From Stackebrandtia albiflava (GTDB lineage Bacteria > Actinomycetota > Actinomycetes > Mycobacteriales > Micromonosporaceae), in the NCBI RefSeq assembly GCF_007994225.1, contig NZ_VLLL01000005.1, forward strand, positions 1,721,142 through 1,785,141: a DNA stretch of 64,000 bases. Direction: 5' to 3'. Of this stretch, positions 1 through 64,000 are shown piece by piece. The position numbers and the translations under genes are program-made. The first letter of the stretch is position 1. Each line of letters starts with the position of its first letter. The notes below the pieces were generated by a model, which was not told the origin of the DNA, made no database searches, and was given only the letters and a program-made list of their open reading frames with translations.

Positions 1-443
1 ACCTGGGATTCGACGCGGAGTCCTTCGACGCCATCGTCAGCCTGGACGCCTACCAGTACTTCGGCACGGAGGAGTCGTTCCTGCCCGGTCTTCTGCGGGT
101 GCTCAAACCGGGCGGCCGGCTCGGCGCCGTGGTGTTGGGTCTCACGGCGGAGTTCGACGACGGCATCCCCGAACACCTCACGCAGGGCAGCACGCCGGAC
201 CTCAGCGAGTTCCACAGTCCGCAGTGGTGGAGCGATCTGTGGAAGCGTTCCGGCATGGTCGACATCGAGTACGCCGACATGCTGCCCGACGGATGGCGCC
301 ATTGGGTCCGGTGGTTCGAGCTGGCCGGCGGCTCCGGGCACGAACGGTGGCGCGAGTACTGCGCGCGGTGGGCACAACGCCTCGAGGTGGACGCCGGACG
401 GACGCTCGGGTTCCCCAGGATCGTGGCACGTAAGACCGGCTGA
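1..443 (+). CDS. SAM-dependent methyltransferase, C-terminal part (5' end outside window)
   Basis: The reading frame is open from base 3 to the stop at 441-443, so the window begins inside this gene. The visible 146 residues start with a stretch reading FDAIVSLDAYQYFG and continue with LPGLLRVLKPGGRL. That is the usual motif IV to post-motif V region of class I S-adenosylmethionine-dependent methyltransferases (small-molecule type, PF08241/PF13649-like). The SAM-binding glycine motif would lie upstream of the window. A Trp-rich C-terminal segment (SPQWWSDLWKRSGM) follows and may contribute to substrate binding. The substrate is unknown. The next gene on the same strand begins 151 bp later with its own ribosome site, so an operon is not implied. 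Confidence 0.85.
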   Translation, partial: LGFDAESFDAIVSLDAYQYFGTEESFLPGLLRVLKPGGRLGAVVLGLTAEFDDGIPEHLTQGSTPDLSEFHSPQWWSDLWKRSGMVDIEYADMLPDGWRHWVRWFELAGGSGHERWREYCARWAQRLEVDAGRTLGFPRIVARKTG

Positions 444-594
444 CTCCCGGCCGGATGCGCCACGCCCTCCACCGGTCGGTGCCCGGTTCCCACGTGGACG
501 GATACCGGTCGGTCGCCCCCGGCTTTCCCCGTTTCCGCGACCGGCCCCTTCCGGCCGGGGTTAGCTGGAGGCGCACGTTCACACGGGAGGGTAA

Positions 595-1236
595 ATGAGA
601 ACCATGGGAAGGAGTGCCGCGCTGTCGAGTCTGGCGGTGTTGTGCACATTGGGCGTCGCCTCCGCGGCGGCGGCCACACCGGCGGAGACACCGACCGGTA
701 CGCAGACCTGTCAGGTGGCTCCGCACTCGGGTGCCCTGTTCGACGCCGCGCAGGCGGTGGTCGACATCGGTGCCCACCTGTCGTGCGGCGGGTTGACCGT
801 CGACCTGGACGCCTACGCTGCCGCGACCGACTGCGGTCCGGCGGTCAGTGGCAGCACGACGGATCCGGCGACGGGCGCCTTCGTCCACACCAGCACGATC
901 CGATGCCAGGTGACCGGTGCCGGACTCATCCGGATGGGCTCGGACGTGACGGCCGTCAACGGCCACGGCGGCACCGTGAACTCCAGTCGGAGTACGACCA
1001 CGACGGGGATGGCGGGACAGACGCTGATCGTCACGGCCGCCGTCACCGTCCAACCGTTCTACGACCGGGCCGGTCGGCCGCCGTCCGTGCGGACCTCGGT
1101 CGGTGCGGCGCAACCCGGTCGGCCGGAGGTCACGTTGACCACCGGTGGGTCGGACACCGTCGCGGACCGGCGGACGGATCCGCCGCTGCGGGTGCCGACC
1201 GTTCCCGGTCGCGCCATGCCGCAGCAGGCGATCTGA
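595..1236 (+). CDS. Small secreted protein, function unknown
   Basis: 213 residues. The first 27 look like a Sec signal peptide: basic MRTMGR, hydrophobic core LSSLAVLCTLGVASAAAA, then a probable AxA cleavage near residue 27. The mature part is about 185 residues, rich in Thr, Ser, Ala and Gly, with four Cys (QTCQVAP, LSCGG, TDCGP, IRCQV) that could form two disulfides outside the cell. No enzyme motif is recognised. GGAGG at 586-590 lies 4 bp before the ATG at 595; an ATG at 604 is a possible alternative start. The gene ends just before a strong hairpin at 1241-1275 that separates it from the convergent glycosyltransferase. Confidence 0.75.
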   Translation: MRTMGRSAALSSLAVLCTLGVASAAAATPAETPTGTQTCQVAPHSGALFDAAQAVVDIGAHLSCGGLTVDLDAYAAATDCGPAVSGSTTDPATGAFVHTSTIRCQVTGAGLIRMGSDVTAVNGHGGTVNSSRSTTTTGMAGQTLIVTAAVTVQPFYDRAGRPPSVRTSVGAAQPGRPEVTLTTGGSDTVADRRTDPPLRVPTVPGRAMPQQAI

Positions 1237-1240
1237 CCGG

Positions 1241-1275
1241 CGGCTCCCCGGACATCCGGCATTTCCGGGGAGCCG
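1241..1275. terminator. Bidirectional hairpin between convergent genes
   Basis: A perfect 11-bp stem (CGGCTCCCCGG at 1241-1251 and its complement at 1265-1275) encloses a 13-nt loop. It lies 4 bp after the secreted-protein stop and 31 bp before the glycosyltransferase stop. There is no T-tract, as is common for actinobacterial terminators, so it is called on position and stem strength. Confidence 0.6.
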
Positions 1276-1306
1276 TACCGCCCATCCCCCTCGCACGGGA
1301 GACCAC

Positions 1307-2518
1307 TCACCCCGCGAGGCGTCGCAGCCGGGCGCGCAACGGCTCCGTCCCGTCCTCGTGCGCCATCGCGTCCCGGATGGCCGACGCCCGCTCCCGCAGC
1401 CGGGGTTCGGTAACGGCCGCCGTCACGGCGCCGGCCAGGGCGGCGGCGGTCACCCTCTGCATCGGTACGGGCGTGGTGGCGGCGCCGAGCGCGTGCAGCC
1501 GTCGGGCCCAGAAGTGCTGGTCGGTGTGTTCGGGCAGTGGGATGGAGGGGACACCCGCGCGCAACGCGGCCGAGGCCATTCCGGCACCGGCGTGATGGAC
1601 GACGGCCGCCGTCTCCGGTAGCAGCCGGTCGTGGGGCAGGTGGCCCACATGGACGACCTGCGAGTCGTCGAACTCGGCGGCGACGTCGCGAAGGTCGCCG
1701 CCCTGCAGGATCGCGCGTGTCCTCGTGGCCCGTAGGGCCTCGGTGAGTGCCCGCCCGACCGTCGCGTCCGTCGGCAGACTGCCCAATGAGACCACGATCG
1801 GTGGCGGACCCGCGCCGAGGAAGGCGGCCAGACGCGCGGGCGGGTTCCACTCGGGTTCGGGACGCCACCAGAACCCGTCGAGCGACAGGTGCGGCGGCCA
1901 GTCGCCGGGCCTGGGCAGGACGACCGGGCTGATCCCGTGGTGGACGGGCACGCCCGTCCGGCGGCGTCGCCGTTGCCCGGCCCGGCGGCTACGGGGCGGT
2001 AGTCCCAGCACGGCGCGGACCCGGTCGCAGGCGGGGTCGTACGGCGTGGGCACCCCTGCGGCGAGGAAACCCGCCCACCGGTTCCCCCACGGGCCGAGGT
2101 CTCGCACTCCGGCGATCATCGGCGGGTACGCGCGACTGGGATGCCACGGTTGCAGGAAGGCGTCGAACGAGGGGATTCCCAGTGACTCGGCGATGTCGTG
2201 TCCGTACGGTGAGATGACGTTGGCGATCACCACGTCGGTTCCGGGTGCGGCGGCAAGTGCCGCGTCGGCCGCGGTGTCCATGTAGGCGCGGAGTGCCGCC
2301 AGGTGCCCGCGGATCCCCCGAGGCGGCGGCGTGTCGGGGCCGGGGACGAGCGAGGCGTCGAACGGTGCCGGTGTGCAACCGGCGGCGGAGACGACGGAGG
2401 CGTACTCCCTCCCGGCGACCACCGTGACCTCGTGTCCGTCTGCGACCAGGCCCGCACCGAGGGCCGCCGCGGGAACGACGTCACCCCTGGTTCCCGGACT
2501 CAGCATCAACACCCGCAT
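1307..2518 (-). CDS. GT1-family (UGT/MGT-like) glycosyltransferase
   Basis: 403 residues with the two-domain layout of GT-B glycosyltransferases that decorate macrolides, glycopeptides or sterols. The N-terminus reads MRVLMLSPGTRGDVVP, a Rossmann start with the acceptor-side GTRGDV motif. The C-terminal donor-binding half contains VVHVGHLPHDRLLP and HHAGAGMASAALRAGVP followed by LPEHTDQHFWARRL, the signature of UDP- or TDP-sugar-dependent enzymes. The start is set at 2518 because AAGGGAGGT lies just upstream of that ATG; a longer frame reaches 2593 but would run through a palindromic operator-like region. No biosynthetic genes adjoin it, so the acceptor is unknown. The enzyme is probably cytosolic. 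Confidence 0.88.
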   Translation of the reverse strand: MRVLMLSPGTRGDVVPAAALGAGLVADGHEVTVVAGREYASVVSAAGCTPAPFDASLVPGPDTPPPRGIRGHLAALRAYMDTAADAALAAAPGTDVVIANVISPYGHDIAESLGIPSFDAFLQPWHPSRAYPPMIAGVRDLGPWGNRWAGFLAAGVPTPYDPACDRVRAVLGLPPRSRRAGQRRRRRTGVPVHHGISPVVLPRPGDWPPHLSLDGFWWRPEPEWNPPARLAAFLGAGPPPIVVSLGSLPTDATVGRALTEALRATRTRAILQGGDLRDVAAEFDDSQVVHVGHLPHDRLLPETAAVVHHAGAGMASAALRAGVPSIPLPEHTDQHFWARRLHALGAATTPVPMQRVTAAALAGAVTAAVTEPRLRERASAIRDAMAHEDGTEPLRARLRRLAG

Positions 2519-2534
2519 GTGACCTCCCTTTAAC

Positions 2535-2558
2535 GAACGCCGTTCGCGAACGACGTTC
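2535..2558. promoter_or_regulatory. Tandem palindromic operator-like sites
   Basis: Two perfect 11-bp palindromes of the same form, GAACGCCGTTC at 2535-2545 and GAACGACGTTC at 2548-2558, have centres 13 bp apart. They sit about 17 bp upstream of the glycosyltransferase start codon. GAACG-N-CGTTC resembles sites bound by TetR-family dimers. No TetR gene is adjacent, so the regulator would act from elsewhere. Confidence 0.5.
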
Positions 2559-2700
2559 TCAAACGTAGCCGTCGAGGCCCCCCGCCGCAACACGGCCGGT
2601 CGAGGCCCACGTCACGTGCCCACGCGGTCGCGAGTGGCGGCGATGTCGGTCGTCACGGTTACACTGCCGGTCCCGATGGGCGGACGAAGGCGGTGGGCAG

Positions 2701-3273
2701 ATGGGCGACGTTCCCGAGATCCTGGTGGTCGCGGACACGGCGGCGTGGCGCGCGTGGTTGGACGCCAACGAGGAGACCTCCGACGGCGTGTGGCTACTGC
2801 TGGCCAAGAAGGGAACGACCTCCCCCACGTCGCTGACCTACGCGCAGGCACTCGAAGAGGCACTGTGCAGCGGGTGGATCGACGGGCAGAGCAAGCGGGA
2901 GGACGATCACACGTACCGGCAGAGGTTCACACCGCGGCGCAAGGCGTCGCTGTGGTCGCAACGCAACATCGGCATCGTGGCGGGACTCATCGAGTCCGGA
3001 CGCATGCGTCCCCGCGGCCACGCCGAGATAGAGCGCGCCAAGGCCGACGGCCGCTGGGACCGCGCCTACGCGGGCCAGGCGACCGCGGAGGTTCCCGAAG
3101 ACCTGGCGGCGGCGCTGGCGGCCTCGCCGGAGGCCGCCGCGTCGTTCGACGCGTTGAGCCGCCAGGGCAGGTACTCGGTGCTGCATCGGGTCCTGACGGC
3201 CGCGAAGCCGGAGACGCGGGCGAGGCGCATCGCCACCATCGTCACACGCCTCGCCGCAGGCGAGACCCCCTGA
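2701..3273 (+). CDS. YdeI/OmpD-associated family protein
   Basis: 190 residues. The order of motifs is WLDANEETSDGVWLLLAKKG, LTYAQALEEALCSGWIDGQ, RQRFTPRRKASLWSQRNIGI and GHAEIERAKADGRWDRAY. It matches the YdeI/OmpD-associated (bacteriocin-protection-like) family at full length. The family's biochemical role is poorly defined; some members are linked to stress or peptide resistance in enteric bacteria, and this is not transferable here. The ATG at 2701 is preceded by a purine-rich segment (GAAGG about 12 bp upstream). Transcribed away from the glycosyltransferase, with which it shares a roughly 180-bp intergenic region. Confidence 0.85.
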   Translation: MGDVPEILVVADTAAWRAWLDANEETSDGVWLLLAKKGTTSPTSLTYAQALEEALCSGWIDGQSKREDDHTYRQRFTPRRKASLWSQRNIGIVAGLIESGRMRPRGHAEIERAKADGRWDRAYAGQATAEVPEDLAAALAASPEAAASFDALSRQGRYSVLHRVLTAAKPETRARRIATIVTRLAAGETP

Positions 3274-3304
3274 CACATCGAGAACCCGAACCGCCCGCGT
3301 TTCC

Positions 3305-3910
3305 TCAACCCGCGCCCGAGCGGACATCACCGTCGCCCCGAACGCGCCGTCGGGTATCCGAATCGGGTGCCCGGTCGTCCCGTGTAGCGCTTTCACGGGC
3401 ATCCCAGTACCCCACCGCCTCCAGCACGCCGGACAGCACATACGCCCCGTAATCGGTCGCCAGCGGTGCGGCCTCCGCCGCGGTCTCCATCGTGGGATTC
3501 CAGTGGACGACGGGACACTCCCCCGACGAGTCGACGACGGAGGTGCAGAGGGCCGCCATGCCCTCCGGTTCGTCCAGCGAGACCACGACCAGTGAGCCGG
3601 GCATCCCGATGCTCCGTGCGAACTCGGTCTCGGACACCACGTCGAATCGGCCCGCCTCCGTCCCCGAGATTCCCAGGAACTCCCTACCTGCGATGTCGAA
3701 GCCCGCAGCCGATCTCATGAGCATCCGAAACGAAGGCGGGAGCCGGACGTTCAGCCGGGACTCGGTACGGGAGATCGCACGGTCGTCACAACCTTCAGTG
3801 GCATGGGCGAACCCGGAATACCGCCGCAGCAAGGACGAGACCCGATGTACGGCCTCAATGGGATTCACGACGGATGACGCCCCTTCTACCTGCCACACTT
3901 CGCACGTCAC
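3305..3910 (-). CDS. SMI1/KNR4 (SUKH) family protein, probable immunity protein
   Basis: 201 residues. It shows the SUKH fold signature: an N-terminal helix, then ISRTESRLNVRLPPSFRMLM, a G-containing turn (AAGFDIAGREFLGI), the strand VVVSLDEPEG and a final VVHWNPTMET. SUKH proteins are the commonest immunity proteins of bacterial polymorphic toxin systems. The GTG start at 3910 overlaps the stop of the upstream gene (GTGA at 3907-3910), indicating translational coupling; a GTG at 3868 is a weaker alternative. Together with the next two genes it forms a three-gene operon on the minus strand, downstream of the RHS toxin locus. The last 30 residues are Arg/Asp-rich and probably disordered. Confidence 0.8.
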   Translation of the reverse strand: MTCEVWQVEGASSVVNPIEAVHRVSSLLRRYSGFAHATEGCDDRAISRTESRLNVRLPPSFRMLMRSAAGFDIAGREFLGISGTEAGRFDVVSETEFARSIGMPGSLVVVSLDEPEGMAALCTSVVDSSGECPVVHWNPTMETAAEAAPLATDYGAYVLSGVLEAVGYWDARESATRDDRAPDSDTRRRVRGDGDVRSGAG

Positions 3911-4254
3911 CGCACCTCGATGATCTCGGGTAGCGACCGGACAGCGGCCACCTCGAACGTGAGAAAGGGGAGGTCACGCGGTGCGCACACCCGGGAGAAC
4001 CTGATGCCGCGCAGGCAGTCCCCGCACCAGAGAGTCGCCCAACCGATCCGGGTGGCCCCGTCGCCGACGAAGAGGACGTCGAGCCGACGATACCCGCAGC
4101 TCGGGCACGCCGAGGCGTCGAGGGCCGCCGGATCACCGATGACCACCGCCATCAGCGCCACCCACGCCGACCTTCCTGTCGCGCTCATACCGCGCCGCCT
4201 CCGAATCGCCACTCGGGCCGTGGCCCACCAAGGATCCGATCGTAATCCGGTCAC
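3907..4254 (-). CDS. Small zinc-ribbon-like protein, function unknown
   Basis: 115 residues. Two Cys pairs, CPSCGYRRLD and LWCGDCLRGI, are spaced like a treble-clef or zinc ribbon. Between them is a short beta-rich segment (VLFVGDGATRIGWATL). The N-terminal 20 residues are Arg/Trp-rich and the true start might be the internal ATG at 4188. However, the GTG at 4254 overlaps the preceding stop (GTGA at 4251-4254), which favours the longer form. I recognise no named family. Middle gene of a coupled triplet with a SUKH gene; it may be a second immunity-type or accessory protein. Confidence 0.6.
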   Translation of the reverse strand: MTGLRSDPWWATARVAIRRRRGMSATGRSAWVALMAVVIGDPAALDASACPSCGYRRLDVLFVGDGATRIGWATLWCGDCLRGIRFSRVCAPRDLPFLTFEVAAVRSLPEIIEVR

Positions 4255-4757
4255 TCACCACGGCTCCAGTCGCGAAGGATCCAGCCGTTCCCGGAATCGT
4301 CGGCGACCCATTGCTCATAGGCGCCCGGCCCGCTCAGATGCAGACCGAAGAACCAGCTCGGATCGACGAACAACCTCCACCGCCGCTCGAACTCGAACTC
4401 CATACAGCCGACGAGGTGGCCGGGCGGGTCCGACTCCTCGTTCTCGGCCCACCGCAGCGCAGTGATTCGGTAGGAGTTGTACGCCTGGTGGAGAAACAGG
4501 TGACCAAGCGACGTGACCGCCAACGTCTCGTCCTCGCCCTCCCACTCGATCGGAGGTGTCACCTCCGGCACGACCTCCAGGCGCACCTGCGCGGTGCTCC
4601 CTTCCGCATGGGCTCGTAGCAGACCGCCGTCGGCGAACTCCAGATACGCCGTCCAGGTCCACGGCTCCACCTTGATCGGCTCGCCCTCCGCCACCCAACC
4701 GGGAACCAGGACGTCCGCGACGCGGGCGTCGGCGAGCCGCCGCACGAGGGATTCCAT
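4251..4757 (-). CDS. Hypothetical protein, immunity-like context
   Basis: 168 residues, acidic and beta-rich, with many aromatic residues: VEPWTWTAYLEFADGG, HLFLHQAYNSYRI, FEFERRWRLFVDPSWFFGL. No transmembrane segment or signal is visible. The start is taken at the ATG at 4757, which has AGGAG 5 bp upstream; the frame extends 15 bp further to a GTG. It is the first gene of the GTGA-linked triplet that ends with the SUKH gene. Size, acidity and Trp content are typical of polymorphic-toxin immunity proteins, but this is inference from context only. Confidence 0.6.
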   Translation of the reverse strand: MESLVRRLADARVADVLVPGWVAEGEPIKVEPWTWTAYLEFADGGLLRAHAEGSTAQVRLEVVPEVTPPIEWEGEDETLAVTSLGHLFLHQAYNSYRITALRWAENEESDPPGHLVGCMEFEFERRWRLFVDPSWFFGLHLSGPGAYEQWVADDSGNGWILRDWSRGE

Positions 4758-4862
4758 TCCGGCTCCTGTCACGTTCTGTCATCGACGCCTTGTCGGCGAC
4801 CGCGTGAAGCGTCCATCACGAGTCGACTCCACTCCGGCCCATGCGTCGGGCCGGCGTTCCCG

Positions 4863-5321
4863 TCAGGGGTGGAAGAACGCCTGTTCCACGGTGGCGGTGG
4901 TCGCGTCAGGACGAAGCCGGATGGACACGCCACGAGCGAGTTCTCCCGCGTCGAGTATCGCGTACCCGTGACGCGCGACGCATTCGAGCAACCAGCGCTC
5001 CGAATCGGACAGCGAGTCGCCCGGGGTCAACAGCACCGCCTGACCGAACCCGTCACGACCGTATGCGGTGGTGGTCGCGAAAGGCCCGGCCATCGACACC
5101 TTCACGGCGATGAAGCGATCCGCTGGGACCATATAGGTGAAACACACCTCGCAATCCGGATCGGTGTCCTCCCGGGTTCCGGGGAATCGGCGGTGAATCG
5201 CCTCGTACAGGTCACCTGTGGTGTTCGCCCGCAACGCGCGCGTGACGAAGTGCCAGGTGGGTGCGGCCAGATCGCCGTAGGCATCCGCCAGGTGGCCCTC
5301 ATAGTCGCCCCGCGCCGTCAT
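4863..5321 (-). CDS. Hypothetical protein, possible immunity protein
   Basis: 152 residues, soluble, no recognised family. The sequence has an N-terminal aromatic segment (LAAPTWHFVTRALRANTTGD), then CEVCFTYMVPADRFIAVKVS and a C-terminal VARHGYAILDAGELARG. The start is set at the ATG at 5321 because GGAGGGAG lies 7 bp upstream; the open frame continues upstream but would overlap the peroxidase gene. It lies between the DyP gene and the SUKH operon, all on the minus strand behind the RHS gene. The order of small unrelated genes is typical of immunity arrays, so an immunity role is plausible but unproven. Confidence 0.6.
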   Translation of the reverse strand: MTARGDYEGHLADAYGDLAAPTWHFVTRALRANTTGDLYEAIHRRFPGTREDTDPDCEVCFTYMVPADRFIAVKVSMAGPFATTTAYGRDGFGQAVLLTPGDSLSDSERWLLECVARHGYAILDAGELARGVSIRLRPDATTATVEQAFFHP

Positions 5322-5385
5322 GGTGATACTCCCTCCCCTATGGATCTTCACCGGACCTGCGGTCGCCCGGTACGACGCCCGGACC

Positions 5386-6525
5386 TCATTCTCGTAGCAA
5401 CGTGCGTCCGGGGTGGTCGTCGGGGTCGTCGAAATGGGTTCCGGGGAGGGTGTAGTAGTAGCCGCCGCCGAAGGTGAGGACGTACCTGCCGAGTGCTTCA
5501 CCTGTGAGGCGTTGTTGGATGGTGGTGAAGCCGCGTTCGAGGTCTTGCTGGTAGGCGATGAAGATCATCCCGGTGTCGGGGTGACCGGTGTGGTCGGTGC
5601 CGTTGTCGTAGGTGTAGCCGCGTCGCAGGATCCGGTTCTGCGCGGTCTCGGGGGTCCTGGGGTCGGCCAACCGGATGTGGGCGTCCAGGGCGATGCGTTC
5701 ACCATGCGGGTCGGACCCGTAACCGGGGTCGGCCATGGGATCGCCGGTACCCAGGGGTGCGCCGGTGTCCTTGTCGCGGCCGAAGACGCGTTCCTGTTCC
5801 TCGACCAGGTCGGCGTCCCACAACTCCATCGCGAACCGGATCAACCGCACCACCAGATAACTGCCACCGGTCGCCCACGCCGGTTCACCACCACCGGGCT
5901 GCACCCACACCAGGGAGTCCATCTCGGCGGCGTCACCCACGTCGGGATTCCCCAGTCCCTCGGTGAACCCGAACCGGTTCACCGCCGTCGCCCGGCCGCC
6001 GGCCGCCACGCCCGGCCGGTCACGGAAACCCGCCATCCGCCACCTCGGCGACAACCCCGGCAACGCCTCGACCCGTTCGAGCACCGACGCCACCCGATCC
6101 GGATCGTCGGCCGACACCTGGATCAACAGGTCACCGTGACACATCCCCGGATCCAACACGTCCCCGGGAAACTCCGGCATCACCCCCAACCGCACCGGCC
6201 GCCGATCACTCAACCCGAACCGGTCGTCGAACAGACCACCACCCACCGACACCGTCACCTCCACACCCGACGACAGCCCCGCCGCGTGCACCCCCGCAAG
6301 CAACTCGGCCACACCGGCCCGATCACCCACCACCACGTCACCCGCGAACAACACCGTGTGCACCGGCGGCACCGACACCACACCCGGCTGACGCGAAGGC
6401 GTCACCTTCTCCGGGGCGCCCTCGGCAGCCGGAGCAGCCACAACGCCACAACCCGCCCCCAATGAAGCGACACCAAGCGCCACCGGCACACCCAGCAACC
6501 GACGACGGGTGAGTGGCACGCTCAT
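5386..6525 (-). CDS. DyP-type haem peroxidase with twin-arginine signal (EfeB-like)
   Basis: 379 residues. The N-terminus carries a Tat signal with TRRRLLG and a hydrophobic stretch ending LGAGC, so export, possibly as a lipoprotein, is predicted. The mature protein shows DyP hallmarks: FGFTEGLGNP (the family's GxxDG region with Glu in place of the usual catalytic Asp), HIRLADPR containing the proximal haem ligand His, and MIFIAYQQDLERGF plus TIQQRLTGE near the end. Such enzymes oxidise dyes or lignin-like compounds with H2O2 or act with EfeUO in iron uptake; no efeU or efeO is adjacent. The start at 6525 is chosen for the Tat motif because the long upstream frame lacks signal features. Confidence 0.85.
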   Translation of the reverse strand: MSVPLTRRRLLGVPVALGVASLGAGCGVVAAPAAEGAPEKVTPSRQPGVVSVPPVHTVLFAGDVVVGDRAGVAELLAGVHAAGLSSGVEVTVSVGGGLFDDRFGLSDRRPVRLGVMPEFPGDVLDPGMCHGDLLIQVSADDPDRVASVLERVEALPGLSPRWRMAGFRDRPGVAAGGRATAVNRFGFTEGLGNPDVGDAAEMDSLVWVQPGGGEPAWATGGSYLVVRLIRFAMELWDADLVEEQERVFGRDKDTGAPLGTGDPMADPGYGSDPHGERIALDAHIRLADPRTPETAQNRILRRGYTYDNGTDHTGHPDTGMIFIAYQQDLERGFTTIQQRLTGEALGRYVLTFGGGYYYTLPGTHFDDPDDHPGRTLLRE

Positions 6526-6655
6526 GCGCGTGGCCGGCGCAGGACCGGCTCTGAGACCCGGTGGGGGGTATCGTTCACCTTCACTCCATAGACGCTTGTC
6601 ATCGTTGAGTCTTGACGGCATTTCCGGCCGGATTCCATCACCACCGGCGCGGATC

Positions 6656-7159
6656 TCACTCGGAGCCACTTGATTCTCGGCGTTCTCTTGTAAGGAAGAG
6701 TTTCAGGGAATCGATATAGGGATTTCGGCCCGCATTCGGAAAGGACTCATGGATGCGGTCGAGGGCGCTTTGAGCGAAGTCGAGCATTTCCACCGCCACC
6801 CGCCGCCGGTATTCCGTGCCACGTCCCCAGTCCACTCCATAGCTTGGCGCCACATGTACCTTCTCGACGTCAACGGTGAATCGGATTTCCAGCGGATGCT
6901 CGGTGAAGGTGATCGTGATGTCCTTCCCTCGGCGCATCCTGCCCGCAACGCCGATTGCAGAGTGGACGATATCGAGCAACGGTTCAACCGTCCGGAAGAT
7001 CGTGACACCGTCGATGATCAACGACACCTCCGCAACGAAGAAGTCATACCTGAGCAACCATTCGGAAACCTCCTCAACCGGTTCCACGCCCCCGAACTTC
7101 GACCAGGTCCTATGACGTGTGGTATCGACGTCCGGAACCGTGAACTTGAAGCTGATCAT
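6656..7159 (-). CDS. Candidate immunity protein for the RHS toxin
   Basis: 167 residues, no signal peptide, beta-rich with a helical C-terminus. Recognisable stretches are MISFKFTVPDVDTTRHRTW, VSEWLLRYDFFVAEVSLIID and ITITFTEHPLEIRFTVDVE. I do not recognise a named family. It is the first gene downstream of the RHS gene on the same strand, with a 175-bp gap. Immunity genes of RHS toxins normally occupy exactly this position, so it is the best candidate to neutralise the toxin tip. The start at 7159 is chosen for GAGGTG about 8 bp upstream; the frame is open to 7273 but that extension is Arg-rich and noncoding in character. Confidence 0.65.
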   Translation of the reverse strand: MISFKFTVPDVDTTRHRTWSKFGGVEPVEEVSEWLLRYDFFVAEVSLIIDGVTIFRTVEPLLDIVHSAIGVAGRMRRGKDITITFTEHPLEIRFTVDVEKVHVAPSYGVDWGRGTEYRRRVAVEMLDFAQSALDRIHESFPNAGRNPYIDSLKLFLTRERRESSGSE

Positions 7160-7334
7160 GGCGGTTTCACCTCGCCGTCCGAAAGGAACGGGCTGTCGCT
7201 TTTCGGGACGTCTTCTCCGAGCGCCATACGGGTACCTCCACCGGCGATCACCAGCTGGCCGGCAGTCGACCATACGCTGCCGGAACGAACGGTTCCCCGA
7301 TCCGTCTTCGCTCTTCTCACACTCGCACCCGGGT

Positions 7335-10300
7335 TCACGGAGAGAAATACTCCCTTCCCTTGGGATGGGCGTGCAGCTTCCCGGACGCGTCGATGTGAAC
7401 CCGCACCTTGGTCATCCACCCTCCATTGGGTCCCGTTCCGATCGGCTTGTTGAACTCGAAGTCCCTGATGTTCGGACGACCGGCTACCGGTGTGCCGTTC
7501 TTCCACGCGAACCACGCATACGCGTCCGCCTCGGCACGTGTCTTGAACGCCGACGTCGGCGTGCCCAGTCGCAGCCGCTGGGCGTACTCGGCCGTCCCGA
7601 CGACGTGCTGGTCCTGCTTCTGCCGGGATATCCCGCTCGGTGTGCATGGAAAGTTCGGAGTCGTGTTGTGTACGAGGATGTCGGTGTCGCCGGCGGCGAC
7701 GTGGTAGGTGTGGAGGTCGTCGACGGTGAGGTTGTGGACGCGGGTGGTGTGGGTGCGGTGGTCGACGGCGGTGACCTGAACCCAGGTGCCGGCGGCGGTG
7801 CGCAGCATGTCGCCGGGGGTGAGGTCTTCGGCGTCGCGCCACTGCCCGTCGTCGGCGACCCAGAAGGGGTGGCCGTCGGTGGCGGTAATGGACGCGTCGC
7901 CGGTTCCGTCGTCGTCGGTGTCGACGGTGACGTCGACAAGGTTCTTCTCGCCGGTGCCCTCGATGAGTCCGGTGACCTCGCGGGCGCCGGTCTCCCCGGT
8001 TTCGGGGTCGGTGGCGACGACCTCGTCGCCCAGTTCGACGTCCTCGATGGGTTTATGTGTCCCGTCGGCCATCAGCACCGGGGTATCGGGGGTGAAACTG
8101 TTGCTCAGGCAGGAGTTGCCGCGTCCGCCGGACTGGCCGGGTTTGGTGCCCATCGGGTCGATCAGGGCGGTGGGCTGGTTGAGGACGTAGGCGTGCAGGT
8201 TGGTGTCGCCGGAGGAGAAACCGATGGGGTCTTCGCTGATGAACCTCTGCAGGCCGGGGCTGTAGTACCTGGCGCGGTACTGGTAGAGGCCGGTGCCGTC
8301 GTCCTCGCGGCCGGTGAACCGGTACGGGTTGGCGCCGTCGTCGCCTTCGGTGGTGGTCTCGCCGAAGGGCTCGTAGGCGTACTCACCGGTGACGGCACCG
8401 GACTGGTCGGCCACGGCGATGGTGGATCCGAGCATGTCGGTCAGGTACGACAACTGTGTCGCACCGGTGTCGCGCAGTAGGTGCTGGTCGAGTCCAGCGG
8501 AGACCTGGGTGGCGATGACGTCGCCTCCGCTGGTCTCGCGCAACGGGTTGAGTCCGTCGTACAGGTACTCCACGGTGGTGCCGTTGACGGTGCGGCTGGA
8601 GCGTTGGCCGTCCGCGCCGTATCCGAAGCTGGCGACCATACCCGGTGCGGTCAGGCCGACCAGTTGGCCGCGGGCGTCCCACTCGTAGGTGGTGGTGCCG
8701 TCGGCGGTGAGGTTGCCGTCGGCGTCGTAGCCGATGGTGGTGCCGTCGATGCCGGTGAGCCGGTTGGCCGCGTCGTAGGTGGCCGGGCCGAATGCGTCCG
8801 GGATGGTCGCCGTCGCCAGGGAACCGGCCACCGACACCGGGCGCCCCGCGGCGTCGGTGACGTACGTCAACTCGCCCAGTGCGCTGCCGCCGGCGGTGTA
8901 GGTGATGCCGGTGACGTCGCCGACCGCGTCGTAGTCGTAGTCCTGGGTGGTGGCGCCGGTGGTCACGACGTCCTGCCGGCCGAGCGCGTCACGGGTGATC
9001 GAGGCGACGGTGGCGCCGCCGCGTTCGGCCGAGACGAACGCCCCGTCGGCGTCGTAGTGGTAGGTGACCACCGGTAGCCCGTCGACGCTGACCGCGCGCC
9101 ACTGCGAGTCGGTCCCGTACTCGTATCCGACCGTGCCCTGCGGCGTGGCGGACACCGTGGTGCGGTCGAGCCCGTCGTACTGGAACGTACTGTCACCGTC
9201 GATGGAGTCCGTGGTGGAGGTGAGCCGGTTCCCGGCGTCGTAGCCGAAGGTGGTGGTGGACTCGGCGGTGGCGCCGTCGACGCCGTAGCGCACCTCGGTC
9301 TTGCGGTCCAGGACGTCGTAGTCGAACTCGGTGACCACGCCGGCCCGGGAGGTGTGCACGGCGAGGTTGCCGTTGCCGTCGTACTCCAGGGTCTCGGTGG
9401 CACCCAGCGGGTCGGTGACCGAGTCGACCCTGCCCATGGCGTCGTACGTGAACACGGTCTGTCCGCCACGCGGATCGACGACCTTCGTGTTGTTACCGAT
9501 GGCGTCGTACTCGTACGAGGTGGTCCGCCCCAACGGGTCGACCACCTCGCTGATCCGGCCGAGTACGTCGTAACCGGTGGTGGTGGTCGCGCCGAGCGGG
9601 TCGGTGACCCGGACGGGACGTCCGGCCGCGTCGAACCCGACACGGGTCGTCTCGCCCGCCGCGTCGGTCGCCGCCACCGGGTCACCCAGCAGATACGTCG
9701 TCGTGGTCGTGTTCCCCGCCGCATCGGTGGTCTCGGTGACCTGACCGTGGCCGTTGACGGCGAACGTCGTGGTGTTCCCCAACGGGTCGGTGATCGCCGA
9801 CAACGCACCGTCGGCCCCGTAGTCGTACTCGGTCACCGCACCGAAGTGATCGGTGTAGGACGACAACTGCCCGAACGGCCCGTCCCGAGGCGACGACTCC
9901 GTCCGCGCCTCCGAGGTACCGGCCAGCACCGTGGTCGACACCACCTCACCGAACTCGTTGTACTCCAACTCCGTACGCCGACCCAGCTCATCCACATACG
10001 CGGTCGGGAGGACACCGGAGTCGTCGCGCTCGATCGTGGTGGTCTGCGCCAGCGACGTCCCGTACCCGAAGGTCTCGGAGGTGGCCTGGCCTTCGGCGTT
10101 GAACGTGTACCGGTCGACGTCGCCTTCGGGATGGGTCACGAGGGTTTCGACGATGGCACCGTCGGCGTTCTCGGTGTAGTCGAAGGTGTAGAGGCCCTCG
10201 TCGACGACGGTCTGTTCGGCGACCCGGCCCTGCGCGTCGTAGACGTTGGTGAGGAACGTGACACCGCGGGCGTCGGTGATGGTGGTCATCAGGCCGTTGG

Positions 10301-13300
10301 CGTCGTACGTGTAACCGGTGACACCGCCGTCCGGGTCGGTGACGCTGATCAGGTGGCCCTGATCGTCATAGTCGTACAGGACGGTACGGCCGAGGCTGTC
10401 TTCCGCCTTGGTGATGACCTGGTCGAAGTTCGGGTCGTCGTAGGAGAACCTGATCCACTTGCCGTTCGGCGACGTGACCTGCGTCACCTTGCCGTGAGAA
10501 CGCAGCCTCCCGTCGGAGTCCGGTGGGATCCACTCCCGCGTGACGGTGACGGTGTTCCCGTAGCGGTCCCGGATCGACTGCAGCGGCGCCTCGTCCCCGA
10601 GGACGTACACGGTGCCGTCTCTGAGTGTGATGTCCCAACCGTGTCCGTTCCAGGCCATGGTCGACCCGGAGAACATCGTCGGTGTCGGATCGGCGGCGAA
10701 CGCGGCGTTGACGAACGATCCCGGCCCCTCCCCCGGCGTGATCCGTTCGTAGTGGACCCTGCTGCCGTCCGGCGCGTAGAGGTCCGCCTCCAGGTAGTCG
10801 AAGTCGTCGATCTCGCCCGGCGACCACGGGAAGTAGTTGTAGGAGAAGTTCATGCCGACCCCGAACGGCCGCACCTCCACGTCGCCCTGCTGGTAGGTGC
10901 GGGTCAGGTCGAGCGGGATCACGTCGTCGAGGAACAGGTCGGTGGACTCGTCCACGAGTAGGCCGGTGGCGACGTCGACCGGGTCGCCCACCTTGACACC
11001 GCCCGGCGCGGGCGACCGCACCGGCGGGTTGATGCCGGGCACGGCGGTCATGGCGCCGGTCAGCCGGTAGAACTCCGTGTCGGCGTCGGGCACGACCTGC
11101 TTCCCGTCACCGGTGACGGTGCCCTTGCCGTAGATGTGCCAGCCCTTGTTCTCCGGGTCGTAGAACCAGAAGTCCATCCGGGTGCCAGGGGCCTGGTCGG
11201 TGTAGTTGGGGTAGACGATCCGGCCGCCGGCGGGGAACAGCGAGCCGCCACCGGGCTGGACGGTGAAGTAGATCGGAACCTGGCTGGCCGGCAGCGGGAA
11301 CGGCGGCCGGTCGATCGGTATCGGCGTGATCGACAGCTCGGTCGCGACGTTCCCGTCACCGTCGCGGACGGTGGTGCCCGCCGGAATGTGCACCTCCAAC
11401 CCCGGGATCGCCGGAGTGGTCAGGACGACGTCCTCGGTGGTGGGCGACTCCACCGTCACGGTGGTCTCGGTGTCCAGTTCCGGCAGGTACACGGGGTGGT
11501 TCATCCGCCGCGTCTCTCCCCGGGAGACGTCGACGCCGATGTCGAACACCCCGTACGAGGCGCCCTCGGCGTCCGCCGTGGAACCGTCCACGTGGACCAC
11601 ACGCCGGCCCGCCGGGACGTCGGTGACGAGGAACCTGCCGAAGGCGTCGGTCCGGACCGTCTCGTTCTCGACCGTGACGGTCACCCCGGCCAACGGGGCA
11701 CCGTTGATCGCGGTGACCTGACCGGATACGGCGGTGACTCCGGCGGGCGCGTCCGGGCCGAGGTCGGCGTCGGTGGCGGGTCCGTAGTCGGTGACCCAGT
11801 CGGCGCCGTCGAGGTGGTCGGTGTCCGGCTGCCAGCCGTCGGGGTCGCGTGTCCGGACCGAGGACGGCGTCTCACCCTCACCGTCCTCCTCCTTCGGGGG
11901 GACACAGTGGGTGGTGAGTTCGGGCAGCACCGCTCCCCATTCGAGCCGCTCGACACGGTCCGGGACCGCCGTCGGTTCCCCCGTTCGGGCGTCGCACGTC
12001 GGAACGACCACGTCTCGGGTCTCGGCGGCGACGGCGGTGGTGGCGACACCGACCGAGACGCCGCCGGTGGCCGCGTAGTCGGGGTCGATCACAATGCGGT
12101 ACGTGCCGTCGCCGGGGAGGGCCGGAACGGGGATCGGTGTCTCTCCGCTGTGGAAGTCGTGGTCGAGTAGCACCGTGCCGTCGGGCGCGATGAGACTGAC
12201 GTAGTAGTACCGGCCGGTGAAGGTCGGCGCGGCGAAGGTCAGCTCGACCGTGTCTCCGGCGACACCCGTGAACTCCACGACACCGTTCTGTCCGGCGCGG
12301 TCCAGTCGCACGGCGACCGGATCACCGTCGACCGTGGCGGTTCCGGCTGCCGACTCGGTGGACAGGTACACGCTCAGCGAGGTGATGTCCGCCAGTGCGG
12401 GGTGGAGGGTGACCCGGTACTCACCGGTCTGGGGAAGTTCCGGCAGGTCGGCGTTGGCGTTGCGCTGGTTCAGGAGCTCCGTACCGTCGGGCGCGGTCAC
12501 CACCACGGAGACGTTCCCGTTGGTGTAGATGTCGTCGGTGCCCAGTGAGAGGCGGTCACCGGCCGCACCGTCGAACGTCAGGTGCACGTTCTGCCACGGA
12601 TGGGCCAGCGGCACGACCGACGGGTCGCCGTCCACCGCGAGGCTTCCGGCTTCGACGTCGGTGGACAGGTGCACAGTGGCGTGGCCGGTGGCCGACCCCG
12701 CCGTCAGCAGCAGGCGGTACGTGCCGTCCAGGGGCAGTTCCGGGATGTCACCCGTGCCGCCGATGGAATCGGTCGCACCGTCCGGGTGGACCAGGGTCGC
12801 GCCGGGCAGGTAATCCGTTCCGTCGTACGACAGGTCGGTGTCGCCGTACCCGAGTCCCAGTCGTTGTCCGGTCTGGCCGGTGAAGTCGATCGCGACCTCG
12901 CGACCGGGCCGGTCGAACTGCGCGACGACACCGGGACCGTCCACCGTCGTCTCGGTCGTGGTACGGCTCGACAGCCACATGGCCGCCGACGCGGGTTGCC
13001 CGTCGACCGTGCCGATGCGGACCCGGTACCTTCCCGCGGACAGTGTCTCGAACGGCAGCGTGTACCGGGGTCCGGCGACGCTCCACGACAACAGGGTGGC
13101 CCCGAACGGCTCGAACACGGTGACGCGGTAGCTGTCGTAGCGGTCCGATTCGGCGTCGAAACCGAAGCTCAGCGCCTGTTCCTCGGTCGCGGTGAAGAAG
13201 AACTCGTTGTGTTGCCCCGCCCGCGTCACCTCGAAGGCGGCGGCGGCACCGTCGACGTCGAGGGTGCCGGTGGCCGTGGTGGACAGGGTCGCGGTCATCG

Positions 13301-16073
13301 AACCGGTGAACAAGGAACCCGCGTCGACGACGACCTGGTACACGCCGTCGGAGGGCAGCGGCTCCATGCCCATGGCCATGTTGCGGCCCGACAACTCCTG
13401 AGGCTTGTCGTATTCGTTCCTGGCGAAGGTGCCACCGTACGGGTTGAACGTGAAGACCTCGGCGTTCAGCCACCGGTCGGCGGTCAAGCCGAGACTGAGC
13501 CGGTCGCCGGCCTCACCTTCGAACCAGAACATCACCGCCCGGCCCGCGGTCGTGAAGGGCAGTTCCACGCCGTCGCCGTCGACGGCCACCCGGCCCGCCG
13601 CGGTCAGTTCCGCAGCGCTGTATCCACGTGGCGCGATGGCGAGGTCGGTGTCGGTGACGGCGACTCCGCCGGGGGTGCGCACGGTGACCGGGCCGGTCAC
13701 GGCGGCCTCCGGGATCTCCACGGTGATGCTGTCCGGGGTGATCGCGGTGATCAGGCCCTGGGTGCGGTGCAGCAGGACGCTCGTGGCCGCCGGGTCGGTG
13801 TCGAACCCGCTGCCGGTGACGGTGATCGAGGCGCCGACGTCGGCCGTCTGGGCGGAGACCCCGGTGATCACCGGTTCGGGGTGGAGTTCACCGAGTACGA
13901 AGTCGTTGGGGCCGTCCGCCGAGACGTCGGATGCGGTGACGGTCACGGGGCCGGTGGCGGCGTCGGCGGGTACGACGACGGTGAGCCGGTTGGCGGTGGC
14001 GGCCGTGACTTCGGCGGCGGCTCCTCCGATGGTGACGGTCTGGCCGGTGGGGTCGGTGGAGAAGCCGGTGCCGGAGACCGTGATCTCGCTGCCGGCCGGT
14101 GCCTGTAGCGGCACCGTCGACAACACCGACAGGTCGCCGGAGTCGTAGGTCTGGGTCGACAACAGGTTGCCGGCGGCGTCGTAGCGGTACCGGGCGGTGA
14201 GTCCGTCGGGCTGCGATATGCCCACGAGTCGACCGGCCGCGTCGTAGATCAGCTCGTGCGGGCCTCGTGTGATGATCGCCGTGGTGGCGTCGACGGTGAA
14301 GGAGCAGTAGTCGCTCCACACTCCGACGGCGTGGTCGTCGACGGTGCGGACCCGCCAACGGTAGGTGCCGTCCGCCAGCTCGGCCGGGGGTGTCCACGAC
14401 TGCGTGGTACCCGTCGCGGCCGGTTCACCGGTGCCCTCGGCGAGGAGAGTCTCGCCCTGGTACAGCTCGTGCTGCAGCGCCCCGGTTCCGTCGGCGTCCG
14501 ATACGGTCGCCGACACGATGGGGCTTCGTGTGTCGACCTGGAGGGCGGTGGTGCCGCAGGGCTGCCCGTTGACCGCGGCGTCGGTGGTGGCGCCGGGAAC
14601 GGTGTTGTACAGCACCTCCAGGGTCGCGGTGGTGTGGTCGTAACGCTTCCACTGCGCGACGGTGGTCTCGTCGACGGCGCGCATGCCGAGACTCACGCTG
14701 TAGTTGCCGCTGTCGGCGGCGGCGGCCACCATGGACGTCACGTCGAAACCCACGTCGCCGTATCCGCCGCAGGTCGCCCCGAAGTTGGCGCCGGTGGTGC
14801 TGGTGGCCTCGTGCCCGAGCCATCCCGGCTGGTTGTTCCAGGTGTGTTCGGGCTTGATCTGGTAGGAACGCTCCACCAGGGCCTCGGCCTCGTAGCCGCT
14901 GCCCGGGCACACCCAGGAGTGCTTCTGCCGGACGGTGAAGTCCGCCGACAGGACCTGGGTGTCGCGGACGCCCTCGGTGTCCAGCCGGTAGTACGTGCGC
15001 ACGGTCGCCGGCTCACTGACGCAGGTCATGCCGGTGGATTCGTCACAGACCATGCCGACTCCGGCGTCGCCGTACGTCGCGGTGTCACCGACCAGGCCGC
15101 CGTCCTGCCAGTAGGAGTCGTCGGGGAAGTTCGACCACACACTCGCCCAGTGCCCCGAACGCGTACCGGCCGTCCAGGTCGGATCGATGGTGACCGGGTA
15201 GACGGTCGAGTCGGCGGTGAGGAGTTCCCGGTCCGGCGTCAGGATCAACGTGCCGTCGTCGACGGTGGTGGCGACCCGCGCGGTGGATGAGGAGACCATC
15301 GGTTCGGCTCCGGGTACGTCCTGTGAATCGGTGACGGTCGCCGCGGAGTCCCACATCCTGGCGGCACCGGTGGCGAGGAACTCCTCGCCGGTATCCGCGT
15401 CCACCACCGTCACGCCCCCACCGGGGTGGACGTCGGCGGTGAGACCGTCCAGAACCAGTCCGAACTCGACCGTGGACAGACTCTCGGCCGCGTCCCGTTC
15501 CCGGACCCGCAGTGCGTGCGAGAAGCCCGACGCGGTCGCGGTAACCGTCAGGTCCACACCGGGCAGGACGTCGGCGTACACCGCCGTCGCGCCGCTCAAC
15601 GTGGGTTCCGGCAACGGTTCCGGCCAGTGCATCTCGAAGCGCCGGCCGGTCGCGGTGACGCTCACCAGTGGTGTGTCACCGCCTTGGGAGAACACCACGG
15701 GCGGCGACGTGTTGCCCGGTACGACCCCGTCGGGGGTGGACCGCAGATCGAGGTCGATCGGCGCCCACTCCCCGTCCGCGTCCCGTGCGCGCACCGGCGT
15801 GACCCGGGTGACCGACCGCATCCGGCCGTCGGGCTGGGCGTAGACCTCACCGTAGGCGGTACGGGAGGCCAGCACCTCGACGTCCCTGCCGCATTCTCGG
15901 GCGATCGCCGCCGCGCCGGCGGCGTCGGCGGCCTCCGATACGCCGGAGGCGCACGCGTCCGGCCGCGCGGACGGCATCGTGGGTTCGTGGAAGGGCAGGG
16001 CCAACAGGCCGGCGACCATGACGAGCACCAGGGCATGGCGCACGACAAGGGAGCCTCGGGCAGACCGGGGCAT
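7335..16073 (-). CDS. Giant secreted RHS/YD-repeat polymorphic toxin with Hint and type-50-like toxin tip
   Basis: 2912 residues. The order by residue is: signal/membrane segment 10-32 (LVVRHALVLVMVAGLLALPF); secretion-associated N-region; DNRLRE-like beta domain about 305-490; fibronectin-like domain about 500-600; one isolated YD repeat about 604-645; two IPT/TIG domains about 655-815; five PPC-like beta-sandwich repeats about 825-1345; carboxypeptidase-regulatory-like domain about 1450-1505; DUF6531-like entry about 1690-1780; an array of YD repeats about 1840-2580; RHS core (RFTGREDDGTGLYQYRARYY) about 2580-2645; Hint protease domain from Cys2655 to HN near 2802; and the toxin tip 2810-2912. 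The tip has KQDQHVVGTAEYAQRL, GTPVAGRPNIRDFEFNKPIG and a closing HIDASGKLHAHP, resembling polymorphic toxin type 50 (predicted RNase). The start at 16073 uses GGAG 6 bp upstream; a TTG at 16085 overlaps that site. Confidence 0.9.
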   Translation of the reverse strand: MPRSARGSLVVRHALVLVMVAGLLALPFHEPTMPSARPDACASGVSEAADAAGAAAIARECGRDVEVLASRTAYGEVYAQPDGRMRSVTRVTPVRARDADGEWAPIDLDLRSTPDGVVPGNTSPPVVFSQGGDTPLVSVTATGRRFEMHWPEPLPEPTLSGATAVYADVLPGVDLTVTATASGFSHALRVRERDAAESLSTVEFGLVLDGLTADVHPGGGVTVVDADTGEEFLATGAARMWDSAATVTDSQDVPGAEPMVSSSTARVATTVDDGTLILTPDRELLTADSTVYPVTIDPTWTAGTRSGHWASVWSNFPDDSYWQDGGLVGDTATYGDAGVGMVCDESTGMTCVSEPATVRTYYRLDTEGVRDTQVLSADFTVRQKHSWVCPGSGYEAEALVERSYQIKPEHTWNNQPGWLGHEATSTTGANFGATCGGYGDVGFDVTSMVAAAADSGNYSVSLGMRAVDETTVAQWKRYDHTTATLEVLYNTVPGATTDAAVNGQPCGTTALQVDTRSPIVSATVSDADGTGALQHELYQGETLLAEGTGEPAATGTTQSWTPPAELADGTYRWRVRTVDDHAVGVWSDYCSFTVDATTAIITRGPHELIYDAAGRLVGISQPDGLTARYRYDAAGNLLSTQTYDSGDLSVLSTVPLQAPAGSEITVSGTGFSTDPTGQTVTIGGAAAEVTAATANRLTVVVPADAATGPVTVTASDVSADGPNDFVLGELHPEPVITGVSAQTADVGASITVTGSGFDTDPAATSVLLHRTQGLITAITPDSITVEIPEAAVTGPVTVRTPGGVAVTDTDLAIAPRGYSAAELTAAGRVAVDGDGVELPFTTAGRAVMFWFEGEAGDRLSLGLTADRWLNAEVFTFNPYGGTFARNEYDKPQELSGRNMAMGMEPLPSDGVYQVVVDAGSLFTGSMTATLSTTATGTLDVDGAAAAFEVTRAGQHNEFFFTATEEQALSFGFDAESDRYDSYRVTVFEPFGATLLSWSVAGPRYTLPFETLSAGRYRVRIGTVDGQPASAAMWLSSRTTTETTVDGPGVVAQFDRPGREVAIDFTGQTGQRLGLGYGDTDLSYDGTDYLPGATLVHPDGATDSIGGTGDIPELPLDGTYRLLLTAGSATGHATVHLSTDVEAGSLAVDGDPSVVPLAHPWQNVHLTFDGAAGDRLSLGTDDIYTNGNVSVVVTAPDGTELLNQRNANADLPELPQTGEYRVTLHPALADITSLSVYLSTESAAGTATVDGDPVAVRLDRAGQNGVVEFTGVAGDTVELTFAAPTFTGRYYYVSLIAPDGTVLLDHDFHSGETPIPVPALPGDGTYRIVIDPDYAATGGVSVGVATTAVAAETRDVVVPTCDARTGEPTAVPDRVERLEWGAVLPELTTHCVPPKEEDGEGETPSSVRTRDPDGWQPDTDHLDGADWVTDYGPATDADLGPDAPAGVTAVSGQVTAINGAPLAGVTVTVENETVRTDAFGRFLVTDVPAGRRVVHVDGSTADAEGASYGVFDIGVDVSRGETRRMNHPVYLPELDTETTVTVESPTTEDVVLTTPAIPGLEVHIPAGTTVRDGDGNVATELSITPIPIDRPPFPLPASQVPIYFTVQPGGGSLFPAGGRIVYPNYTDQAPGTRMDFWFYDPENKGWHIYGKGTVTGDGKQVVPDADTEFYRLTGAMTAVPGINPPVRSPAPGGVKVGDPVDVATGLLVDESTDLFLDDVIPLDLTRTYQQGDVEVRPFGVGMNFSYNYFPWSPGEIDDFDYLEADLYAPDGSRVHYERITPGEGPGSFVNAAFAADPTPTMFSGSTMAWNGHGWDITLRDGTVYVLGDEAPLQSIRDRYGNTVTVTREWIPPDSDGRLRSHGKVTQVTSPNGKWIRFSYDDPNFDQVITKAEDSLGRTVLYDYDDQGHLISVTDPDGGVTGYTYDANGLMTTITDARGVTFLTNVYDAQGRVAEQTVVDEGLYTFDYTENADGAIVETLVTHPEGDVDRYTFNAEGQATSETFGYGTSLAQTTTIERDDSGVLPTAYVDELGRRTELEYNEFGEVVSTTVLAGTSEARTESSPRDGPFGQLSSYTDHFGAVTEYDYGADGALSAITDPLGNTTTFAVNGHGQVTETTDAAGNTTTTTYLLGDPVAATDAAGETTRVGFDAAGRPVRVTDPLGATTTTGYDVLGRISEVVDPLGRTTSYEYDAIGNNTKVVDPRGGQTVFTYDAMGRVDSVTDPLGATETLEYDGNGNLAVHTSRAGVVTEFDYDVLDRKTEVRYGVDGATAESTTTFGYDAGNRLTSTTDSIDGDSTFQYDGLDRTTVSATPQGTVGYEYGTDSQWRAVSVDGLPVVTYHYDADGAFVSAERGGATVASITRDALGRQDVVTTGATTQDYDYDAVGDVTGITYTAGGSALGELTYVTDAAGRPVSVAGSLATATIPDAFGPATYDAANRLTGIDGTTIGYDADGNLTADGTTTYEWDARGQLVGLTAPGMVASFGYGADGQRSSRTVNGTTVEYLYDGLNPLRETSGGDVIATQVSAGLDQHLLRDTGATQLSYLTDMLGSTIAVADQSGAVTGEYAYEPFGETTTEGDDGANPYRFTGREDDGTGLYQYRARYYSPGLQRFISEDPIGFSSGDTNLHAYVLNQPTALIDPMGTKPGQSGGRGNSCLSNSFTPDTPVLMADGTHKPIEDVELGDEVVATDPETGETGAREVTGLIEGTGEKNLVDVTVDTDDDGTGDASITATDGHPFWVADDGQWRDAEDLTPGDMLRTAAGTWVQVTAVDHRTHTTRVHNLTVDDLHTYHVAAGDTDILVHNTTPNFPCTPSGISRQKQDQHVVGTAEYAQRLRLGTPTSAFKTRAEADAYAWFAWKNGTPVAGRPNIRDFEFNKPIGTGPNGGWMTKVRVHIDASGKLHAHPKGREYFSP

Positions 16074-16497
16074 GACGATCTCCAAAATGGGCGTTACATA
16101 TCCGTGTACCTAAACAACTATCAGTAAGCGCGCGTTTTGCCAAGGCCCCCAGGCGAAGTAGCCCCTTAAGTCGACAATGCACCGGTTGGGTGGAATCGGG
16201 CGCTTGGTGGAGTTCGTTGCGGTCCGCCCCGGTCTCGACGGCGTCGGGGCACCCGTCGGAAGGCCCGGAGGACGACGCGACCGACTCCGGCGAAGAACGG
16301 GCGCCGGGCGAAGGACGGGCATCGGGGGACGTCGGTGTTCACCGAGTCGATGTCCGTTCGGCGTGTTCGCCCACCCCGTGGGGTGGGCGAACACCGTGGT
16401 TCGAAAAAATCGCGTGACCATGTCGATTTCGAGGTCTCCCGTTCGACGTGGTGTCGCAGGATCGAACAACACCCACCACACAGACGGGAAGCGACAC
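16074..16497. other. 424-bp intergenic region upstream of the RHS gene
   Basis: No convincing gene. The part nearest the RHS start (16074-16150) is AT-richer than the surroundings and likely holds the RHS promoter. The rest contains a long perfect palindrome at 16363-16394 listed separately. Open frames crossing it in all directions are Arg-rich shadows. Confidence 0.6.
16363..16394. repeat. Near-perfect 32-nt palindrome (15-bp arms)
   Basis: Arms 16363-16377 (GTGTTCGCCCACCCC) and 16380-16394 are exact complements separated by only 2 bases. The site is 104 bp before the RibD-like gene and 290 bp upstream of the RHS start. No T-run follows on either strand, so terminator function is doubtful; it could be a regulatory dyad or a mobile-element footprint. 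Confidence 0.6.
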
Positions 16498-17067
16498 ATG
16501 CGCACTCTGATCGTCACCGCGTTCGTCTCACTCGACGGGGTCATGGAGGCCCCCGGCGGGGAACCCGGTTACCGCAACTCGGGCTGGACGTTCAAGGACA
16601 TCGAGTTCGACCCGGCCGCCTACGAGATCAAGGAGCGCGAACAGGAGGAGGCGGGCGCGCTGCTGATCGGCCGCCGCTCCTACGAGGCGTTCGCACCGGT
16701 GTGGCCGACGATGACCGAGGAGTTCGCCGGATACAACGCGATGCCTCGTTACGTCGTCTCCACGACGTTGGAGGCCGAGGACCCCCGGTGGCCCGCGACC
16801 ATCCTGCGGTCGACCGACGAGGTCGCGCGGTTGAAGGAGGAGACCGAGGGCGGCCCGATATCGGTGCACGGCAGCGCGACCCTGGGGAAGAGCCTGGCCG
16901 ACGCCGGGCTGGTCGACCGCTACCACCTGCTGGTGTTCCCGAAGCTGCTCGGCGCCGGGCGACGGCTGTGGAGCGAGGCCGACATGGACGCGGTGAACCT
17001 CAGGCTGGTCGAGCACGAGGCGTACTCGAACGGCATCCAGAAGCAGGTCTTCGACGTGGTGCGGTGA
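16498..17067 (+). CDS. Dihydrofolate reductase / RibD C-terminal domain family protein
   Basis: 189 residues matching the stand-alone RibD_C (DHFR-fold) family common in actinobacteria. It begins MRTLIVTAFVSLDGVMEAPG, has the internal GALLIGRRSYEAFAPVWP segment and the nucleotide-side ISVHGSATLGKSLADAGLVD, then LVFPKLLGAGRRLW. Such proteins are predicted NADPH-dependent reductases of unknown substrate and are not true folate enzymes. The ATG at 16498 has GGGAAG about 6 bp upstream. A much longer open frame begins at 16177, but its first part has no protein-like composition and crosses the palindrome. Monocistronic by position. Confidence 0.88.
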   Translation: MRTLIVTAFVSLDGVMEAPGGEPGYRNSGWTFKDIEFDPAAYEIKEREQEEAGALLIGRRSYEAFAPVWPTMTEEFAGYNAMPRYVVSTTLEAEDPRWPATILRSTDEVARLKEETEGGPISVHGSATLGKSLADAGLVDRYHLLVFPKLLGAGRRLWSEADMDAVNLRLVEHEAYSNGIQKQVFDVVR

Positions 17068-17172
17068 GTCACGCACCGCGTCCCGACCACCCCCGGCGTG
17101 CCGGACGCCGACCGGCGTCCGGAGGCGACGGCCTTCGGTAACGTCACCGCCATGGCCGGAAGGGTACGGCCG

Positions 17173-18054
17173 ATGTCGGCCACGACCGCCGAGACGGCAC
17201 CGCGAGGCGGCGAGTGGGTGTACGAGGTCGGTTGGGGTGGTGTGCGGGTACTGGTGTCCACCGACGGTGGGGAACCGACGGTTCTCACCAGGCGAGGGAG
17301 GGACGTCTCGGCGTGGTTTCCGGAGTTGTCCGGGTTCGCCGAGGCGGTCGCCGGCGCCGTGCCGGTGACGCTCGACGGCGAGCTGCTGGTCGTGGACGGC
17401 ACCGCGACCGATCCCGGTCCCGTCGAGGCGAGGTTGCGGATGTCCGCGGCGACGGCGGCACGCGAGGCGCGGCGCCGTCCCGCCACCTTCACCGTCTACG
17501 ACATCCTGTGCCACCGGGGGCGTGACACCCGCGGCTTCGCGTGGGAGCACCGCCGGACGGTGCTGGAGCGGCTCGACCTGTCGGGTCCGGCGTGGGGCAC
17601 CGCACCGGTGGCGGACGATCCGGACGAGGCGCGGCGACTGTCCGACGAGTACGGACGTGACGGGATCGTCGCGAAACGACGCGCCTCGACGTACCACGAC
17701 CGGCGCACCCGCGACTGGGTCGCCGTGAGGCATCGGCACGTCGCGCAGTTGGTCGTCGGCGGCTGGTGGACCGCGCCGGAGGGCACCGCCCTTCTGGTCG
17801 GTGAACGCACCGACGACGGACTGGTCCACAGGGGATCGGTACGTCGGGGCGTCGACGCCGTCCCCGACCTGGCGGTCGCGCTCGACGGCCTCGACCGGAC
17901 CGAGTCGCCGTTCCGTGGCCGGAAACCGTCCGGAGTAGGCCGTGCCCACTGGGTGGATCCGCTGTTGCCGGTGGAGGTGCGGCACGGCGGGATCGACCCG
18001 GGCGGCCTGCTCACGGATCCGGAACTCGTCAGGGTCCGGATCGATCTGTTGTAG
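17173..18054 (+). CDS. ATP-dependent DNA ligase-like protein lacking the catalytic lysine (probable pseudoenzyme)
   Basis: 293 residues that follow the nucleotidyltransferase plus OB-fold order of LigC/LigD-type ligases. Motif I, normally EVKWDG with the AMP-accepting Lys, here reads YEVGWGGVRVLV, so Lys becomes Gly and the Asp is lost as well. Motif III remains recognisable as TLDGELLVVDG, motif IIIa as FTVYDILCHRG and motif IV as RDGIVAKRRAS. Motif V is weakened (DWVAVRHRHVAQLVVGGW). The later part (LLVGERTDDGLVHRGSVRRG) fits the OB domain. Self-adenylylation should therefore be impossible; a DNA-binding or regulatory role is conceivable. The start at 17173 has GGAAGGG 8 bp upstream. The 3' end overlaps the convergent DUF3703 gene by 26 bp. 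Confidence 0.8.
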   Translation: MSATTAETAPRGGEWVYEVGWGGVRVLVSTDGGEPTVLTRRGRDVSAWFPELSGFAEAVAGAVPVTLDGELLVVDGTATDPGPVEARLRMSAATAAREARRRPATFTVYDILCHRGRDTRGFAWEHRRTVLERLDLSGPAWGTAPVADDPDEARRLSDEYGRDGIVAKRRASTYHDRRTRDWVAVRHRHVAQLVVGGWWTAPEGTALLVGERTDDGLVHRGSVRRGVDAVPDLAVALDGLDRTESPFRGRKPSGVGRAHWVDPLLPVEVRHGGIDPGGLLTDPELVRVRIDLL

Positions 18055-18445
18055 TGGCGCGGCCCGGTGTGTCGTCGTCCGCGGGTCCCAGTCGGACTCC
18101 TGCGTCGGCGAGCAGGGCCGCGATGTCGGCCGGCACGGGCATGGGGGTGCGGATACCGACGCGAGCGCGCCCGGTGTTCCCGTCGGGGTACCGGCCGGTC
18201 AGGGAACCGGGAGCCGCGACCACCAGACGGACGAGTTGGCCGGCGATCTCGACCAGGTCGCGGTCACGCATCGCCAGACGGAGCATGACACCGTGGGTGC
18301 GCGTGTGGCGCCACGGCCAGGGCTGCGACAGGATGTGGGCGCGTTCGGCGGCGGCCCGGCGTTCGGGGGTCGGGCCGGTTGCGGTGGCCATCGCCGAGTC
18401 GAAGGTGGCACGGAACCACCCGTTCATGGTGGGGCGGCGGGACAT
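18029..18445 (-). CDS. DUF3703 family protein
   Basis: 138 residues. The diagnostic run is ERAHILSQPWPWRHTRTHGV then LRLAMRDRDLVEIAGQLVRL, ending with YPDGNTGRARVGIRTPMPVP and DIAALL. This is the DUF3703 layout, often found next to metal or arsenic resistance genes in actinobacteria and proteobacteria. It is divergently transcribed from cmtR and shares its operator region, so metal-dependent co-regulation is likely. The start at 18445 has GGGAGG 6 bp upstream; a GTG at 18472 is less well placed. No catalytic motif is known. Confidence 0.8.
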   Translation of the reverse strand: MSRRPTMNGWFRATFDSAMATATGPTPERRAAAERAHILSQPWPWRHTRTHGVMLRLAMRDRDLVEIAGQLVRLVVAAPGSLTGRYPDGNTGRARVGIRTPMPVPADIAALLADAGVRLGPADDDTPGRATTTDRSGP

Positions 18446-18475
18446 GGCGGTCCTCCCGGAGCGCAGGTTCACGAC

Positions 18476-18491
18476 TTCCTGAATTCAGGAA
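18476..18491. promoter_or_regulatory. CmtR-type operator palindrome
   Basis: TTCCTGAATTCAGGAA is a perfect 16-bp palindrome lying between the likely -35 and -10 elements of cmtR. The -10-like TATCAT at 18498-18503 is 6 bp before the ATG at 18510, which predicts a leaderless cmtR transcript. The palindrome also covers the region upstream of the divergent DUF3703 gene. Confidence 0.6.
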
Positions 18492-18509
18492 CATGTGTAT
18501 CATGACGGC

Positions 18510-18848
18510 ATGTTGACCGCCGCCACCGACATCGAAGTGCTCACCCGCTTCGGCCGGGCCCTGGCCGACCCGATCCGCTGCCGCCTCCTGCTGGCACTGC
18601 GGCGATCCCCGGCGCACCCGGCCGACCTGGCCGACCTGCTGGGCATCTCCCGCACCCGCCTGTCGAATCACCTCGCCTGCCTCCGCGACTGCGGCCTGGT
18701 GGTGGCGGTGCCGGTCGGGCGGCGGACGAGGTACGAACTGGCCGACGCCCGGCTCGGACACGCACTCGACGGCCTGGCGACGACGGTGCTGGCCGTCGCC
18801 GCCGACCGCTCGTGCGTGGAGGCGGACGAGAAGGGTTGCTGCCCATGA
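18510..18848 (+). CDS. cmtR: ArsR/SmtB-family Cd(II)/Pb(II)-sensing repressor, CmtR type
   Basis: 112 residues. It has a winged-helix core with HPADLADLLGISRTRLSNHL as the recognition helix region. With the ATG at 18510 as residue 1, cysteines fall at positions 57 and 61 (NHLACLRDCGLVV) and 102 (DRSCVE). These are exactly the three metal ligands known in Mycobacterium tuberculosis CmtR. The start is supported by the matching N-terminus (MLTAATDI...FGRALADPIRC) and a leaderless promoter. An in-frame GTG at 18495 is unlikely. The stop overlaps the next start (ATGA at 18845-18848), so cmtR and the CDF transporter form one operon. It should release DNA when Cd or Pb binds. Confidence 0.88.
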   Translation: MLTAATDIEVLTRFGRALADPIRCRLLLALRRSPAHPADLADLLGISRTRLSNHLACLRDCGLVVAVPVGRRTRYELADARLGHALDGLATTVLAVAADRSCVEADEKGCCP

Positions 18849-19588
18849 CGACCCCCCTCCCCCTGACGTCGGGCGTCGTAGCCGCCGGGCCCGATCCGGC
18901 GCGACGGGCACGGCTCATCCGGATCGTCCGGCTACTGGTCGCCGCGACCATCACCTACAACGTCGTCGAGGCGGTCGTCGCGATCACGGCGGGAACGATC
19001 GCCTCGTCCACCGCGCTTCTCGGCTTCGGGTTGGACTCCGTCATCGAGGTGTCCTCGGCGGCCGCCGTGGCATGGCAGTTCTCGGCCCGCGACCACGCGG
19101 TGCGCCAGACCCGGGAGAAGGCGACGTTGCGGATCATCGCGGTGTCGTTCTTCGCGCTCGCCGCCTTCGTCACGGTCGAGGCGGTCCGCACCCTCGTCGG
19201 CGCCGAGGCCGCCGATCACTCCACGGTGGGCCTGGTACTGGCTGCGGTGTCACTGGCGGTGATGCCGGGGTTGTCGTACGCGCAGCGCCGCGCGGGCCGG
19301 GAACTGGGATCGGCGTCGGCGGTCGCCGACTCCAAACAGACGTTGCTGTGCACCTACCTGTCCGCGGTCCTGCTCGTCGGCCTGGGCGTCAACAGCCTGT
19401 TCGGCTGGTGGTGGGCCGATCCGGTGGCCGCATTCGTCATCGCGGCCGTCGCGGTCCGGGAGGGGATCGAGGCGTGGCGCGGCGACGACTGCTGCGCGCC
19501 CAACGCCGCCCTCGCCGGCCTGCACCCGACCACACCGACCGAGGCCGACGCCTGCGGCTGCGGGCGGGACTGCGACTGCTGCGGTTGA
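18845..19588 (+). CDS. CDF-like cation efflux transporter with Cys-rich tail
   Basis: 247 residues with about five to six hydrophobic helices, e.g. LVAATITYNVVEAVVAITAG, IIAVSFFALAAFVTVEAV and LSAVLLVGLGVNSLFGWWW. CDF-type metal-site signatures are FGLDSVIEVSS and ADSKQTLLCTYLS followed by WWWADPVAAF. The last 40 residues are Cys-rich (DDCCAPNAA and ACGCGRDCDCCG), a plausible soft-metal-binding tail. The start overlaps the cmtR stop, so the gene is co-transcribed with the sensor. The protein likely exports Cd, Pb or Zn across the cytoplasmic membrane. In M. tuberculosis the CmtR partner is a P-type ATPase instead. Confidence 0.85.
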   Translation: MTTPLPLTSGVVAAGPDPARRARLIRIVRLLVAATITYNVVEAVVAITAGTIASSTALLGFGLDSVIEVSSAAAVAWQFSARDHAVRQTREKATLRIIAVSFFALAAFVTVEAVRTLVGAEAADHSTVGLVLAAVSLAVMPGLSYAQRRAGRELGSASAVADSKQTLLCTYLSAVLLVGLGVNSLFGWWWADPVAAFVIAAVAVREGIEAWRGDDCCAPNAALAGLHPTTPTEADACGCGRDCDCCG

Positions 19589-19623
19589 ACCACGCGAGAG
19601 CGGCACCGGATACGGTTCGTCCC

Positions 19624-20148
19624 ATGGCCACCGACCCGTCCCGACCACTGCTGTTCCTCGACGTCGACGGAACGCTGCTCCCCTACGGCGGCGCCACACT
19701 GCCCTCCTCCACGGCGGAGTGGGAACGTTGGCAGCACCACGCGAATCCGCAACTGGCCAAACTGGTCCCCGCGCACGGGCCACGGCTGCGCGACCTGGGG
19801 TGCGAACTGGTGTGGGCCACGGCGTGGATGCACGACGCGAACACCGTGATCGCACCGCTCCTCGGCCTACCGCCGCTGCCGGTCGCGGACCTTCCCGACG
19901 CTCCGGAGGTGGATCTGCCGGACGTGCTGCACTGGAAGACGCGGTCCCTGGTCGAGGCGGCGTCCGGTCGGCCGTTCATCTGGCTGGACGACGAGATCGG
20001 CCCCCTCGACCGGGAGTGGGTGCGATGGGAACACCCGGGACCGGCGCTCCCGCACCGGGTGGACGCCTCCGTGGGGGTCACCGACGCCGACTTCACCGTG
20101 ATCTGCGCGTGGCTCGACGAGGTCGGCGTGCCCGAAATGATCACATAG
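19624..20148 (+). CDS. HAD-superfamily hydrolase-like protein
   Basis: 174 residues. The N-terminus LLFLDVDGTLLPYGG carries HAD motif I (DxDGT) with the nucleophile Asp; motif II is near ELVWATAWMHDAN and the acidic motif IV is WLDDEIGPLDREW. It resembles the HAD domains of the SAK (RNA-repair-associated) subgroup found widely in actinobacteria. There is no cap domain. The frame is open well upstream, but the ATG at 19624 gives the motif-proximal start and the upstream part is a shadow of the CDF gene. The substrate is unknown. It may be co-transcribed with the CDF gene 35 bp upstream. Confidence 0.8.
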   Translation: MATDPSRPLLFLDVDGTLLPYGGATLPSSTAEWERWQHHANPQLAKLVPAHGPRLRDLGCELVWATAWMHDANTVIAPLLGLPPLPVADLPDAPEVDLPDVLHWKTRSLVEAASGRPFIWLDDEIGPLDREWVRWEHPGPALPHRVDASVGVTDADFTVICAWLDEVGVPEMIT

Positions 20149-20285
20149 GACGGACCGGTGCGTAGAGGCGGCGGATTCGGCCCACGTCGTGACACTCGCC
20201 CCGGATCATGTGGCGGAAGTGGTGGCGGCCGCCGCCGGCCCTGATCGCCGTTACCATTGCCGCCTATCCGGAGGGGCGGTGGCGA

Positions 20286-20756
20286 ATGACCGAAGACGGT
20301 CTGATGCAGATCGGTGAGGTGGCGGAACGCACCTACCTGAGCCTGCGCACGATCAGGTACTACGAGGAGATCGGTCTCGTCGTGCCGTCCGCCCGCAGTC
20401 AGGGCGGGTTCCGGCTGTACACCGGCACGGACGTCAGGCGACTGTGGTTCATCCGCAGGCTGAAGCCCCTGGAGTTGACTCTGGAGCAGATACGCGACCT
20501 CATGGCGGCCGTCGACGCGTGCCGGGGCGGGGAGTATCCGGGTGGGGAGGCCGCGGCGAGGAACACCTTGGCGGCGTACCTGTCGGTGGCCCGGGCGCGC
20601 CGGGAGACGCTTCGCGACCAGCTCGCGGGCGTGGAGGAGTTCACGGAGGACCTGTCGGATCTGCTGGCGGAACCCTCGAGCGCGGCGGCGCCGACCGTTC
20701 GGGAAACGGGCGAGCTCAAGAGTGACGTCACGTCAGGGTCTCCGGATCCCGGGTGA
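20286..20756 (+). CDS. MerR-family transcriptional regulator
   Basis: 156 residues. The N-terminal winged helix reads MQIGEVAERTYLSLRTIRYY and EEIGLVVPSARSQGGFRLY, diagnostic of MerR proteins. A dimerisation coiled coil follows (RRETLRDQLAGVEEFTEDL). The ligand region has one Cys (VDACRGGEYPGG), not a metal-sensor pattern. GGAGGGG 9 bp upstream supports the ATG at 20286. It lies 260 bp ahead of a SulP anion permease on the same strand, an arrangement seen in other actinobacteria, so control of the permease is plausible. Confidence 0.87.
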   Translation: MTEDGLMQIGEVAERTYLSLRTIRYYEEIGLVVPSARSQGGFRLYTGTDVRRLWFIRRLKPLELTLEQIRDLMAAVDACRGGEYPGGEAAARNTLAAYLSVARARRETLRDQLAGVEEFTEDLSDLLAEPSSAAAPTVRETGELKSDVTSGSPDPG

Positions 20757-21016
20757 GCGTGCCGGGCGATCCCCCGATCGCACCGGGCGGCCGATGCGCC
20801 ACACGACTCCGCGACCGGTACCTGGCCCGACCGAATCCGCAATTCCGGCTGGTGCATCGTGATATTCCGATTCATCACTCTTGTGACCTTCGGCATCTCC
20901 GCGTTCTTCTCTTCCGTTACGTGAGGGTTCGGCCGGTAGGGTGAGTGCGTCGCTCGCGCCGCCCGCCGTTGTCGTGGCGCGTCCTCTCCCCCGTACCATC
21001 GCCCGAACGGTTGTGC

Positions 21017-22513
21017 ATGTCTTCATTCACCCCGACCGAGCCCATCCGTGCCCGGTTCCGTATGCCCCGGCCACTCGTACCGTTCCTCCGGACCGAGCTG
21101 TTGGCCGGCCTGCTGGTCGCCCTGGCGTTGATCCCGGAGGCGATCGCGTTCTCGATCATCGCCGGTGTCGAACCCCAGGTGGGCCTGTTCGCCTCGTTCA
21201 CGATGGCGGTGTCGATAGCGTTCCTGGGCGGACGGCCCGCGATGATCTCCGCCGCCACCGGGGCGATGGCCCTGGTCGTGGCGCCCCTGGTGGCCTCGCA
21301 CGGAGTCGGCCACCTGTTGGCGGCGACCGTCGCGGCCGGTGTACTGCAGATCGTGTTGAGCCTGTGCGGTGTCGCCAGACTGATGCGGTTCATCCCACGC
21401 AGCGTCCTGACCGGGTTCATCAACGCCCTCGCCATCCTGATCTTCCTGGCCCAGCTCCCCCACCTCATCGGCGCGGCATGGCCGGTATGGGCGTTGGTGG
21501 CGGGTGGGCTGGCCGTCATCGTGCTCCTACCCCGGCTCACCAAGGCGATACCCGCCCCGCTGGTGGCGATCGTGGTGCTCAGCGTCATCACCGTCGCCGG
21601 GGGCGTGAACGTCCCCACCGTGGGCGACATGGGAACCCTGCCGGACGGTCTGCCACTGCCGGGGCTGCCGGACGTCCCACTGGACCTGGACATGCTGGCC
21701 ACCATCGCCCCCTACGCACTGGGGCTGGCCGCGGTCGGGCTGTTGGAGTCGCTGATGACCGCCCAGGTCGTCGACGACGCCACCGACACACCCTCCGACA
21801 AGACCCGGGAGGCGCGCGGACAGGGCATCGCCAACATCGTCACCGGCTTCTTCGGCGGCATGGCGGGCTGCGCCATGATCGGGCAGACCATGATCAACGT
21901 CAAGTCCGGCGCACGCAGCCGGTTGTCCACCTTCGCCGCCGGCGTCTTCCTACTGGTTCTCATCGTCGTCCTGGGTGACGCCGTGGCACTCATCCCGATG
22001 GCCGCACTCGTCGCCGTGATGATCTTCGTGTCGGCGGTCACCTTCGACTGGCACAGCATCACTCCCGGGACATTGCGGCGGATGCCGATCGGTGAGACCG
22101 TCACCATGGTCATCACCGTCGCGGCCGTGGTCGCCACCCACAACCTCGCCATCGGCGTCGTTGCCGGGGTCGTCGTCGCCGCGATCCTGTTCACCCGGCG
22201 CGTCGCCCACATCGTCGACGTCACCGGCGTCACCGACCCCGACGGCGGCACCGTCGTCTACGCGGTCACCGGCGAACTGTTCTTCGCCTCCAGCAACGAA
22301 CTGGTCACATCGTTCGATTACCACGGCGATCCCGGACACGTCGTCATCGACCTCACCGACGCCCACGTCTGGGACGCCTCGGCCGTGGCCGCGCTCGACA
22401 GCGTCACCACCAAGTACGCCAACCGCGGCAAACACGTCGAGATCGTCGGGCTCAACCCGCCCAGCGCCGACCTCCACACCACGTTGAGCGGCGCGGCGAC
22501 CGGTTCGCACTGA
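21017..22513 (+). CDS. SulP-family inorganic anion transporter with STAS domain
   Basis: 498 residues. About ten to twelve membrane segments span residues 25-390, including the family signature near LLAGLLVALALIPEAIAFSI, and GQGIANIVTGFFGGMAGCAM in the second half. A cytosolic STAS domain occupies about 400-490 (VVYAVTGELFFASSNELVT, VVIDLTDAHVWDASAVAALD). SulP proteins move sulfate, bicarbonate or other anions; the substrate cannot be read from the sequence. The start is placed at the ATG at 21017; an upstream extension to 20945 is Arg-rich and unlikely. Preceded by the MerR gene and followed by a strong terminator hairpin. Confidence 0.92.
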   Translation: MSSFTPTEPIRARFRMPRPLVPFLRTELLAGLLVALALIPEAIAFSIIAGVEPQVGLFASFTMAVSIAFLGGRPAMISAATGAMALVVAPLVASHGVGHLLAATVAAGVLQIVLSLCGVARLMRFIPRSVLTGFINALAILIFLAQLPHLIGAAWPVWALVAGGLAVIVLLPRLTKAIPAPLVAIVVLSVITVAGGVNVPTVGDMGTLPDGLPLPGLPDVPLDLDMLATIAPYALGLAAVGLLESLMTAQVVDDATDTPSDKTREARGQGIANIVTGFFGGMAGCAMIGQTMINVKSGARSRLSTFAAGVFLLVLIVVLGDAVALIPMAALVAVMIFVSAVTFDWHSITPGTLRRMPIGETVTMVITVAAVVATHNLAIGVVAGVVVAAILFTRRVAHIVDVTGVTDPDGGTVVYAVTGELFFASSNELVTSFDYHGDPGHVVIDLTDAHVWDASAVAALDSVTTKYANRGKHVEIVGLNPPSADLHTTLSGAATGSH

Positions 22514-22523
22514 GGGCCGGCTT

Positions 22524-22565
22524 CCGGTCCGTCCGGTACCCGCGTGGGATCACCGGACGGACCGG
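22524..22565. terminator. Bidirectional terminator hairpin
   Basis: A perfect 14-bp stem, CCGGTCCGTCCGGT at 22524-22537 pairing with 22552-22565 around a 14-nt loop. It is located between the convergent SulP and NmrA-like genes. Confidence 0.65.
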
Positions 22566-22572
22566 CTCGCCG

Positions 22573-23406
22573 TCAACGGCGGAAGGCGTCGGCGTTCTCC
22601 CTCGCCCAGCGGGCGAAGTCGTAGGCCGGGCGACCGGTCAGCCTCTCGACGACGGCGGCACCCTCCAGCGGATAGGGCTCGGTCGGCAACCCGCCGAACA
22701 CCTCGATCTTGAAGTCGATCATGTGGCGCGGCACGCCGTTCTCGACGTCGCGTCGCCGGGACTGCTCGGGCGTCAGCTCCACGAACTCGATGTCCTGCCC
22801 GACGGCCTCGGCCAGCACACGCACCTTCTCCCGCATCGATATCGACGTGGGCGCCCCGATCTGGTAGGTCTGGGCGTGGTGGCCGTCGCCGGTCAACGCC
22901 ACCGCGGCCACCGCCGCGATGTCGGCCTCGTGGCTCATGGGACTGTGGGCGTCTCCGAAGGGCTCGCTGATGCGGCCGGTGGCACGCACGGTCTCGGCCC
23001 AGTCGCGCGCGTTCGACATGAACTCGCCCGGCATGAGGCGGGTCCACTCCAGGGTGCTCGACTCCACGGCCTCGTCGACGCTTCCCCGGTCCCAACCCGA
23101 CAGCAGGGTGACCTTCCGGACGCCGGACGCGACGGCCAGTCTCACGATGTCATCGCCGTTGGGGAGTATCGCGTAGTCGTCACCACCGAAGTTGATGAGG
23201 TGGGCAGCGGTGACCCCCTGGAACGCGGTGGTCAGTGTCGCGGTGTCCGCGAGATCGCCTTCGACGACGTCCACACCGCGCGGCAGGCGGGCGGCGGCCC
23301 GTCCGGCGTCACGCGTCAGTGCCCGCACCGGGTGGCCCGCCTCGTGCAGCTCCCTGACGAGATGGTGTCCGACGTTGCCGGTGGCTCCGGTGACGAGAAT
23401 GGTCAT
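22573..23406 (-). CDS. NmrA-like NAD(P)-binding oxidoreductase
   Basis: 277 residues of the atypical short-chain dehydrogenase (NmrA/azoreductase-like) type. The Rossmann start is MTILVTGATGNVGHHLVREL with GxxGxxG. The segments LTRDAGRAAARLP and VVEGDLAD follow, then VTLLSGWDRGS, in which the usual catalytic YxxxK is absent. The C-terminus RPAYDFARWARENADAFR is typical of the family. GAAGGAG 8 bp before the ATG gives the start. Probably binds NADP(H) and acts as reductase or redox sensor; substrate unknown. Not obviously part of an operon. Confidence 0.87.
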   Translation of the reverse strand: MTILVTGATGNVGHHLVRELHEAGHPVRALTRDAGRAAARLPRGVDVVEGDLADTATLTTAFQGVTAAHLINFGGDDYAILPNGDDIVRLAVASGVRKVTLLSGWDRGSVDEAVESSTLEWTRLMPGEFMSNARDWAETVRATGRISEPFGDAHSPMSHEADIAAVAAVALTGDGHHAQTYQIGAPTSISMREKVRVLAEAVGQDIEFVELTPEQSRRRDVENGVPRHMIDFKIEVFGGLPTEPYPLEGAAVVERLTGRPAYDFARWARENADAFRR

Positions 23407-23533
23407 GGTGTCGCTCCTTCATCCGTTGTCGATGTCAGAGACGACGCTACGGACGATCGAGGACGATTCCGGTCCTCGATCACGCGGGGTCGGAAGTGAT
23501 GCCGACCACCGACGACGGGCGGCCGGCGTCCGG

Positions 23534-24097
23534 TCAGTCGCCGGCCCGGTCCGGCAGATGCGCGCGGATCCGGTCGATGAGGCCGGGTCCGGCGTCGACC
23601 CGCGTCGGTGCCGAGCGGGGCGGCTCGGGGAAGTCGGGGTGGGGCGGCACCGACACGTGTCGCTCCGTCTCCACCACCTTCTCACCCAGCTCGTCCAGTC
23701 GTTCCGGACCGCAGGCGGCCGACAGTTTCGGCAGCACCTCGGTCTGCTGCTCCTCGATGTGACGCCGGACCATCCGGGCGAGTTCGGCGAGGATGTCGTC
23801 GAACCGGGGGTCGGTCGCGGGCATGTCCTCCAGTTGCCGCATCAGTTCCTCGGCCCGGGCGACCTCGGTGTGCTCGTGCTCCGCCAAGTCGTCACCGGCG
23901 GCCATGTGCCGCCGCACGGCGGGGTACAGGTACAGGTCCTCCACGACCGCGTGCGTCACCAGCAGCCCGATGGCGTGATCGAGCAGCTTCCGCCGACGGT
24001 CCTCGTCGTGGTCGCCCTCGGCGGTCAAGCGCGCGAACACCGCCTCGATGTCCCGATGCCGCTCGGTGATCACGTCCACCATGTCGGTGTAACCCAT
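23534..24097 (-). CDS. Hemerythrin HHE domain protein
   Basis: 187 residues. The four-helix HHE fold shows its iron ligands in order: ERHRDIEAVF, LLVTHAVVEDLYLYP, AEHEHTEVARAEELM and VRRHIEEQQTEVLPKL. This gives the expected His and Glu/Asp set for a di-iron centre. The C-terminal 50 residues (Pro-rich, with PPHPDFPEPPRSAP) are probably disordered. Actinobacterial hemerythrins bind O2 or NO or respond to oxidative stress. AAGGGGG 5-6 bp before the ATG fixes the start. The gene sits beside a redox-type divergon, consistent with a stress role. Confidence 0.87.
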   Translation of the reverse strand: MGYTDMVDVITERHRDIEAVFARLTAEGDHDEDRRRKLLDHAIGLLVTHAVVEDLYLYPAVRRHMAAGDDLAEHEHTEVARAEELMRQLEDMPATDPRFDDILAELARMVRRHIEEQQTEVLPKLSAACGPERLDELGEKVVETERHVSVPPHPDFPEPPRSAPTRVDAGPGLIDRIRAHLPDRAGD

Positions 24098-24173
24098 CGC
24101 GCCCCCTTCGTGTCTCCACCGTCCTTACCCGGGGCGCTCCGGGATCACACCGGCGCGCCACCACCCGGCGGTC

Positions 24174-24914
24174 TCACAGTTCCGCCAACCACCGGTCGAA
24201 CGTCGTCGGGCAGATCCGGGCGTCCGGCCCGGGCAGTAGCACCTCCCCCGCCATCGCCGAGTCGAAGACACCCGACCAGGTCGGCACCAGCCGCACCGTG
24301 CGTCCCCGGGCCAGATGGGTGCGCCGGGCCATGTCCACCAGATCCTGTGTCTCCGGGCCGGCGATGTCGACGTGGCGGCCACCCGGCGCCCCGGCGGCCA
24401 CCTCGGCCAGCACGTCCGCGACGTCGGCGGGCGCGATCGGCTGGAGCAGCAGCGGTGCCACGGTGGCGGCACCGTCCTGTTCGGTCCAGCCGGCGACCAT
24501 CTCCGCGAAGTCGTGGAACTGGGTCGCCGGAACGATCGTCCACGGCACGGGACCTTCGGAGACGAGTCGTTCCTGCTCGCGTTTCCCGAGATAGTGGGCG
24601 TTGCCCTCCACCCGGTGTATGCCCACGATCGACAGCAGGACGTGGTGCCGGACCCCGGCACGTGCCTCGGCCGCCAACAGGTTGGCGGTCGCGGTGCCGA
24701 AGAACGCGACCGCCTCGCCGCGGTCGACGGCCGCGGAGTTGGTGACGTCGACGACCGCCTCCACACCCGACAGCGCGTCGTCCAGCCCGTCACCGGTGAT
24801 CAGGTCGACGCCCAGCCCCCGGCTCATTCTCACCACCTCGTGGCCGGCACGCTCCAGCGCCGCCACCGTCAGTCCTCCTATGTTGCCGGTCGCCCCGGCC
24901 ACCGCGATGCGCAT
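24174..24914 (-). CDS. NmrA-like NAD(P)-binding protein, divergent to an RsrR-type regulator
   Basis: 246 residues starting MRIAVAGATGNIGGLTVAAL with the dinucleotide motif GxxGxxG. Further features are HHVLLSIVGIHRVEGNAHYL and WTIVPATQFHDFAEM, as in NmrA/SDR-a5 proteins. The start at 24914 is preferred over the ATG at 24944 because GGGAAG lies 6 bp upstream. It is divergently transcribed from an Rrf2-family regulator. In Streptomyces venezuelae the redox sensor RsrR is likewise divergent to an NmrA-family gene. The protein probably binds NAD(P); its role is unknown. Confidence 0.87.
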   Translation of the reverse strand: MRIAVAGATGNIGGLTVAALERAGHEVVRMSRGLGVDLITGDGLDDALSGVEAVVDVTNSAAVDRGEAVAFFGTATANLLAAEARAGVRHHVLLSIVGIHRVEGNAHYLGKREQERLVSEGPVPWTIVPATQFHDFAEMVAGWTEQDGAATVAPLLLQPIAPADVADVLAEVAAGAPGGRHVDIAGPETQDLVDMARRTHLARGRTVRLVPTWSGVFDSAMAGEVLLPGPDARICPTTFDRWLAEL

Positions 24915-24941
24915 GACTTCTTCCCTTCTTCGCCGAAAACT

Positions 24942-24968
24942 CATCTCGGACTATACACATCCGGGATG
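24942..24968. promoter_or_regulatory. Inverted repeat in the NmrA/Rrf2 divergent promoter
   Basis: CATCTCGGA at 24942-24950 and TCCGGGATG at 24960-24968 form 9-bp arms with one mismatch and a 9-bp spacer. Within it, 24957-24969 is itself a perfect 13-bp dyad (ACATCC-G-GGATGT). The site lies in the 74-bp space between the two start codons, where a self-regulating Rrf2 protein would bind. Confidence 0.5.
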
Positions 24969-24988
24969 TCTACGATAAGGTGGAGGGC

Positions 24989-25459
24989 GTGAAGCTTCCG
25001 ACGAGCACCGAATGGGCACTGCACTGCGCGACGACCCTGGCGCAACTGCCGGCGGAACAGACGGTCTCCGCCGCGCAACTCGCCGCGTACTACGACCTCC
25101 CCCCGGCCTACCTCGCGAAGCAGATGCAACTACTCGTCAAGGCGGGTGTCCTGACCGCCACGACCGGCCCACGCGGCGGATTCCGGCTCGGACGCCCACC
25201 GGCGCGGATCAGCCTCCTGCACATCGTGGAGGCCGTCGACGGCACCTCCCCGCCCTACGAGTGCCGGGAGATCAGACAACGCGGACTCGGGGCGCTGTCA
25301 CCCGAGGAGTGCCGGAACACCTGCATCCTCGCCGCCAAGATGGCCGCCGCACACCGCGCGTGGCGTGACAGCCTGGCAGGGGTGTCACTCGCCGACATCC
25401 TGGCCGAACTGCCCGCGCACGCACCGGAACGGACCCGCGACAAGCTCGCCGGCAGGTGA
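24989..25459 (+). CDS. Rrf2-family [2Fe-2S] redox regulator, RsrR-like
   Basis: 156 residues with an Rrf2 winged helix: VKLPTSTEWALHCATTLAQL, LAAYYDLPPAYLAKQMQLLV, and wing ATTGPRGGFRLGRPP. Counting from the GTG at 24989, Glu8 and His12 coincide with the unusual Glu/His cluster ligands described for RsrR of Streptomyces venezuelae. Cysteines at 92, 108 and 112 (YECRE, EECRNTC) could supply the remaining ligands. The three-Cys spacing differs from IscR/NsrR. AAGGTGG 5 bp upstream favours this GTG over one at 24980. Likely autoregulated together with the divergent NmrA-like gene. Confidence 0.87.
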   Translation: MKLPTSTEWALHCATTLAQLPAEQTVSAAQLAAYYDLPPAYLAKQMQLLVKAGVLTATTGPRGGFRLGRPPARISLLHIVEAVDGTSPPYECREIRQRGLGALSPEECRNTCILAAKMAAAHRAWRDSLAGVSLADILAELPAHAPERTRDKLAGR

Positions 25460-25556
25460 GCGGTCGACGCGACCACCGCCGGCCCGACGGTCCGCACCGG
25501 TCACTCAAGGACCGGGCGGGCTCCCGACCCGCGGCCGAAGCCCGACACCTGACCCT

Positions 25557-25640
25557 CCAGGCCGAACCATGCCTCAGGTCATGGCCTTCCAGGCCGAACC
25601 ATGCCTCAAGACTCGGCCTTCCAGGCCGAGTAGTGCTCAT
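25557..25640. repeat. 32-bp tandem repeat extending the 3' end of the LRR gene
   Basis: Two full 32-bp units begin at 25557 and 25589 (each starting CCAGGCCGAA). A partial third begins at 25621 and contains the last codons and the stop region of the LRR gene. Each unit boundary carries the small dyad GGCCT-TCC-AGGCC. It looks like local duplication of the gene's 3' end. Confidence 0.65.
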
Positions 25641-27861
25641 CGAACCGCAGGTCCTGGAGGTCGTCGAAGTCGGGATCGTGGGTCAGGACACGGTCGAGGA
25701 GGGTGTAGGCGGCGTCGGTGTCACCCATGTGGAGAAGCACCCGGATGCGGGTGTCGTAGATGAAACCGTGTTCCGAGGGGTCCGCCACCGCCAGGCCACG
25801 CTCCAGTTCGGACAGGGCGTCGTCGTAGCGCCCCTCCTCCATCGCGTACCAGCCGAGCGCGTTCGAGGCGTGACGGGTCGCCTCCTCCTGAAACGCGCCC
25901 TCGTCGGTGTAGTGCCAGACGGCTTCCGGTTCGGGTACCGACTCCAGTACCGCCCGGGCGTGATGCCGGCACCGCTCCACGACCTCGGCACGGCGGTCGC
26001 CCTCGGTGCGCTGCGCGAGCCTGCCCAAGGCGCCGATGAGGCCGTAGCGGGCGTAGAGGGCGTCGTACTCGGAGAAGATCGCGGTGTCACCGCACCGTTC
26101 CAGGGCCGACTCCAGTAGCCCGATCGCATGGTCGTCGTCGCCGACCAACGCGGCGGCCCCCTCTGCGACCAGCCGGTGTACCTCGCGCCAGTTCGGATCG
26201 TCGACGTCGAACCGGGTCGTGACGTTGCGTAGATCGACCCTCACCTTCGGAAGTTCGGCCCCGAGCCGATCGACGGCGGCCCGGTCGAGATGGGTGTACT
26301 CCAGGTTCAGGTACGCCAACTCCGGCAGCCGGTAGAGCGACTCCGGCAGCGAGCTCAGCTCGATGAACGACAGGTCGAGGCGACACAGTCTCGGCAGGCC
26401 GGCGAACAGGTCGTCCGGCAGCGACGTGAGTGCCGGTCGCACCTCCACGTGGTCGTCGACCGTCGGGTCGTATGCGGTCTCCCGCCCGAACCGGTCGGCG
26501 TGCAGCTCGGTCAGGCCCGACATCCGCCACACCGGGGCCAACAGGTCGAACGACGGATACCGATTGCCCGAGGCGGTGAGCCCGTTGAGTTCCAACCGGG
26601 TGAGGCGTGGCAGTCCGGTCAGCGCCTCCAGGTCGGGGAGGAACGTCAGTGCCGAGTCCAGCCGCAGGCGCTCGAGGAGCGTCAGGCGAGCCAGCTCGTT
26701 CGGGAGCGCGGTGAACCGGGTGGCGGTGAGGTCGAGCGAGGTCAACCCGGTCAACCGCGTGAGTACCATCGGGAAGGGGTACGGTTCCGCGTCCCGGCGC
26801 CAGTACGAGAGGTCCAGTTCCGCGAGCCCGTCCAGGGCGGCCAGCGAGTCCGGAAGGGCGCAGTCGAGCATCGACAGGTTCAGCACGCGCAGACGCGTCA
26901 GGTCGCCGAGTGCCTCGGGCAGGCACGTCAGGTTCCCCAGGCCCTCCAGTTCCAACGTCGTGAGCGCGTCGAGGCGTCCGATGTGGTCGGGCAGGGTCTC
27001 GAATGCGTTGTGGGAGAGGTTCAGGTGTGCCAGCTTCGTGAGTCTCGTCGACTCCACGGGCAACACCGTGATCTCGTTGTGCGACAGGTCGAGTCGCCGC
27101 AACTCCGTCAACTCGAACACCTGCGGCGGGATCTCGGTGAGCCGGCGGTGCGACAGGTCGAGTTCCGTGACACCACCCTCCGCGACCAGTGCGTCCAACT
27201 GCTCCACGGTGAGGGCGTGGAGGGTCTTGACGCCTTGACGGATCACGGAGCGACCGTCCCGCAGCGCCTTCGCCAGCTCCACCACTTCGATGGAATCGCC
27301 GTCCAGGAATTCGGGCAGGATCACCCGGACGGCCTCCGCCTCGTCGAAGTCGACCGGGCAGTCGATCCGGTCGGCGTCGGCGACGACCAGGCCGTCCGGT
27401 TTGTCCCCCAGGGTCATTCCGAAGTACATGGTGGCTATGGTCAGCGGCGCGGTCGTGGTGCCGTCGACGAGGAGTTCTCCGCCGTCGTCACCGTGGAAGC
27501 CGAGGATCGCCCCGGAGACGGAGAGGTCGCCGTACACCGCGACGGTGGGGCAACCCTGCAGGAACACGTTTCGCGCCCGCACGTTACCCGTCACCAGCAG
27601 GAAGTTCCCGTTTCCGTAGTCGTGCCAGTCGATGTCGCCCGCCACGATGAGGTCGCCGTCAACGACGGTGTTGAAGGGCACCCAGTCCACCTCGGACGGG
27701 CTCGCGAAGTCTCCGGAGACGTGGAGGTCACCGTCGTAACAACGGATCTCCTGCTCGTCCGCGAACTCGTCGAAGGGATAAACGACGCGGGCCGAGACCC
27801 GGAACCGGCGTTCGGCCGTCTCGGCGTCGATGAGGCGATAGGCGGGCTGTGCGTCTGTCAC
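25606..27861 (-). CDS. Leucine-rich-repeat protein with beta-helix N-domain and TPR C-domain
   Basis: 751 residues. Residues 40-170 hold a parallel-beta, polymer-forming-like domain with repeated short strands (GDLHVSGDFASP, GDLIVAGDIDWHDYGNGNF, GDLSVSGAILGFHGD). Residues about 230-540 contain 12 or more LRRs of the bacterial 22-24-residue type, e.g. LRRLDLSHNEITVLP, LAHLNLSHNAFETLP and LCRLDLSFIELSSLP. Residues about 570-750 form TPR-like helices (NALGWYAMEEGRYDDALSEL). No signal or membrane segment, so cytosolic; likely a protein-interaction scaffold. The start at 27861 is the first ATG and no better site was seen. No named function is claimed. Confidence 0.85.
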   Translation of the reverse strand: MTDAQPAYRLIDAETAERRFRVSARVVYPFDEFADEQEIRCYDGDLHVSGDFASPSEVDWVPFNTVVDGDLIVAGDIDWHDYGNGNFLLVTGNVRARNVFLQGCPTVAVYGDLSVSGAILGFHGDDGGELLVDGTTTAPLTIATMYFGMTLGDKPDGLVVADADRIDCPVDFDEAEAVRVILPEFLDGDSIEVVELAKALRDGRSVIRQGVKTLHALTVEQLDALVAEGGVTELDLSHRRLTEIPPQVFELTELRRLDLSHNEITVLPVESTRLTKLAHLNLSHNAFETLPDHIGRLDALTTLELEGLGNLTCLPEALGDLTRLRVLNLSMLDCALPDSLAALDGLAELDLSYWRRDAEPYPFPMVLTRLTGLTSLDLTATRFTALPNELARLTLLERLRLDSALTFLPDLEALTGLPRLTRLELNGLTASGNRYPSFDLLAPVWRMSGLTELHADRFGRETAYDPTVDDHVEVRPALTSLPDDLFAGLPRLCRLDLSFIELSSLPESLYRLPELAYLNLEYTHLDRAAVDRLGAELPKVRVDLRNVTTRFDVDDPNWREVHRLVAEGAAALVGDDDHAIGLLESALERCGDTAIFSEYDALYARYGLIGALGRLAQRTEGDRRAEVVERCRHHARAVLESVPEPEAVWHYTDEGAFQEEATRHASNALGWYAMEEGRYDDALSELERGLAVADPSEHGFIYDTRIRVLLHMGDTDAAYTLLDRVLTHDPDFDDLQDLRFDEHYSAWKAES

Positions 27862-27950
27862 AGCCGTGCACGATAGCCTGCCGGTCGGACATCGGCGCGA
27901 GGTGAACCCCCAGGTGATCGCGTCCGCAAAACAATTTGCACGTCAGAGTG

Positions 27951-28475
27951 TCACCCGAGTGCCGTGAACCGATGTCGCGAATCGTTCGGATGGTCGGGAT
28001 CCCCGTTCAGCCACAGCACGCGATCACCCACCTCGCCGCCCAACCTGACGCCGTTCGACGAGTCGACCTCCTCGGTCCGGCCGCCCACCACGACCGTCTC
28101 CGCGTGCAACTTCAACCGGGCGAACCCGTGCCGGACGTCGCCGTCGCATTCAGGACCGGTCGCGTTCCCGCACGTTCGCCACCGGCCGTACACCGACACG
28201 TCAACAGAGGCGGAGAACTCCGAACTCCAAGCGTTCCCGGGAGCGCTCGACAGGTTGAACTCCCCGTCGGACCGGAAGTGGAACCAGGCTCCGGTACCGG
28301 AGACCCACACGCCGACCAGTTCGCCGCGCGACCACTCCGGGACGTTCCGCCGGTTCTCGTCCAGGATCGCGGCGCCATGGAGGAGGAGGCCGAGCAGGAT
28401 CAATCCGATCACCGTGCCGACCACGGGCTTCACGCGAAACCTCGGCACGAGATCGTCGAGAGACGACGGGATCAC
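27951..28475 (-). CDS. Single-pass membrane protein of unknown function
   Basis: About 174 residues if the GTG at 28475 is used. One transmembrane helix, VGTVIGLILLGLLLHGAAIL, lies near the N-terminus. The extracytoplasmic part has strands such as LVGVWVSGTGAWFHFRSDGEF and VSVYGRWRTCGNATGPEC with two Cys that may form a disulfide. The open frame extends to 28559, but that extension is Gly/Arg-rich and unlikely. No strong ribosome site marks either start. The pattern (membrane anchor plus a lipocalin-like beta region) is frequent in small actinobacterial envelope proteins. Confidence 0.55.
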   Translation of the reverse strand: MIPSSLDDLVPRFRVKPVVGTVIGLILLGLLLHGAAILDENRRNVPEWSRGELVGVWVSGTGAWFHFRSDGEFNLSSAPGNAWSSEFSASVDVSVYGRWRTCGNATGPECDGDVRHGFARLKLHAETVVVGGRTEEVDSSNGVRLGGEVGDRVLWLNGDPDHPNDSRHRFTALG

Positions 28476-28662
28476 GTCCCGATCATGCCTCGTGCCGTTC
28501 CACGGCGTGCGACCCGGACACCCGTGACCGCGGCACGTCCCGGCCCCTGGGGGCGGCACGCACGGCGGGCGGTGACGTCATTGGCCATCGACGCCCTTCC
28601 ATGTCCGAGGGCTGCCAGGATGGCGGGGACACGTCGAACCGGGATGGACGAAGGGAATCGAC

Positions 28663-28845
28663 ATGACCTCACGACTGCGCACACTCGCCGACGCGGTACT
28701 CGACCGGATGGTGACCGGCGGCCGCGCACAGGCCGGCGCCGACTGCTGGAAGGCCCCGTGCCGCCTGCGGACCGGCCGCTGTGAGCAGACCTGCTGCCGC
28801 AACGGCGACGGCACGGTCACCTGCGACAACGACTGCGTCTGCTGA
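28663..28845 (+). CDS. Small Cys-rich peptide (possible RiPP-like or secreted peptide)
   Basis: 60 residues. The first 27 (MTSRLRTLADAVLDRMVTGG and RAQAGAD) look like an amphipathic leader. The last 33 contain eight cysteines: DCWKAPC, GRCEQTCC, TCDNDCVC. AAGGGA 7 bp before the ATG and a strong hairpin directly after the stop (28852-28879) show a complete monocistronic unit. No modification enzyme or transporter is adjacent. Eight Cys in 33 residues suggest disulfide bonding or metal binding. Similar leader-plus-Cys-rich small proteins occur in actinomycetes, but their function is not established to my knowledge. Confidence 0.7.
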   Translation: MTSRLRTLADAVLDRMVTGGRAQAGADCWKAPCRLRTGRCEQTCCRNGDGTVTCDNDCVC

Positions 28846-28851
28846 ACCACC

Positions 28852-28879
28852 GGCCCGGCGCGCCACGTCGCGCCGGGCC
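28852..28879 (+). terminator. Terminator hairpin after the Cys-rich peptide gene
   Basis: A perfect 11-bp GC stem, GGCCCGGCGCG at 28852-28862 with its complement at 28869-28879, and a 6-nt loop. It begins 7 bp after the stop codon. Confidence 0.65.
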
Positions 28880-28910
28880 ACACACGGGCTCCGGCTCCCC
28901 TGATGGTTCG

Positions 28911-29360
28911 ATGGCCGTCGAGGGAGGACGCCTTGGGAGCCACCGGCTGGGAGTAGTCACAGCTCATCGGACGGACGTGTCCGCGGCGCTGCAGGAACTA
29001 CGGCGGGCCGTGCTCGCCTCCGGCGCCTACACCTGGGCGTCGTCCGCGCCACGACCGGATTCCATCGAGGCGTTGGCCGCCTGCCGCGACCCCGACGTGT
29101 GGGAGACGGGATTCCACTCCATTCTCGACGTGTTCACCGTCGTCGACGCAGACACTCCACCCGACGACGCCGATTCCTTCGGCGCGGTACGGCCCGTGAC
29201 GGCCGACGAACTCGACACCCTCGGTCTCGTCATGCCGACCGAGGCGGACACCGCGACCCTGTTCCGGCTGGCGACCACGCGCCAATGCGGGCGGGTCGCG
29301 ACGCTGTACCGCGACGGTTCGCCACACCTGCTGTACTTCTTCGGCTTCCCCGGGGACTGA
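28911..29360 (+). CDS. Hypothetical protein
   Basis: 149 residues with no recognised family. Features include ELRRAVLASGAYTWASSAP, an acidic middle (VVDADTPPDDADSFGAV) and a C-terminus reading GRVATLYRDGSPHLLYFFGF. The start is uncertain: the ATG at 28911 has no clear ribosome site, and a GTG at 28977 is an alternative. The protein-like composition of the frame over its whole length supports a real gene. Confidence 0.6.
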   Translation: MAVEGGRLGSHRLGVVTAHRTDVSAALQELRRAVLASGAYTWASSAPRPDSIEALAACRDPDVWETGFHSILDVFTVVDADTPPDDADSFGAVRPVTADELDTLGLVMPTEADTATLFRLATTRQCGRVATLYRDGSPHLLYFFGFPGD

Positions 29361-29455
29361 CGGCGTCACGGCTGTCACATCATGTGGGCGGGTGTCCGGT
29401 TCGGCCGTGCGGAAACCGCATTGCCGGTAGCGTCGCCGGGAAGGAGGTGCGAACG

Positions 29456-29941
29456 TTGAGCGCAGCACGCGATGAGGAGTTCTTCTCGGCAAGCGAGGAA
29501 GGCGAGATGGACATCGTCGACGACGATGCCATCTCCGAGGACGAGCTGGAGGACGAGATCCTGTTGGCCGACGGCTACCGGGCGGCCAACAGTTACGGCA
29601 CCACCCCCGAGGAGGCGCGGGAGGGCGAGAGCCTCGACCGGCAACTCGCCGCCGAACGACCCGACACCCCGGACACCTGGGTGGACGACGAGTGGCGGGA
29701 CGGCCCCAACCCCCGGGCCGAACAACTCGTCGCCGACGGCGAGGACGCGGCGGTGGAGACCGGCGGCGAGGACTACACCGACCCCGACGCCGAGGAGACC
29801 GCCGTGCACATCCGGGGCCAGGACGCCGACCAGGACGCGGAACTGGGCGACGCCACCCCGAAGGAGTCGTTGGCCGAGGCGGAGGAGTACACCGATCTCG
29901 ACCAGAGCCGCGACGGCGGACGGCACGACGACTACCGGTGA
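29456..29941 (+). CDS. DUF5709 family acidic protein (TTG start)
   Basis: 161 residues, highly acidic. The middle reads YGTTPEEAREGESLDRQLA, the core DUF5709 signature, followed by AEQLVADGED and ETAVHIRGQDA near the end. These actinobacterial proteins are mostly disordered and of unknown function. The TTG at 29456 is chosen because a near-perfect AAGGAGGTG lies at 29441-29449, 6 bp upstream. The first ATG in frame (29507) lacks such a site. A terminator hairpin follows at 29970-30006. Confidence 0.82.
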   Translation: MSAARDEEFFSASEEGEMDIVDDDAISEDELEDEILLADGYRAANSYGTTPEEAREGESLDRQLAAERPDTPDTWVDDEWRDGPNPRAEQLVADGEDAAVETGGEDYTDPDAEETAVHIRGQDADQDAELGDATPKESLAEAEEYTDLDQSRDGGRHDDYR

Positions 29942-29969
29942 GCCGCACCGGTTCCCCGGTCAGGACATG

Positions 29970-30006
29970 ACCGTGCCGGGCCGTCTCGGAGGCGGCCCGG
30001 CACGGT
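29970..30006. terminator. Bidirectional terminator between DUF5709 and dps
   Basis: A perfect 14-bp stem, ACCGTGCCGGGCCG at 29970-29983 with its complement at 29993-30006, and a 9-nt loop, between convergent genes. Confidence 0.7.
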
Positions 30007-30026
30007 TCACCGTCGTTCTGGGCGGT

Positions 30027-30632
30027 TCACGCACGCACCAGTGGCGTGTCCACCAGGTGCTCGGCCAGGAACCACGCCTGCAGTTCCCCGGTGCGGATCA
30101 CCTCGGACACCAGCAGGTCGTTCGTGCCGTCGTCCCCCATCTCGTCGGCACGGGCGGCGGCGTCGTGGCAGGAGTTGAGGATGGTCTCGTGAGCCTCCAG
30201 CAGCCGGGAGATCATCGCGGGCACCTCCTCGGCGCCGTCCGGTGGCCTGGGCACGGTGGTGATCTCCGCGACGTGCCGGGGGTCGCCCACCGCGATGCCG
30301 CCGAGGGTCTGGATTCGCTCGGCGATGGTGTCGATGAGGGCGACCTGTTCTCCGGCGTGCTTGTCCAGCAACAGGTGCAGTTGGTAGAACGTCGGGCCGC
30401 GCATCAGCCAGTGGTGCTTCTTGTACAGTCCGTAAAGGATCTGGGTGTCGGCGAGGACCTGGTTCAGCCGCTCGCACGAGTACATCCGGGTGTCGTGCGA
30501 CAGGCCCACCGGGAACTGCCGCACCGTACCGAACTGCTGAATCTCCGCCCCCGTCTGGTGCAGCCACGGCTGGCTGCCCGTCGGCGCGTGTTTACGATCG
30601 CCGGATTTGGTCACCAAGGCCGATCCCCCCAT
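30027..30632 (-). CDS. dps: Dps-family ferritin-like DNA-binding protein
   Basis: 201 residues. The ferroxidase-site segments are YGLYKKHHWLMRGPTFYQLH and LLLDKHAGEQVALIDTIAER, followed by IQTLGGIAVGDPRHVAE, as in Dps/MrgA proteins. The N-terminal 30 residues are basic and polar (KSGDRKHAP) and may contact DNA. Dps forms dodecamers that oxidise and store iron and protect DNA under oxidative stress. The start may be the ATG at 30632 or a GTG at 30614 that has GGGGGG about 9 bp upstream. The gene ends at the shared hairpin with DUF5709. Confidence 0.9.
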   Translation of the reverse strand: MGGSALVTKSGDRKHAPTGSQPWLHQTGAEIQQFGTVRQFPVGLSHDTRMYSCERLNQVLADTQILYGLYKKHHWLMRGPTFYQLHLLLDKHAGEQVALIDTIAERIQTLGGIAVGDPRHVAEITTVPRPPDGAEEVPAMISRLLEAHETILNSCHDAAARADEMGDDGTNDLLVSEVIRTGELQAWFLAEHLVDTPLVRA

Positions 30633-30719
30633 TGCACTCGGTATGTCACAGGTACTGACCGTGCCCGATGCTATCCGCCGCGACGGGGACCGCGACCCGA
30701 AATGTCCGAATCCGCCGGT

Positions 30720-31070
30720 TCAGGCGGCGTGGGGAAGTCCGCCACCGAGGCCGCGCATCGGACGCAGCATCCGCAGCAGTTTGACGGCCTCCGCCTTGGA
30801 GATCGGCTGGTCCTCCTCCTCAAGCGACTCCAGTTCCAGCTCGATCGCCTGCCGCATGAGTGTCGAGGCGGGTATACCGCGTCTGTCGGCCACCGCGTTC
30901 AGGCGCCGGTGCAACTCCACGGGCAGCCGCAGTGATCGGACGACCATCGGTTCGCCCGGTTCGGGAGGCGGGGCCGTGCCGGCCTCGGCGTGGATCAGGT
31001 CGGTGAAGTCCTCGGCGGCCACCGACTCGGCCATGTCGACCCAGTCGTCGCCGGTACGGTCGCGGTTCAT
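30720..31070 (-). CDS. Ribbon-helix-helix antitoxin-like protein
   Basis: 116 residues. An RHH-type core, VVRSLRLPVELHRRLNAVAD and RRGIPASTLMRQAIELELE, sits between an acidic N-terminus and a basic tail. The ATG overlaps the stop of the upstream small gene (ATGA at 31067-31070). Toxin first and RHH antitoxin second, translationally coupled, is the order of BrnT/BrnA-type modules. The protein probably represses its own operon and neutralises the toxin. Confidence 0.75.
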   Translation of the reverse strand: MNRDRTGDDWVDMAESVAAEDFTDLIHAEAGTAPPPEPGEPMVVRSLRLPVELHRRLNAVADRRGIPASTLMRQAIELELESLEEEDQPISKAEAVKLLRMLRPMRGLGGGLPHAA

Positions 31071-31336
31071 GACTGTTCCTCCTCCCAGGCCCGGTGGGCC
31101 TGCGCCTCGCTGGTCGTCGCCTCACGCGCCCACAGGATCTGCGAGTCGAAGCTCGGCCTCGGCCGGATGATCACCAGCAGTATCCGGCCCTCCCTGGTGC
31201 GGCCGAACACCAGCAACAGCCGGGCGCCCTGCCGCTCGACGGGGATCGCGTGCAGCGGTCGGCCGTTGAGCACCTGATGCACCTCGGCCGGCTCGACACC
31301 GGTCAGCCGCGCCAGTGCGGCGGGGAGCCATTCCAT
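31067..31336 (-). CDS. BrnT-like type II toxin
   Basis: 89 residues. It begins MEWLPAALARLTGVEPAEVH, has the central strand pair ARLLLVFGRTREGRILLVII and the C-terminal ILWAREATTSEAQAHRAWEE. The layout matches BrnT-like RNases of the RelE superfamily, whose last helix has the (W/A)REAT-x2-E pattern. The start is set at the ATG at 31336, which has GGGAG 8 bp upstream; an ATG at 31351 is also in frame. It is followed directly by the RHH antitoxin. Confidence 0.7.
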   Translation of the reverse strand: MEWLPAALARLTGVEPAEVHQVLNGRPLHAIPVERQGARLLLVFGRTREGRILLVIIRPRPSFDSQILWAREATTSEAQAHRAWEEEQS

Positions 31337-31468
31337 CGGCACGTCTCCCATCGTAATACGCGCGTAACCCGTCGGCAAGCGCTCGGCGCGGATCACCCAG
31401 GGATGCCTCCCCCGCCGGTAAGCTGCGGCGGTCCGTACCACCGCGACCGGTACCAGGGGGAAACACCG

Positions 31469-32185
31469 ATGGACTTCGTGACGGTCGATCCGACGACGGA
31501 ACTGTGGGACGAGGTGTATCGAGAGCTGCTGCGGCCCTCGTTCCCCGACAACGAGCTGAGTCCCGCCGACGTCCTCGCGCAACGTCTGCAACACGAGACG
31601 GCCGCCGCCACCGCCGCGGTGGATCCCGACTCCGGGAAGCCGGTCGCGGTGGCCCTGGGCGAGTGGTCGGAGCGGAGCCGGGTGCAGTTGCTGTCCTACC
31701 TGGCGGTGTCCCGGGGGCAACGCGGAACCGGCATCGGCGGCAGGCTGCTGACGGCGGTTCGGGAGGACTGGCGGGAGCGTTTCCGGCCGTGTGCCGTTCT
31801 CGCCGAGGTGGAACATCCGTCCGATCACGACGGATCGCGCGCGCACGGCGATCCCGACGCGCGTGTCCGGTTCTACGAACGACAGGGCGCGAAGGCACTG
31901 GAGTTGCCGCACTTCCAGCCCGCGCTGAGCGAGGCGACCCCGCGCACCTACGGGATGCTGTTGTTGTGCCTGGATCTGGACTCCGCACTGCGGGGTCCCG
32001 AACCGGGCACCATGGACCCCTCGGCGCTGCACGAGTTCCTCGCCGAGTACCTGCGGGAGAACGAGGGCGAGGTCGGCGACGACAAGCCGACGAAGGCGTT
32101 GTTCAAGGCGCTCGACCGGGAGTCGGGCATCCCGTTGCGCCCGCTGTCGGAGATCGAGTCGATTCCGCGCTCGGCGAAGCCGTGA
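31469..32185 (+). CDS. GNAT-family N-acetyltransferase
   Basis: 238 residues. The acetyl-CoA-binding motif A is clear: LLSYLAVSRGQRGTGIGGRL (R-x-x-G-x-G-G form), followed by RFYERQGAKALELPHFQPAL. The C-terminal 60 residues (LHEFLAEYLRENEGE...PTKALFKALD) are helical. The ATG at 31469 is preceded by AGGGGG about 8 bp upstream. The long frame upstream is antisense to the toxin gene and is ignored. The acyl acceptor is unknown. Confidence 0.85.
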   Translation: MDFVTVDPTTELWDEVYRELLRPSFPDNELSPADVLAQRLQHETAAATAAVDPDSGKPVAVALGEWSERSRVQLLSYLAVSRGQRGTGIGGRLLTAVREDWRERFRPCAVLAEVEHPSDHDGSRAHGDPDARVRFYERQGAKALELPHFQPALSEATPRTYGMLLLCLDLDSALRGPEPGTMDPSALHEFLAEYLRENEGEVGDDKPTKALFKALDRESGIPLRPLSEIESIPRSAKP

Positions 32186-32223
32186 CGTCACCGCCCGAAG
32201 CCGGGGGTCTCGGCGGATACGGG

Positions 32224-33069
32224 TCAGGTCAGGTGGGTCGTGAAGAAGGCGACGGCGTCGGCGGCGACCTCGGCCCGCACGGCCGCGCCGACGGGTTCGG
32301 TGTGCAGGAACCAGTAGTGCCCGACCTCCTCCCCCACCTGCCGGCCGTCGGCTCCCGGGATCAGGTTCGCGTACAGTTCGGCGTTCTCACCGGCCGGGGT
32401 GACGTCGTCGGCCCCGCCCCACCGCACCGCGACCGGGCGGTCGATCTCCGTGAGGCTCCGCGGATCCAGGAGCGGGCCGATCGCCGGTGCCACCAGGAAG
32501 GCCGCCGACACCCGGGCGTCGGATTGGTCGCCCTCGGCCGAAGTGGGCCATCGGGCGCGCACCGACTCCGGCACCTCGGCGTCGACGGCGGCGACCAGGT
32601 CCGGCAGTTCCGGTGTCGGTGGTACCGGAACCGTTCCCGACAGCATGACGGCGAACCGGTCGCGGTCACCTCGCGCACCCACCAGGGCGGCGGCGGTGTA
32701 TCCGCCGATCGAGAAACCCGCCGCGCCGATGCGGCCGACCGGTCCGGTCTCGGCCAAGTGGTCCATGACGACGGTGAAGTCCCGTGGCCGGTCCCAGAAG
32801 GCGGCGAATCCGCCCGCCCGGTACCCGTCGACGTAGTTGTTCCCGTGGTGGTCGACGGACACGGCGAGGAAACCGGCCCGGGACAGCGTCTCGGCGAGCC
32901 AGGTCATCTGCTCCGCGGCACCACCGGTCCCGTGCGATACCAGCACCACCGGAGCATCCGGCAGCGGTCGGGCGGGCCGCCACAGGTGTACACGCACCGG
33001 TCGCGCCCCGGGGCCGTCCCAGCGGGTGCGGGACGGGTCCGACAACTGGACGACTTCTTTACGGATCAC
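32224..33069 (-). CDS. Alpha/beta hydrolase of the dienelactone hydrolase / PAF-acetylhydrolase type
   Basis: 281 residues. The oxyanion turn is VVLVSHGTGGAAEQM, the nucleophile elbow GAAGFSIGGYTAAAL (GxSxG), the acidic residue near RWGGADDVTPAGE and the catalytic His near VGEEVGHYWFLH. The substrate is unknown; the family hydrolyses esters. The GTG at 33069 is used as start. If the adjacent inserted repeat is removed on paper, the upstream GyrI-like gene would end inside this start region. The two genes were therefore probably coupled originally. Confidence 0.85.
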   Translation of the reverse strand: MIRKEVVQLSDPSRTRWDGPGARPVRVHLWRPARPLPDAPVVLVSHGTGGAAEQMTWLAETLSRAGFLAVSVDHHGNNYVDGYRAGGFAAFWDRPRDFTVVMDHLAETGPVGRIGAAGFSIGGYTAAALVGARGDRDRFAVMLSGTVPVPPTPELPDLVAAVDAEVPESVRARWPTSAEGDQSDARVSAAFLVAPAIGPLLDPRSLTEIDRPVAVRWGGADDVTPAGENAELYANLIPGADGRQVGEEVGHYWFLHTEPVGAAVRAEVAADAVAFFTTHLT

Positions 33070-33758
33070 GTGTCCATCCTATGGCGGCCCGGCGACTCAG
33101 AGCTCCTGAATTGTTGGCGTCTGATCAGGGAGGGGCGCATCAGGTGGATGAATGGCAAGGCGGAGGGTCTTCTGCGTACCGGTGTTGTACGCGGAAGACC
33201 CGACAACGCCGCCAGTCGCCGCCTGAGCGTTCCGAGCCAGACAGTCCAATGATTCAGGAGCTCTAATAAGTCGGCCAACCGGTACGCCACCTCGGTACGC
33301 CACTCGTCGAGGTCCGGTGTGACGGCGGGATCGGTGTGGAAGAACTCGAAACGGCCGCCCCAGTACTCGCGCCCGTCCCGAACCCGCACGTCCCAGCGCC
33401 GGCCCTCCCCTGCGGCGGTCTCACGGAGTTCCGCCTCGACACCGAACAGACCGTCCGGGTGGCCGTGGTGGGTGGCGACGACGTACCGCCCCGCCGGGAT
33501 CTCGGCCACGACCACCTCACCGTCGGGTGCGACGTCGGCGGTGACCGATACGCCCACGTGGACCTCGTACTCGCCGTCCCCCTCCGGGACGCTCAGATAC
33601 CGGTACAGCAGGGGCCCGGCCGGGCTCACACCCCGCTCGTCGAGCCAGCCGAACACCCGGGGCACCAGCGCGTTCACCACTCCCCACTCGGCCAGCCGCA
33701 CCCACGCCGGGATACCGACGTAACGGCGGGCGTCCCATCGCCGTGTCTCCATCTCCAT
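33066..33758 (-). CDS. GyrI-like small-molecule-binding protein with a repeat-derived C-terminus
   Basis: 230 residues. The first 175 or so follow an effector-binding (GyrI-like/AraC effector) fold: MEMETRRWDARRYVGIPAW, YEVHVGVSVTADVAP, EIPAGRYVVATHHGHPDGLF and YWGGRFEFFHTDPAV. After LADLL the frame enters a 166-bp element with terminal inverted repeats (33099-33264). It exits with a non-homologous Arg/Pro-rich tail of about 55 residues. Without the element the frame would end about 15 residues later. GAGGAGG about 7 bp before the ATG at 33758 fixes the start. Function of the altered protein is uncertain. Confidence 0.75.
   Translation of the reverse strand: MEMETRRWDARRYVGIPAWVRLAEWGVVNALVPRVFGWLDERGVSPAGPLLYRYLSVPEGDGEYEVHVGVSVTADVAPDGEVVVAEIPAGRYVVATHHGHPDGLFGVEAELRETAAGEGRRWDVRVRDGREYWGGRFEFFHTDPAVTPDLDEWRTEVAYRLADLLELLNHWTVWLGTLRRRLAALSGLPRTTPVRRRPSALPFIHLMRPSLIRRQQFRSSESPGRHRMDT
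33099..33264. mobile_element. 166-bp MITE-like element with 13-bp terminal inverted repeats
   Basis: AGAGCTCCTGAAT at 33099-33111 is repeated as its exact complement at 33252-33264. Allowing two mismatches the repeats extend to about 19 bp (a shared TTGG follows). The inside contains a 15-bp hairpin (33165-33179 with 33187-33201, one G-T pair) and no gene. No clear target-site duplication is visible. The element lies inside the 3' end of the GyrI-like gene. Confidence 0.65.
33165..33201. repeat. Hairpin inside the MITE-like element
   Basis: GGGTCTTCTGCGTAC at 33165-33179 pairs with 33187-33201 with one wobble, around a 7-nt loop. It could act as a terminator or RNA structure carried by the element. 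Confidence 0.55.
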
Positions 33759-33838
33759 GTGTGCGTCCTCCTCGGTTCGATGTCGCACGTGTCGGGAGGG
33801 GTTACGACGGAGCCCGCCGGAGACGACCGGTGTGTGAG

Positions 33839-34752
33839 TCACGTCACGGCGGACAGTCGGTCCGGCAGGCCGAAGTCGCCGAACCGGTCCGTCATGTCGA
33901 GGAAGGTCACCACCTCCGCGATTCCGCCGTCACGTATCCCCAGTACGACGAGCGCCCATGGAACGTGACCGCCCTCCACCGGGTCGGGCCGGTACTGTCC
34001 GAAACCGGGCGCGCCGTTGACGGCGGCGGGTACCAGCCGGGCGTTCCGGCAGAACTCGGTGCCGGCCACGGCTTCGGCGATGAGCCGGCCGCCGCGCCAC
34101 CACGCGGCGAACGGCGGCATCGACATGACGGCGTCGTCGCGCAGCAGTCCGACCAGCGACTCGACGTCGTGCGCGGTGAACGCGGCGACGTAGTCGTCCA
34201 GCAGGCGGCGTTGCGCCGGGTCGAGCGGCATGGCGGGTTCCACGGGGAGGTCGCGGTACCGGGCGAGCGTCTGACGGGCACGCCGCAGCACGCCCGCCAC
34301 GGCGGTCGAGGTGGTGGCGAGCAGTCCGGCGATCTCGTCCGTGCGCCACGCCAGTACGTCGGCGAGGATGACGACGGCACGTTGCCGTGCGGGCAGGCGC
34401 TGAAGCGCCGCGACGAACGCCAGGGTGATCGACTCCCGTGCCGCCACCGCGTCGGCCGGATCCCGGTACTCCGGCAGTACGGCAGTACGGCGGAGTCCGG
34501 CACCGGCGTGATCCACCGCTCCGGCGGTGCGGGGGCTCCCAGCGGTGCGTCGAGGGCGACGGGACCGCCCAGGTCCACCGGACGTGCCCGCCTGCCCCGG
34601 CGGCGCAGCACGTCCCGGCTCAGATTCGTCGCGATGGCGAACAACCAGGTGCGGGCGGAGCCGCGCAAGGGCTCGAAGTCGGCGTGGCGGCGCCACGCCC
34701 TGGTGAACGTCTCCTGGACGACGTCCTCCGCGTCGGGAAGTGAACCGAGCAT
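33839..34752 (-). pseudogene. ECF RNA polymerase sigma factor with SnoaL-like domain, C-terminal part (interrupted and frameshifted)
   Basis: The minus-strand sequence opens with MLGSLPDAEDVVQETFTRAW, the middle of sigma region 2, so the N-terminus is missing here. The first frame carries region 2 (RTWLFAIATNLSRDVLRRRG). At 34474-34489 an 8-bp direct duplication (GGCAGTAC twice) shifts the frame. The second frame then continues with EYRDPADAVAARESI, region 4 (LQRLPARQRAVVILADVLAW) and a SnoaL-like tail (VVLGIRDGGIAEVVTFLDMT). Removing one copy of the 8 bp restores a single frame (SAVLPEYRDPADA). The missing N-terminus lies 1.7 kb away at 36455-36531 beyond a tnpB element. The type resembles ECF factors with C-terminal SnoaL domains. 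Inactive as it stands. Confidence 0.85.
34474..34489. repeat. 8-bp tandem duplication causing a frameshift
   Basis: GGCAGTAC occurs twice in direct tandem (34474-34481 and 34482-34489). Deleting one copy rejoins the two frames of the sigma-factor gene without loss of any conserved residue. Confidence 0.85.
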
Positions 34753-34765
34753 CCGTTGGCATCCT

Positions 34766-34785
34766 CACTGCCCTATAGGGCGGTG
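34766..34785. repeat. Right-end subterminal hairpin of the tnpB element
   Basis: CACTGCCCTATAGGGCGGTG forms a 10-bp self-complementary dyad with one wobble. It overlaps the tnpB stop codon and lies 12 bp from the inferred right end. The 3' part of tnpB together with this end is where the guide (omega) RNA of TnpB systems is normally encoded. Confidence 0.6.
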
Positions 34786-36104
34786 GTTCCTACGGTGTCT
34801 TCGATGCGGGTGTCGGCCCGGTTGTCGAGGTCACTTCGGTGGGTTCCTGTTTCACGGCGCGGTGCCGGAATGTCCGGTCTTATCTGCGCTCCACAGGCGT
34901 TTAGGCTCTCCGCCTGCCCGGCGGCGAGGTCGGCGAGTATGCGCCTGCCCTCGTTCCTGATGTTGATCTGGGCGTTGACATCCCGGTCGTGGTGTGTCCC
35001 GCACGGGCATGTCCATTGGCGCACCGACAGTCCCGTAAGACCCTTCGGCCCGGTGATGGCCGCGCACGCGCTGCACATCCGGGTGGAGGGGAACCACCGG
35101 TCGACGCGGGCGAAGCCGCGCCCGTACCGGGCGCACTTCGTCTCCAGGGCGCGCAGGAACGCGCCCAGGGCCTGGTCGTGGACGGATTTGCCGCGCCTGC
35201 CCTTTCTGGTGGCCATGCCCTTGACGTTCAGGTCCTCGACATAGACCGCTTGGTTCTCACGGACTATCGCGGTGGTCGCCTGCTCGATGAAGTCGCGTCG
35301 CCGGTTGGCGATGCGGGCATGCACTTTAGCGAGCGTGACACGGGCTTTCGCGCGGTTCTTTGAGCCTTGCTGCTTGCGTGACAGTTCGCGGGACGCTTTG
35401 CGAAGTTTCCGTTCGGCCTGCCGGAAGAACTTCGGGGACGTGATGACACGGCCTTTAAGGACAGCGAAACTGGACAACCCGAGGTCGATACCCGTGTCAT
35501 CAGCGACGTCGGGCAACGGCTCGGGTTCACCGATGTCGACCACGAACGAAGCGAAGTACTTGCCGGTGCTGTCCTTGACCACGGTCACACTCGACGGTTC
35601 GGCCGGAAGCCGACGCGACCACCGGACGTCCAGGTCACCGATCTTCGGCAGACGCAGCCTCTTGTTGTCCAAGACCCGGAACCGGGCGTTGCGGGTGAAC
35701 CGGATCGACTGCCGGGCCGAGCGTTTCTTAAACCTCGGCGGACCCAGTTTCGCGCCCTTACGCTTCCCCTTCACCGAGTCGAAGAAATTCCGGTGCGCCC
35801 TATCGCAATCGGCCAGGGCCTGTTGCAGCACCACGGCCGACACCTCTGCCAAGAACTCCCGACCAGGTGTCTTCTTCGCCTCAGTGATCAGCTTCTTCGA
35901 CAGCTCACCGGTAGTCGGGTACGGCGACCCGGACCGGTACGCCTGCTTGCGTGCCGCCACCGCGTCGTTGAACACCACACGGGCACACCCGAACGCCTTG
36001 GCCAACGCGATGCGCTGCCCCGGCGACGGATACACACGGTACCGGTAGCGAAGCTGCACAAGACACAATGTAAACCCTTGGTTAATGCCCGAACACTCCG
36101 ACAT
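34773..36104 (-). CDS. tnpB: TnpB RNA-guided nuclease (IS200/IS605/IS607 family accessory protein)
   Basis: 443 residues as an open frame. The RuvC-like core is intact: TGIDLGLSSFAVL (first Asp), AVYVEDLNVKGMA (Glu) and HDRDVNAQINIRNEG (last Asp). The zinc finger between them reads CSACAAITG and TCPCG. The N-terminal helix-turn-helix and WED-like region starts LRYRYRVYPSPGQRIALAKA. TnpB is the ancestor-like relative of Cas12 and cuts DNA complementary to its omega RNA. The first ATG is at 36104, but a TTG at 36068 with AAGGG 5 bp upstream, or a GTG at 36059, may be the true start. No tnpA is found, so the element depends on another transposase or is immobile. Confidence 0.88.
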   Translation of the reverse strand: MSECSGINQGFTLCLVQLRYRYRVYPSPGQRIALAKAFGCARVVFNDAVAARKQAYRSGSPYPTTGELSKKLITEAKKTPGREFLAEVSAVVLQQALADCDRAHRNFFDSVKGKRKGAKLGPPRFKKRSARQSIRFTRNARFRVLDNKRLRLPKIGDLDVRWSRRLPAEPSSVTVVKDSTGKYFASFVVDIGEPEPLPDVADDTGIDLGLSSFAVLKGRVITSPKFFRQAERKLRKASRELSRKQQGSKNRAKARVTLAKVHARIANRRRDFIEQATTAIVRENQAVYVEDLNVKGMATRKGRRGKSVHDQALGAFLRALETKCARYGRGFARVDRWFPSTRMCSACAAITGPKGLTGLSVRQWTCPCGTHHDRDVNAQINIRNEGRRILADLAAGQAESLNACGAQIRPDIPAPRRETGTHRSDLDNRADTRIEDTVGTTAL

Positions 36105-36454
36105 ACGTACAGGCCGTCACCGTGCAAACCTCACACACGCCCACTCGGTAACCGTCACGAAGCACCGACACCAAGATATTCACCGACACCCACCTGTCCC
36201 GGATGCAAGACATCACACGATACGTGTGCGCCGATATAAAGGAGTGTCATCCCGCCGCTTGCGTCAAGAGTCCCCCGACCTCATACGACACTACTGGCGC
36301 GCCAAAAGCCTCCGGCCGGGATCCTACTTCGCCGCATCAGTCGACGGCGCACCAATATCCAACGTTCAGCAGTACATCGAACAACAGAACCATCCCACCC
36401 AGCCCCTAGACCCGTCCCACCACCACCCTAAAGACAGTGCACTACGGCAGAAGT
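36105..36454. other. Non-coding left-end region of the tnpB element
   Basis: 350 bp without a gene. It is visibly less GC-rich than the genome around it, consistent with foreign origin. It contains a small dyad CACACG-ATA-CGTGTG at 36214-36228. The tnpB promoter and the left-end recognition structure should lie here. Confidence 0.6.
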
Positions 36455-36531
36455 CGGTAGCAGTAGCCCAGCAGTTCACGCCGGTGGGCCGCCGTCCAGC
36501 GGCTCACGTCGTCCGCAGCCCGTGTCGTCAC
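36455..36531 (-). pseudogene. N-terminal fragment of the interrupted ECF sigma factor
   Basis: From the GTG at 36531 the minus strand encodes 25 residues ending RRELLGYCYR, then enters the tnpB element and stops within a few codons. HRRELLGYCYR-MLGSL is the normal start of region 2 in ECF sigma factors, so this fragment joins exactly to the C-terminal part at 34752. It lies 40 bp behind the luciferase-like monooxygenase gene. Confidence 0.8.
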
Positions 36532-36571
36532 CCGTCCGATTCTGGCCGAGACCGGTGACGTTTCCGGTGGT

Positions 36572-37573
36572 TCAGGCGGACGTGGGCAGGTCGGCGGCGA
36601 GGTCGACCAGGCGGGCGTGCGAGTCCAACTGGCGTTCCCGGTCGAACGCGGCGGTGGTGATCAACAGTTCGTCGGCCCCCGAGGTGGACACGACGTCGGT
36701 GAGTGCCCGCCTCACCTGGGCCGCCGTACCGGCTATGCCGCCCCGCATCGCCTGGTCGAGGTATCGCCGTTGCCGTTCCGTCATCCGCACCGCGTGGACG
36801 TCGGCGGGGTCCCACAGGGGCGGGAACTCGCCACCGGTGCGGGACGTCGCGGTGGACCACGCCTCCGAGATCAACAGGTCACGGGCTCGGGTCTCGGAGT
36901 CGGCCACCGCGACCGACGCCGAGACGACGACGTGGGAACGGCTCGACCAGTCCGACGGCACGAAGGCGGAACGGTAGGCGTCGATGTGTTCCCGCATGGC
37001 GGACGCGCCCCGTACCGGCGCGATCACCAGCGGCAACCCGAGTTCGGCCGCCAGTGCGGCACCGGCGCCGGTGGCGAGTAGGAACGGTCGCGGCCGGCTG
37101 CCCTCACCGGGGCGGGCGCGGACGCCGGGGAAGGCGGTCTGGTCACCGCGCAGGTAGCCGAGGAGTTCGGTGACCCGTTCGGCGTGGTCGTCGGCGTCGG
37201 TGCCGCGCAGCGCGGCGCGGACGGCCGGGGTGAAACCGGTGGACCGGCCCAGGCCGAGGTCGATCCGGCCCGGGTACAGGGCCTCCAGTACGCCGAACTG
37301 TTCGGCCACCACCAGCGGCGAGTGGTTGGGGAGCATGACCCCTCCGGTGCCGACCCTGATCCGTGAGGTGCGCGCGGCCACGGCGGCGGCGAGCACGGTC
37401 GGTGCCGATCCGGCGATACCGGGCACACTGTGGTGTTCCGACACCCAGAACCGGTGGAAGCCGAGTCGTTCGACGGCCTCGGCCATGGCGACGGTGGCGC
37501 GCAGTGCGGCCTCGGGTGTCTCTCCGGCACGCACGCCCGAACGATCCAGTATGGAGAGCGGAATGGGGGTCAC
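36572..37573 (-). CDS. Luciferase-like (LLM class) flavin-dependent monooxygenase
   Basis: About 333 residues. The bacterial-luciferase (TIM barrel) signature is present: LGFHRFWVSEHHSVPGIAG, SRIRVGTGGVMLPNHSPLVV, AEQFGVLEALYPGRIDLGLG and RSTGFTP. It matches the MsnO8-type single-component LLM group with FMN or F420 as cofactor. Substrate unknown. The start is placed at the GTG at 37573 (VTPIPLSILDRSG), which gives the usual family length; no strong ribosome site is present and the frame continues upstream. The interrupted sigma-factor gene follows on the same strand. Confidence 0.85.
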   Translation of the reverse strand: MTPIPLSILDRSGVRAGETPEAALRATVAMAEAVERLGFHRFWVSEHHSVPGIAGSAPTVLAAAVAARTSRIRVGTGGVMLPNHSPLVVAEQFGVLEALYPGRIDLGLGRSTGFTPAVRAALRGTDADDHAERVTELLGYLRGDQTAFPGVRARPGEGSRPRPFLLATGAGAALAAELGLPLVIAPVRGASAMREHIDAYRSAFVPSDWSSRSHVVVSASVAVADSETRARDLLISEAWSTATSRTGGEFPPLWDPADVHAVRMTERQRRYLDQAMRGGIAGTAAQVRRALTDVVSTSGADELLITTAAFDRERQLDSHARLVDLAADLPTSA

Positions 37574-37685
37574 ATCGACGACAACGTCCCGCCGCACGGC
37601 CGAATTTCGGCCGGTGTCGGTCGTCACCCGCGCACTGCGGCACCAGGTCTCCCCCGCGGCGTGGTCGGCACCACGATGCGGAATG

Positions 37686-37704
37686 CGAACACGTGTTCTA
37701 CACT
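37686..37704 (+). promoter_or_regulatory. SOS-box-like palindrome and -10 element of a leaderless promoter
   Basis: CGAACACGTGTTC at 37686-37698 contains the perfect 12-bp palindrome GAACACGTGTTC and fits the Gram-positive LexA consensus (CGAAC-N4-GTTC). It abuts TACACT at 37699-37704, a good -10 hexamer 6 bp before the ATG at 37711. LexA binding there would block this promoter. Confidence 0.6.
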
Positions 37705-37710
37705 CGGGCG

Positions 37711-38724
37711 ATGCGTTGGGAACAGTTGAGCCCGGTCGAGGCCGATTCGGGCCCCACGCCGCCGCTGATCCCCCGAGCAGCGGTGGCACGTACGTTCGAC
37801 ACGCCTGAGTTCGCCGGCCTGACGTTCTACGAGATCCACGCCCGCTCGATCATCAACCGGGTCCCCGCCGAGTCACGGATGCCGTTCCGGCACACGGTGA
37901 ACCCGTATCGCGGTTGCAGCCACGCGTGCCGCTACTGTTTCGCCCGCAACACTCACCGATACCTGGATCTTGACAGCGGCGCCGACTTCGACTCCAAGGT
38001 CGTCGTCAAGGTCAACGCGGCGGAGTTGCTGCGCCGCGAACTGCGGGCACCCCGGTGGCGCGGTGAGCACGTCGCCATGGGAACCAATGTGGACTGCTAT
38101 CAGCGGGCCGAGGGCCGGTACCGGCTCATGCCCGGGATAATCTCGGCGCTCACCGAAGCCGCCAACCCGTTCTCCATCCTCACCAAGGGGACGCTGATAC
38201 TGCGTGACCTGCCGCTGTTGACCGAGGCCGCGATCCGCACCTCGGTGCACACCTCGGTGTCGGTCGGCTTCCTCGACACCGAGGTGTGGCGGCAGGTGGA
38301 ACCGGGGACGCCCCGTCCCACCGCCCGGTTGGACGCGTGCGCGAGACTCACGGACGCCGGCGTGGAGTGCGGCGTCCTCATCGCACCGGTGCTGCCGTTC
38401 CTGACCGACTCCGACGCCCAGCTGCGCGAGACGGTCGCGGCCTGCGCCGAGGCCGGAGCCACCAGCGTCACCGCGATCACGCTCCATCTGCGCCCCGGCG
38501 CACGCGAGTGGTACCTGGCATGGCTGCGCGAGGCGCACCCCGACCTGCTGCCGCGCTACCGGCGGTTGTACTCCGGCGGGTCCTACGCCGCCGCGAGCTA
38601 CCGTCGCCGCATCTCCGACACGGTCAGGGAGCTGGCCGAACGGCACGGCGTCCGCCGCCGGCCCCATCGCGGTACCCCCGCGCCGCCCGTGGTGGCGCCA
38701 CCGGCGCAGCCCAGGCTGTTCTGA
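37711..38724 (+). CDS. Rv2578c-family radical SAM protein
   Basis: 337 residues. The radical-SAM cluster motif is NPYRGCSHACRYCFARNTH (C-x3-C-x2-C). It is preceded by RVPAESRMPFRHTVNPY and followed by VAMGTNVDCYQRAEGRYRLM and SILTKGTLILRDLPLL, the pattern of the Rv2578c / spore-photoproduct-lyase-like group. The role is undetermined; relatives repair DNA photoproducts. The ATG at 37711 is chosen because it fits a leaderless promoter with an SOS-box-like operator. The C-terminus is Arg/Pro-rich. Convergent with the OsmC gene, separated by a hairpin. Confidence 0.88.
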   Translation: MRWEQLSPVEADSGPTPPLIPRAAVARTFDTPEFAGLTFYEIHARSIINRVPAESRMPFRHTVNPYRGCSHACRYCFARNTHRYLDLDSGADFDSKVVVKVNAAELLRRELRAPRWRGEHVAMGTNVDCYQRAEGRYRLMPGIISALTEAANPFSILTKGTLILRDLPLLTEAAIRTSVHTSVSVGFLDTEVWRQVEPGTPRPTARLDACARLTDAGVECGVLIAPVLPFLTDSDAQLRETVAACAEAGATSVTAITLHLRPGAREWYLAWLREAHPDLLPRYRRLYSGGSYAAASYRRRISDTVRELAERHGVRRRPHRGTPAPPVVAPPAQPRLF

Positions 38725-38754
38725 CCGTCTCCGGTTTCGACGCGTGAGAGCCGC

Positions 38755-38805
38755 CTCGGGTGGCCGGCGAGCCCGGAAGGCGTGCACGGGCCCGGACCAC
38801 CCGAG
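38755..38805. terminator. Hairpin between convergent radical SAM and OsmC genes
   Basis: CTCGGGTGG at 38755-38763 pairs with 38797-38805, with further internal pairing (GCCCG with CGGGC). Position between convergent stops supports termination. Confidence 0.5.
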
Positions 38806-38819
38806 ACGGGAAGGGCGGG

Positions 38820-39215
38820 TCACGTGACGATGCCGACCTCGGTGCCCTGTGACAGCGACCGGCTCACGGTGCACGCACGGGTGTGCACCCGCTCGGCCAC
38901 CGCCTCGTACACCGCGGCGGCCTCGGGGTCGTCGGCCGGGAGTTCGACGTCGTAGTCGACGGTCACCGGCCCCAGCAACGTCGGTGCGACCTTCTCGGCG
39001 GTCACGTCCATCGCCAACCGGGTCAGCCGGTGGCCCCGTTGCGCCGTCAGCGGTTCGACGGTGACGATGTTGCAGCCGCCGACCGCCGCGAGCAGCAGCT
39101 CCACCGGGGTGAATCCACCGGGGAGGTCCGTGCCTCCGATCACGACCTCACCACCCCGGTCGTTGCGCGCGATGAAACCGCCGTCGTCCGTCCGTTCCAC
39201 TCGTACCGAGGCCAT
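38820..39215 (-). CDS. OsmC-family peroxiredoxin-like protein
   Basis: 131 residues. The two redox cysteines lie in VELLLAAVGGCNIVTVE and in VHTRACTVSRSLSQG, the OsmC/Ohr arrangement. The N-terminal strand pair (VRVERTDDGGFIARNDRGG) is typical. Proteins of this family reduce organic hydroperoxides with thiols in the cytosol. GAAGGAG 8 bp before the ATG fixes the start. It is divergent from the FAD monooxygenase-like gene. Confidence 0.88.
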   Translation of the reverse strand: MASVRVERTDDGGFIARNDRGGEVVIGGTDLPGGFTPVELLLAAVGGCNIVTVEPLTAQRGHRLTRLAMDVTAEKVAPTLLGPVTVDYDVELPADDPEAAAVYEAVAERVHTRACTVSRSLSQGTEVGIVT

Positions 39216-39343
39216 CGGCCCGCTCCTTCTGTCGATTCAGGTGAAGACGTCGGCGGAAACCCGGCCGCGTCGCCGGGTATTCCATTCCCGGCGCGGACCA
39301 GTGTCACACCCGTCGGCGGAATCCCCCGCGCGCGCCGACCGTT

Positions 39344-40429
39344 GTGCCGGACGTGAACCGTGACGTGGACGTGGTGGTGGTCGGAGCCGGGCAGGCCGGG
39401 CTCTCGGCCGCGTACTTCCTGCGCAAGGCGGGTCTCGTCCCCGATGAGGACTTCGTCGTCCTCGACCGCTACAACGGGCCGGGCGGTGCGTGGCGCCACC
39501 GGTGGCCGTCGCTGACCTTCACCACGGTCCACGGGATCCACCAGCTCCCCGGCATGGCCGTTCCCGAACCGGATCCGGCCGAGTCGGTCGCGCCGGTGGT
39601 GTCGGCGTACTTCGGTGAGTACGAACGCCGGTTCGCGCTTCCGGTCCACCGGCCCGTCGACGTCCGTGAGGTCCGTGACCTCCCGGACGGGCGGCTCGTC
39701 GTGACGACCGACGACGGGGAGTGGCGGACCAGGGCACTGGTGAACGCCACCGGCACGTGGGAGAAACCCTTCTGGCCGTACTACCCCGGGCAGGAGCGGT
39801 TCTCCGGCCGCCAACTCCACACCGCCGATTACCGGGACCGGGAGGAGTTCCGCGACCGGCGGGTCCTGGTGGTGGGCGGAGGGGCCTCCGGTATCCAACT
39901 GTTGATGGAGATCGCGGAGGTCGCCTCGCGCACGTACTGGGTCACGCGGCGGGAACCGGTGTTCGTCGACCGGCCGTTCGACCGGGACTGGGGTCGGGAG
40001 GTCGTGGCACGTGTGGCCGACCGCGTCAGCCGTGGACTGCCTCCCGAGAGCGTCGTCAAGGCCACCGGATACCGGCTCACACCACAGATCGAGGCCGCGC
40101 GCCGAGACGGTCCCCTGCGCCGGCTCCCGATGTTCGACCGGATCGAACCCACCGGCGTGCGGTGGCGGGACGGCCGCTTCGCGGAGGTGGACGTGATCCT
40201 GTGGGCCACCGGCTTCCGCGCGGCGTTGGACCACCTCGCGCCGCTGCGGTTGCGCGGGCCGGGCGGCGGGATCGTCATGGACGGCACCCGAGTCGCCGCC
40301 GACCCCCGGATCCACCTGGTCGGATACGGCCCCTCCGCCAGCACGATCGGCGCCAATCGGGCGGGACGCGATGCGGTCCGGGAACTGCGGAGGTTCCTGG
40401 CGCGACGGCCGCAGCCGGTGGCCGCCTGA
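39344..40429 (+). CDS. Flavin-containing monooxygenase-like FAD/NAD(P)-binding oxidoreductase (CzcO-like)
   Basis: 361 residues. The first dinucleotide motif is VVVVGAGQAGLSAAYFL, the second VLVVGGGASGIQLLMEI. A RWPSLTF segment and the ATG motif (DVILWATGFRAALDHL) mark the FMO/BVMO-like group. The complete FMO fingerprint FxGxxxHxxxF is only partly kept (RFSGRQLHTADY). A soluble oxidoreductase; substrate unknown. A GTG at 39344 is used as start because the FAD motif begins 9 residues later. Confidence 0.87.
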   Translation: MPDVNRDVDVVVVGAGQAGLSAAYFLRKAGLVPDEDFVVLDRYNGPGGAWRHRWPSLTFTTVHGIHQLPGMAVPEPDPAESVAPVVSAYFGEYERRFALPVHRPVDVREVRDLPDGRLVVTTDDGEWRTRALVNATGTWEKPFWPYYPGQERFSGRQLHTADYRDREEFRDRRVLVVGGGASGIQLLMEIAEVASRTYWVTRREPVFVDRPFDRDWGREVVARVADRVSRGLPPESVVKATGYRLTPQIEAARRDGPLRRLPMFDRIEPTGVRWRDGRFAEVDVILWATGFRAALDHLAPLRLRGPGGGIVMDGTRVAADPRIHLVGYGPSASTIGANRAGRDAVRELRRFLARRPQPVAA

Positions 40430-40480
40430 CGGGCTTCGGCCGAACGGTCTCACCACAGTGGGAACGGCCGCCCGGCGGGT

Positions 40481-41443
40481 CTACCGCGACGGCATCAGTC
40501 CGTGCCGGCTGAGCCACGCGTCCATCTCGGCGAAGAACAGCTTCCGCGCCGGTAGCTGTGACAGAGCCAGATCGTGACGGCCACCGCGTATCCGGACCAC
40601 CTCCACGTCGTCACCGATCCGGTCGGCCGCCGCCACGATGCCGTCGGCGTTGAGCACGGCGTCGGCGGTGTGGGCCGACTCGTCCCAGCCGGTCTGGGAG
40701 TAGGACTCCGTCGCCGCGGCGACCAGCACCGGCACCCCGACGTTCAGGCCGCGCCTGACGAGTTTCTGCGCCCGGTCGACGGCGCGCAACCACCCCAGTC
40801 TCACCGGGGTGCCCTCCAGCGGTTTCCACGTCATGTCGAAGTCCCACTCGCCGTAGTGGTCGCGGTGGAGGCTCTGCACGTTGATTCCCGGCCCACCGCC
40901 CGGAAGGGCGTGCTTGGGGGCGAACAGTCCGGCGATGTCGAGCGGCGGCGAGGTGACCAGGTACCCGAGCCGGTCGATGTTCATGGCGAAGAACGGACTG
41001 TTGAGGATGAGACCGGTCAGCCACGGGTGCCGGCGCATCCGGTGTGTCCACAGGGTACCGGTCAGGCCGCCGGTGGAATGTCCGTAGAGGATGACGGAGT
41101 CGTGTCCACGGTCGCGGACCGCTGTCGTGGCGGCGTCCAGGTCGGCGAAGTACTCCGGGATGTGCCGCACGAAGTGCGGCGTCTGGTGCGGCCGGAGACT
41201 GCGACCGGCCTTCCGCAGGTCCACGGCGTAGAAGCCGAACCCGCGCTCGACGAAGAAGTCCGCGACGTGCGGGTGGAAGAAGTAGTCGGAGAACCCGTGG
41301 ACGTACAACACCGCGGGGCCGTCGACCGGTGCGTCGACCCGGCTCACGAGCGTGGCGACGACCTCGCCCTCGTCGTCGGCACCGAGCGGGATGGTGCTGC
41401 GCCGGTACTGCTCACCGAGCAGATCAGGTTCCATAACGACCAT
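40481..41443 (-). CDS. Alpha/beta hydrolase (serine lipase/esterase-like)
   Basis: About 320 residues. The oxyanion region is VLYVHGFSDYFFHPHVADFF, the nucleophile elbow VILYGHSTGGLTGTLW (GHSTG) and the late His IRGGRHDLALSQLP. It resembles monoacylglycerol lipase-like hydrolases; the substrate is unknown. Two close ATGs (41443 and 41434) are possible. Neither has a ribosome site, so a leaderless mRNA is likely. A much longer upstream frame overlaps the Spo0M gene and is rejected. Confidence 0.85.
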   Translation of the reverse strand: MVVMEPDLLGEQYRRSTIPLGADDEGEVVATLVSRVDAPVDGPAVLYVHGFSDYFFHPHVADFFVERGFGFYAVDLRKAGRSLRPHQTPHFVRHIPEYFADLDAATTAVRDRGHDSVILYGHSTGGLTGTLWTHRMRRHPWLTGLILNSPFFAMNIDRLGYLVTSPPLDIAGLFAPKHALPGGGPGINVQSLHRDHYGEWDFDMTWKPLEGTPVRLGWLRAVDRAQKLVRRGLNVGVPVLVAAATESYSQTGWDESAHTADAVLNADGIVAAADRIGDDVEVVRIRGGRHDLALSQLPARKLFFAEMDAWLSRHGLMPSR

Positions 41444-41522
41444 TGATACCGCACGCGGCGGCGGATCCCGGGTGACCCGCCGCCGAATGTGGCGTATTAC
41501 CCGCCGGTAGCAACCGGCCGGG

Positions 41523-42419
41523 TCACTCCTCGCCGAACAGCTCCTCGCCGACCTCGTCGAAGACCTCGCCCAGCACCATCCCACCGACGACACCGGCGGC
41601 GGCACCGGCGACCACGCCGCCCATACCGCCGTGGTGGCCTCCGTGGTGCGACTGGTGCGGGATCCGGTCCGCCAGTTCGGAGACCCAGCCGCCCACGAGC
41701 GACGGCCAGTCGGCGGACTCGGCCTCCTCATGGGACATCCGGAATCGGCCGAAGGCGTCGCCGCCGCTTCGGCCGTCGGCCTCCAACACGACCTCGATCT
41801 CACGCGGATCGGCGACGAAGGTCAGCTCCACCTCGCCGACCCGCCCGCGGTACTGCGACGGCGCGATGTACTCGATCTCCTGGTAGAACGGCAACTGCTG
41901 CGCCACACCGTGGATCCTGCCGTGTTCGAGGTCGGCACTGCGGAACTGGAAACCCAGGCCCTCGAAGGCCTCCAACACCGCCTCCTGGCAGCCCAGCGGA
42001 TGCACGTTGACCGGGTCGAGGTCGCCCTTGTCGACGGCCTTGGCCACGGCGAGCTCGGTGCGCACTCCCACGGCCATGCCCCGCAACGGCTTCCCGTAGA
42101 ACATGGTCACCGGGGTCTCCCACGGCACCGGCAACTCGAAGTCGATGCGGCGTTCCTCGCCGGCGGCCAGGCCGAACTCGCCGGACACGACCGACCGGGC
42201 GAACTCGACCACCGCGCCGCCCTCGGCGTCACCCATCTCCACCTCGGCCCTGGTGACCAGCGACAACACCACCTCCTGGATCACCACGTCGTGGTCTCCG
42301 CCGGTGATCTCGACCGTGCCGGTGAGCGTGCGTCCGGGCTGCGTGTCGGCACGGTGGAGGACCGTGTCGACGCCGGGGCCGCCGACGCCGAACGCCCGCA
42401 TGAGCTTCTTGAAGACCAA
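41523..42419 (-). CDS. SpoOM (Spo0M)-family protein, TTG start
   Basis: 298 residues with an arrestin-like beta-sandwich N-half: FKKLMRAFGVGGPGVDTVLH, GTVEITGGDHDVVIQEVVLS, FELPVPWETPVTMFYG. The C-terminus is Gly/Val-rich (GGVVAGAAAGVVGGMVLGEV) and acidic. Spo0M in Bacillus affects sporulation and cell-cycle control; the role in actinobacteria is not clear. The TTG at 42419 is preferred because AAGGAG lies 6 bp upstream; the longer frame to 42488 has no such site. It is divergent from a MerR gene, which may regulate it. Confidence 0.85.
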   Translation of the reverse strand: MVFKKLMRAFGVGGPGVDTVLHRADTQPGRTLTGTVEITGGDHDVVIQEVVLSLVTRAEVEMGDAEGGAVVEFARSVVSGEFGLAAGEERRIDFELPVPWETPVTMFYGKPLRGMAVGVRTELAVAKAVDKGDLDPVNVHPLGCQEAVLEAFEGLGFQFRSADLEHGRIHGVAQQLPFYQEIEYIAPSQYRGRVGEVELTFVADPREIEVVLEADGRSGGDAFGRFRMSHEEAESADWPSLVGGWVSELADRIPHQSHHGGHHGGMGGVVAGAAAGVVGGMVLGEVFDEVGEELFGEE

Positions 42420-42553
42420 AGGACACTCCTTGTTCGAAGAGCCGGAGACACCCGCACGAGACCACGCCACTGTGGACGGCGGCGCCAAAGGAACGACAGA
42501 CTATCACGTGGCACTGTATGGTTACCGTTCTGCCGGACACGGAGGAGACACGG

Positions 42554-42946
42554 ATGGCGGTGGAACTGCTGAGAATCGGGGAACTGGCAACCGCCGCCGG
42601 AGTCAGCCCCCGCACCGTCGACTTCTACACACGACTAGGGATCCTCACCCCGGCGGAACGTACCCGGGGCGGATTCCGGATGTACGATCGCCGCGCGGTG
42701 GCACGGATCGCCGCCGTGCGACGACTGGAACAGTGCGGGATCGGCCTGGGCGTGATCGCCGCCTCGCTACAGGCCGGGGAGACCTCCCCCACCGCCGTAC
42801 TGGCGGGCATCGCCCGCGACACCGAGGCACTGGAATCGGCCGCCCCCACCGGGGACCCGGCGACGGACCGGCTCATAGTGGCCGTGTTGGAACGCTCTCA
42901 TCACCTGATCACCACCGCCGCCGAACTGATGGGCGTCCTGTCCTGA
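42554..42946 (+). CDS. MerR-family transcriptional regulator
   Basis: 130 residues. The DNA-binding part reads LLRIGELATAAGVSPRTVDF and YTRLGILTPAERTRGGFRMY; the remainder is a short helical dimerisation region. There is one Cys (RLEQCGIGLG), so no clear metal site. GGAGGAG about 7 bp before the ATG fixes the start. It shares a 134-bp divergent promoter region with the Spo0M gene and converges with the DnaN-like gene 5 bp away. Confidence 0.87.
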   Translation: MAVELLRIGELATAAGVSPRTVDFYTRLGILTPAERTRGGFRMYDRRAVARIAAVRRLEQCGIGLGVIAASLQAGETSPTAVLAGIARDTEALESAAPTGDPATDRLIVAVLERSHHLITTAAELMGVLS

Positions 42947-42951
42947 CCGGT

Positions 42952-44052
42952 TCACCGCAACGGCTGCAGGACATACCGGAAACCGGTCGCGTCGGCGGCG
43001 TCGGTCAGGCACACCCGGCCGCCGACCGGGTCCACCGAGATCCGGGTGACCGCCGACCCGACCGCCCGCAGGCCGTCCATCACGTAACCGGAGTGGAAGT
43101 CCATCGAACCCTCGCCTCCGGTCGATCGGACCGGAATCGACTCACGCGCACCCGCCGCGTCACCGCCTCCCGCCGAAACCGCGAGTTCGCCGTCCCGGCA
43201 GGCGAGTGTGATCCGTGAGGTGCCACCGGCCACGAGCGACACCCGCCGTACCGCCGACGCCAGATCATCGGTCCGGGTGTCGACCAGGGGCAGATACTCC
43301 GCCGACAACAGCGGCTCCACCGGTGGCGGCCGCCCGTCCAGCACCCGGCACACCATCAGCCGCTCCGACACCGTCAACCCGAAGCCTCCCGTCTCCCTCG
43401 GAAGACGCAACTCCATCTCCCGGGCGGGGTCGTCGACCGCCCGGGCCGCCGCGTCGAGGGATCCCGCCGGTACGACCACGTCACCTGGCGCGCGGCCGGA
43501 TCCGGCCCGCCACGGGACACGTGCGACGGCGAGGCGGTAACGGTCGGTGGCGAACAGGGTCACCGCGTCCGCGTCGAATCGGCACCGCACTCCGGTGAGC
43601 ACCGGCACCGCGCTGTCACGAGCCGCCGCGGGCACCACCCTGGCTACGGCGGCGGCGAACGGACCCGCCGTCACCGTTCCGGCGACCTCGGGCGCCCGAG
43701 GAACGGCCGGATAGTCCGCGGCCGGCATGGTGGGCAGCAGGAAGCGCGCGGCGCCACAGGTCAGCTCCACCAGCGGCCCCGTGGCGGTCACGACGACCTC
43801 GGAGGCGGGGAGCGCCTTCACGATCTGACCGAGCAGCCTGCCGGACACCAGCGCGGCACCGTCGCGGTGCCGCCGTACCGGATGCGACGCCCTGGCGAGT
43901 ACGTCGTGGTCGTAGCCGGTGACGTGCAACCGGCCGTCCGACACCGTCAACAGGACCCCCGCCAGCACCGGCACCGTCGGATGGGTGGCCACCCCCTGCC
44001 CCGCCCAGGTCATCGCCGCGGCCAGTTCTCGGCGGTCGATGGTGAACTGCAT
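42952..44052 (-). CDS. DNA polymerase III beta clamp paralogue (DnaN-like)
   Basis: 366 residues, full length for a sliding clamp. It starts MQFTIDRRELAAAMTWAGQG, with the three-domain repeat visible: VPVLAGVLLTVSDGRLHVTG, SAVPVLTGVRCRFDADAVTL, and the last domain ending FRYVLQPLR. The canonical C-terminus of clamps is YxxMPxR, so the end is degenerate. The usual dnaA-dnaN-recF neighbours are absent: flanks are a MerR gene and an unknown zinc-finger gene. It is therefore likely a second clamp with a specialised role. The start is the first ATG, with no strong ribosome site. Confidence 0.85.
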   Translation of the reverse strand: MQFTIDRRELAAAMTWAGQGVATHPTVPVLAGVLLTVSDGRLHVTGYDHDVLARASHPVRRHRDGAALVSGRLLGQIVKALPASEVVVTATGPLVELTCGAARFLLPTMPAADYPAVPRAPEVAGTVTAGPFAAAVARVVPAAARDSAVPVLTGVRCRFDADAVTLFATDRYRLAVARVPWRAGSGRAPGDVVVPAGSLDAAARAVDDPAREMELRLPRETGGFGLTVSERLMVCRVLDGRPPPVEPLLSAEYLPLVDTRTDDLASAVRRVSLVAGGTSRITLACRDGELAVSAGGGDAAGARESIPVRSTGGEGSMDFHSGYVMDGLRAVGSAVTRISVDPVGGRVCLTDAADATGFRYVLQPLR

Positions 44053-44485
44053 GGTGCCTCCGTCGCGGTGCGGTACGCGGCCGTGGACGCCGTCCCGGCG
44101 CGGTCGGTGGCGCGTATGGGACGGCCACCGGCCGTGATGTCACCGTATGGGGCGGGTGTGACGGTTTCGGTGCGCCGGTACGGCTACCGGCCTTCGGACA
44201 CACGCCACGACGTGTCCAAGCGGGGAATCCGCTCCCAACGAGGGGGTCATTGCCTATTCTGGAACTGGCCGCTCCCCGCCGACTCGAACGAAGATCGAAA
44301 TGTATTGTCGCTGGTTTGGTACACCTCGGTTTCACAGATCGGCCCCCGCCCGTCTGACCGGTCCGGACCCGTCCGCCACGTGGGCGAGACGGCGGCCACC
44401 GCGTTGCCGTGATGTCACACATCGGCTATTGTCCGCCGCGCAAGGTGTCGATACAGTCACCCTGGGCGACCAACGGGAGGGCGAC
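44053..44485. other. 433-bp non-coding region between divergent genes
   Basis: No credible gene. It holds the divergent promoters of the DnaN-like and the zinc-finger genes. A good promoter lies at 44429-44457 (listed). The segment GTGATGTCAC occurs twice (about 44134 and 44409), which might mark a regulator site. Confidence 0.55.
44429..44457 (+). promoter_or_regulatory. Promoter of the DnaJ-type zinc-finger gene
   Basis: TTGTCC at 44429-44434 and TACAGT at 44452-44457 are separated by 17 bp, a consensus-like housekeeping promoter. It is followed by the ribosome site GGGAGGG at 44475-44481 and the ATG at 44486. Confidence 0.55.
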
Positions 44486-45637
44486 ATGGTTGATCCCGAC
44501 GATCTGGACGGGGCACTCGCCGCGTGCCCGGCATGCGACGGCCTGGGCATCCGGCTGTCACGGTGCTCCGGGTGTGCCCCCGTACCCGACGGCGGCTGCG
44601 GAGACTGTGGTGGCACGGGTTACTCCCAGGCGATGTGCGACACCTGCGACCACACCGGCATGGTGTGCGCGCAGTTGGTCATATCCGTCATCAACGTGGA
44701 CCTCGCAACGGTCGCGTCCACTCAGGTCGTCGCCGGGGCGCATCAGCCCCGGCGGTTGCCGCACGGCGGGTGGGGCATCGACTGCGCGGCGATCGTCGCG
44801 GACCTGGCCAGCCAGGTGAGCGCGCCCGGCCTGAGCCCGGCCGACTCGATCACCGAGGTGATCCCGCTTCCCTCCGACTACCACCCGGAACTGCCTGCGG
44901 CGGTCCGGTGGGAGATGGAGGCCAACGCGATCGCGGTGGCGGCCGGGGAGTCGCGTTGGCGGGTGCTGCGCGGTGCGTCGTTGGCGACGCAGGTCGCCGC
45001 CCACACCATGGAACGGCCCGGCTGCGACTGCGCGGGCTCGGCCCCGCCGACCGGCCCGGCACCACACGACACGCTGTGCGCGCACTGCCGCGACCAGAGT
45101 GGTGGCGCACCGGCGATGACGATCCCGTCCGGGCGGCGCCCGGCCGTGGGACCGGCACGGCACGGCACGGGACGCTGGACGGTGGGGCACCTGACCCAGC
45201 TCGGCTTCGGACTGGGCCTGGCGATCGACGTCACCTGCCGGGCGGTGTCCCCCACCTCCGCGGAGGTGAAGACCCTGTGGAGCGTCACCTGGACGGCCCC
45301 CGACGCCCCGCCTGACACCGAGGCCGAACCGCTTCCGGAGTTCGAACAGGCGGTGGCGGCGGCGGCCGACCGGCTCGCCCACATTCCGGGGCGCCTGTAC
45401 CCGGCGGGAGAGATGATCCCAGTGCCGCGACAGGCCCTGCCTCCGGTGGTCGGGCTGGCCCGGATGGAGCCCACGCTGTCGGCCCTGACGTCGTACCTGT
45501 CGTCCTCCGTCGACACGACCGTGCGCTGCAGGGTCGAACCGGGCCGTTGCACGATCCACCTGTGTGCCGACGGCCGCCGCCGGCAGCTCGCGGACGGCAC
45601 CGACTTCGAGTCGGCGATGGCCGCCATCGGCCTGTAG
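44486..45637 (+). CDS. DnaJ-type Cys-rich zinc-finger protein, function unknown
   Basis: 383 residues. Residues 14-60 contain CPACDGLGIRLSRCSGC, then GGCGDCGGTGYSQAMCDTC and DHTGMVC. These are three to four CxxC pairs with the CxxCxGxG pattern of DnaJ central zinc domains, but there is no J domain. A second Cys group follows (GCDCAGS, CAHCRDQ). The C-terminal half is a mixed domain without a recognised family. The ATG at 44486 has GGGAGGG upstream and a consensus promoter. Possibly an RNA- or protein-binding adaptor; this is inference. Confidence 0.75.
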   Translation: MVDPDDLDGALAACPACDGLGIRLSRCSGCAPVPDGGCGDCGGTGYSQAMCDTCDHTGMVCAQLVISVINVDLATVASTQVVAGAHQPRRLPHGGWGIDCAAIVADLASQVSAPGLSPADSITEVIPLPSDYHPELPAAVRWEMEANAIAVAAGESRWRVLRGASLATQVAAHTMERPGCDCAGSAPPTGPAPHDTLCAHCRDQSGGAPAMTIPSGRRPAVGPARHGTGRWTVGHLTQLGFGLGLAIDVTCRAVSPTSAEVKTLWSVTWTAPDAPPDTEAEPLPEFEQAVAAAADRLAHIPGRLYPAGEMIPVPRQALPPVVGLARMEPTLSALTSYLSSSVDTTVRCRVEPGRCTIHLCADGRRRQLADGTDFESAMAAIGL

Positions 45638-45761
45638 GAACACGCGGGCGTCCCCCGGCCACCACCTTCGCGCCGCGGAACCGAGCCCCGGGCCCGACGA
45701 GTCGTCCGGTTCGTGGTGTGCCGCCGCCGGCCGCGGAACCCCGTGCCGGGCTTCGGCGGTG

Positions 45762-46397
45762 CTATCCGGACGTTCCGAGGGCGGCGGCCTCCGCGGCGAT
45801 GGTGGTGTCCGGCCCGTGTCCGGTGTGGACCACCGTGTCACCGGGAAGCGTGAACAGTACCCGCCGTATCGAGTCCACGATGGTGTCGTGGTCGCTGTAG
45901 GACCGCCCGGTGGCACCGGGACCGCCCTGGAACAGGGTGTCGCCGGTGAAGACCACTCCCGCGGCCGGGACGTACAGGCACACCGCGCCCGGCGCGTGGC
46001 CCGGCGTGTGCAGGACCCGCACCTCCACACCGGCGACCGTCAACACCTGACCGTCCGCCAGCTCCGCGTCGGGCGCCCGGTCGGGGTGGGTCATCCGCCA
46101 CAGCACCAGGTCGTCGGGATGCAACATGACCGGGGGCCGCGCCCCCTCGCGCGCGGCGAGCTCCGACAACCGCGGCGCGGCGTTGACGTGGTCGTTGTGA
46201 GCGTGGGTGGACACGATCGCGGTGACGCGGCGCCCGGCCAGCGCCCGAAGGATCGCCTCGGCGTCGTGGGCGGCGTCGACGACCAGCACCTCCTCGTCGT
46301 CGCCGACGAGCCAGACGTTGTTGTCGACCTGCCAGCTTCCGCCGTCGAGTGTGAACTCGCCGGAGGTCACGACCCTTTCGATGCGAAGCCCCGTCAC
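45762..46397 (-). CDS. MBL-fold metallohydrolase paired with mycothiol formaldehyde dehydrogenase
   Basis: 211 residues. The metal-binding signature is [15 protein letters not shown] (HxHxDH), with later ligands in [19 protein letters not shown] and [10 protein letters not shown], a glyoxalase-II-like set. It is co-transcribed with the dehydrogenase: the GTG start overlaps its stop (GTGA at 46394-46397). In M. tuberculosis the equivalent pair is Rv2259-Rv2260. It presumably hydrolyses S-formylmycothiol to formate and mycothiol. Confidence 0.87.
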
Positions 46398-47479
46398 AGC
46401 AGCACCACCGATCGCAACACCTCGCCGCGCGTCATCCTCCCGAACGCCTCCTCCACAGCGGACAGCTCGATCGTCTCGGACACGAACGCGTCCAGGTCCA
46501 GTCTGCCTCGCAGATAAAGGTCGATGAGCATCGGGAAGTCGCGCGACGGCAGGCAGTCCCCGTACCAGGAAGACTTCAGCGCCCCGCCCCGGCCGAACAC
46601 GTCCAGCAGCGGCAGCTCCAGCCGCATCTCCGGTGTGGGCACACCCACCAGGACGACCGTCCCTGCCAGGTCACGGGCGTAGAACGCCTGCCGGTACGTC
46701 TCCGGACGGCCCACGGCCTCCACCACCACGTCGGCGCCGAACCCACCGGTGAGGTCCTTGATCGCCTCCACCACGTCCGCGTCACGGGCGTCGATCACGT
46801 CGGTGGCGCCCAGCCGCCTGGCCCATTCCAGCTTGCGCGGATCGACGTCCACGGCGATGACCGGCGCCGCGCCCGCCAACACCGCACCAGCCACCGCCGC
46901 GTTGCCGACCCCACCGCAACCGATGACCGCCACCGAGTCGCCCCGGGACGCCCCGGCGGTGTTGAGGACGGCTCCCAGGCCGGCCATCACCCCGCAGCCC
47001 AGTAGTCCCGCCACCGCCGCCGGTGCGCGTGAGTCGACCTTGGTGCACTGTCCGGCCGCGACGAGTGTCTTGGCGGCGAACGCGCCGATGCCCAGTGCCG
47101 GCGTCAGCGGGGTGCCGTCGGCAAGGGTCATCCTGCCCGTGGCGTTGCGGGAGTCGAAGCAGTACCACGGGCGTCCACGTGCGCACGCCCGGCAGCGACC
47201 GCAGACCGCGCGCCAGTTGAGGATCACGAAGTCCCCCGGCGCCACCTCGGTCACCCCCGGGCCGACCGCCTCCACGACACCGGCGGCCTCGTGGCCGAGC
47301 AGGAACGGGAACTCGTCGTTGATGCCGCCCTCCCGGTAGTGGAGATCGGTGTGGCAGACGCCACAGGCGCGCACCGCGACCAACGCCTCGCCCGGACCCG
47401 GGTCCGGGACGCCGATGGTCTCCAACCGGACCGGTTCGCCCCTTCCCGGCGCCACGATCGCCTGAACCTCATGCACCAT
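46394..47479 (-). CDS. mscR: S-(hydroxymethyl)mycothiol dehydrogenase
   Basis: 361 residues of the zinc-dependent class III alcohol dehydrogenase type. The catalytic zinc site begins [16 protein letters not shown] and continues with [14 protein letters not shown]; the structural zinc lies in [15 protein letters not shown]. The coenzyme motif is [16 protein letters not shown]. The [20 protein letters not shown] segment is typical of the mycothiol-specific members. It oxidises the formaldehyde-mycothiol adduct with NAD and may also reduce S-nitrosomycothiol. GGAAGGGAG 6 bp before the ATG at 47479 fixes the start. It is coupled to the MBL gene. Confidence 0.9.
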
Positions 47480-47633
47480 GCCGGCTCCCTTCCGCGTGGT
47501 ATGCGCGGGCCCCGCACGTCGTGAGACGGCGGTCACACCGCGCCGGTCTCGACCCTACCCACGAACCGGCCGTCGCGGAAGCCCACCCGTCTCCGTCATG
47601 ACGGGGGTGGCGGCGGGATGGCAACATGGAGGG

Positions 47634-47885
47634 GTGAGCGACGCACCGGACACCCCCAACGACGACGGCGAATCGCAGGGCGGCGGGAATCCACGCCTGG
47701 CGACGGGCATCTCGATGGGCCTGTCACTCGGCCTCGGCCTCGGCATCGTGTTCGGCGTGACCCTGCTCGACGATCTCGCGCTGGGAATGGCGCTGGGAAT
47801 GGCCATGGGCGTGGGCATCGGGGCGGCGCTCGGATCCGTCAAGCCCTCCGCCGGCGCCGACGAGCGGACGGAGGAGTCGCCGTGA
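47634..47885 (+). CDS. Small glycine-zipper membrane protein
   Basis: 83 residues. Two hydrophobic stretches rich in Gly/Leu, SMGLSLGLGLGIVFGVTLL and LALGMALGMAMGVGIGAALG, could pair as glycine-zipper helices in the membrane. The start is uncertain: a GTG at 47634 fits codon use but has GGAGG nearly touching it, and an ATG at 47599 is possible. The stop overlaps the peroxiredoxin start (GTGA at 47882-47885), so the two genes are coupled. Confidence 0.65.
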   Translation: MSDAPDTPNDDGESQGGGNPRLATGISMGLSLGLGLGIVFGVTLLDDLALGMALGMAMGVGIGAALGSVKPSAGADERTEESP

Positions 47886-48340
47886 CCCTCGCGGTCGGCG
47901 ACACCGTCCCGGACTTCACGCTTCCGGATCAGACCGGTTCGCCGCGATCACTGAGCGGCCTCCTCACGAACGGGCCCGTGGTCCTGTTCTTCTACCCGGC
48001 GGCCATGACCCGGGGTTGCACCGCCGAGAGCTGTCACTTCCGTGACCTGGCGGCGGAGTTCGCCGAGGCCGGTGCGCAGCGGGTGGGAATCAGCCGCGAC
48101 GACGTCGCCCGGCAGCGGGAGTTCGCCGACCGTTACGACTTCGACTACCCCCTGCTGTCCGATGTGGCCGGCGAGGTCGCCGGACTGATGGGGGTGAAGC
48201 GGTCGCTTCCGTTGGGACCGTTGGCGATCCGGCGTACGACCTTCGTCATCGGGACCGACCGGAGGGTCCTGGCGGTCATCCGCAGCGAGCTGAACATGCG
48301 ACAGCACGCCGACGAGGCACTGCGGGTGCTCCGGGGCTGA
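47882..48340 (+). CDS. Peroxiredoxin of the BCP/PrxQ type
   Basis: 152 residues. The peroxidatic cysteine lies in FFYPAAMTRGCTAESCHFRD, with the resolving Cys four residues later (C-x4-C), as in atypical 2-Cys BCP proteins. The N-terminus VGDTVPDFTLPDQTGSPRSL is family-typical. It reduces hydroperoxides using thioredoxin. The GTG start is overlapped by the preceding gene. It converges with the SRPBCC gene 9 bp away. Confidence 0.88.
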   Translation: MTLAVGDTVPDFTLPDQTGSPRSLSGLLTNGPVVLFFYPAAMTRGCTAESCHFRDLAAEFAEAGAQRVGISRDDVARQREFADRYDFDYPLLSDVAGEVAGLMGVKRSLPLGPLAIRRTTFVIGTDRRVLAVIRSELNMRQHADEALRVLRG

Positions 48341-48349
48341 CGACCGTCG

Positions 48350-48787
48350 TCACCCCTCCGGCGGGGGCTGCCGCAACAGGCCCTCCACGTGCCGCTTGAA
48401 GTCCTTGAGGTCTCGTTTGACCCACAAGCCGATGATGCCGAAACGGTCACCGACGTTCTCGAAGAATCCGGTGGGTTCGAGCACCAGTGCCGCGGTGACC
48501 CGGGTCGTGGTGGCGTCCAGGGGCTCGAACTCCATGACACCCACGTGTCCGGCGCCCTCGACCGCCCGCCACGTGATGCGCTTGTTGGGCACGCGGTCGA
48601 CGACCTCGGCCTCGAAACTCCGTGTCACACCGGCGATGTCGACCGTCCACCGGGAACGTTCGGGGTCCAGCCTCTCTATCGCCACCACGTTCTCGGTCAC
48701 CTCGGGCAGCCGCTCGTACCGCTCCCACTCGGTGAAGGTCGTCTGCACCGGCGCCTCCACTGTGACGGATTCGGTGATCGTGCTCAT
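48350..48787 (-). CDS. SRPBCC-family protein (polyketide cyclase/dehydrase-like)
   Basis: 145 residues. It begins TITESVTVEAPVQTTFTEWE and continues ERLPEVTENVVAIERLD and ITWRAVEGAGHVGVMEFEPL, the START/Bet v1 fold of the cyclase/dehydrase (COG5637-like) group. It would bind a lipophilic ligand. The ATG overlaps the stop of the YihY gene (ATGA at 48784-48787), so both are in one operon. Confidence 0.87.
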   Translation of the reverse strand: MSTITESVTVEAPVQTTFTEWERYERLPEVTENVVAIERLDPERSRWTVDIAGVTRSFEAEVVDRVPNKRITWRAVEGAGHVGVMEFEPLDATTTRVTAALVLEPTGFFENVGDRFGIIGLWVKRDLKDFKRHVEGLLRQPPPEG

Positions 48788-49809
48788 CGGTTCGCTCCCT
48801 CGCGTGACGTGGCGGGACCACCGGCCTCACCGGCGGCCGGCTTCTTCGCGGTACTCCGCAGCGGGGTGAAGGGCTCCACGTCCGCAGGGTGCCCTCTCAC
48901 GATGGCCCTGCCACGCGCCACCTCGGCGTCGAACTGCGCCCCCAGCAGGACGGCGATGTTGCTGATCCACAACCAGACCAGGAAGACGATCACACCGCCG
49001 AGGGTGCCGTAGGTGCGGTTGTAGGAGCTGAAGTTGGCGACGTACAGCGCGAACCCGGCCGAGGCCAGCGCCCACAGGACCACCGCCAGAAGGCCGCCCA
49101 GGCTCGGGATCCTGAACCGGCCCACGACGGCGTTGGGCGCGCCCCAGTACAACAGGGCGAGGATGAGACTCACCAGGACCACCAGAACGGGCCATTTGGC
49201 GACGTCCCACACCGACGCGAACGTGCCACCGGCACCGATGAACCGGCCGAGTGCCTCGGCGAGGCGGCCGGTGAACACCACCAGGAAGCTGCACACGATC
49301 AGAACGACTCCACTCACCACGGTCAATGCCAGTCGTACCGGCCACACCCACCAGAACGGACGGCCCTCCGGGACGCCGTACACGACGTTGGACGCCCGGA
49401 TGAAGGCGCCGACATACCCCGAGGCCGACCACAGTGCCGCCGCCACACCCACGATCGCCACCAGCGAGGCCGACGACCGCGACTCCTGCAGGTTGCGGAT
49501 TCCGTCGGTCAGGATGTCCCCGACCGCTCCGGGGGCCAGTGTGGTGATCTGGTCGACGAGGGCGCGCGTGGTGTCCTGGCCCAGCATGCCCAGCACCGAC
49601 ACCAGCACCAACAATCCGGGGAAGATCGACAACACCGCGTAGTACGTCAGCGCCGCCGCCCAGTCGAGCAGGTCGTGCGCCAGGAACCGCGTGACGGTTC
49701 GGCGGAGCACCGCAGGCCAGGCCAGTTCCCGCAGCCGCACCTTGCGAGGCGGGTCCTGCGCGTGGGACCCGGGCTGGTGAACCGGGTCGGGGGCACGGTC
49801 GGTGTGCAC
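48784..49809 (-). CDS. YihY/virulence factor BrkB-family membrane protein
   Basis: 341 residues. Six hydrophobic segments, including ALTYYAVLSIFPGLLVLVSV (a family signature), SLVAIVGVAAALWSASGYVG and GVIVFLVWLWISNIAVLLGA near the end. The tail is polar and Lys/Ala-rich. Function of the family is unresolved; it was once called RNase BN in error. The GTG at 49809 is used because GGAGGT lies about 6 bp upstream. It heads an operon with the SRPBCC gene and follows the DUF3618/holin pair. Confidence 0.88.
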   Translation of the reverse strand: MHTDRAPDPVHQPGSHAQDPPRKVRLRELAWPAVLRRTVTRFLAHDLLDWAAALTYYAVLSIFPGLLVLVSVLGMLGQDTTRALVDQITTLAPGAVGDILTDGIRNLQESRSSASLVAIVGVAAALWSASGYVGAFIRASNVVYGVPEGRPFWWVWPVRLALTVVSGVVLIVCSFLVVFTGRLAEALGRFIGAGGTFASVWDVAKWPVLVVLVSLILALLYWGAPNAVVGRFRIPSLGGLLAVVLWALASAGFALYVANFSSYNRTYGTLGGVIVFLVWLWISNIAVLLGAQFDAEVARGRAIVRGHPADVEPFTPLRSTAKKPAAGEAGGPATSREGANR

Positions 49810-49843
49810 GTCATACCTCCGGAGAGCGAACGGCGCCGGAGGC

Positions 49844-50245
49844 TCAGTGGCGGCACCCGGCGGAATGGTGTTCCCGGCGGGCATGCCAGAGCAACAGCCC
49901 GGTCAGAGTGATCGACACACTCGCCAATACCGCGATGAGCGGTCCACGACGGCGGAGGGCCACACGCGACAACTCCGACATCCGTTGCCGGGCCCGGTCG
50001 GCGGCCTCACGGGTGCGGGTCGCCGGGTTGACGCGGTCGGCGAGCAGTTCCACGGTGCGGCCGAGCGCCTGCCGGGTCGCGAGTATGTCCGCCCGGATCG
50101 CCGCCTGGTCGTCCTTGGCCGGCGGTTCCACCGGCAGCGCCGCGGGAACCGGGTGCTCGGTCTCGGGCGGCCCGCCGGGTGAGGCGACCGTCGAGGCCGC
50201 CGCGCCCGCCTCCACCGCGCGCGCCCGATCCTCCTTGAGTGTCAT
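49844..50245 (-). CDS. DUF3618 family membrane protein
   Basis: 133 residues. The DUF3618 core is IRADILATRQALGRTVELLA then DRVNPATRTREAADRARQRM, followed by one membrane helix (GPLIAVLASVSITLTGLLLW). It is found throughout actinobacteria beside YihY and Holin-X genes. The ATG overlaps the preceding stop (ATGA at 50242-50245). Structural or envelope-associated role suspected; no enzyme motif. Confidence 0.85.
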   Translation of the reverse strand: MTLKEDRARAVEAGAAASTVASPGGPPETEHPVPAALPVEPPAKDDQAAIRADILATRQALGRTVELLADRVNPATRTREAADRARQRMSELSRVALRRRGPLIAVLASVSITLTGLLLWHARREHHSAGCRH

Positions 50246-50661
50246 CGCTGCATCGCCCTCCTGACCTCTGCCACGTCGGCCTTGAGACCGTCGACCGTCT
50301 CCTGCCCGATGGGGCCGCCGGCGCGCCGCATCCGCGACCTTCCGGCGAGCGCCAACACGAGCGCGACCAGCAGCAGGACGCCCGCCACCACGAGAGCGGC
50401 GGCCCAGCCCGGCATGATCAACGCCAACGCGATGACGCCGGCGGTGACGAGGCAGCCGAACGCGAAGAAACCGAGGAACGCCGCCCCACCGAGCAGCCCG
50501 GCCCCCGAGGCGGCCTGTCTGCCCTTGGCGGTCAGTTCCGCGCGCGCCAGCGCGATCTCGTCACGGACCAGCCGCGACGTCTGCTCCACGGCACGGTGAA
50601 CCAGCTCCGCCGTGGAGGGCTTCACCGGCTCGACGACGGCCTTGTCCATCAGCCCGGTCAT
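50242..50661 (-). CDS. Actinobacterial Holin-X / phage holin-like family protein
   Basis: 139 residues. An amphipathic N-terminus (AELVHRAVEQTSRLVRDEIA, LARAELTAKGRQAASG) is followed by two membrane helices (AFLGFFAFGCLVTAGVIALA and AALVVAGVLLLVALVLALAG). This is the Phage_holin_3_6/Holin-X layout. Despite the name it is a chromosomal envelope protein without phage context here. First gene of the holin-DUF3618-(YihY-SRPBCC) group. Confidence 0.85.
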   Translation of the reverse strand: MTGLMDKAVVEPVKPSTAELVHRAVEQTSRLVRDEIALARAELTAKGRQAASGAGLLGGAAFLGFFAFGCLVTAGVIALALIMPGWAAALVVAGVLLLVALVLALAGRSRMRRAGGPIGQETVDGLKADVAEVRRAMQR

Positions 50662-50769
50662 GCGGACAACCTCCCTACGGGTCGTGGCGTGGCTTCTACC
50701 CTGACGGGCTTCGACTCAAACATTCCACAGTCACCGGAGGTTCGTGCCGGTTCGCCGGATCCGAAGCGC

Positions 50770-51690
50770 TCAGCCCGGATTGGTCCCCAGCACCCGGATC
50801 GCCCGCAACGTCACGACGCCGCGCCATTCCAGGACCGACGCCCCGTGCGGCGGCGTCCAGGTGAGCGGCCAGCCGCCGTCGTCCTGCTGGGTGTCGAGGA
50901 GCCGGCGCAGGTGGGCGGTCACCGCGTCCTCGGGGAACAGCGCGCGGTCGGGATGCCCGGCCTCCGGTGCGAGGTCCAGCGGGGTGACGCCGTAGTCGTC
51001 ACCGGGCCGGAGCTGGAAGTACGGCATCTCCGGCCACCGTTCGACCAGTGCCGCGCGGATCCGTCCGGCCCAGGCGGTGTCGGGGTGGTCGGCCAGGAAA
51101 CGCAGTATGTTCCCGGCGGTGTGCCCGTCGAGCCCGTCGTCGGCCGCCAGGCGGTCTATCCCCTCGACGCAGAACCGTTCCGCCGACTCGAACCAGCCGG
51201 CGTCGGCTCCCAGCCGCCGCAACCGGGCCAGTATGCCCGCGGTCGGGTTGAGTCCGGGCGGGAAGTCGCCGTCGCCCCAGTGGGCCGCCCGGGGATACCG
51301 GGCCACGCTCGGCAGCACGATGGGCAGGCCGCCCGAGGGTGTCACGTGCGCGGCGAGGTGGTCGGCGACGCCCTGCGCCAGCGCGGTGAGCCGGTCGGCG
51401 ACCGGCGGCAGCCCGCCCACGCGTGTGTCGGCCAACCGCTCGGCGATCTCCAGGGCGAAGTCGGCCGCCAGCGGTTGGCTCTCCGGTGTACGTGCGTCGG
51501 GTTCGAGCGCCCATCCGAAGCCGCCGTCGGGGTTGCGGTGGCCGCACAGCGCGTCGATCACCGCGAGCACGTCGGCGGTCTCACCTCCGCCGAACCACAC
51601 CTGTGCGAGTCGCCGTTCGAGGATGCGGGCGTTGCCGGTGATGAATGCGAGTCCGCGCCGGACGGCCGCCTCGTGTAGGTCTTCGGTCAT
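50770..51690 (-). CDS. Alpha/alpha-toroid protein (prenyltransferase/squalene-cyclase-like repeat fold)
   Basis: 306 residues. Repeats such as GHRNPDGGFGWALEPDART and RRLLDTQQDDGGWPLTWTPP match the QW-like motifs of terpene cyclases and prenyltransferases. The catalytic DxDD motif of class II cyclases was not seen, so catalysis is doubtful. Its first 110 bp overlap the 3' end of the AraC-type gene in another frame. The ATG at 51690 is the first good start. Function unknown. Confidence 0.75.
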   Translation of the reverse strand: MTEDLHEAAVRRGLAFITGNARILERRLAQVWFGGGETADVLAVIDALCGHRNPDGGFGWALEPDARTPESQPLAADFALEIAERLADTRVGGLPPVADRLTALAQGVADHLAAHVTPSGGLPIVLPSVARYPRAAHWGDGDFPPGLNPTAGILARLRRLGADAGWFESAERFCVEGIDRLAADDGLDGHTAGNILRFLADHPDTAWAGRIRAALVERWPEMPYFQLRPGDDYGVTPLDLAPEAGHPDRALFPEDAVTAHLRRLLDTQQDDGGWPLTWTPPHGASVLEWRGVVTLRAIRVLGTNPG

Positions 51691-52426
51691 CCGGGCAGGT
51701 TAACCGGCCGCCGGGGACGCCGGATTGAACGAAACGGTCGGCGAGCAGGACGCGGGGGGTCTGTCCGGTGAGCACGCGGCACTCCCGGGTCAGGTGCGCC
51801 TGGTCCGCGTACCCGGCGCGGAATGCCAGCTCGGCGAGTCCGTATCGGCCGGGTTCGGCCAGCCGCAGGAACCTCTGGAGTCTGGCCACCCGCCGGAACC
51901 GGGCCGGGCCGTAGCCGACGGCGGCGGTGAAGCGGCGGCGCAGTTGGCGGGGCCCGAGGTCGCTGTCGGGTACCGGTGCGCCGGACTCCAGGGCGGCGGC
52001 CAGGCGGCGGACGTCGACGTCGAGTCCGGGCCGCAACCGGGCTCTCACCACGTCCAACGGGCCGGTCTCACCGGCGAGGAGCCGTTCGGTGACGTCACGG
52101 CCGGGTACTCCCCACAGCGCTTCGAGGTCGGGCCGTAGGTCGGTGATCCGGTCGGCGGGCGTTCCCAGTACGGCGGGCGCGGCGCCGGGATGGAATCGGA
52201 CACCGTGGACGGGGCCGGGACGCCGGGGACCCGAGGGCCGGTAGGCGACGGTGTCGGCTCCGGCGACGAAGACGGTGTCGGGCGTCAGGATCAGGTCCAG
52301 GCAGCCGTCCGGGAGGATGGCGCGGCCGCCGGTGGCGTCGGTCCGCCATACGCAGCGGACCACGCCCGACAACTCCGGTGGCGGTGGCTTCTCCTCGTAC
52401 ACGCGGTTCACCATGCCACGAGACAC
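51581..52426 (-). CDS. AraC-family transcriptional regulator
   Basis: 281 residues. The N-terminal sensor part includes GRAILPDGCLDLILTPDTVF and GVRFHPGAAPAVLG. The DNA-binding part has LGPRQLRRRFTAAVGYGPAR, FRRVARLQRFLRL, LAELAFRAGYADQAHLTREC and TGQTPRVLLADRF. The last 50 residues are Arg-rich and overlap the next gene by 110 bp, so the stop may lie beyond the functional end or a frame error may exist. The GTG at 52426 has a near-perfect AAGGAGGT 9 bp upstream. Confidence 0.83.
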   Translation of the reverse strand: MSRGMVNRVYEEKPPPPELSGVVRCVWRTDATGGRAILPDGCLDLILTPDTVFVAGADTVAYRPSGPRRPGPVHGVRFHPGAAPAVLGTPADRITDLRPDLEALWGVPGRDVTERLLAGETGPLDVVRARLRPGLDVDVRRLAAALESGAPVPDSDLGPRQLRRRFTAAVGYGPARFRRVARLQRFLRLAEPGRYGLAELAFRAGYADQAHLTRECRVLTGQTPRVLLADRFVQSGVPGGRLTCPDDRRPTRGGRPARTRIHHRQRPHPRTATRTGVVRRR

Positions 52427-52466
52427 GTCATATTGACCTCCTTCAATTTAATTGAGAGAATCGAGC

Positions 52467-52490
52467 CACTTACCGACTCGTCAGTAAGTG
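52467..52490. promoter_or_regulatory. TetR-type operator-like dyad upstream of the GH16 gene
   Basis: CACTTAC at 52467-52473 and GTAAGTG at 52484-52490 are exact complements, and the intervening GAC and GTC also pair, so 24 bp form a nearly complete dyad. It lies about 50 bp before the GH16 start. A second small palindrome, TCAATTTAATTGA, is at 52443-52455 nearer the AraC gene. Confidence 0.5.
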
Positions 52491-52538
52491 ATTCGGCGGT
52501 CGCATCGCGACCGTCCTCAGCCCGTGAAATGGGGAACC

Positions 52539-53927
52539 ATGACCATCACGACACCCGTCACCCGATCCGGCACCCGGCCGGCCCGCCGACTCCTCGGCCT
52601 CGCGACCGCCGCCGCCCTCGCCGTCGGCCTCCTCACCGCCACCGCACCCGCGGCACAGGCGGCGATCCCCGACCGGCCGGAATGGACCCTCCAGTTCGGC
52701 GACGACTTCGACGGCGCGTCCGGCACCCTTCCCGACACCGCGAACTGGCGTTTCAGCATCGGACACGGCTACCCCGGCGGCCCCGCCAACTGGGGAACCG
52801 GTGAGATCGCCTACCACACCGACGATCCCGCGAACGTCAGCCTCGACGGCACCGGCAACCTCCGCATCACCCCCCGCCGTGACGCGGCCGGCAACTGGAC
52901 GTCGGCCCGCATCGAGACCAACCGGCAGGACTTCCGCCCACCCGCCGACGGCGTCCTGCGCATCGAGAGCCGCCTCCAGATGCCGAACGTCACGGGAGAG
53001 GCCGCCATGGGCTACTGGCCCGCGTTCTGGGCACTCGGATCACCGTACCGGGGCAACTGGTGGAACTGGCCGGGCATCGGCGAGTACGACATCATGGAGA
53101 ACGTCAACGGGATCGACTCCACCTGGGCGGTGCTCCACTGCGGAGTCGCACCGGGCGGGCCGTGCAACGAGAACAACGGAATCGGTGCCAGCCGCACCTG
53201 CCCGGGAAGCCCCTGCCAGGGGAACTTCCACACCTTCACCTTCGAATGGGACGCGTCGAGCTCGCCACAGGAACTGCGCTGGTACGTCGACGGTCAGCAG
53301 TACCACTCGGTCGATCAGTCCCAACTGCCGGCCGACACGTGGTCGCAGATGACGTCCCACGCCGGATACTTCATCATCCTCAACGTCGCGATCGGCGGCG
53401 CGTTCCCCGACGGCGTCGCGGGCCGGGTCACCCCCACGGCGGCCACCCGGCCCGGCCACCCGATGGTGGTCGACTACGTCGCGGTCTGGACCCGCCCCGG
53501 CGACGGCGGCGGCGACCCCGATCCGGGCGACCCGCAACGCGACGCCTACTCCCCCATCCAGGCCGAGAGCCTCGACGGCCACCGGGGAGTGGTCGTCGAG
53601 GGCGGTCACATCGGTTACCTGGCCTCCGGGGACTGGGCGCGCTTCGACGGCGTCGACTTCGGCGCCACTCCCCCGGTCGACTTCCTCGCCCGGGTCGCCT
53701 CCGGAGCACCACCGGGAGTGAGCGGACTCGTCGAGATCCGGTTGGACTCACCCGGCAACCCACCGATCGGCGCGTTCGCGGTCGGGACGACGGGCGGGTG
53801 GACGTCCTGGCGTGACATCCCCGGCAACGTGTCGGCGGTGACCGGGGTCCACACCGTCTTCGTCACGTTCACCAGTGGACAACCGGCCGACTTCGTCAAC
53901 CTCGACCGGTTCCACTTCAGGAGGTGA
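52539..53927 (+). CDS. Secreted glycoside hydrolase family 16 beta-glucanase with CBM6
   Basis: 462 residues. The signal peptide is about 1-42 (ARRLLGLATAAALAVGLL then AAQA-A). The GH16 domain (about 45-335) has the catalytic motif WPGIGEYDIMENVNG, giving the E-x-D-x-x-E pair of nucleophile and acid/base. Aromatic substrate residues lie in GYWPAFWALGSPYRGNWWNW. A short Gly/Asp/Pro linker leads to a CBM6-type module (about 350-460: QAESLDGHRGVVVEGGHIGY, ASGDWARFDGVDFG). Probably an endo-1,3- or 1,3(4)-beta-glucanase acting outside the cell. GGGGAA precedes the ATG. Confidence 0.9.
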   Translation: MTITTPVTRSGTRPARRLLGLATAAALAVGLLTATAPAAQAAIPDRPEWTLQFGDDFDGASGTLPDTANWRFSIGHGYPGGPANWGTGEIAYHTDDPANVSLDGTGNLRITPRRDAAGNWTSARIETNRQDFRPPADGVLRIESRLQMPNVTGEAAMGYWPAFWALGSPYRGNWWNWPGIGEYDIMENVNGIDSTWAVLHCGVAPGGPCNENNGIGASRTCPGSPCQGNFHTFTFEWDASSSPQELRWYVDGQQYHSVDQSQLPADTWSQMTSHAGYFIILNVAIGGAFPDGVAGRVTPTAATRPGHPMVVDYVAVWTRPGDGGGDPDPGDPQRDAYSPIQAESLDGHRGVVVEGGHIGYLASGDWARFDGVDFGATPPVDFLARVASGAPPGVSGLVEIRLDSPGNPPIGAFAVGTTGGWTSWRDIPGNVSAVTGVHTVFVTFTSGQPADFVNLDRFHFRR

Positions 53928-53940
53928 TACGGGGACATGC

Positions 53941-53987
53941 CGAGGGCCGGTCCTGGGAGACGTGGCACCACCCAGGGCCGGCCCTCG
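53941..53987. terminator. Strong bidirectional terminator
   Basis: A 17-bp stem with one G-T pair: CGAGGGCCGGTCCTGGG at 53941-53957 with 53971-53987, and a 13-nt loop. It lies 13 bp after the GH16 stop and before the convergent GGDEF gene. Confidence 0.75.
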
Positions 53988-54169
53988 CCCCCCGATGATT
54001 CGCCGCATCCGACACAGGTGGGTAGTCGAATGACTGCGAACAGTGACGACACTAGCGGCCGCCCGCCGGTTTCGCACCGGTTCGGGCGAACTCGTCCGCT
54101 CTCGGTGGTTTCCGCTCCCGTCCGCGAACGCTCCGGCAGCCGTCGCGGGTGAGTCCGAGACGCCGGTAC

Positions 54170-55678
54170 TCAGTGCGAACAGGGCTGCCGGCGGGACCGC
54201 TTGACCCGGTACATCGCCTGGTCGGCCTCGTGAAGGGCATCCGCGACCCCCACGAACCCCCGCTTCAGCGGCGCCCATCCGATGCTGATGGACACCGGGA
54301 TGTCGATGACCATGCGCTGCCAGTCGTCGCCCATGACCGCCTGATTGATCCGTTCCCCGATACGACCGGCGTCGGCGAGACTCGTCTCGGGCAGGACCAC
54401 GACGAACTCGTCACCCCCGGCCCGGGCCAACAGGTCACCGATGCGCACGTTACGGGCGAGGATGCCGGCGACCCGCTGGAGCACCTGGTCTCCGGTCGCA
54501 TGACCGTAGGTGTCGTTTATCGCCTTGAAGCCGTCGAGGTCGAGGACGCCCACCATGGCTTCGGAGGATCGTGCGGCCAACTCCCGGATGAACCGCTCCA
54601 GCCGCCGCCGGTTCGGCAGGCCGGTCAACGGGTCGGTCATGGCGGCGTCGGCGTAACGCGCCACCGTGCGGCGCAGGTGCTCGTGATCGAGCAGGGCGCC
54701 GACGCTGTCGAGCAGCAACGGCCGCAGCCGTTCGCTCTGCCGACTGATGTGACTGGCCGCCCGCCGCTCGGCCTCCAGGGCCTCGGCGAACCGGCCCAAC
54801 CCGCTCAACGCCAGCGAACGGAGCCGCAACGGCTCGGCGGCGCCGGCCGTCTCCACGCCCACCCCGGGACCGTCGAGCAACTTCAGCGCGGCGCGTTCCC
54901 GGCGCGCGACGATATCGGCGCACACCCGCGACAGGATCCGCATCTCCCGGAACACCGGCAGGTCGATGTCGGGAGCGGTCGTCGGCGCCGGCTCGGGTCC
55001 CCCCAACACGGCGCGGCGGTGGGCCGCGAACCGCAGCCACGCGACGGCGGCGGGTTCCAGGTCCGGTGCCGGCGGGACCCCGATCAACAGGTCGTCGAGC
55101 ATCTTGCGGCAGGCGTCGCCGTCGCCCCGATGGTCCAGGGAGACCGCGTGCCGTACCACGGCCTGTATCCGGCCCTTCTCCCAGATCGAGGAGTCCGACA
55201 CCGTCAGGACCCGGTCGAACGCCTCCCGGGCCTGCTCGTGGAAACCGAGGATCGTGTACGTCAGGCCGAGGTTCCCCCAGGCCGTGGCGGCCGGTTCCCC
55301 GGTCTCGGTCATCTGGCTGAGTGCCCGCTCGCTGGTGATCAGATGGATGCCGCAGTTCTTCAGCGAGCCGGTCTGGTGTGCCGACCATGCGGCCAGGGCG
55401 TGGAAGTTGCCCACCAGCCGTGGATCGGGGCAGGCCTCCAGGGCGTCGGACGCGCGTGCCAGGGCCGCCGCGACCCCCGGTCGGTCCCGCAGGTTCATGT
55501 TGGCCGCGAGGATGAACTGCCGCGCCTGCGCCACGCGCATCGGATCGGCGACCGCACCGGCGATCTCCTCGCCCGCCTTGATCACCTGGTGCGGAGTGCC
55601 GGACTGCATGAGGGCGCGGAGCCGCGCGTAGTCCTCCTGCCATGTCGGCACCGAGGTACCTTGCTGCGATGACGGCAT
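54170..55678 (-). CDS. TPR-containing diguanylate cyclase (GGDEF)
   Basis: 502 residues. The N-terminal 330 residues are helical TPR-like repeats (WGNLGLTYTILGFHEQAREA; LRLRSLALSGLGRFAEALEA). The GGDEF domain follows: DPLTGLPNRRRLERFI, VGVLDLDGFKAINDTYGHA and the active loop LARAGGDEFVVVLPE. All catalytic residues are present, so it should make cyclic di-GMP. No membrane segment, so the TPR part likely senses a protein partner. The start at 55678 is chosen over the ATG at 55801 because protein-like sequence begins there. Confidence 0.88.
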   Translation of the reverse strand: MPSSQQGTSVPTWQEDYARLRALMQSGTPHQVIKAGEEIAGAVADPMRVAQARQFILAANMNLRDRPGVAAALARASDALEACPDPRLVGNFHALAAWSAHQTGSLKNCGIHLITSERALSQMTETGEPAATAWGNLGLTYTILGFHEQAREAFDRVLTVSDSSIWEKGRIQAVVRHAVSLDHRGDGDACRKMLDDLLIGVPPAPDLEPAAVAWLRFAAHRRAVLGGPEPAPTTAPDIDLPVFREMRILSRVCADIVARRERAALKLLDGPGVGVETAGAAEPLRLRSLALSGLGRFAEALEAERRAASHISRQSERLRPLLLDSVGALLDHEHLRRTVARYADAAMTDPLTGLPNRRRLERFIRELAARSSEAMVGVLDLDGFKAINDTYGHATGDQVLQRVAGILARNVRIGDLLARAGGDEFVVVLPETSLADAGRIGERINQAVMGDDWQRMVIDIPVSISIGWAPLKRGFVGVADALHEADQAMYRVKRSRRQPCSH

Positions 55679-55960
55679 CTCACCACCCTGCCAGTCCGCT
55701 CTGCACCGCTGTCGCCGCGCGATCACGCGACTACCCACCATAATCCGTCGCAGCGCCGGGGGAAAGCCGACGAGTTCCGTCGCGGCACGTACAGACGTCA
55801 ATCGATGTGATCATAGCCACGCGCTACGAGGTCGAACGTGGGAGTGGTGCTCCCCGCCCGCCGTCCAGGTGTGGCCGGAAGCCCTGGGGCGCACCGAGAA
55901 CGCACGGAACGGCCGCCGGCCGCCACCGAATCGGCTCCGGCGTTCCGGGACCCCCGCGGC

Positions 55961-55966
55961 TAGAGT
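55961..55966 (+). promoter_or_regulatory. Probable -10 element of a leaderless two-component operon
   Basis: TAGAGT lies 7 bp before the GTG start at 55974. The spacing predicts a transcript beginning at or next to the start codon. Confidence 0.4.
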
Positions 55967-55973
55967 GGCCTGC

Positions 55974-57086
55974 GTGTCCGACCCCCGGCCGATCACCGTC
56001 GCCGCCCGCGGCCTCGCCGGCCTGCTGGCCGGTGCGGCGACGGCGGTGCCTCAACTGTGCGGTCTCGTCGTCACGGCCGTGGTGCCCTCCTCCGGGTGGC
56101 GCCGCCGCACGGTCGAGGCCGGCGCCCGGCTGCACGTGGCCAGGATGCGATGGGCTCGCCCCGGTTGGGAGGCCGGTGCGCCACGCCGCCCGTTGTTGTT
56201 CCTGTGGGTGGTCACCGCGCTGGGACTCATGACGACGGCGATCGTCGTCCTCATCGTGGCCGGGGCGGGCGTGTCGCTGAACGCCGGAGTGAGCTGGGCC
56301 ATGGGCCGCACGATCGACGACATACCTCCGTCTCCGGGCAACATCGCCTATCTGGGGCTGCTGGCGGCGGTGCTGGCGTTCCTGGCGGTACAGGGTCTGG
56401 TGGGGGTGGCGGCCCTGGAGTACCGCGTCGGCGACCGCCTTCTGAACCCACATCCGGACCGGGTGCTGCGGGAACGGATCGACAGCCTGACGTCGAGCCG
56501 GGCGGCCATCGTGGCGGCGGTGGACGCCGAGCGCCGCCGCATCGAACGCGACCTGCACGACGGAGTCCAGCAGCACGTTCTGGCACTGGGGATGCTGATC
56601 GGCCGCGCGCGGCGGCGCGGCGGGACGGACGACCCGGTCCTCGCACAGGCTCAGGAGACCACCGCACGGCTGCTCACCGAACTGCGGCAGGTGAGCTGGC
56701 GGGTGTTCCCCGCCGAGTTGGACGCCGCGGGCCTGGCGGCGGCGCTGGAGGGTCTGCGGGACCGCGCGGCCGTGGACGTGGTGCTGCGTCACCACGCGAC
56801 CGGCGAGCTTCCCGACGCTGTCGAGACGGCCGCGTACTTCCTGGTGAGCGAGGCGGTCACCAATGCGGCGAAGCACTCCGGCGCCGACCGTGTCACGGTC
56901 ACGGTCGACCGCGGTGACGGTGAACTGGTGGTGACGGTGGTCGACGACGGGTGTGGTGGCGCGGATCCGGCGGGCGGCGGCCTGGCCGGGCTGGCGCGCC
57001 GGATCGCGGCGTTGGACGGTGAACTGGTGGTGGACAGCCCGGTGGGGGGTCCCACCACGGTGGTGGGGAGGATCCCGTGCGACTGA
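55974..57086 (+). CDS. NarL/DesK-type sensor histidine kinase
   Basis: 370 residues. There are about three membrane segments (ITVAARGLAGLLAGAATAVP; PLLFLWVVTALGLMTTAIVV; IAYLGLLAAVLAFLAVQGLV). The HisKA_3 phosphoacceptor site is ERRRIERDLHDGVQQHVLAL. The ATPase domain has EAVTNAAKHSGADRVTVTV and VVDDGCGGADPAGGGLAGL. The GTG start fits a leaderless promoter; the longer upstream frame is not protein-like. It overlaps the response-regulator gene by 10 bp, so both form one operon. The signal is unknown. Confidence 0.9.
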   Translation: MSDPRPITVAARGLAGLLAGAATAVPQLCGLVVTAVVPSSGWRRRTVEAGARLHVARMRWARPGWEAGAPRRPLLFLWVVTALGLMTTAIVVLIVAGAGVSLNAGVSWAMGRTIDDIPPSPGNIAYLGLLAAVLAFLAVQGLVGVAALEYRVGDRLLNPHPDRVLRERIDSLTSSRAAIVAAVDAERRRIERDLHDGVQQHVLALGMLIGRARRRGGTDDPVLAQAQETTARLLTELRQVSWRVFPAELDAAGLAAALEGLRDRAAVDVVLRHHATGELPDAVETAAYFLVSEAVTNAAKHSGADRVTVTVDRGDGELVVTVVDDGCGGADPAGGGLAGLARRIAALDGELVVDSPVGGPTTVVGRIPCD

Positions 57087-57736
57087 TGCTGGTGGACGAT
57101 TCGGTGCTGCTGCGGGAGGGCCTGGCCCGCCTGCTCGCCGACGAGGGGCACGAGATCGTGGCGTCGCTGGGCGACACCGAGGGGCTCCCCGACCGGGTCG
57201 CGGCCGTCCGGCCGGACGTGGTGGTCCTCGACGTGCGGATGCCCCCCACTCACACCGACGAGGGACTCCGGGCGGCGACGGCGATCCGGGAGCGACTGCC
57301 CCGGCAACCGGTCATGGTGTTGTCCCAGTACGTCGAGCGGCGGCTGGCCGGCGAACTGCTCGGCGACGACGCGTCCGGTGTCGGTTACCTGCTCAAGGAC
57401 CGGGTGATGCAGGTGGACGACTTCCTCTCCGCCCTGCACCGGGTCGCCGAGGGGGGAAGCGCGCTGGATCCCGAGGTGGTCCGGCGGTTGCTGGACCGCC
57501 GGGCCGACCCGCTGGCCCGGTTGTCCGGACGGGAGCGGGAGGTGTTGGCGTTGATGGCCGAGGGCCACACCAACGCCGGGATCGCCGCCTGCCTGCACGT
57601 GTCGCGAAGCGCGGTGGAGAAGCACGTCGCCTCGGTGTTCGGCAAGCTGGGTCTGTCCCAGGTGGACGGATACAGTAGACGGGTACTCGCGGTGCTGCGG
57701 CACCTGGCGGCCGCCGACTCATCCACGATGGAGTGA
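57077..57736 (+). CDS. NarL/LuxR-family response regulator
   Basis: 219 residues. The receiver domain starts RLMLVDDSVLLREGLARLLA, with the phosphoacceptor in DVVVLDVRMPPTHTDEGL and a conserved Lys in YLLKDRVMQVDDF. The LuxR helix-turn-helix is RLSGREREVLALMAEGHTN then AGIAACLHVSRSAVEKHVAS. The GTG start lies inside the kinase 3' end. It is the output partner of the kinase upstream; targets unknown. Confidence 0.9.
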   Translation: MRLMLVDDSVLLREGLARLLADEGHEIVASLGDTEGLPDRVAAVRPDVVVLDVRMPPTHTDEGLRAATAIRERLPRQPVMVLSQYVERRLAGELLGDDASGVGYLLKDRVMQVDDFLSALHRVAEGGSALDPEVVRRLLDRRADPLARLSGREREVLALMAEGHTNAGIAACLHVSRSAVEKHVASVFGKLGLSQVDGYSRRVLAVLRHLAAADSSTME

Positions 57737-57942
57737 CGTCGGGCACGCCCTCCGCAATCGCTTACCCACTGGTCGGATCGCCGTCGCCCCGTCGCGCACG
57801 GTGACCGTCGCGGCGGACGGACGGCGGCGAGGGCAGCGGGCTACCATCACGCTCGTGGTGCGGCGGACCGTCCGACCGAGGGCGGTGCCGGCATCACACG
57901 GCCGACCAGGTTGAGTCGTCCCCCCTCGCGAAGGAGGCCACC

Positions 57943-57975
57943 GTGATCCTGCACGCCCGCAAGGCGACGGAATGA
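57943..57975 (+). CDS. 10-codon micro-ORF upstream of the PKS gene
   Basis: GTG at 57943 with a perfect AAGGAGG 5 bp upstream encodes 10 residues (MILHARKATE). Its stop overlaps the ATG of the next short frame (ATGA at 57972-57975). Could be a leader peptide; too short to judge coding potential from composition. Confidence 0.35.
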   Translation: MILHARKATE

Positions 57976-58127
57976 CCGCCTTCCGGTTCCTCGACACCGT
58001 CGCCGCACCGGGCACCTCCGGAACGCGGCCGATCCGGTTCCGCCGCCGGGCGACCCGTATCGCGCCACACGGGTGCGCCCGCTCCGACCGGCGTGTCACC
58101 CGGTGCCCGGGCGGAGGCCGCGGATGA
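57972..58127 (+). CDS. 51-residue basic small ORF coupled to the PKS start
   Basis: 51 residues, Arg-rich (FRFLDTVAAPGTSGTRPIRF, then RRRATRIAPHGCARSDRR), no known family. Its start overlaps the micro-ORF stop and its stop overlaps the PKS start (ATGA at 58124-58127). The double overlap suggests translational relay into the PKS gene, but the Arg-rich content could also be chance in GC-rich DNA. Confidence 0.35.
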   Translation: MTAFRFLDTVAAPGTSGTRPIRFRRRATRIAPHGCARSDRRVTRCPGGGRG

Positions 58128-60526
58128 GCCATGAGGACGCCATCGCGATCATCGGCATGTCGGTGCGCCTGCCGGGTGCCGACACCGTCGCCGACTACTG
58201 GCGGGACGCGTTCCACGGCACCGTACACATCAGGCGATTCACCGCCGCGGAGCTGGTGGCGGCCGGCATCCCGCCGGAGGACGCCGCCGATCCCGCGTTC
58301 GTCGCCGCCACCGCGCCGTTGGACGACGTCACCGGTTTCGACGCGGCGGCGTTCGAGATGAGCCCACGCGAGGCCGCGATCACCGACCCGCAACACCGGC
58401 TGTTCCTGGAGGTATGCCGTCACGCGCTGGAGGAGTCCGGCTACTCCGGCGCCGACGGCCGCGTCGCGCTGTACGGCAACACGGGATACCACCTGCATCC
58501 CCTGCAGGGCTACCTGCGCCGGCGACTCGACGGGCGGGTGTTCGACGACGCCTTCCCCTACAACGCGGTCAACGGCCTTCAGGTGGCGTTCGGCAATCAC
58601 ACCGACTTCGTCGCGACCCGGGCGGCGTTCCGGCTCGGGCTGACCGGCCCGGTGATGACCGTCCAGAGTGGTTGCTCAAGCGGCCTGGTGGCCGTACAGG
58701 CCGCCGGACACGCCCTACGTGCCGGCGAGGCCGACCTGGCGGTGGTGGCCACCGCAGCCGTCCACATTCCACAGATCATCGGCCACCGTCACGTACGGGG
58801 TTCCATCCACTCCCGATCCGGCGTGTGCCGGGTGTTCGACGCGGAGTCCGACGGGATGGTGACGGGCAACGGCGCGGCGGCGGTGGTGCTGAAACGGCTC
58901 GACCGCGCGCTCGCCGACGGCGACACCGTCGACGCGGTGATCCTGGCGACCGCCGTCAACAACGACGGCGACCGCAAGTCCGCCTACCCGGCACCGAGCG
59001 TGCCCGGCCAGGTCGAGGCCGTCACCTCGGCCCTCCACGCCGCCGGGGTCTCGGCGGACCGCATCGGCTATGTGGAGGCCCACGGCACGGGCACCTTCAA
59101 GGGCGATCCGATCGAGTTCGACGCGCTCACCGAGGCGTTCCGTCGCCACACCGACCGGATCGGGTACTGCGCGCTCGGTTCGGCGAAGGCGAACATCGGA
59201 CACCTGGACTCCGGTGCCGCGCTTCCCAGCCTGATCCGCGCGGTCGGGGTGGTGAAGAACGGTCTGATACCGCCGCTGGCGGGTCACACCGCGCCCAATC
59301 CGCGTCTGGCGCTGGACGAAAGCCCGTTCTACCTGCCCCGCGAGGTCACGCCCTGGCCGGGACCGGGGCCGCGGCTGGCGGGCGTGACCGCCCTCGCCGT
59401 GGGCGGCACGAACGCGCACCTGGTGTTGTCGTCTCCGCCGCCTCGTCCCCCCAGACGCCCGTCCCGGCTCGCCCCCGGGCCGCTCGTCCTGTCGGCCGCC
59501 GATCCCGCCGGGCTCAGGGCCACGGCGGAGGCGTGGCTCCGACGACTCCGCCGGGTGCCCACACCGGACCCGGCGAGGACGGCGATGACCGCGGCACGGG
59601 GGCGTCGCCACCACGCACACCGACTGGCGATCACCGGACGCACCGTCGCCCGATGGCGGGACGGGCTGGCCGACTATCTCGCCGGCCGGCCCGGCGGCTA
59701 CGTCTGCACGGACGTGACGACGCCGACGACGGTCGACGATCCCCCGGCGACCCGATACGTCGACGACGGCACGACCGACTGGGCGGCCGCCGAGTCGGGA
59801 CGGGAACGGCTGCCGGGATACCCGTTCCGGCGTTCCCGCCACTGGATCGGCCCACCACCACACGAGACACCCGAAACGCACGATCACGATCGAGGAGGAC
59901 ACATGCCGGCCCCGGGCGTACTGACCCACATCCAGGAGGCGACCGCCGCGAGGCTGGGACACCCCGTGGAGGCGGTGGCCCCGTCCGCCACCTTCCTCTC
60001 ACTGGGCGCCGATTCACTGTCCATGGTGGATCTCGCACGTTCCGTCGAGCAACGGTTCGGCGTCAGGATCTCCATGCGGGAACTCTTCGAACAGGGTGAC
60101 ACCCCCGCGGGTCTCGCCGCGCTGGTGGCGGACCGGCTGCCGGAACCGACGCCGACCACCGCCGGGCACGCGGTTCCGGATCCGCAGGCCGCTCCGGCGG
60201 CACCGGCGGCCCAGCCCGCTCCGGCTCCGGCGCAAACGCCCGTACCACCCCCCGTTCCCCCCGCGGCGCCATCGAGCGCTGCGGCTCCGGCCCACCTGCC
60301 GCCGACCGTGCCGCCTCCGGAGGCGTCGGCGCCCGCGTGGCACGCCGCGCCGCCGTATCCGGTGATGCCGTACCAGGTGCCGGTCGCCGATCCCGGATAC
60401 GAGCACCGCACCGTCGCGGCGCTGACCGGTCAGATCCAGCAACTCATCACCATCAACCAGTCGCTGGTGAACCAGGTGGCGCACCTGACCGCCCTGCTGC
60501 ACGCGAGAGACGGCGGCGCCCGATGA
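58124..60526 (+). CDS. AT-less polyketide synthase: ketosynthase plus acyl carrier protein
   Basis: 800 residues. The ketosynthase covers about 4-445 with the complete triad: Cys184 in TVQSGCSSGLVAV, His320 in EAHGTGTFKGDP and His360 in SAKANIGHLDSGA. Residues about 460-575 are a linker ending in LPGYPFRRSRHWIG. That motif normally follows an acyltransferase, yet no acyltransferase domain is present. The carrier protein (about 597-665) has LSLGADSLSMVDLARS with Ser631 as phosphopantetheine site. A long Ala/Pro linker then leads to a C-terminal coiled coil (LTGQIQQLITINQSLVNQVA), probably a docking helix. The stop overlaps the NRPS start. An acyltransferase must be supplied in trans. Confidence 0.88.
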   Translation: MSHEDAIAIIGMSVRLPGADTVADYWRDAFHGTVHIRRFTAAELVAAGIPPEDAADPAFVAATAPLDDVTGFDAAAFEMSPREAAITDPQHRLFLEVCRHALEESGYSGADGRVALYGNTGYHLHPLQGYLRRRLDGRVFDDAFPYNAVNGLQVAFGNHTDFVATRAAFRLGLTGPVMTVQSGCSSGLVAVQAAGHALRAGEADLAVVATAAVHIPQIIGHRHVRGSIHSRSGVCRVFDAESDGMVTGNGAAAVVLKRLDRALADGDTVDAVILATAVNNDGDRKSAYPAPSVPGQVEAVTSALHAAGVSADRIGYVEAHGTGTFKGDPIEFDALTEAFRRHTDRIGYCALGSAKANIGHLDSGAALPSLIRAVGVVKNGLIPPLAGHTAPNPRLALDESPFYLPREVTPWPGPGPRLAGVTALAVGGTNAHLVLSSPPPRPPRRPSRLAPGPLVLSAADPAGLRATAEAWLRRLRRVPTPDPARTAMTAARGRRHHAHRLAITGRTVARWRDGLADYLAGRPGGYVCTDVTTPTTVDDPPATRYVDDGTTDWAAAESGRERLPGYPFRRSRHWIGPPPHETPETHDHDRGGHMPAPGVLTHIQEATAARLGHPVEAVAPSATFLSLGADSLSMVDLARSVEQRFGVRISMRELFEQGDTPAGLAALVADRLPEPTPTTAGHAVPDPQAAPAAPAAQPAPAPAQTPVPPPVPPAAPSSAAAPAHLPPTVPPPEASAPAWHAAPPYPVMPYQVPVADPGYEHRTVAALTGQIQQLITINQSLVNQVAHLTALLHARDGGAR

Positions 60527-63500
60527 CCGCCGTCAACCCGCCACCGGACTTCGGGCTGTACTTCTTCGGGGACTACCCCGGCGGCACCGGTGCCGCCGAC
60601 GCCTACGACACCATGCTCACGGCGGCCCGATTCGCCGACCGGCACGACTTCTCGTCGGTGTGGATACCCGAACGGCACTTCCACTCCTTCGGCGGCATCT
60701 TCCCCAACCCCTCGGTGCTCGCCGCGGCCCTGGCACGCGAGACCCGGAACGTACGGATCAACTCCGGAAGCGTCGTACTCCCGCTGCACGACCCGATCCG
60801 GGTCGCCGAGGAGTGGTCCGTCGTGGACAACCTCTCCGGCGGCCGGGTGGGCATCGGCTGCGCGAGCGGCTGGAACTCCAACGACTTCGTCTTCTACCCC
60901 GACCGGTACGGACGGCACCGGGAACTCATGTACGAGCAGGTCGAGGAGATACGGCGGCTGTGGGCCGGCGCGTCGACCACCCGCACCGGCGGAACCGGAG
61001 AACCCACGACGGTCTCACTGCACCCCCGGCCCGTCCAACGGACCGTGCCGATGTACACCGCCGTGGTGGGACGCCGGGAGTCGTTCGCACTGGCGGCCCG
61101 GCACGACCTGGGCATCGTCACCAACCTGATGACCCAGGACATCGACGCCCTCGCCGACAACATCGCCTACTACCGGGCCGCCCGCGCCGAGGCCGGGCTG
61201 GACCCGGCGGCCGGAACGGTGACCGTGTTGGTGCACACCTACCTGGCCGCGGACGCCAGGCGGGCCCGCGAGGCCGCGTTCGGTCCGCTGACCGGGTACA
61301 TGCGCGCGTCGTTGTCGCTGTTCGGGCAGGTCACCAACAGTCTCGGCTTCAACATCGACCTGGCCGAGGCCGACGAGGACGACCTCACCTACCTGTTCTC
61401 CCGCGCCTACGACCGCTACTGCGACTCGCGCGCCCTCATCGGGTCCCCGGAGTCGTGCGCCGAGACCGTCGCGCGCCTGCGCGACGCCGGTGTCGACGAG
61501 ATCGCCGCCCTGGTCGACTTCGGAATGCCCGCCGACCTGTTGACGGCGGGACTGCCCCACCTCGACGCGCTACGCCGCCGCAGCCTCACCGCCACCGCCT
61601 ACCCGGTCACGCCCGGACAGCGGCGCATGTGGTTCCTCGAACGGCTCTCCCCCGGTGACTCGCAGAACGAACCCAAGGCGATCCGGCTCACCGGCCCCAT
61701 CGACCACGCGGCCCTCCATCGCGCGGTGCGACGGCTCGGAGAACGGCATCCCGGCCTACGCAGCGTGTACCGGGAAGCCGACGGTGACGCGATACGCCTC
61801 GTCCAACCCCATCAGGCGATCCCGGTGGAGGTCGGCGACCACACCGGACAGGACGAGGCGACCGTGGTCGCGGACGTGATCCGGCAGGAGAGTCACCACC
61901 GGTTCGACCTGGCCGAAGGCCCGCTGTTCCGGATACGGCTCCTCCGGCTGGCACCCGAACACCACGTGCTGGTGTTCTCCCTCCACCACATCACCGTGGA
62001 CGCGGCCTCGGCCACGATCCTCACGCGTGACCTGTCGGAGCTGTACCGGGCCGAACTCGCCGGACGGACCCCACGGCTGCCCATGCTGCCCCGACGCCCC
62101 GCGACGCCGGTCGCCGAGACCGACGCCGGCCTCGCGTACTGGGTCGAACGGCTCGGCGGTGAACCACCGGTACTGCGCCTGCCCGCCGACCGTCCCCGGC
62201 CGGCGGTGCAGACCTTCGCCGGCCGTGCCCGCTTCGACCGGCTCGACGCCGAGGCCACCGCCGCCCTGGTCCGGCTCGGCACCGACAACGGCGCGACACT
62301 GTTCATGACACTGCTGACCGGACTGGCCGCGACGATCCACCGGATGTCGGGACAGGACGACATGATCGTCGGCGTTCCGGTCTCACAGCGGTCGCCGGGA
62401 CAGCGGGACGTCGTGGACTTCCTGGTGAACACGCTGCCGCTGCGGTTCGACACCTCCGGCGACCCGACGTTCGGTGAGTTGCTCGGGCGGGTGCGATCCG
62501 TCACGCTCGACGGTCTCGACCACGCGACCGTACCCTTCGAGACCGTCGTCGCCGCCGTCTCACCGCCGCGCGACACCTCACGGACCCCGGTCTTCCAGAT
62601 CATGGCGGAGTTCAAGCCGGGCGAGGCGTTCACCCTGGACCTCCCCGGGGTCGTGGCCACACCGTTGGACGCCGGACGGGACGTGTCGGTCACCGACATG
62701 TCGCTGCACCTGCTCCATCGCGACGGCGAGGTGGTCGTCCACCTGGAGTACAACACCGACCTGTTCGACGACGCGACCGCCGCCCGGTTCTCACGGCTGT
62801 TCCTCGCCGTCCTGGCCACCGCCGGACGTCGCCCGGCCGCCCGGTTGTCGGAGCTGCCGTACGGCGACGACACCGACCGGGACCTGAACCAACGGTGGGG
62901 AACCGGCCCGGCCGCCAACGACACCGGAACGGTCGTGGACGCGATCGAGGCCCACGCCGCCGACGCCCCGTCGGCGGTGGCGATCGTGGACGAGGACGGG
63001 GAACTCGACTACGCCGGGCTGGTCGCGGGCGCCCACCGCATCGCCGCCGCGCTACGGGCGGCGGGAATCGGACGGGACGACGTGGTCGCCACCTGGCTGC
63101 CCCGCGACCGGCGCGCTCCCGTGACCTGGTTGGGCGTCATGCGAAGCGGCGCGGCCTACCTGCCGCTGGACCCCGCACTGGGAACCGCGCGGGTGGCGAC
63201 GGTCCTCGCCGACAGCCGGGCCGCCGCCGTGCTGACCACCCGGGAGCTGTCCGAGTCGCTCCCCTCGGGACACGACGTCCCGGTGCTCGTACTGGACACG
63301 TCGCCCGGCCTCGCGGAGGACACACCATCGCCACCGGTCGAGGACGACGCGGCCTACGTCGTCTACACGTCCGGGTCGTCCGGCCGGCCCAAGGGTGTGG
63401 TCATCGGGCACCACGGCCTGACCGGACTGTGCGGTTGGTTCGGGCGGCGATTCCGGTTCGGGCGTGCGGGCCGTGCCGCCGCGGTGTGCGGTCAGAGCTT

Positions 63501-64000
63501 CGACGCGTCGGTCGTGGAGCTGTGGCCCACGCTGTACGGGGGCGGGAGTGTGGCGATCGCCCCCGAGGAGGTCCGCCGGGACCCGGCGGCGCTGGCGGCC
63601 TGGTGTGACAGGACCGGTGTGCGCTTCACGCTGTTGCCGACAGGTCTGGGCGAGGCCGTGCTGGAACTGCCGGCAGACCGCCGGCCGAGTCTGTCGGTGC
63701 TCATGATCGGTGGTGACGTCCTGCGGCGGCGCCCCGCCGCCGACGTCCCGTTCGAGGTCGTCAACGCCTACGGCCCCACGGAGGGCACGGTACTGGTCAC
63801 GACCCACCCCGTCTCGGCGGACGGGCCCGCCCGGATCCCGATCGGATCACCGATCGACGGCGCCGTGTTGAGGGTCTGCGACGCGGAGGGGCGGCCCCGC
63901 CCGGTGGGCGCGGTCGGCGAACTGCGTATCGGAGGCCGGCCACCCGCGAAGGGCTACCTGCACGATCCCGGCCTGACGGCGGAACGCTTCGTCGAGGACG
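60523..64000 (+). CDS. NRPS with N-terminal luciferase-like monooxygenase, condensation and adenylation domains (3' end outside window)
   Basis: At least 1159 residues; the frame is open to the window end. Residues about 8-335 are a MupA/Atu3671-type FMN monooxygenase: FGLYFFGDYPGGTGAADAYD, SVWIPERHFHSFGGIFPNPS, LPLHDPIRVAEEWSVVDNLS and VGIGCASGWNSNDFVF. The condensation domain (about 357-775) starts YPVTPGQRRMWFLERLSPG and has the active site SLHHITVDA (His489, Asp493). The adenylation domain starts near 805: A3 is VVYTSGSSGRPKGVV, A4 FDASVVELW and A5 NAYGPTEGTV. Aligned by eye to GrsA the specificity residues read D-A-V-T-M-G-A-V-L, which I cannot assign. ATGA overlap with the PKS gene shows one operon. 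Confidence 0.9.
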   Translation, partial: MTAVNPPPDFGLYFFGDYPGGTGAADAYDTMLTAARFADRHDFSSVWIPERHFHSFGGIFPNPSVLAAALARETRNVRINSGSVVLPLHDPIRVAEEWSVVDNLSGGRVGIGCASGWNSNDFVFYPDRYGRHRELMYEQVEEIRRLWAGASTTRTGGTGEPTTVSLHPRPVQRTVPMYTAVVGRRESFALAARHDLGIVTNLMTQDIDALADNIAYYRAARAEAGLDPAAGTVTVLVHTYLAADARRAREAAFGPLTGYMRASLSLFGQVTNSLGFNIDLAEADEDDLTYLFSRAYDRYCDSRALIGSPESCAETVARLRDAGVDEIAALVDFGMPADLLTAGLPHLDALRRRSLTATAYPVTPGQRRMWFLERLSPGDSQNEPKAIRLTGPIDHAALHRAVRRLGERHPGLRSVYREADGDAIRLVQPHQAIPVEVGDHTGQDEATVVADVIRQESHHRFDLAEGPLFRIRLLRLAPEHHVLVFSLHHITVDAASATILTRDLSELYRAELAGRTPRLPMLPRRPATPVAETDAGLAYWVERLGGEPPVLRLPADRPRPAVQTFAGRARFDRLDAEATAALVRLGTDNGATLFMTLLTGLAATIHRMSGQDDMIVGVPVSQRSPGQRDVVDFLVNTLPLRFDTSGDPTFGELLGRVRSVTLDGLDHATVPFETVVAAVSPPRDTSRTPVFQIMAEFKPGEAFTLDLPGVVATPLDAGRDVSVTDMSLHLLHRDGEVVVHLEYNTDLFDDATAARFSRLFLAVLATAGRRPAARLSELPYGDDTDRDLNQRWGTGPAANDTGTVVDAIEAHAADAPSAVAIVDEDGELDYAGLVAGAHRIAAALRAAGIGRDDVVATWLPRDRRAPVTWLGVMRSGAAYLPLDPALGTARVATVLADSRAAAVLTTRELSESLPSGHDVPVLVLDTSPGLAEDTPSPPVEDDAAYVVYTSGSSGRPKGVVIGHHGLTGLCGWFGRRFRFGRAGRAAAVCGQSFDASVVELWPTLYGGGSVAIAPEEVRRDPAALAAWCDRTGVRFTLLPTGLGEAVLELPADRRPSLSVLMIGGDVLRRRPAADVPFEVVNAYGPTEGTVLVTTHPVSADGPARIPIGSPIDGAVLRVCDAEGRPRPVGAVGELRIGGRPPAKGYLHDPGLTAERFVED

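Follow-up and report, generated by a model that had tools for sequence, protein, structure and literature searches.

The analysed window is a 64,000-nucleotide stretch of contig NZ_VLLL01000005.1 of Stackebrandtia albiflava (genome G000; 98% complete, 13 contigs), and near its right-hand end it carries two overlapping genes of the polyketide synthase (PKS) and nonribosomal peptide synthetase (NRPS) type. The first encodes a KS-linker-ACP protein of 800 amino acids without an AT domain (58124..60526, forward strand, as are all window features below). Three kinds of match came from a Pfam search of 58124-60523: the KS (175 and 110 bits), its C-terminal extension, and a carrier domain. Acyl_transf_1 had no match at E 0.001. 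Together with alignment, the search placed a ketosynthase domain containing the C-H-H residues (58136..59431; amino acids 5-436, a boundary set by script), a remnant of the KS-AT linker after which the AT is missing (59483..59650; PF22621 match at amino acids 454-509), and an ACP domain (PP-binding, 59930..60127) with the carrier Ser in GADSL. GCSSGL, EAHGTGT, KANIGH, and GADSLS were all present in the alignment, as was the post-AT linker motif YPFRRSRHWIG (59819..59851). The preliminary description of this locus, which had reported a complete KS triad, the carrier Ser, and a post-AT motif kept without its AT, is thus confirmed on these points. With no AT in cis, the module belongs to the AT-less (trans-AT) PKSs as a way of working.

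The same description had the protein end in a Pro/Ala linker and a coiled coil. The linker is plain, while the coiled-coil-like stretch behind it (60407..60502) was recognized only by eye, in the alignment; the structure model of the protein (amino acids 1-675, 9 aligned sequences) ended at residue 675, and its mean pLDDT of 56.7 made it too poor for a fold search. A similar C-terminal stretch occurs in loci L025, L061, L026, L028, L029, L032, L036, and L044. We infer a docking or dimer role for it.

The second gene starts at 60523, where its start codon overlaps the end of the KS-ACP frame as ATGA, and encodes an LLM-C-A-T-C NRPS of 1801 amino acids (60523..64000 in the window) that runs beyond the window to G000:C1:1787069 (window-equivalent 65928). 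As previously described, it opens with a MupA/Atu3671 FMN monooxygenase (LLM) domain ahead of condensation and adenylation domains. The LLM domain (60550..61575) matched model positions 1-341 of TIGR04020 with 444.7 bits, exceeding the curated cut-off of 244.45, and its best solved match was PuwE (372 bits). Domain search and motif alignment placed the first condensation domain, with the motif HHITVDA, at 61594..62874. It is followed by the adenylation domain (62947..64000), whose Pfam core extends to about 63960 and whose C-terminal part lies beyond the window together with the T domain and a second C domain; the nearest solved chain to the latter is 4znm, a 'C-domain type II peptide synthetase' (124.5 bits). 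An LLM domain followed by C-A-T is the arrangement of PuwE-type lines. The adenylation code had been read by eye as D-A-V-T-M-G-A-V-L, which was one position off: in the motif alignment, T is at position 277 and L at 278, in GrsA numbering, giving D-A-V-L-M-G-A-V-L.

These two genes had been regarded as the start of a hybrid cluster. Since the NRPS ends only 1928 bases past the window edge in the whole genome, extension to the right gave a two-gene line and not the beginning of a long cluster. The NRPS is followed in order by a YbaB-like ORF, two ORFs without a Pfam match, a prephenate dehydrogenase gene, and an alpha/beta hydrolase gene. A histidine kinase and a LuxR-type response regulator are encoded directly upstream of the KS-ACP gene (55869..57736); they have no match in the related loci L025 or L061 and probably lie outside the conserved unit. 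Neither an AT nor a loading domain was found in the operon by Pfam in the window and downstream of it. An aminotransferase is likewise absent from the operon, including the class III aminotransferase fused between ACP and LLM in other members of the family. Judged from gene content, the KS-ACP protein and the NRPS apparently form a small, complete assembly line.

The AT-less pair was found in three of the five genomes of the genus examined, namely G000, G002 (locus L025), and G003 (locus L061), and its recurrence in two further genomes indicates that it did not arise by chance. The three pairwise dN/dS values of the KS-ACP protein were 0.29, 0.32, and 0.20, and that of the NRPS was 0.32 (G000-G002 pair only). 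These values, together with reading frames open over 2.4 and 5.4 kb and with examined KS, ACP, and C motifs intact in three species, argue against the pair being a decaying remnant that lost the AT, the aminotransferase, and a transporter as the pathway stopped working. Decay would nevertheless accord with the absence of the first two and with a relative, L106, in which both domains are visibly decayed. An MFS gene adjoins the pair in L025 and L061. With the L025 MFS as tblastn query, window positions from 40001 and the sequence on to C1:1837999 yielded a single match, at E 0.33; no counterpart was thus found near the G000 pair, and export or function could be impaired in this strain. On balance, we consider decay unlikely.

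A whole-genome search of G000 for an enzyme that could load the ACP gave two Acyl_transf_1 matches, and no dedicated trans AT was found in the operon or among them. One is FabD, the only stand-alone AT found, whose gene adjoins ACP and FabF genes and which falls short of the curated TIGR00128 cut-off (175.6 against 260.9); the other, the sole other AT found, lies in the FAAL-KS-AT protein of a second LLM cluster (G000:C1:518720-525034) and retains GHSVGE. The latter might malonylate the window ACP in trans, and the second cluster is also present in G003. However, this AT sits within a multidomain protein, and in G002, which carries the AT-less pair, the second cluster was not found. The only strong LLM match there, at a threshold of E 1e-90, is located in the pair itself, so the AT of the second cluster is unavailable to serve it. 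Loading from the second cluster is thus improbable. FabD is named as the malonyl donor by elimination only; against it count its low TIGR00128 score, the four AT places in each of G002 and G003, and the 98% completeness of the G000 assembly in 13 contigs.

In the KS tree, the trio from G000, L025, and L061 formed a clade (support 100/99) nested inside AT-bearing relatives, most of which have the arrangement MFS / KS-AT-ACP / aminotransferase-LLM-C-A-T-C. The KS and LLM trees place different relatives nearest to the trio. The KS tree contains no classical trans-AT KS; by sequence, the KS matches solved chains that bear the name 'AT-less polyketide synthase'. Across the family, the AT was surveyed by its serine motif because the phmmer AT reference missed the intact AT of L098 (GHSAGE). 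The motif was absent in 5 of 39 family loci, among them L106, in which a decayed AT stands next to an aminotransferase without its lysine. A single AT loss was rejected for the trio with L031 (AU p 0.0071) and for the trio with L106 and L031 together (AU p 0.00028). For the trio with L106 it was not rejected (AU p 0.299), and we therefore claim at least two losses and not the three counted by parsimony. As read from these trees, the AT has been lost independently at least twice in the family, in the branch of the window and in at least one other. Side by side, this family displays ATs that are intact, mutated, eroded, or cleanly excised.

A fused aminotransferase match was present in 27 of the 37 family loci with a long enough contig, that of L106 lacking the lysine; aminotransferase-bearing KSs fall on one side of a branch with a support of only 49/17. 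Its prevalence would fit amination of the chain by a trans-acting enzyme, which would yield a 3-amino-2-hydroxy acyl head like that of puwainaphycin. Against this, a search of G000, G002, and G003 showed nothing closely homologous to the fused domain, the best hits being 35-37% identical (G000: 37%, 131 bits), and we regard trans amination as very unlikely.

The window pair is probably a complete two-gene PKS-NRPS line without an aminotransferase; having lost the AT it once had in cis, it would be loaded by FabD and would join an oxidized acyl chain to an amino acid. The ACP would be malonylated in trans, by FabD or, with lower probability, by a different AT, and the KS, primed with an acyl thioester, would make a beta-ketoacyl-ACP. 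A KS that passed an acyl chain on to the ACP without extending it would need neither malonyl nor AT, in agreement with an operon devoid of AT and loading domain; this is distinctly unlikely, given that the KS retains its active-site cysteine and its two histidines and that MupA requires a beta-keto group on the chain (PMC10952193). In the extending line, the PuwE/MupA-type LLM domain, using O2 and FMNH2 from a cellular reductase, would then hydroxylate the alpha carbon. The preliminary description had proposed hydroxylation or cleavage on the ACP before condensation with an amino acid. The most likely course is still that the chain is oxidized while on the ACP and then condensed, with hydroxylation favored over cleavage because the best solved relative of the LLM domain is PuwE and because MupA, which needs an FMN reductase, alpha-hydroxylates beta-ketoacyl-ACP (PMC10952193). 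The first C domain would then link the 2-hydroxy-3-oxoacyl chain with a hydrophobic amino acid that A has placed on T. Release by the terminal C domain would most likely use a free amine or alcohol as acceptor.

Tentatively, one may further propose that a family of single-module cis-AT PKSs repeatedly turns AT-less and is served by housekeeping FabD, the branch of the window, where the aminotransferase is absent, being a two-gene line to uncharacterized 2-hydroxy-3-oxoacyl amino acids (amide or ester release, or closure to a hydroxylated tetramate). In our view, the origin of AT-less PKS modules is usually inferred from deep trees, and the four states of the AT in one family make this change testable with small proteins. 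Should FabD indeed serve the ACP, this would show that a minimal PKS module can dispense with a dedicated AT and rely on primary metabolism instead. A line of only two genes that makes an alpha-hydroxylated beta-ketoacyl amino acid could readily be rebuilt, offering a compact setting in which to study LLM domains.

MupA is a separate protein, and the microginin line also has a monooxygenase. Among the literature matches listed, there was no characterized actinobacterial cluster of LLM-C-A-T-C/AT-less shape, no other close match to a characterized cluster, no report on the Streptomyces loci described below, and none for the AT-less/FabD combination. A minimal PKS module, a monooxygenase domain, and C-A-T follow one another, as here, in the puwainaphycin line with PuwE and in the similar PKS-aminotransferase-monooxygenase-NRPS lines of floridanemamide and tychonamide (PMC4219810 and PMC13252402); unlike PuwE-type lines, the window line has no aminotransferase, AT, or FAAL, and has a single amino acid module and a C-domain end. 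Microginin synthesis employs KS, AT, ACP, and aminotransferase to form a 3-amino-2-hydroxy acid (PMC12250027). The MupA bimodule of mupirocin, namesake of the LLM family, is a trans-AT system with a beta-ketoacyl-ACP substrate (PMC10952193), but there ketoreduction and PKS steps, not an NRPS, come after the hydroxylation. In mycosubtilin/iturin synthesis, the separate AT FenF loads malonyl on an ACP ahead of an NRPS (PMC3039948); that operon begins with the AT gene, and MycA has an acyl-CoA ligase and an aminotransferase, whereas the window line has neither an acyl ligase loading domain nor an operon AT. Homologous MFS / KS-AT-ACP / AMT-LLM-C-(A)-T-C loci of Streptomyces (48-56% identity in the best KS-ACP segment) share the gene order and a similar C-terminal stretch but keep the AT and the aminotransferase; an M18 aminopeptidase is added at 5 of the 21 loci of the KS-ACP homologue search. 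The window line is a known kind of machine from which the part that loads the building block has been dropped.

The gene at 58124-60526 encodes an 800-amino-acid protein in which Pfam matches were obtained for KS, a KS C-terminal extension, and ACP, and none for an acyltransferase (AT). Alignment with its relatives (13 rows aligned, 11 printed) showed that the KS cysteine, both KS histidines, and the GADSL motif of the ACP are conserved. At the place where the relatives have approximately 300 AT residues, the window protein has a short linker followed by the post-AT motif YPFRRSRHWIG. A Pro/Ala-rich linker and then an end judged by eye to be coiled-coil-like close the protein; the C-terminal ends of the Streptomycetaceae relatives shown are similar, a comparison that does not cover L031 (Actinocrispum) and L066, whose rows were cut. 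The structure model of this protein was of too poor quality for use.

The two genes overlap by ATGA at 60523, where the ATG is the start codon of the NRPS gene. The NRPS has a MupA/Atu3671 FMN monooxygenase (LLM) domain at the N-terminus (TIGR04020, 444.7 bits; cut-off 244.45), followed by C and A domains. In this genome (G000), the window spans G000:C1:1721142-1785141; the stop codon lies past it at G000:C1:1787069, and T and a second C domain complete an LLM-C-A-T-C protein of 1801 amino acids. Nine downstream ORFs were scanned and none encodes a PKS or NRPS, so the two genes appear to constitute the whole line. The terminal C domain retains HHAVCDG. Among solved chains it is closest to 4znm ("C-domain type II peptide synthetase"), which we take to be SgcC5, a free-standing enzyme that couples an acid loaded on a carrier with a free partner. 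This likeness hints, as a lead only, at chain release onto a free nucleophile.

The LLM domain matched the solved PuwE domain, the LLM-type monooxygenase of the puwainaphycin line, with 372 bits over 330 residues, while the other solved chains reached at most 92.3 bits. Aminotransferase (AMT) and monooxygenase domains are proposed to form 3-amino-2-hydroxy acyl groups in the puwainaphycin line (in a passage of PMC4219810) and in the floridanemamide/tychonamide lines (likewise in PMC13252402). According to a part of PMC10952193, MupA in vitro α-hydroxylates only the β-ketoacyl chain on its own ACP, with an FMN reductase, and hydroxylation by a TIGR04020-like domain is proposed for palmerolide in a section of PMC8739492. 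For calyculin and mandelalide, the same section cites related enzymes that shorten the chain, and the window LLM may thus cleave the chain instead of hydroxylating it. With no match to a ketoreductase or AMT in the window's line, the simplest inference from the genes would be a 2-hydroxy-3-oxoacyl intermediate handed to the C domain.

TIGR04020 matches at E 1e-90 were found in three of the five genus genomes examined, and all three contain the pair of AT-less KS-ACP and LLM-C-A-T-C genes: the window's genome, G002 (locus L025, assigned to it by inference from equal domain maps), and G003 (locus L061). The KS-ACP proteins of this trio are 61-67% identical over 774-789 codons, with dN/dS values of 0.29, 0.32, and 0.20 (Nei-Gojobori) that are rough because dS is 1.0-1.3. 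G000 and G002 share a GGDEF gene on the left and prephenate dehydrogenase, hydrolase, and radical SAM genes on the right; a 20-kb stretch of G003 has nothing but the pair in common with them. An MFS transporter gene lies directly upstream of the pair in L025 and L061, and none was found near the pair in G000 (5.55 Mb, 13 contigs, 98% complete). There, upstream of the KS-ACP gene, lie genes for a histidine kinase and a LuxR-type regulator, neither of which is matched in L025 or L061. A YbaB-like ORF (under the Pfam cut-off) and two small ORFs without a Pfam match (G000:C1:1787185-1789010), with no L025 match at the same place, separate the NRPS gene from the prephenate dehydrogenase gene, beyond which come an α/β hydrolase gene, a gene for a protein with a tRNA-editing domain, one with a weak match to radical SAM, and further genes. 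Elsewhere in the window, a 2916-amino-acid ORF on the reverse strand (7338-16085) combines RHS repeats with a pretoxin HINT domain.

Scanning genomes with the KS-ACP protein as query gave 21 loci (L025, one from Actinocrispum, and 19 from Streptomycetaceae); of those on long enough contigs, most have the layout MFS / KS-AT-ACP / AMT-LLM-C-(A)-T-C. TIGR04020 matched at E 1e-120 or better in 27 of 121 genomes drawn from the window's taxonomic family; this survey had 32 TIGR04020 places, of which 30 were covered, 20 by mapping from this survey and ten through the window's genome and other regions (G070 and G130 left out). Because loci were picked by likeness to the query or the LLM model, their frequencies are not those of nature. 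A KS row was obtained for 39 family loci, made up of 20 of the 21 scan loci, 18 from genome searches, and the window; L045, with its KS in two pieces, was left out. In five of the 21 scan loci (L026, L027, L028, L030, and L034; by Pfam for L028 and L030), an M18 aminopeptidase gene directly follows the NRPS gene. It is possibly a self-resistance gene, a role that would suit an aminopeptidase-inhibitor product of the bestatin/amastatin type. L067, L068 (G038), L069 (G028), L097 (G076), and L109 (G113) have the LLM inside the adenylation domain (A-LLM-A), an arrangement resembling myxothiazol MtaG.

A fused AMT was matched in 27 of the 39 loci, including L106 (G059), and was absent in 10 (the window, L025, L061, L062, L064, L066, L096, L098, L107, and a second cluster of G000); the contigs of L038 and L042 end too early to score. 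The AMT of L106 reads HGETL, and the other 27 of the 28 loci with an AMT match read YGK. No close AMT was found elsewhere in G000, G002, or G003 with the L031 domain as query: the best match per genome had 35-37% identity and 131-144 bits, compared with 584-792 bits for intact fused copies (327 + 257 for the two pieces in L045) with the L026 domain, a rough yardstick as the queries differ.

GHSxG downstream of KS was present in 34 of the 39 loci and absent in the window, L025, L061, L031, and L106, a count that leaves out the second KS piece of L043 and the three outgroups (L067-L069). L031 has a shortened AT with the motif GHGAGE, and the AT of L106 is eroded and without a Pfam match. The KS and ACP matches are separated by 164 residues in L025, 168 in L061, 293 in L031, 281 in L106, and 407-591 in the remaining members having both on one frame (counted from the second of two KS pieces in L043). 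In L106 (G059:C13:414000-433999, positions 5387-14517), the eroded AT and a shortened AMT without the PLP lysine are both still in the line. The genus trio formed a clade (100/99) in the KS tree, inside the AT-bearing family and adjoining G010 (98/94), whose KS-AT-ACP-LLM-C-A-T-C line has an AT and no AMT; in the LLM tree, the trio was also a clade (100/96), not joined to G010. Parsimony on the KS tree gave three AT changes. A single origin of AT loss was rejected for the trio plus L031 (AU p 0.0071) and for all five AT-lacking loci (AU p 0.00028), and was not rejected for the trio plus L106 (AU p 0.299). These tests indicate that the AT was lost independently at least twice in this family.

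Acyl_transf_1 matched at E 0.001 at two places in the whole G000 genome. The AT at C1:518897 sits within a protein of 2.1 kilo-residues in the second LLM cluster (C1:512307-525034; MFS / FAAL, ACP (by eye), KS-AT / ACP-LLM-C-A-T / separate C), which is also found in G003 (L062). The AT at C5:29958 adjoins an ACP and a FabF gene, and its best NCBIfam match is FabD (175.6 bits, under the curated cut-off of 260.9). By elimination, FabD is named as the putative AT for the window ACP. G002 and G003 have four AT places each; AT matches number 74 in the Actinocrispum genome and five in G059.

The LLM domain and its position between PKS and NRPS are already known, and no report of the two-gene form was among the matches listed from open-licence papers. 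The most interesting side of the finding is the recurrent loss of the AT within an AT-bearing family. In mycosubtilin, as described in a portion of PMC3039948 and cited in a passage of PMC11260071, the ACP before the NRPS is served by a separate AT, FenF, and the line proposed here would share this feature.
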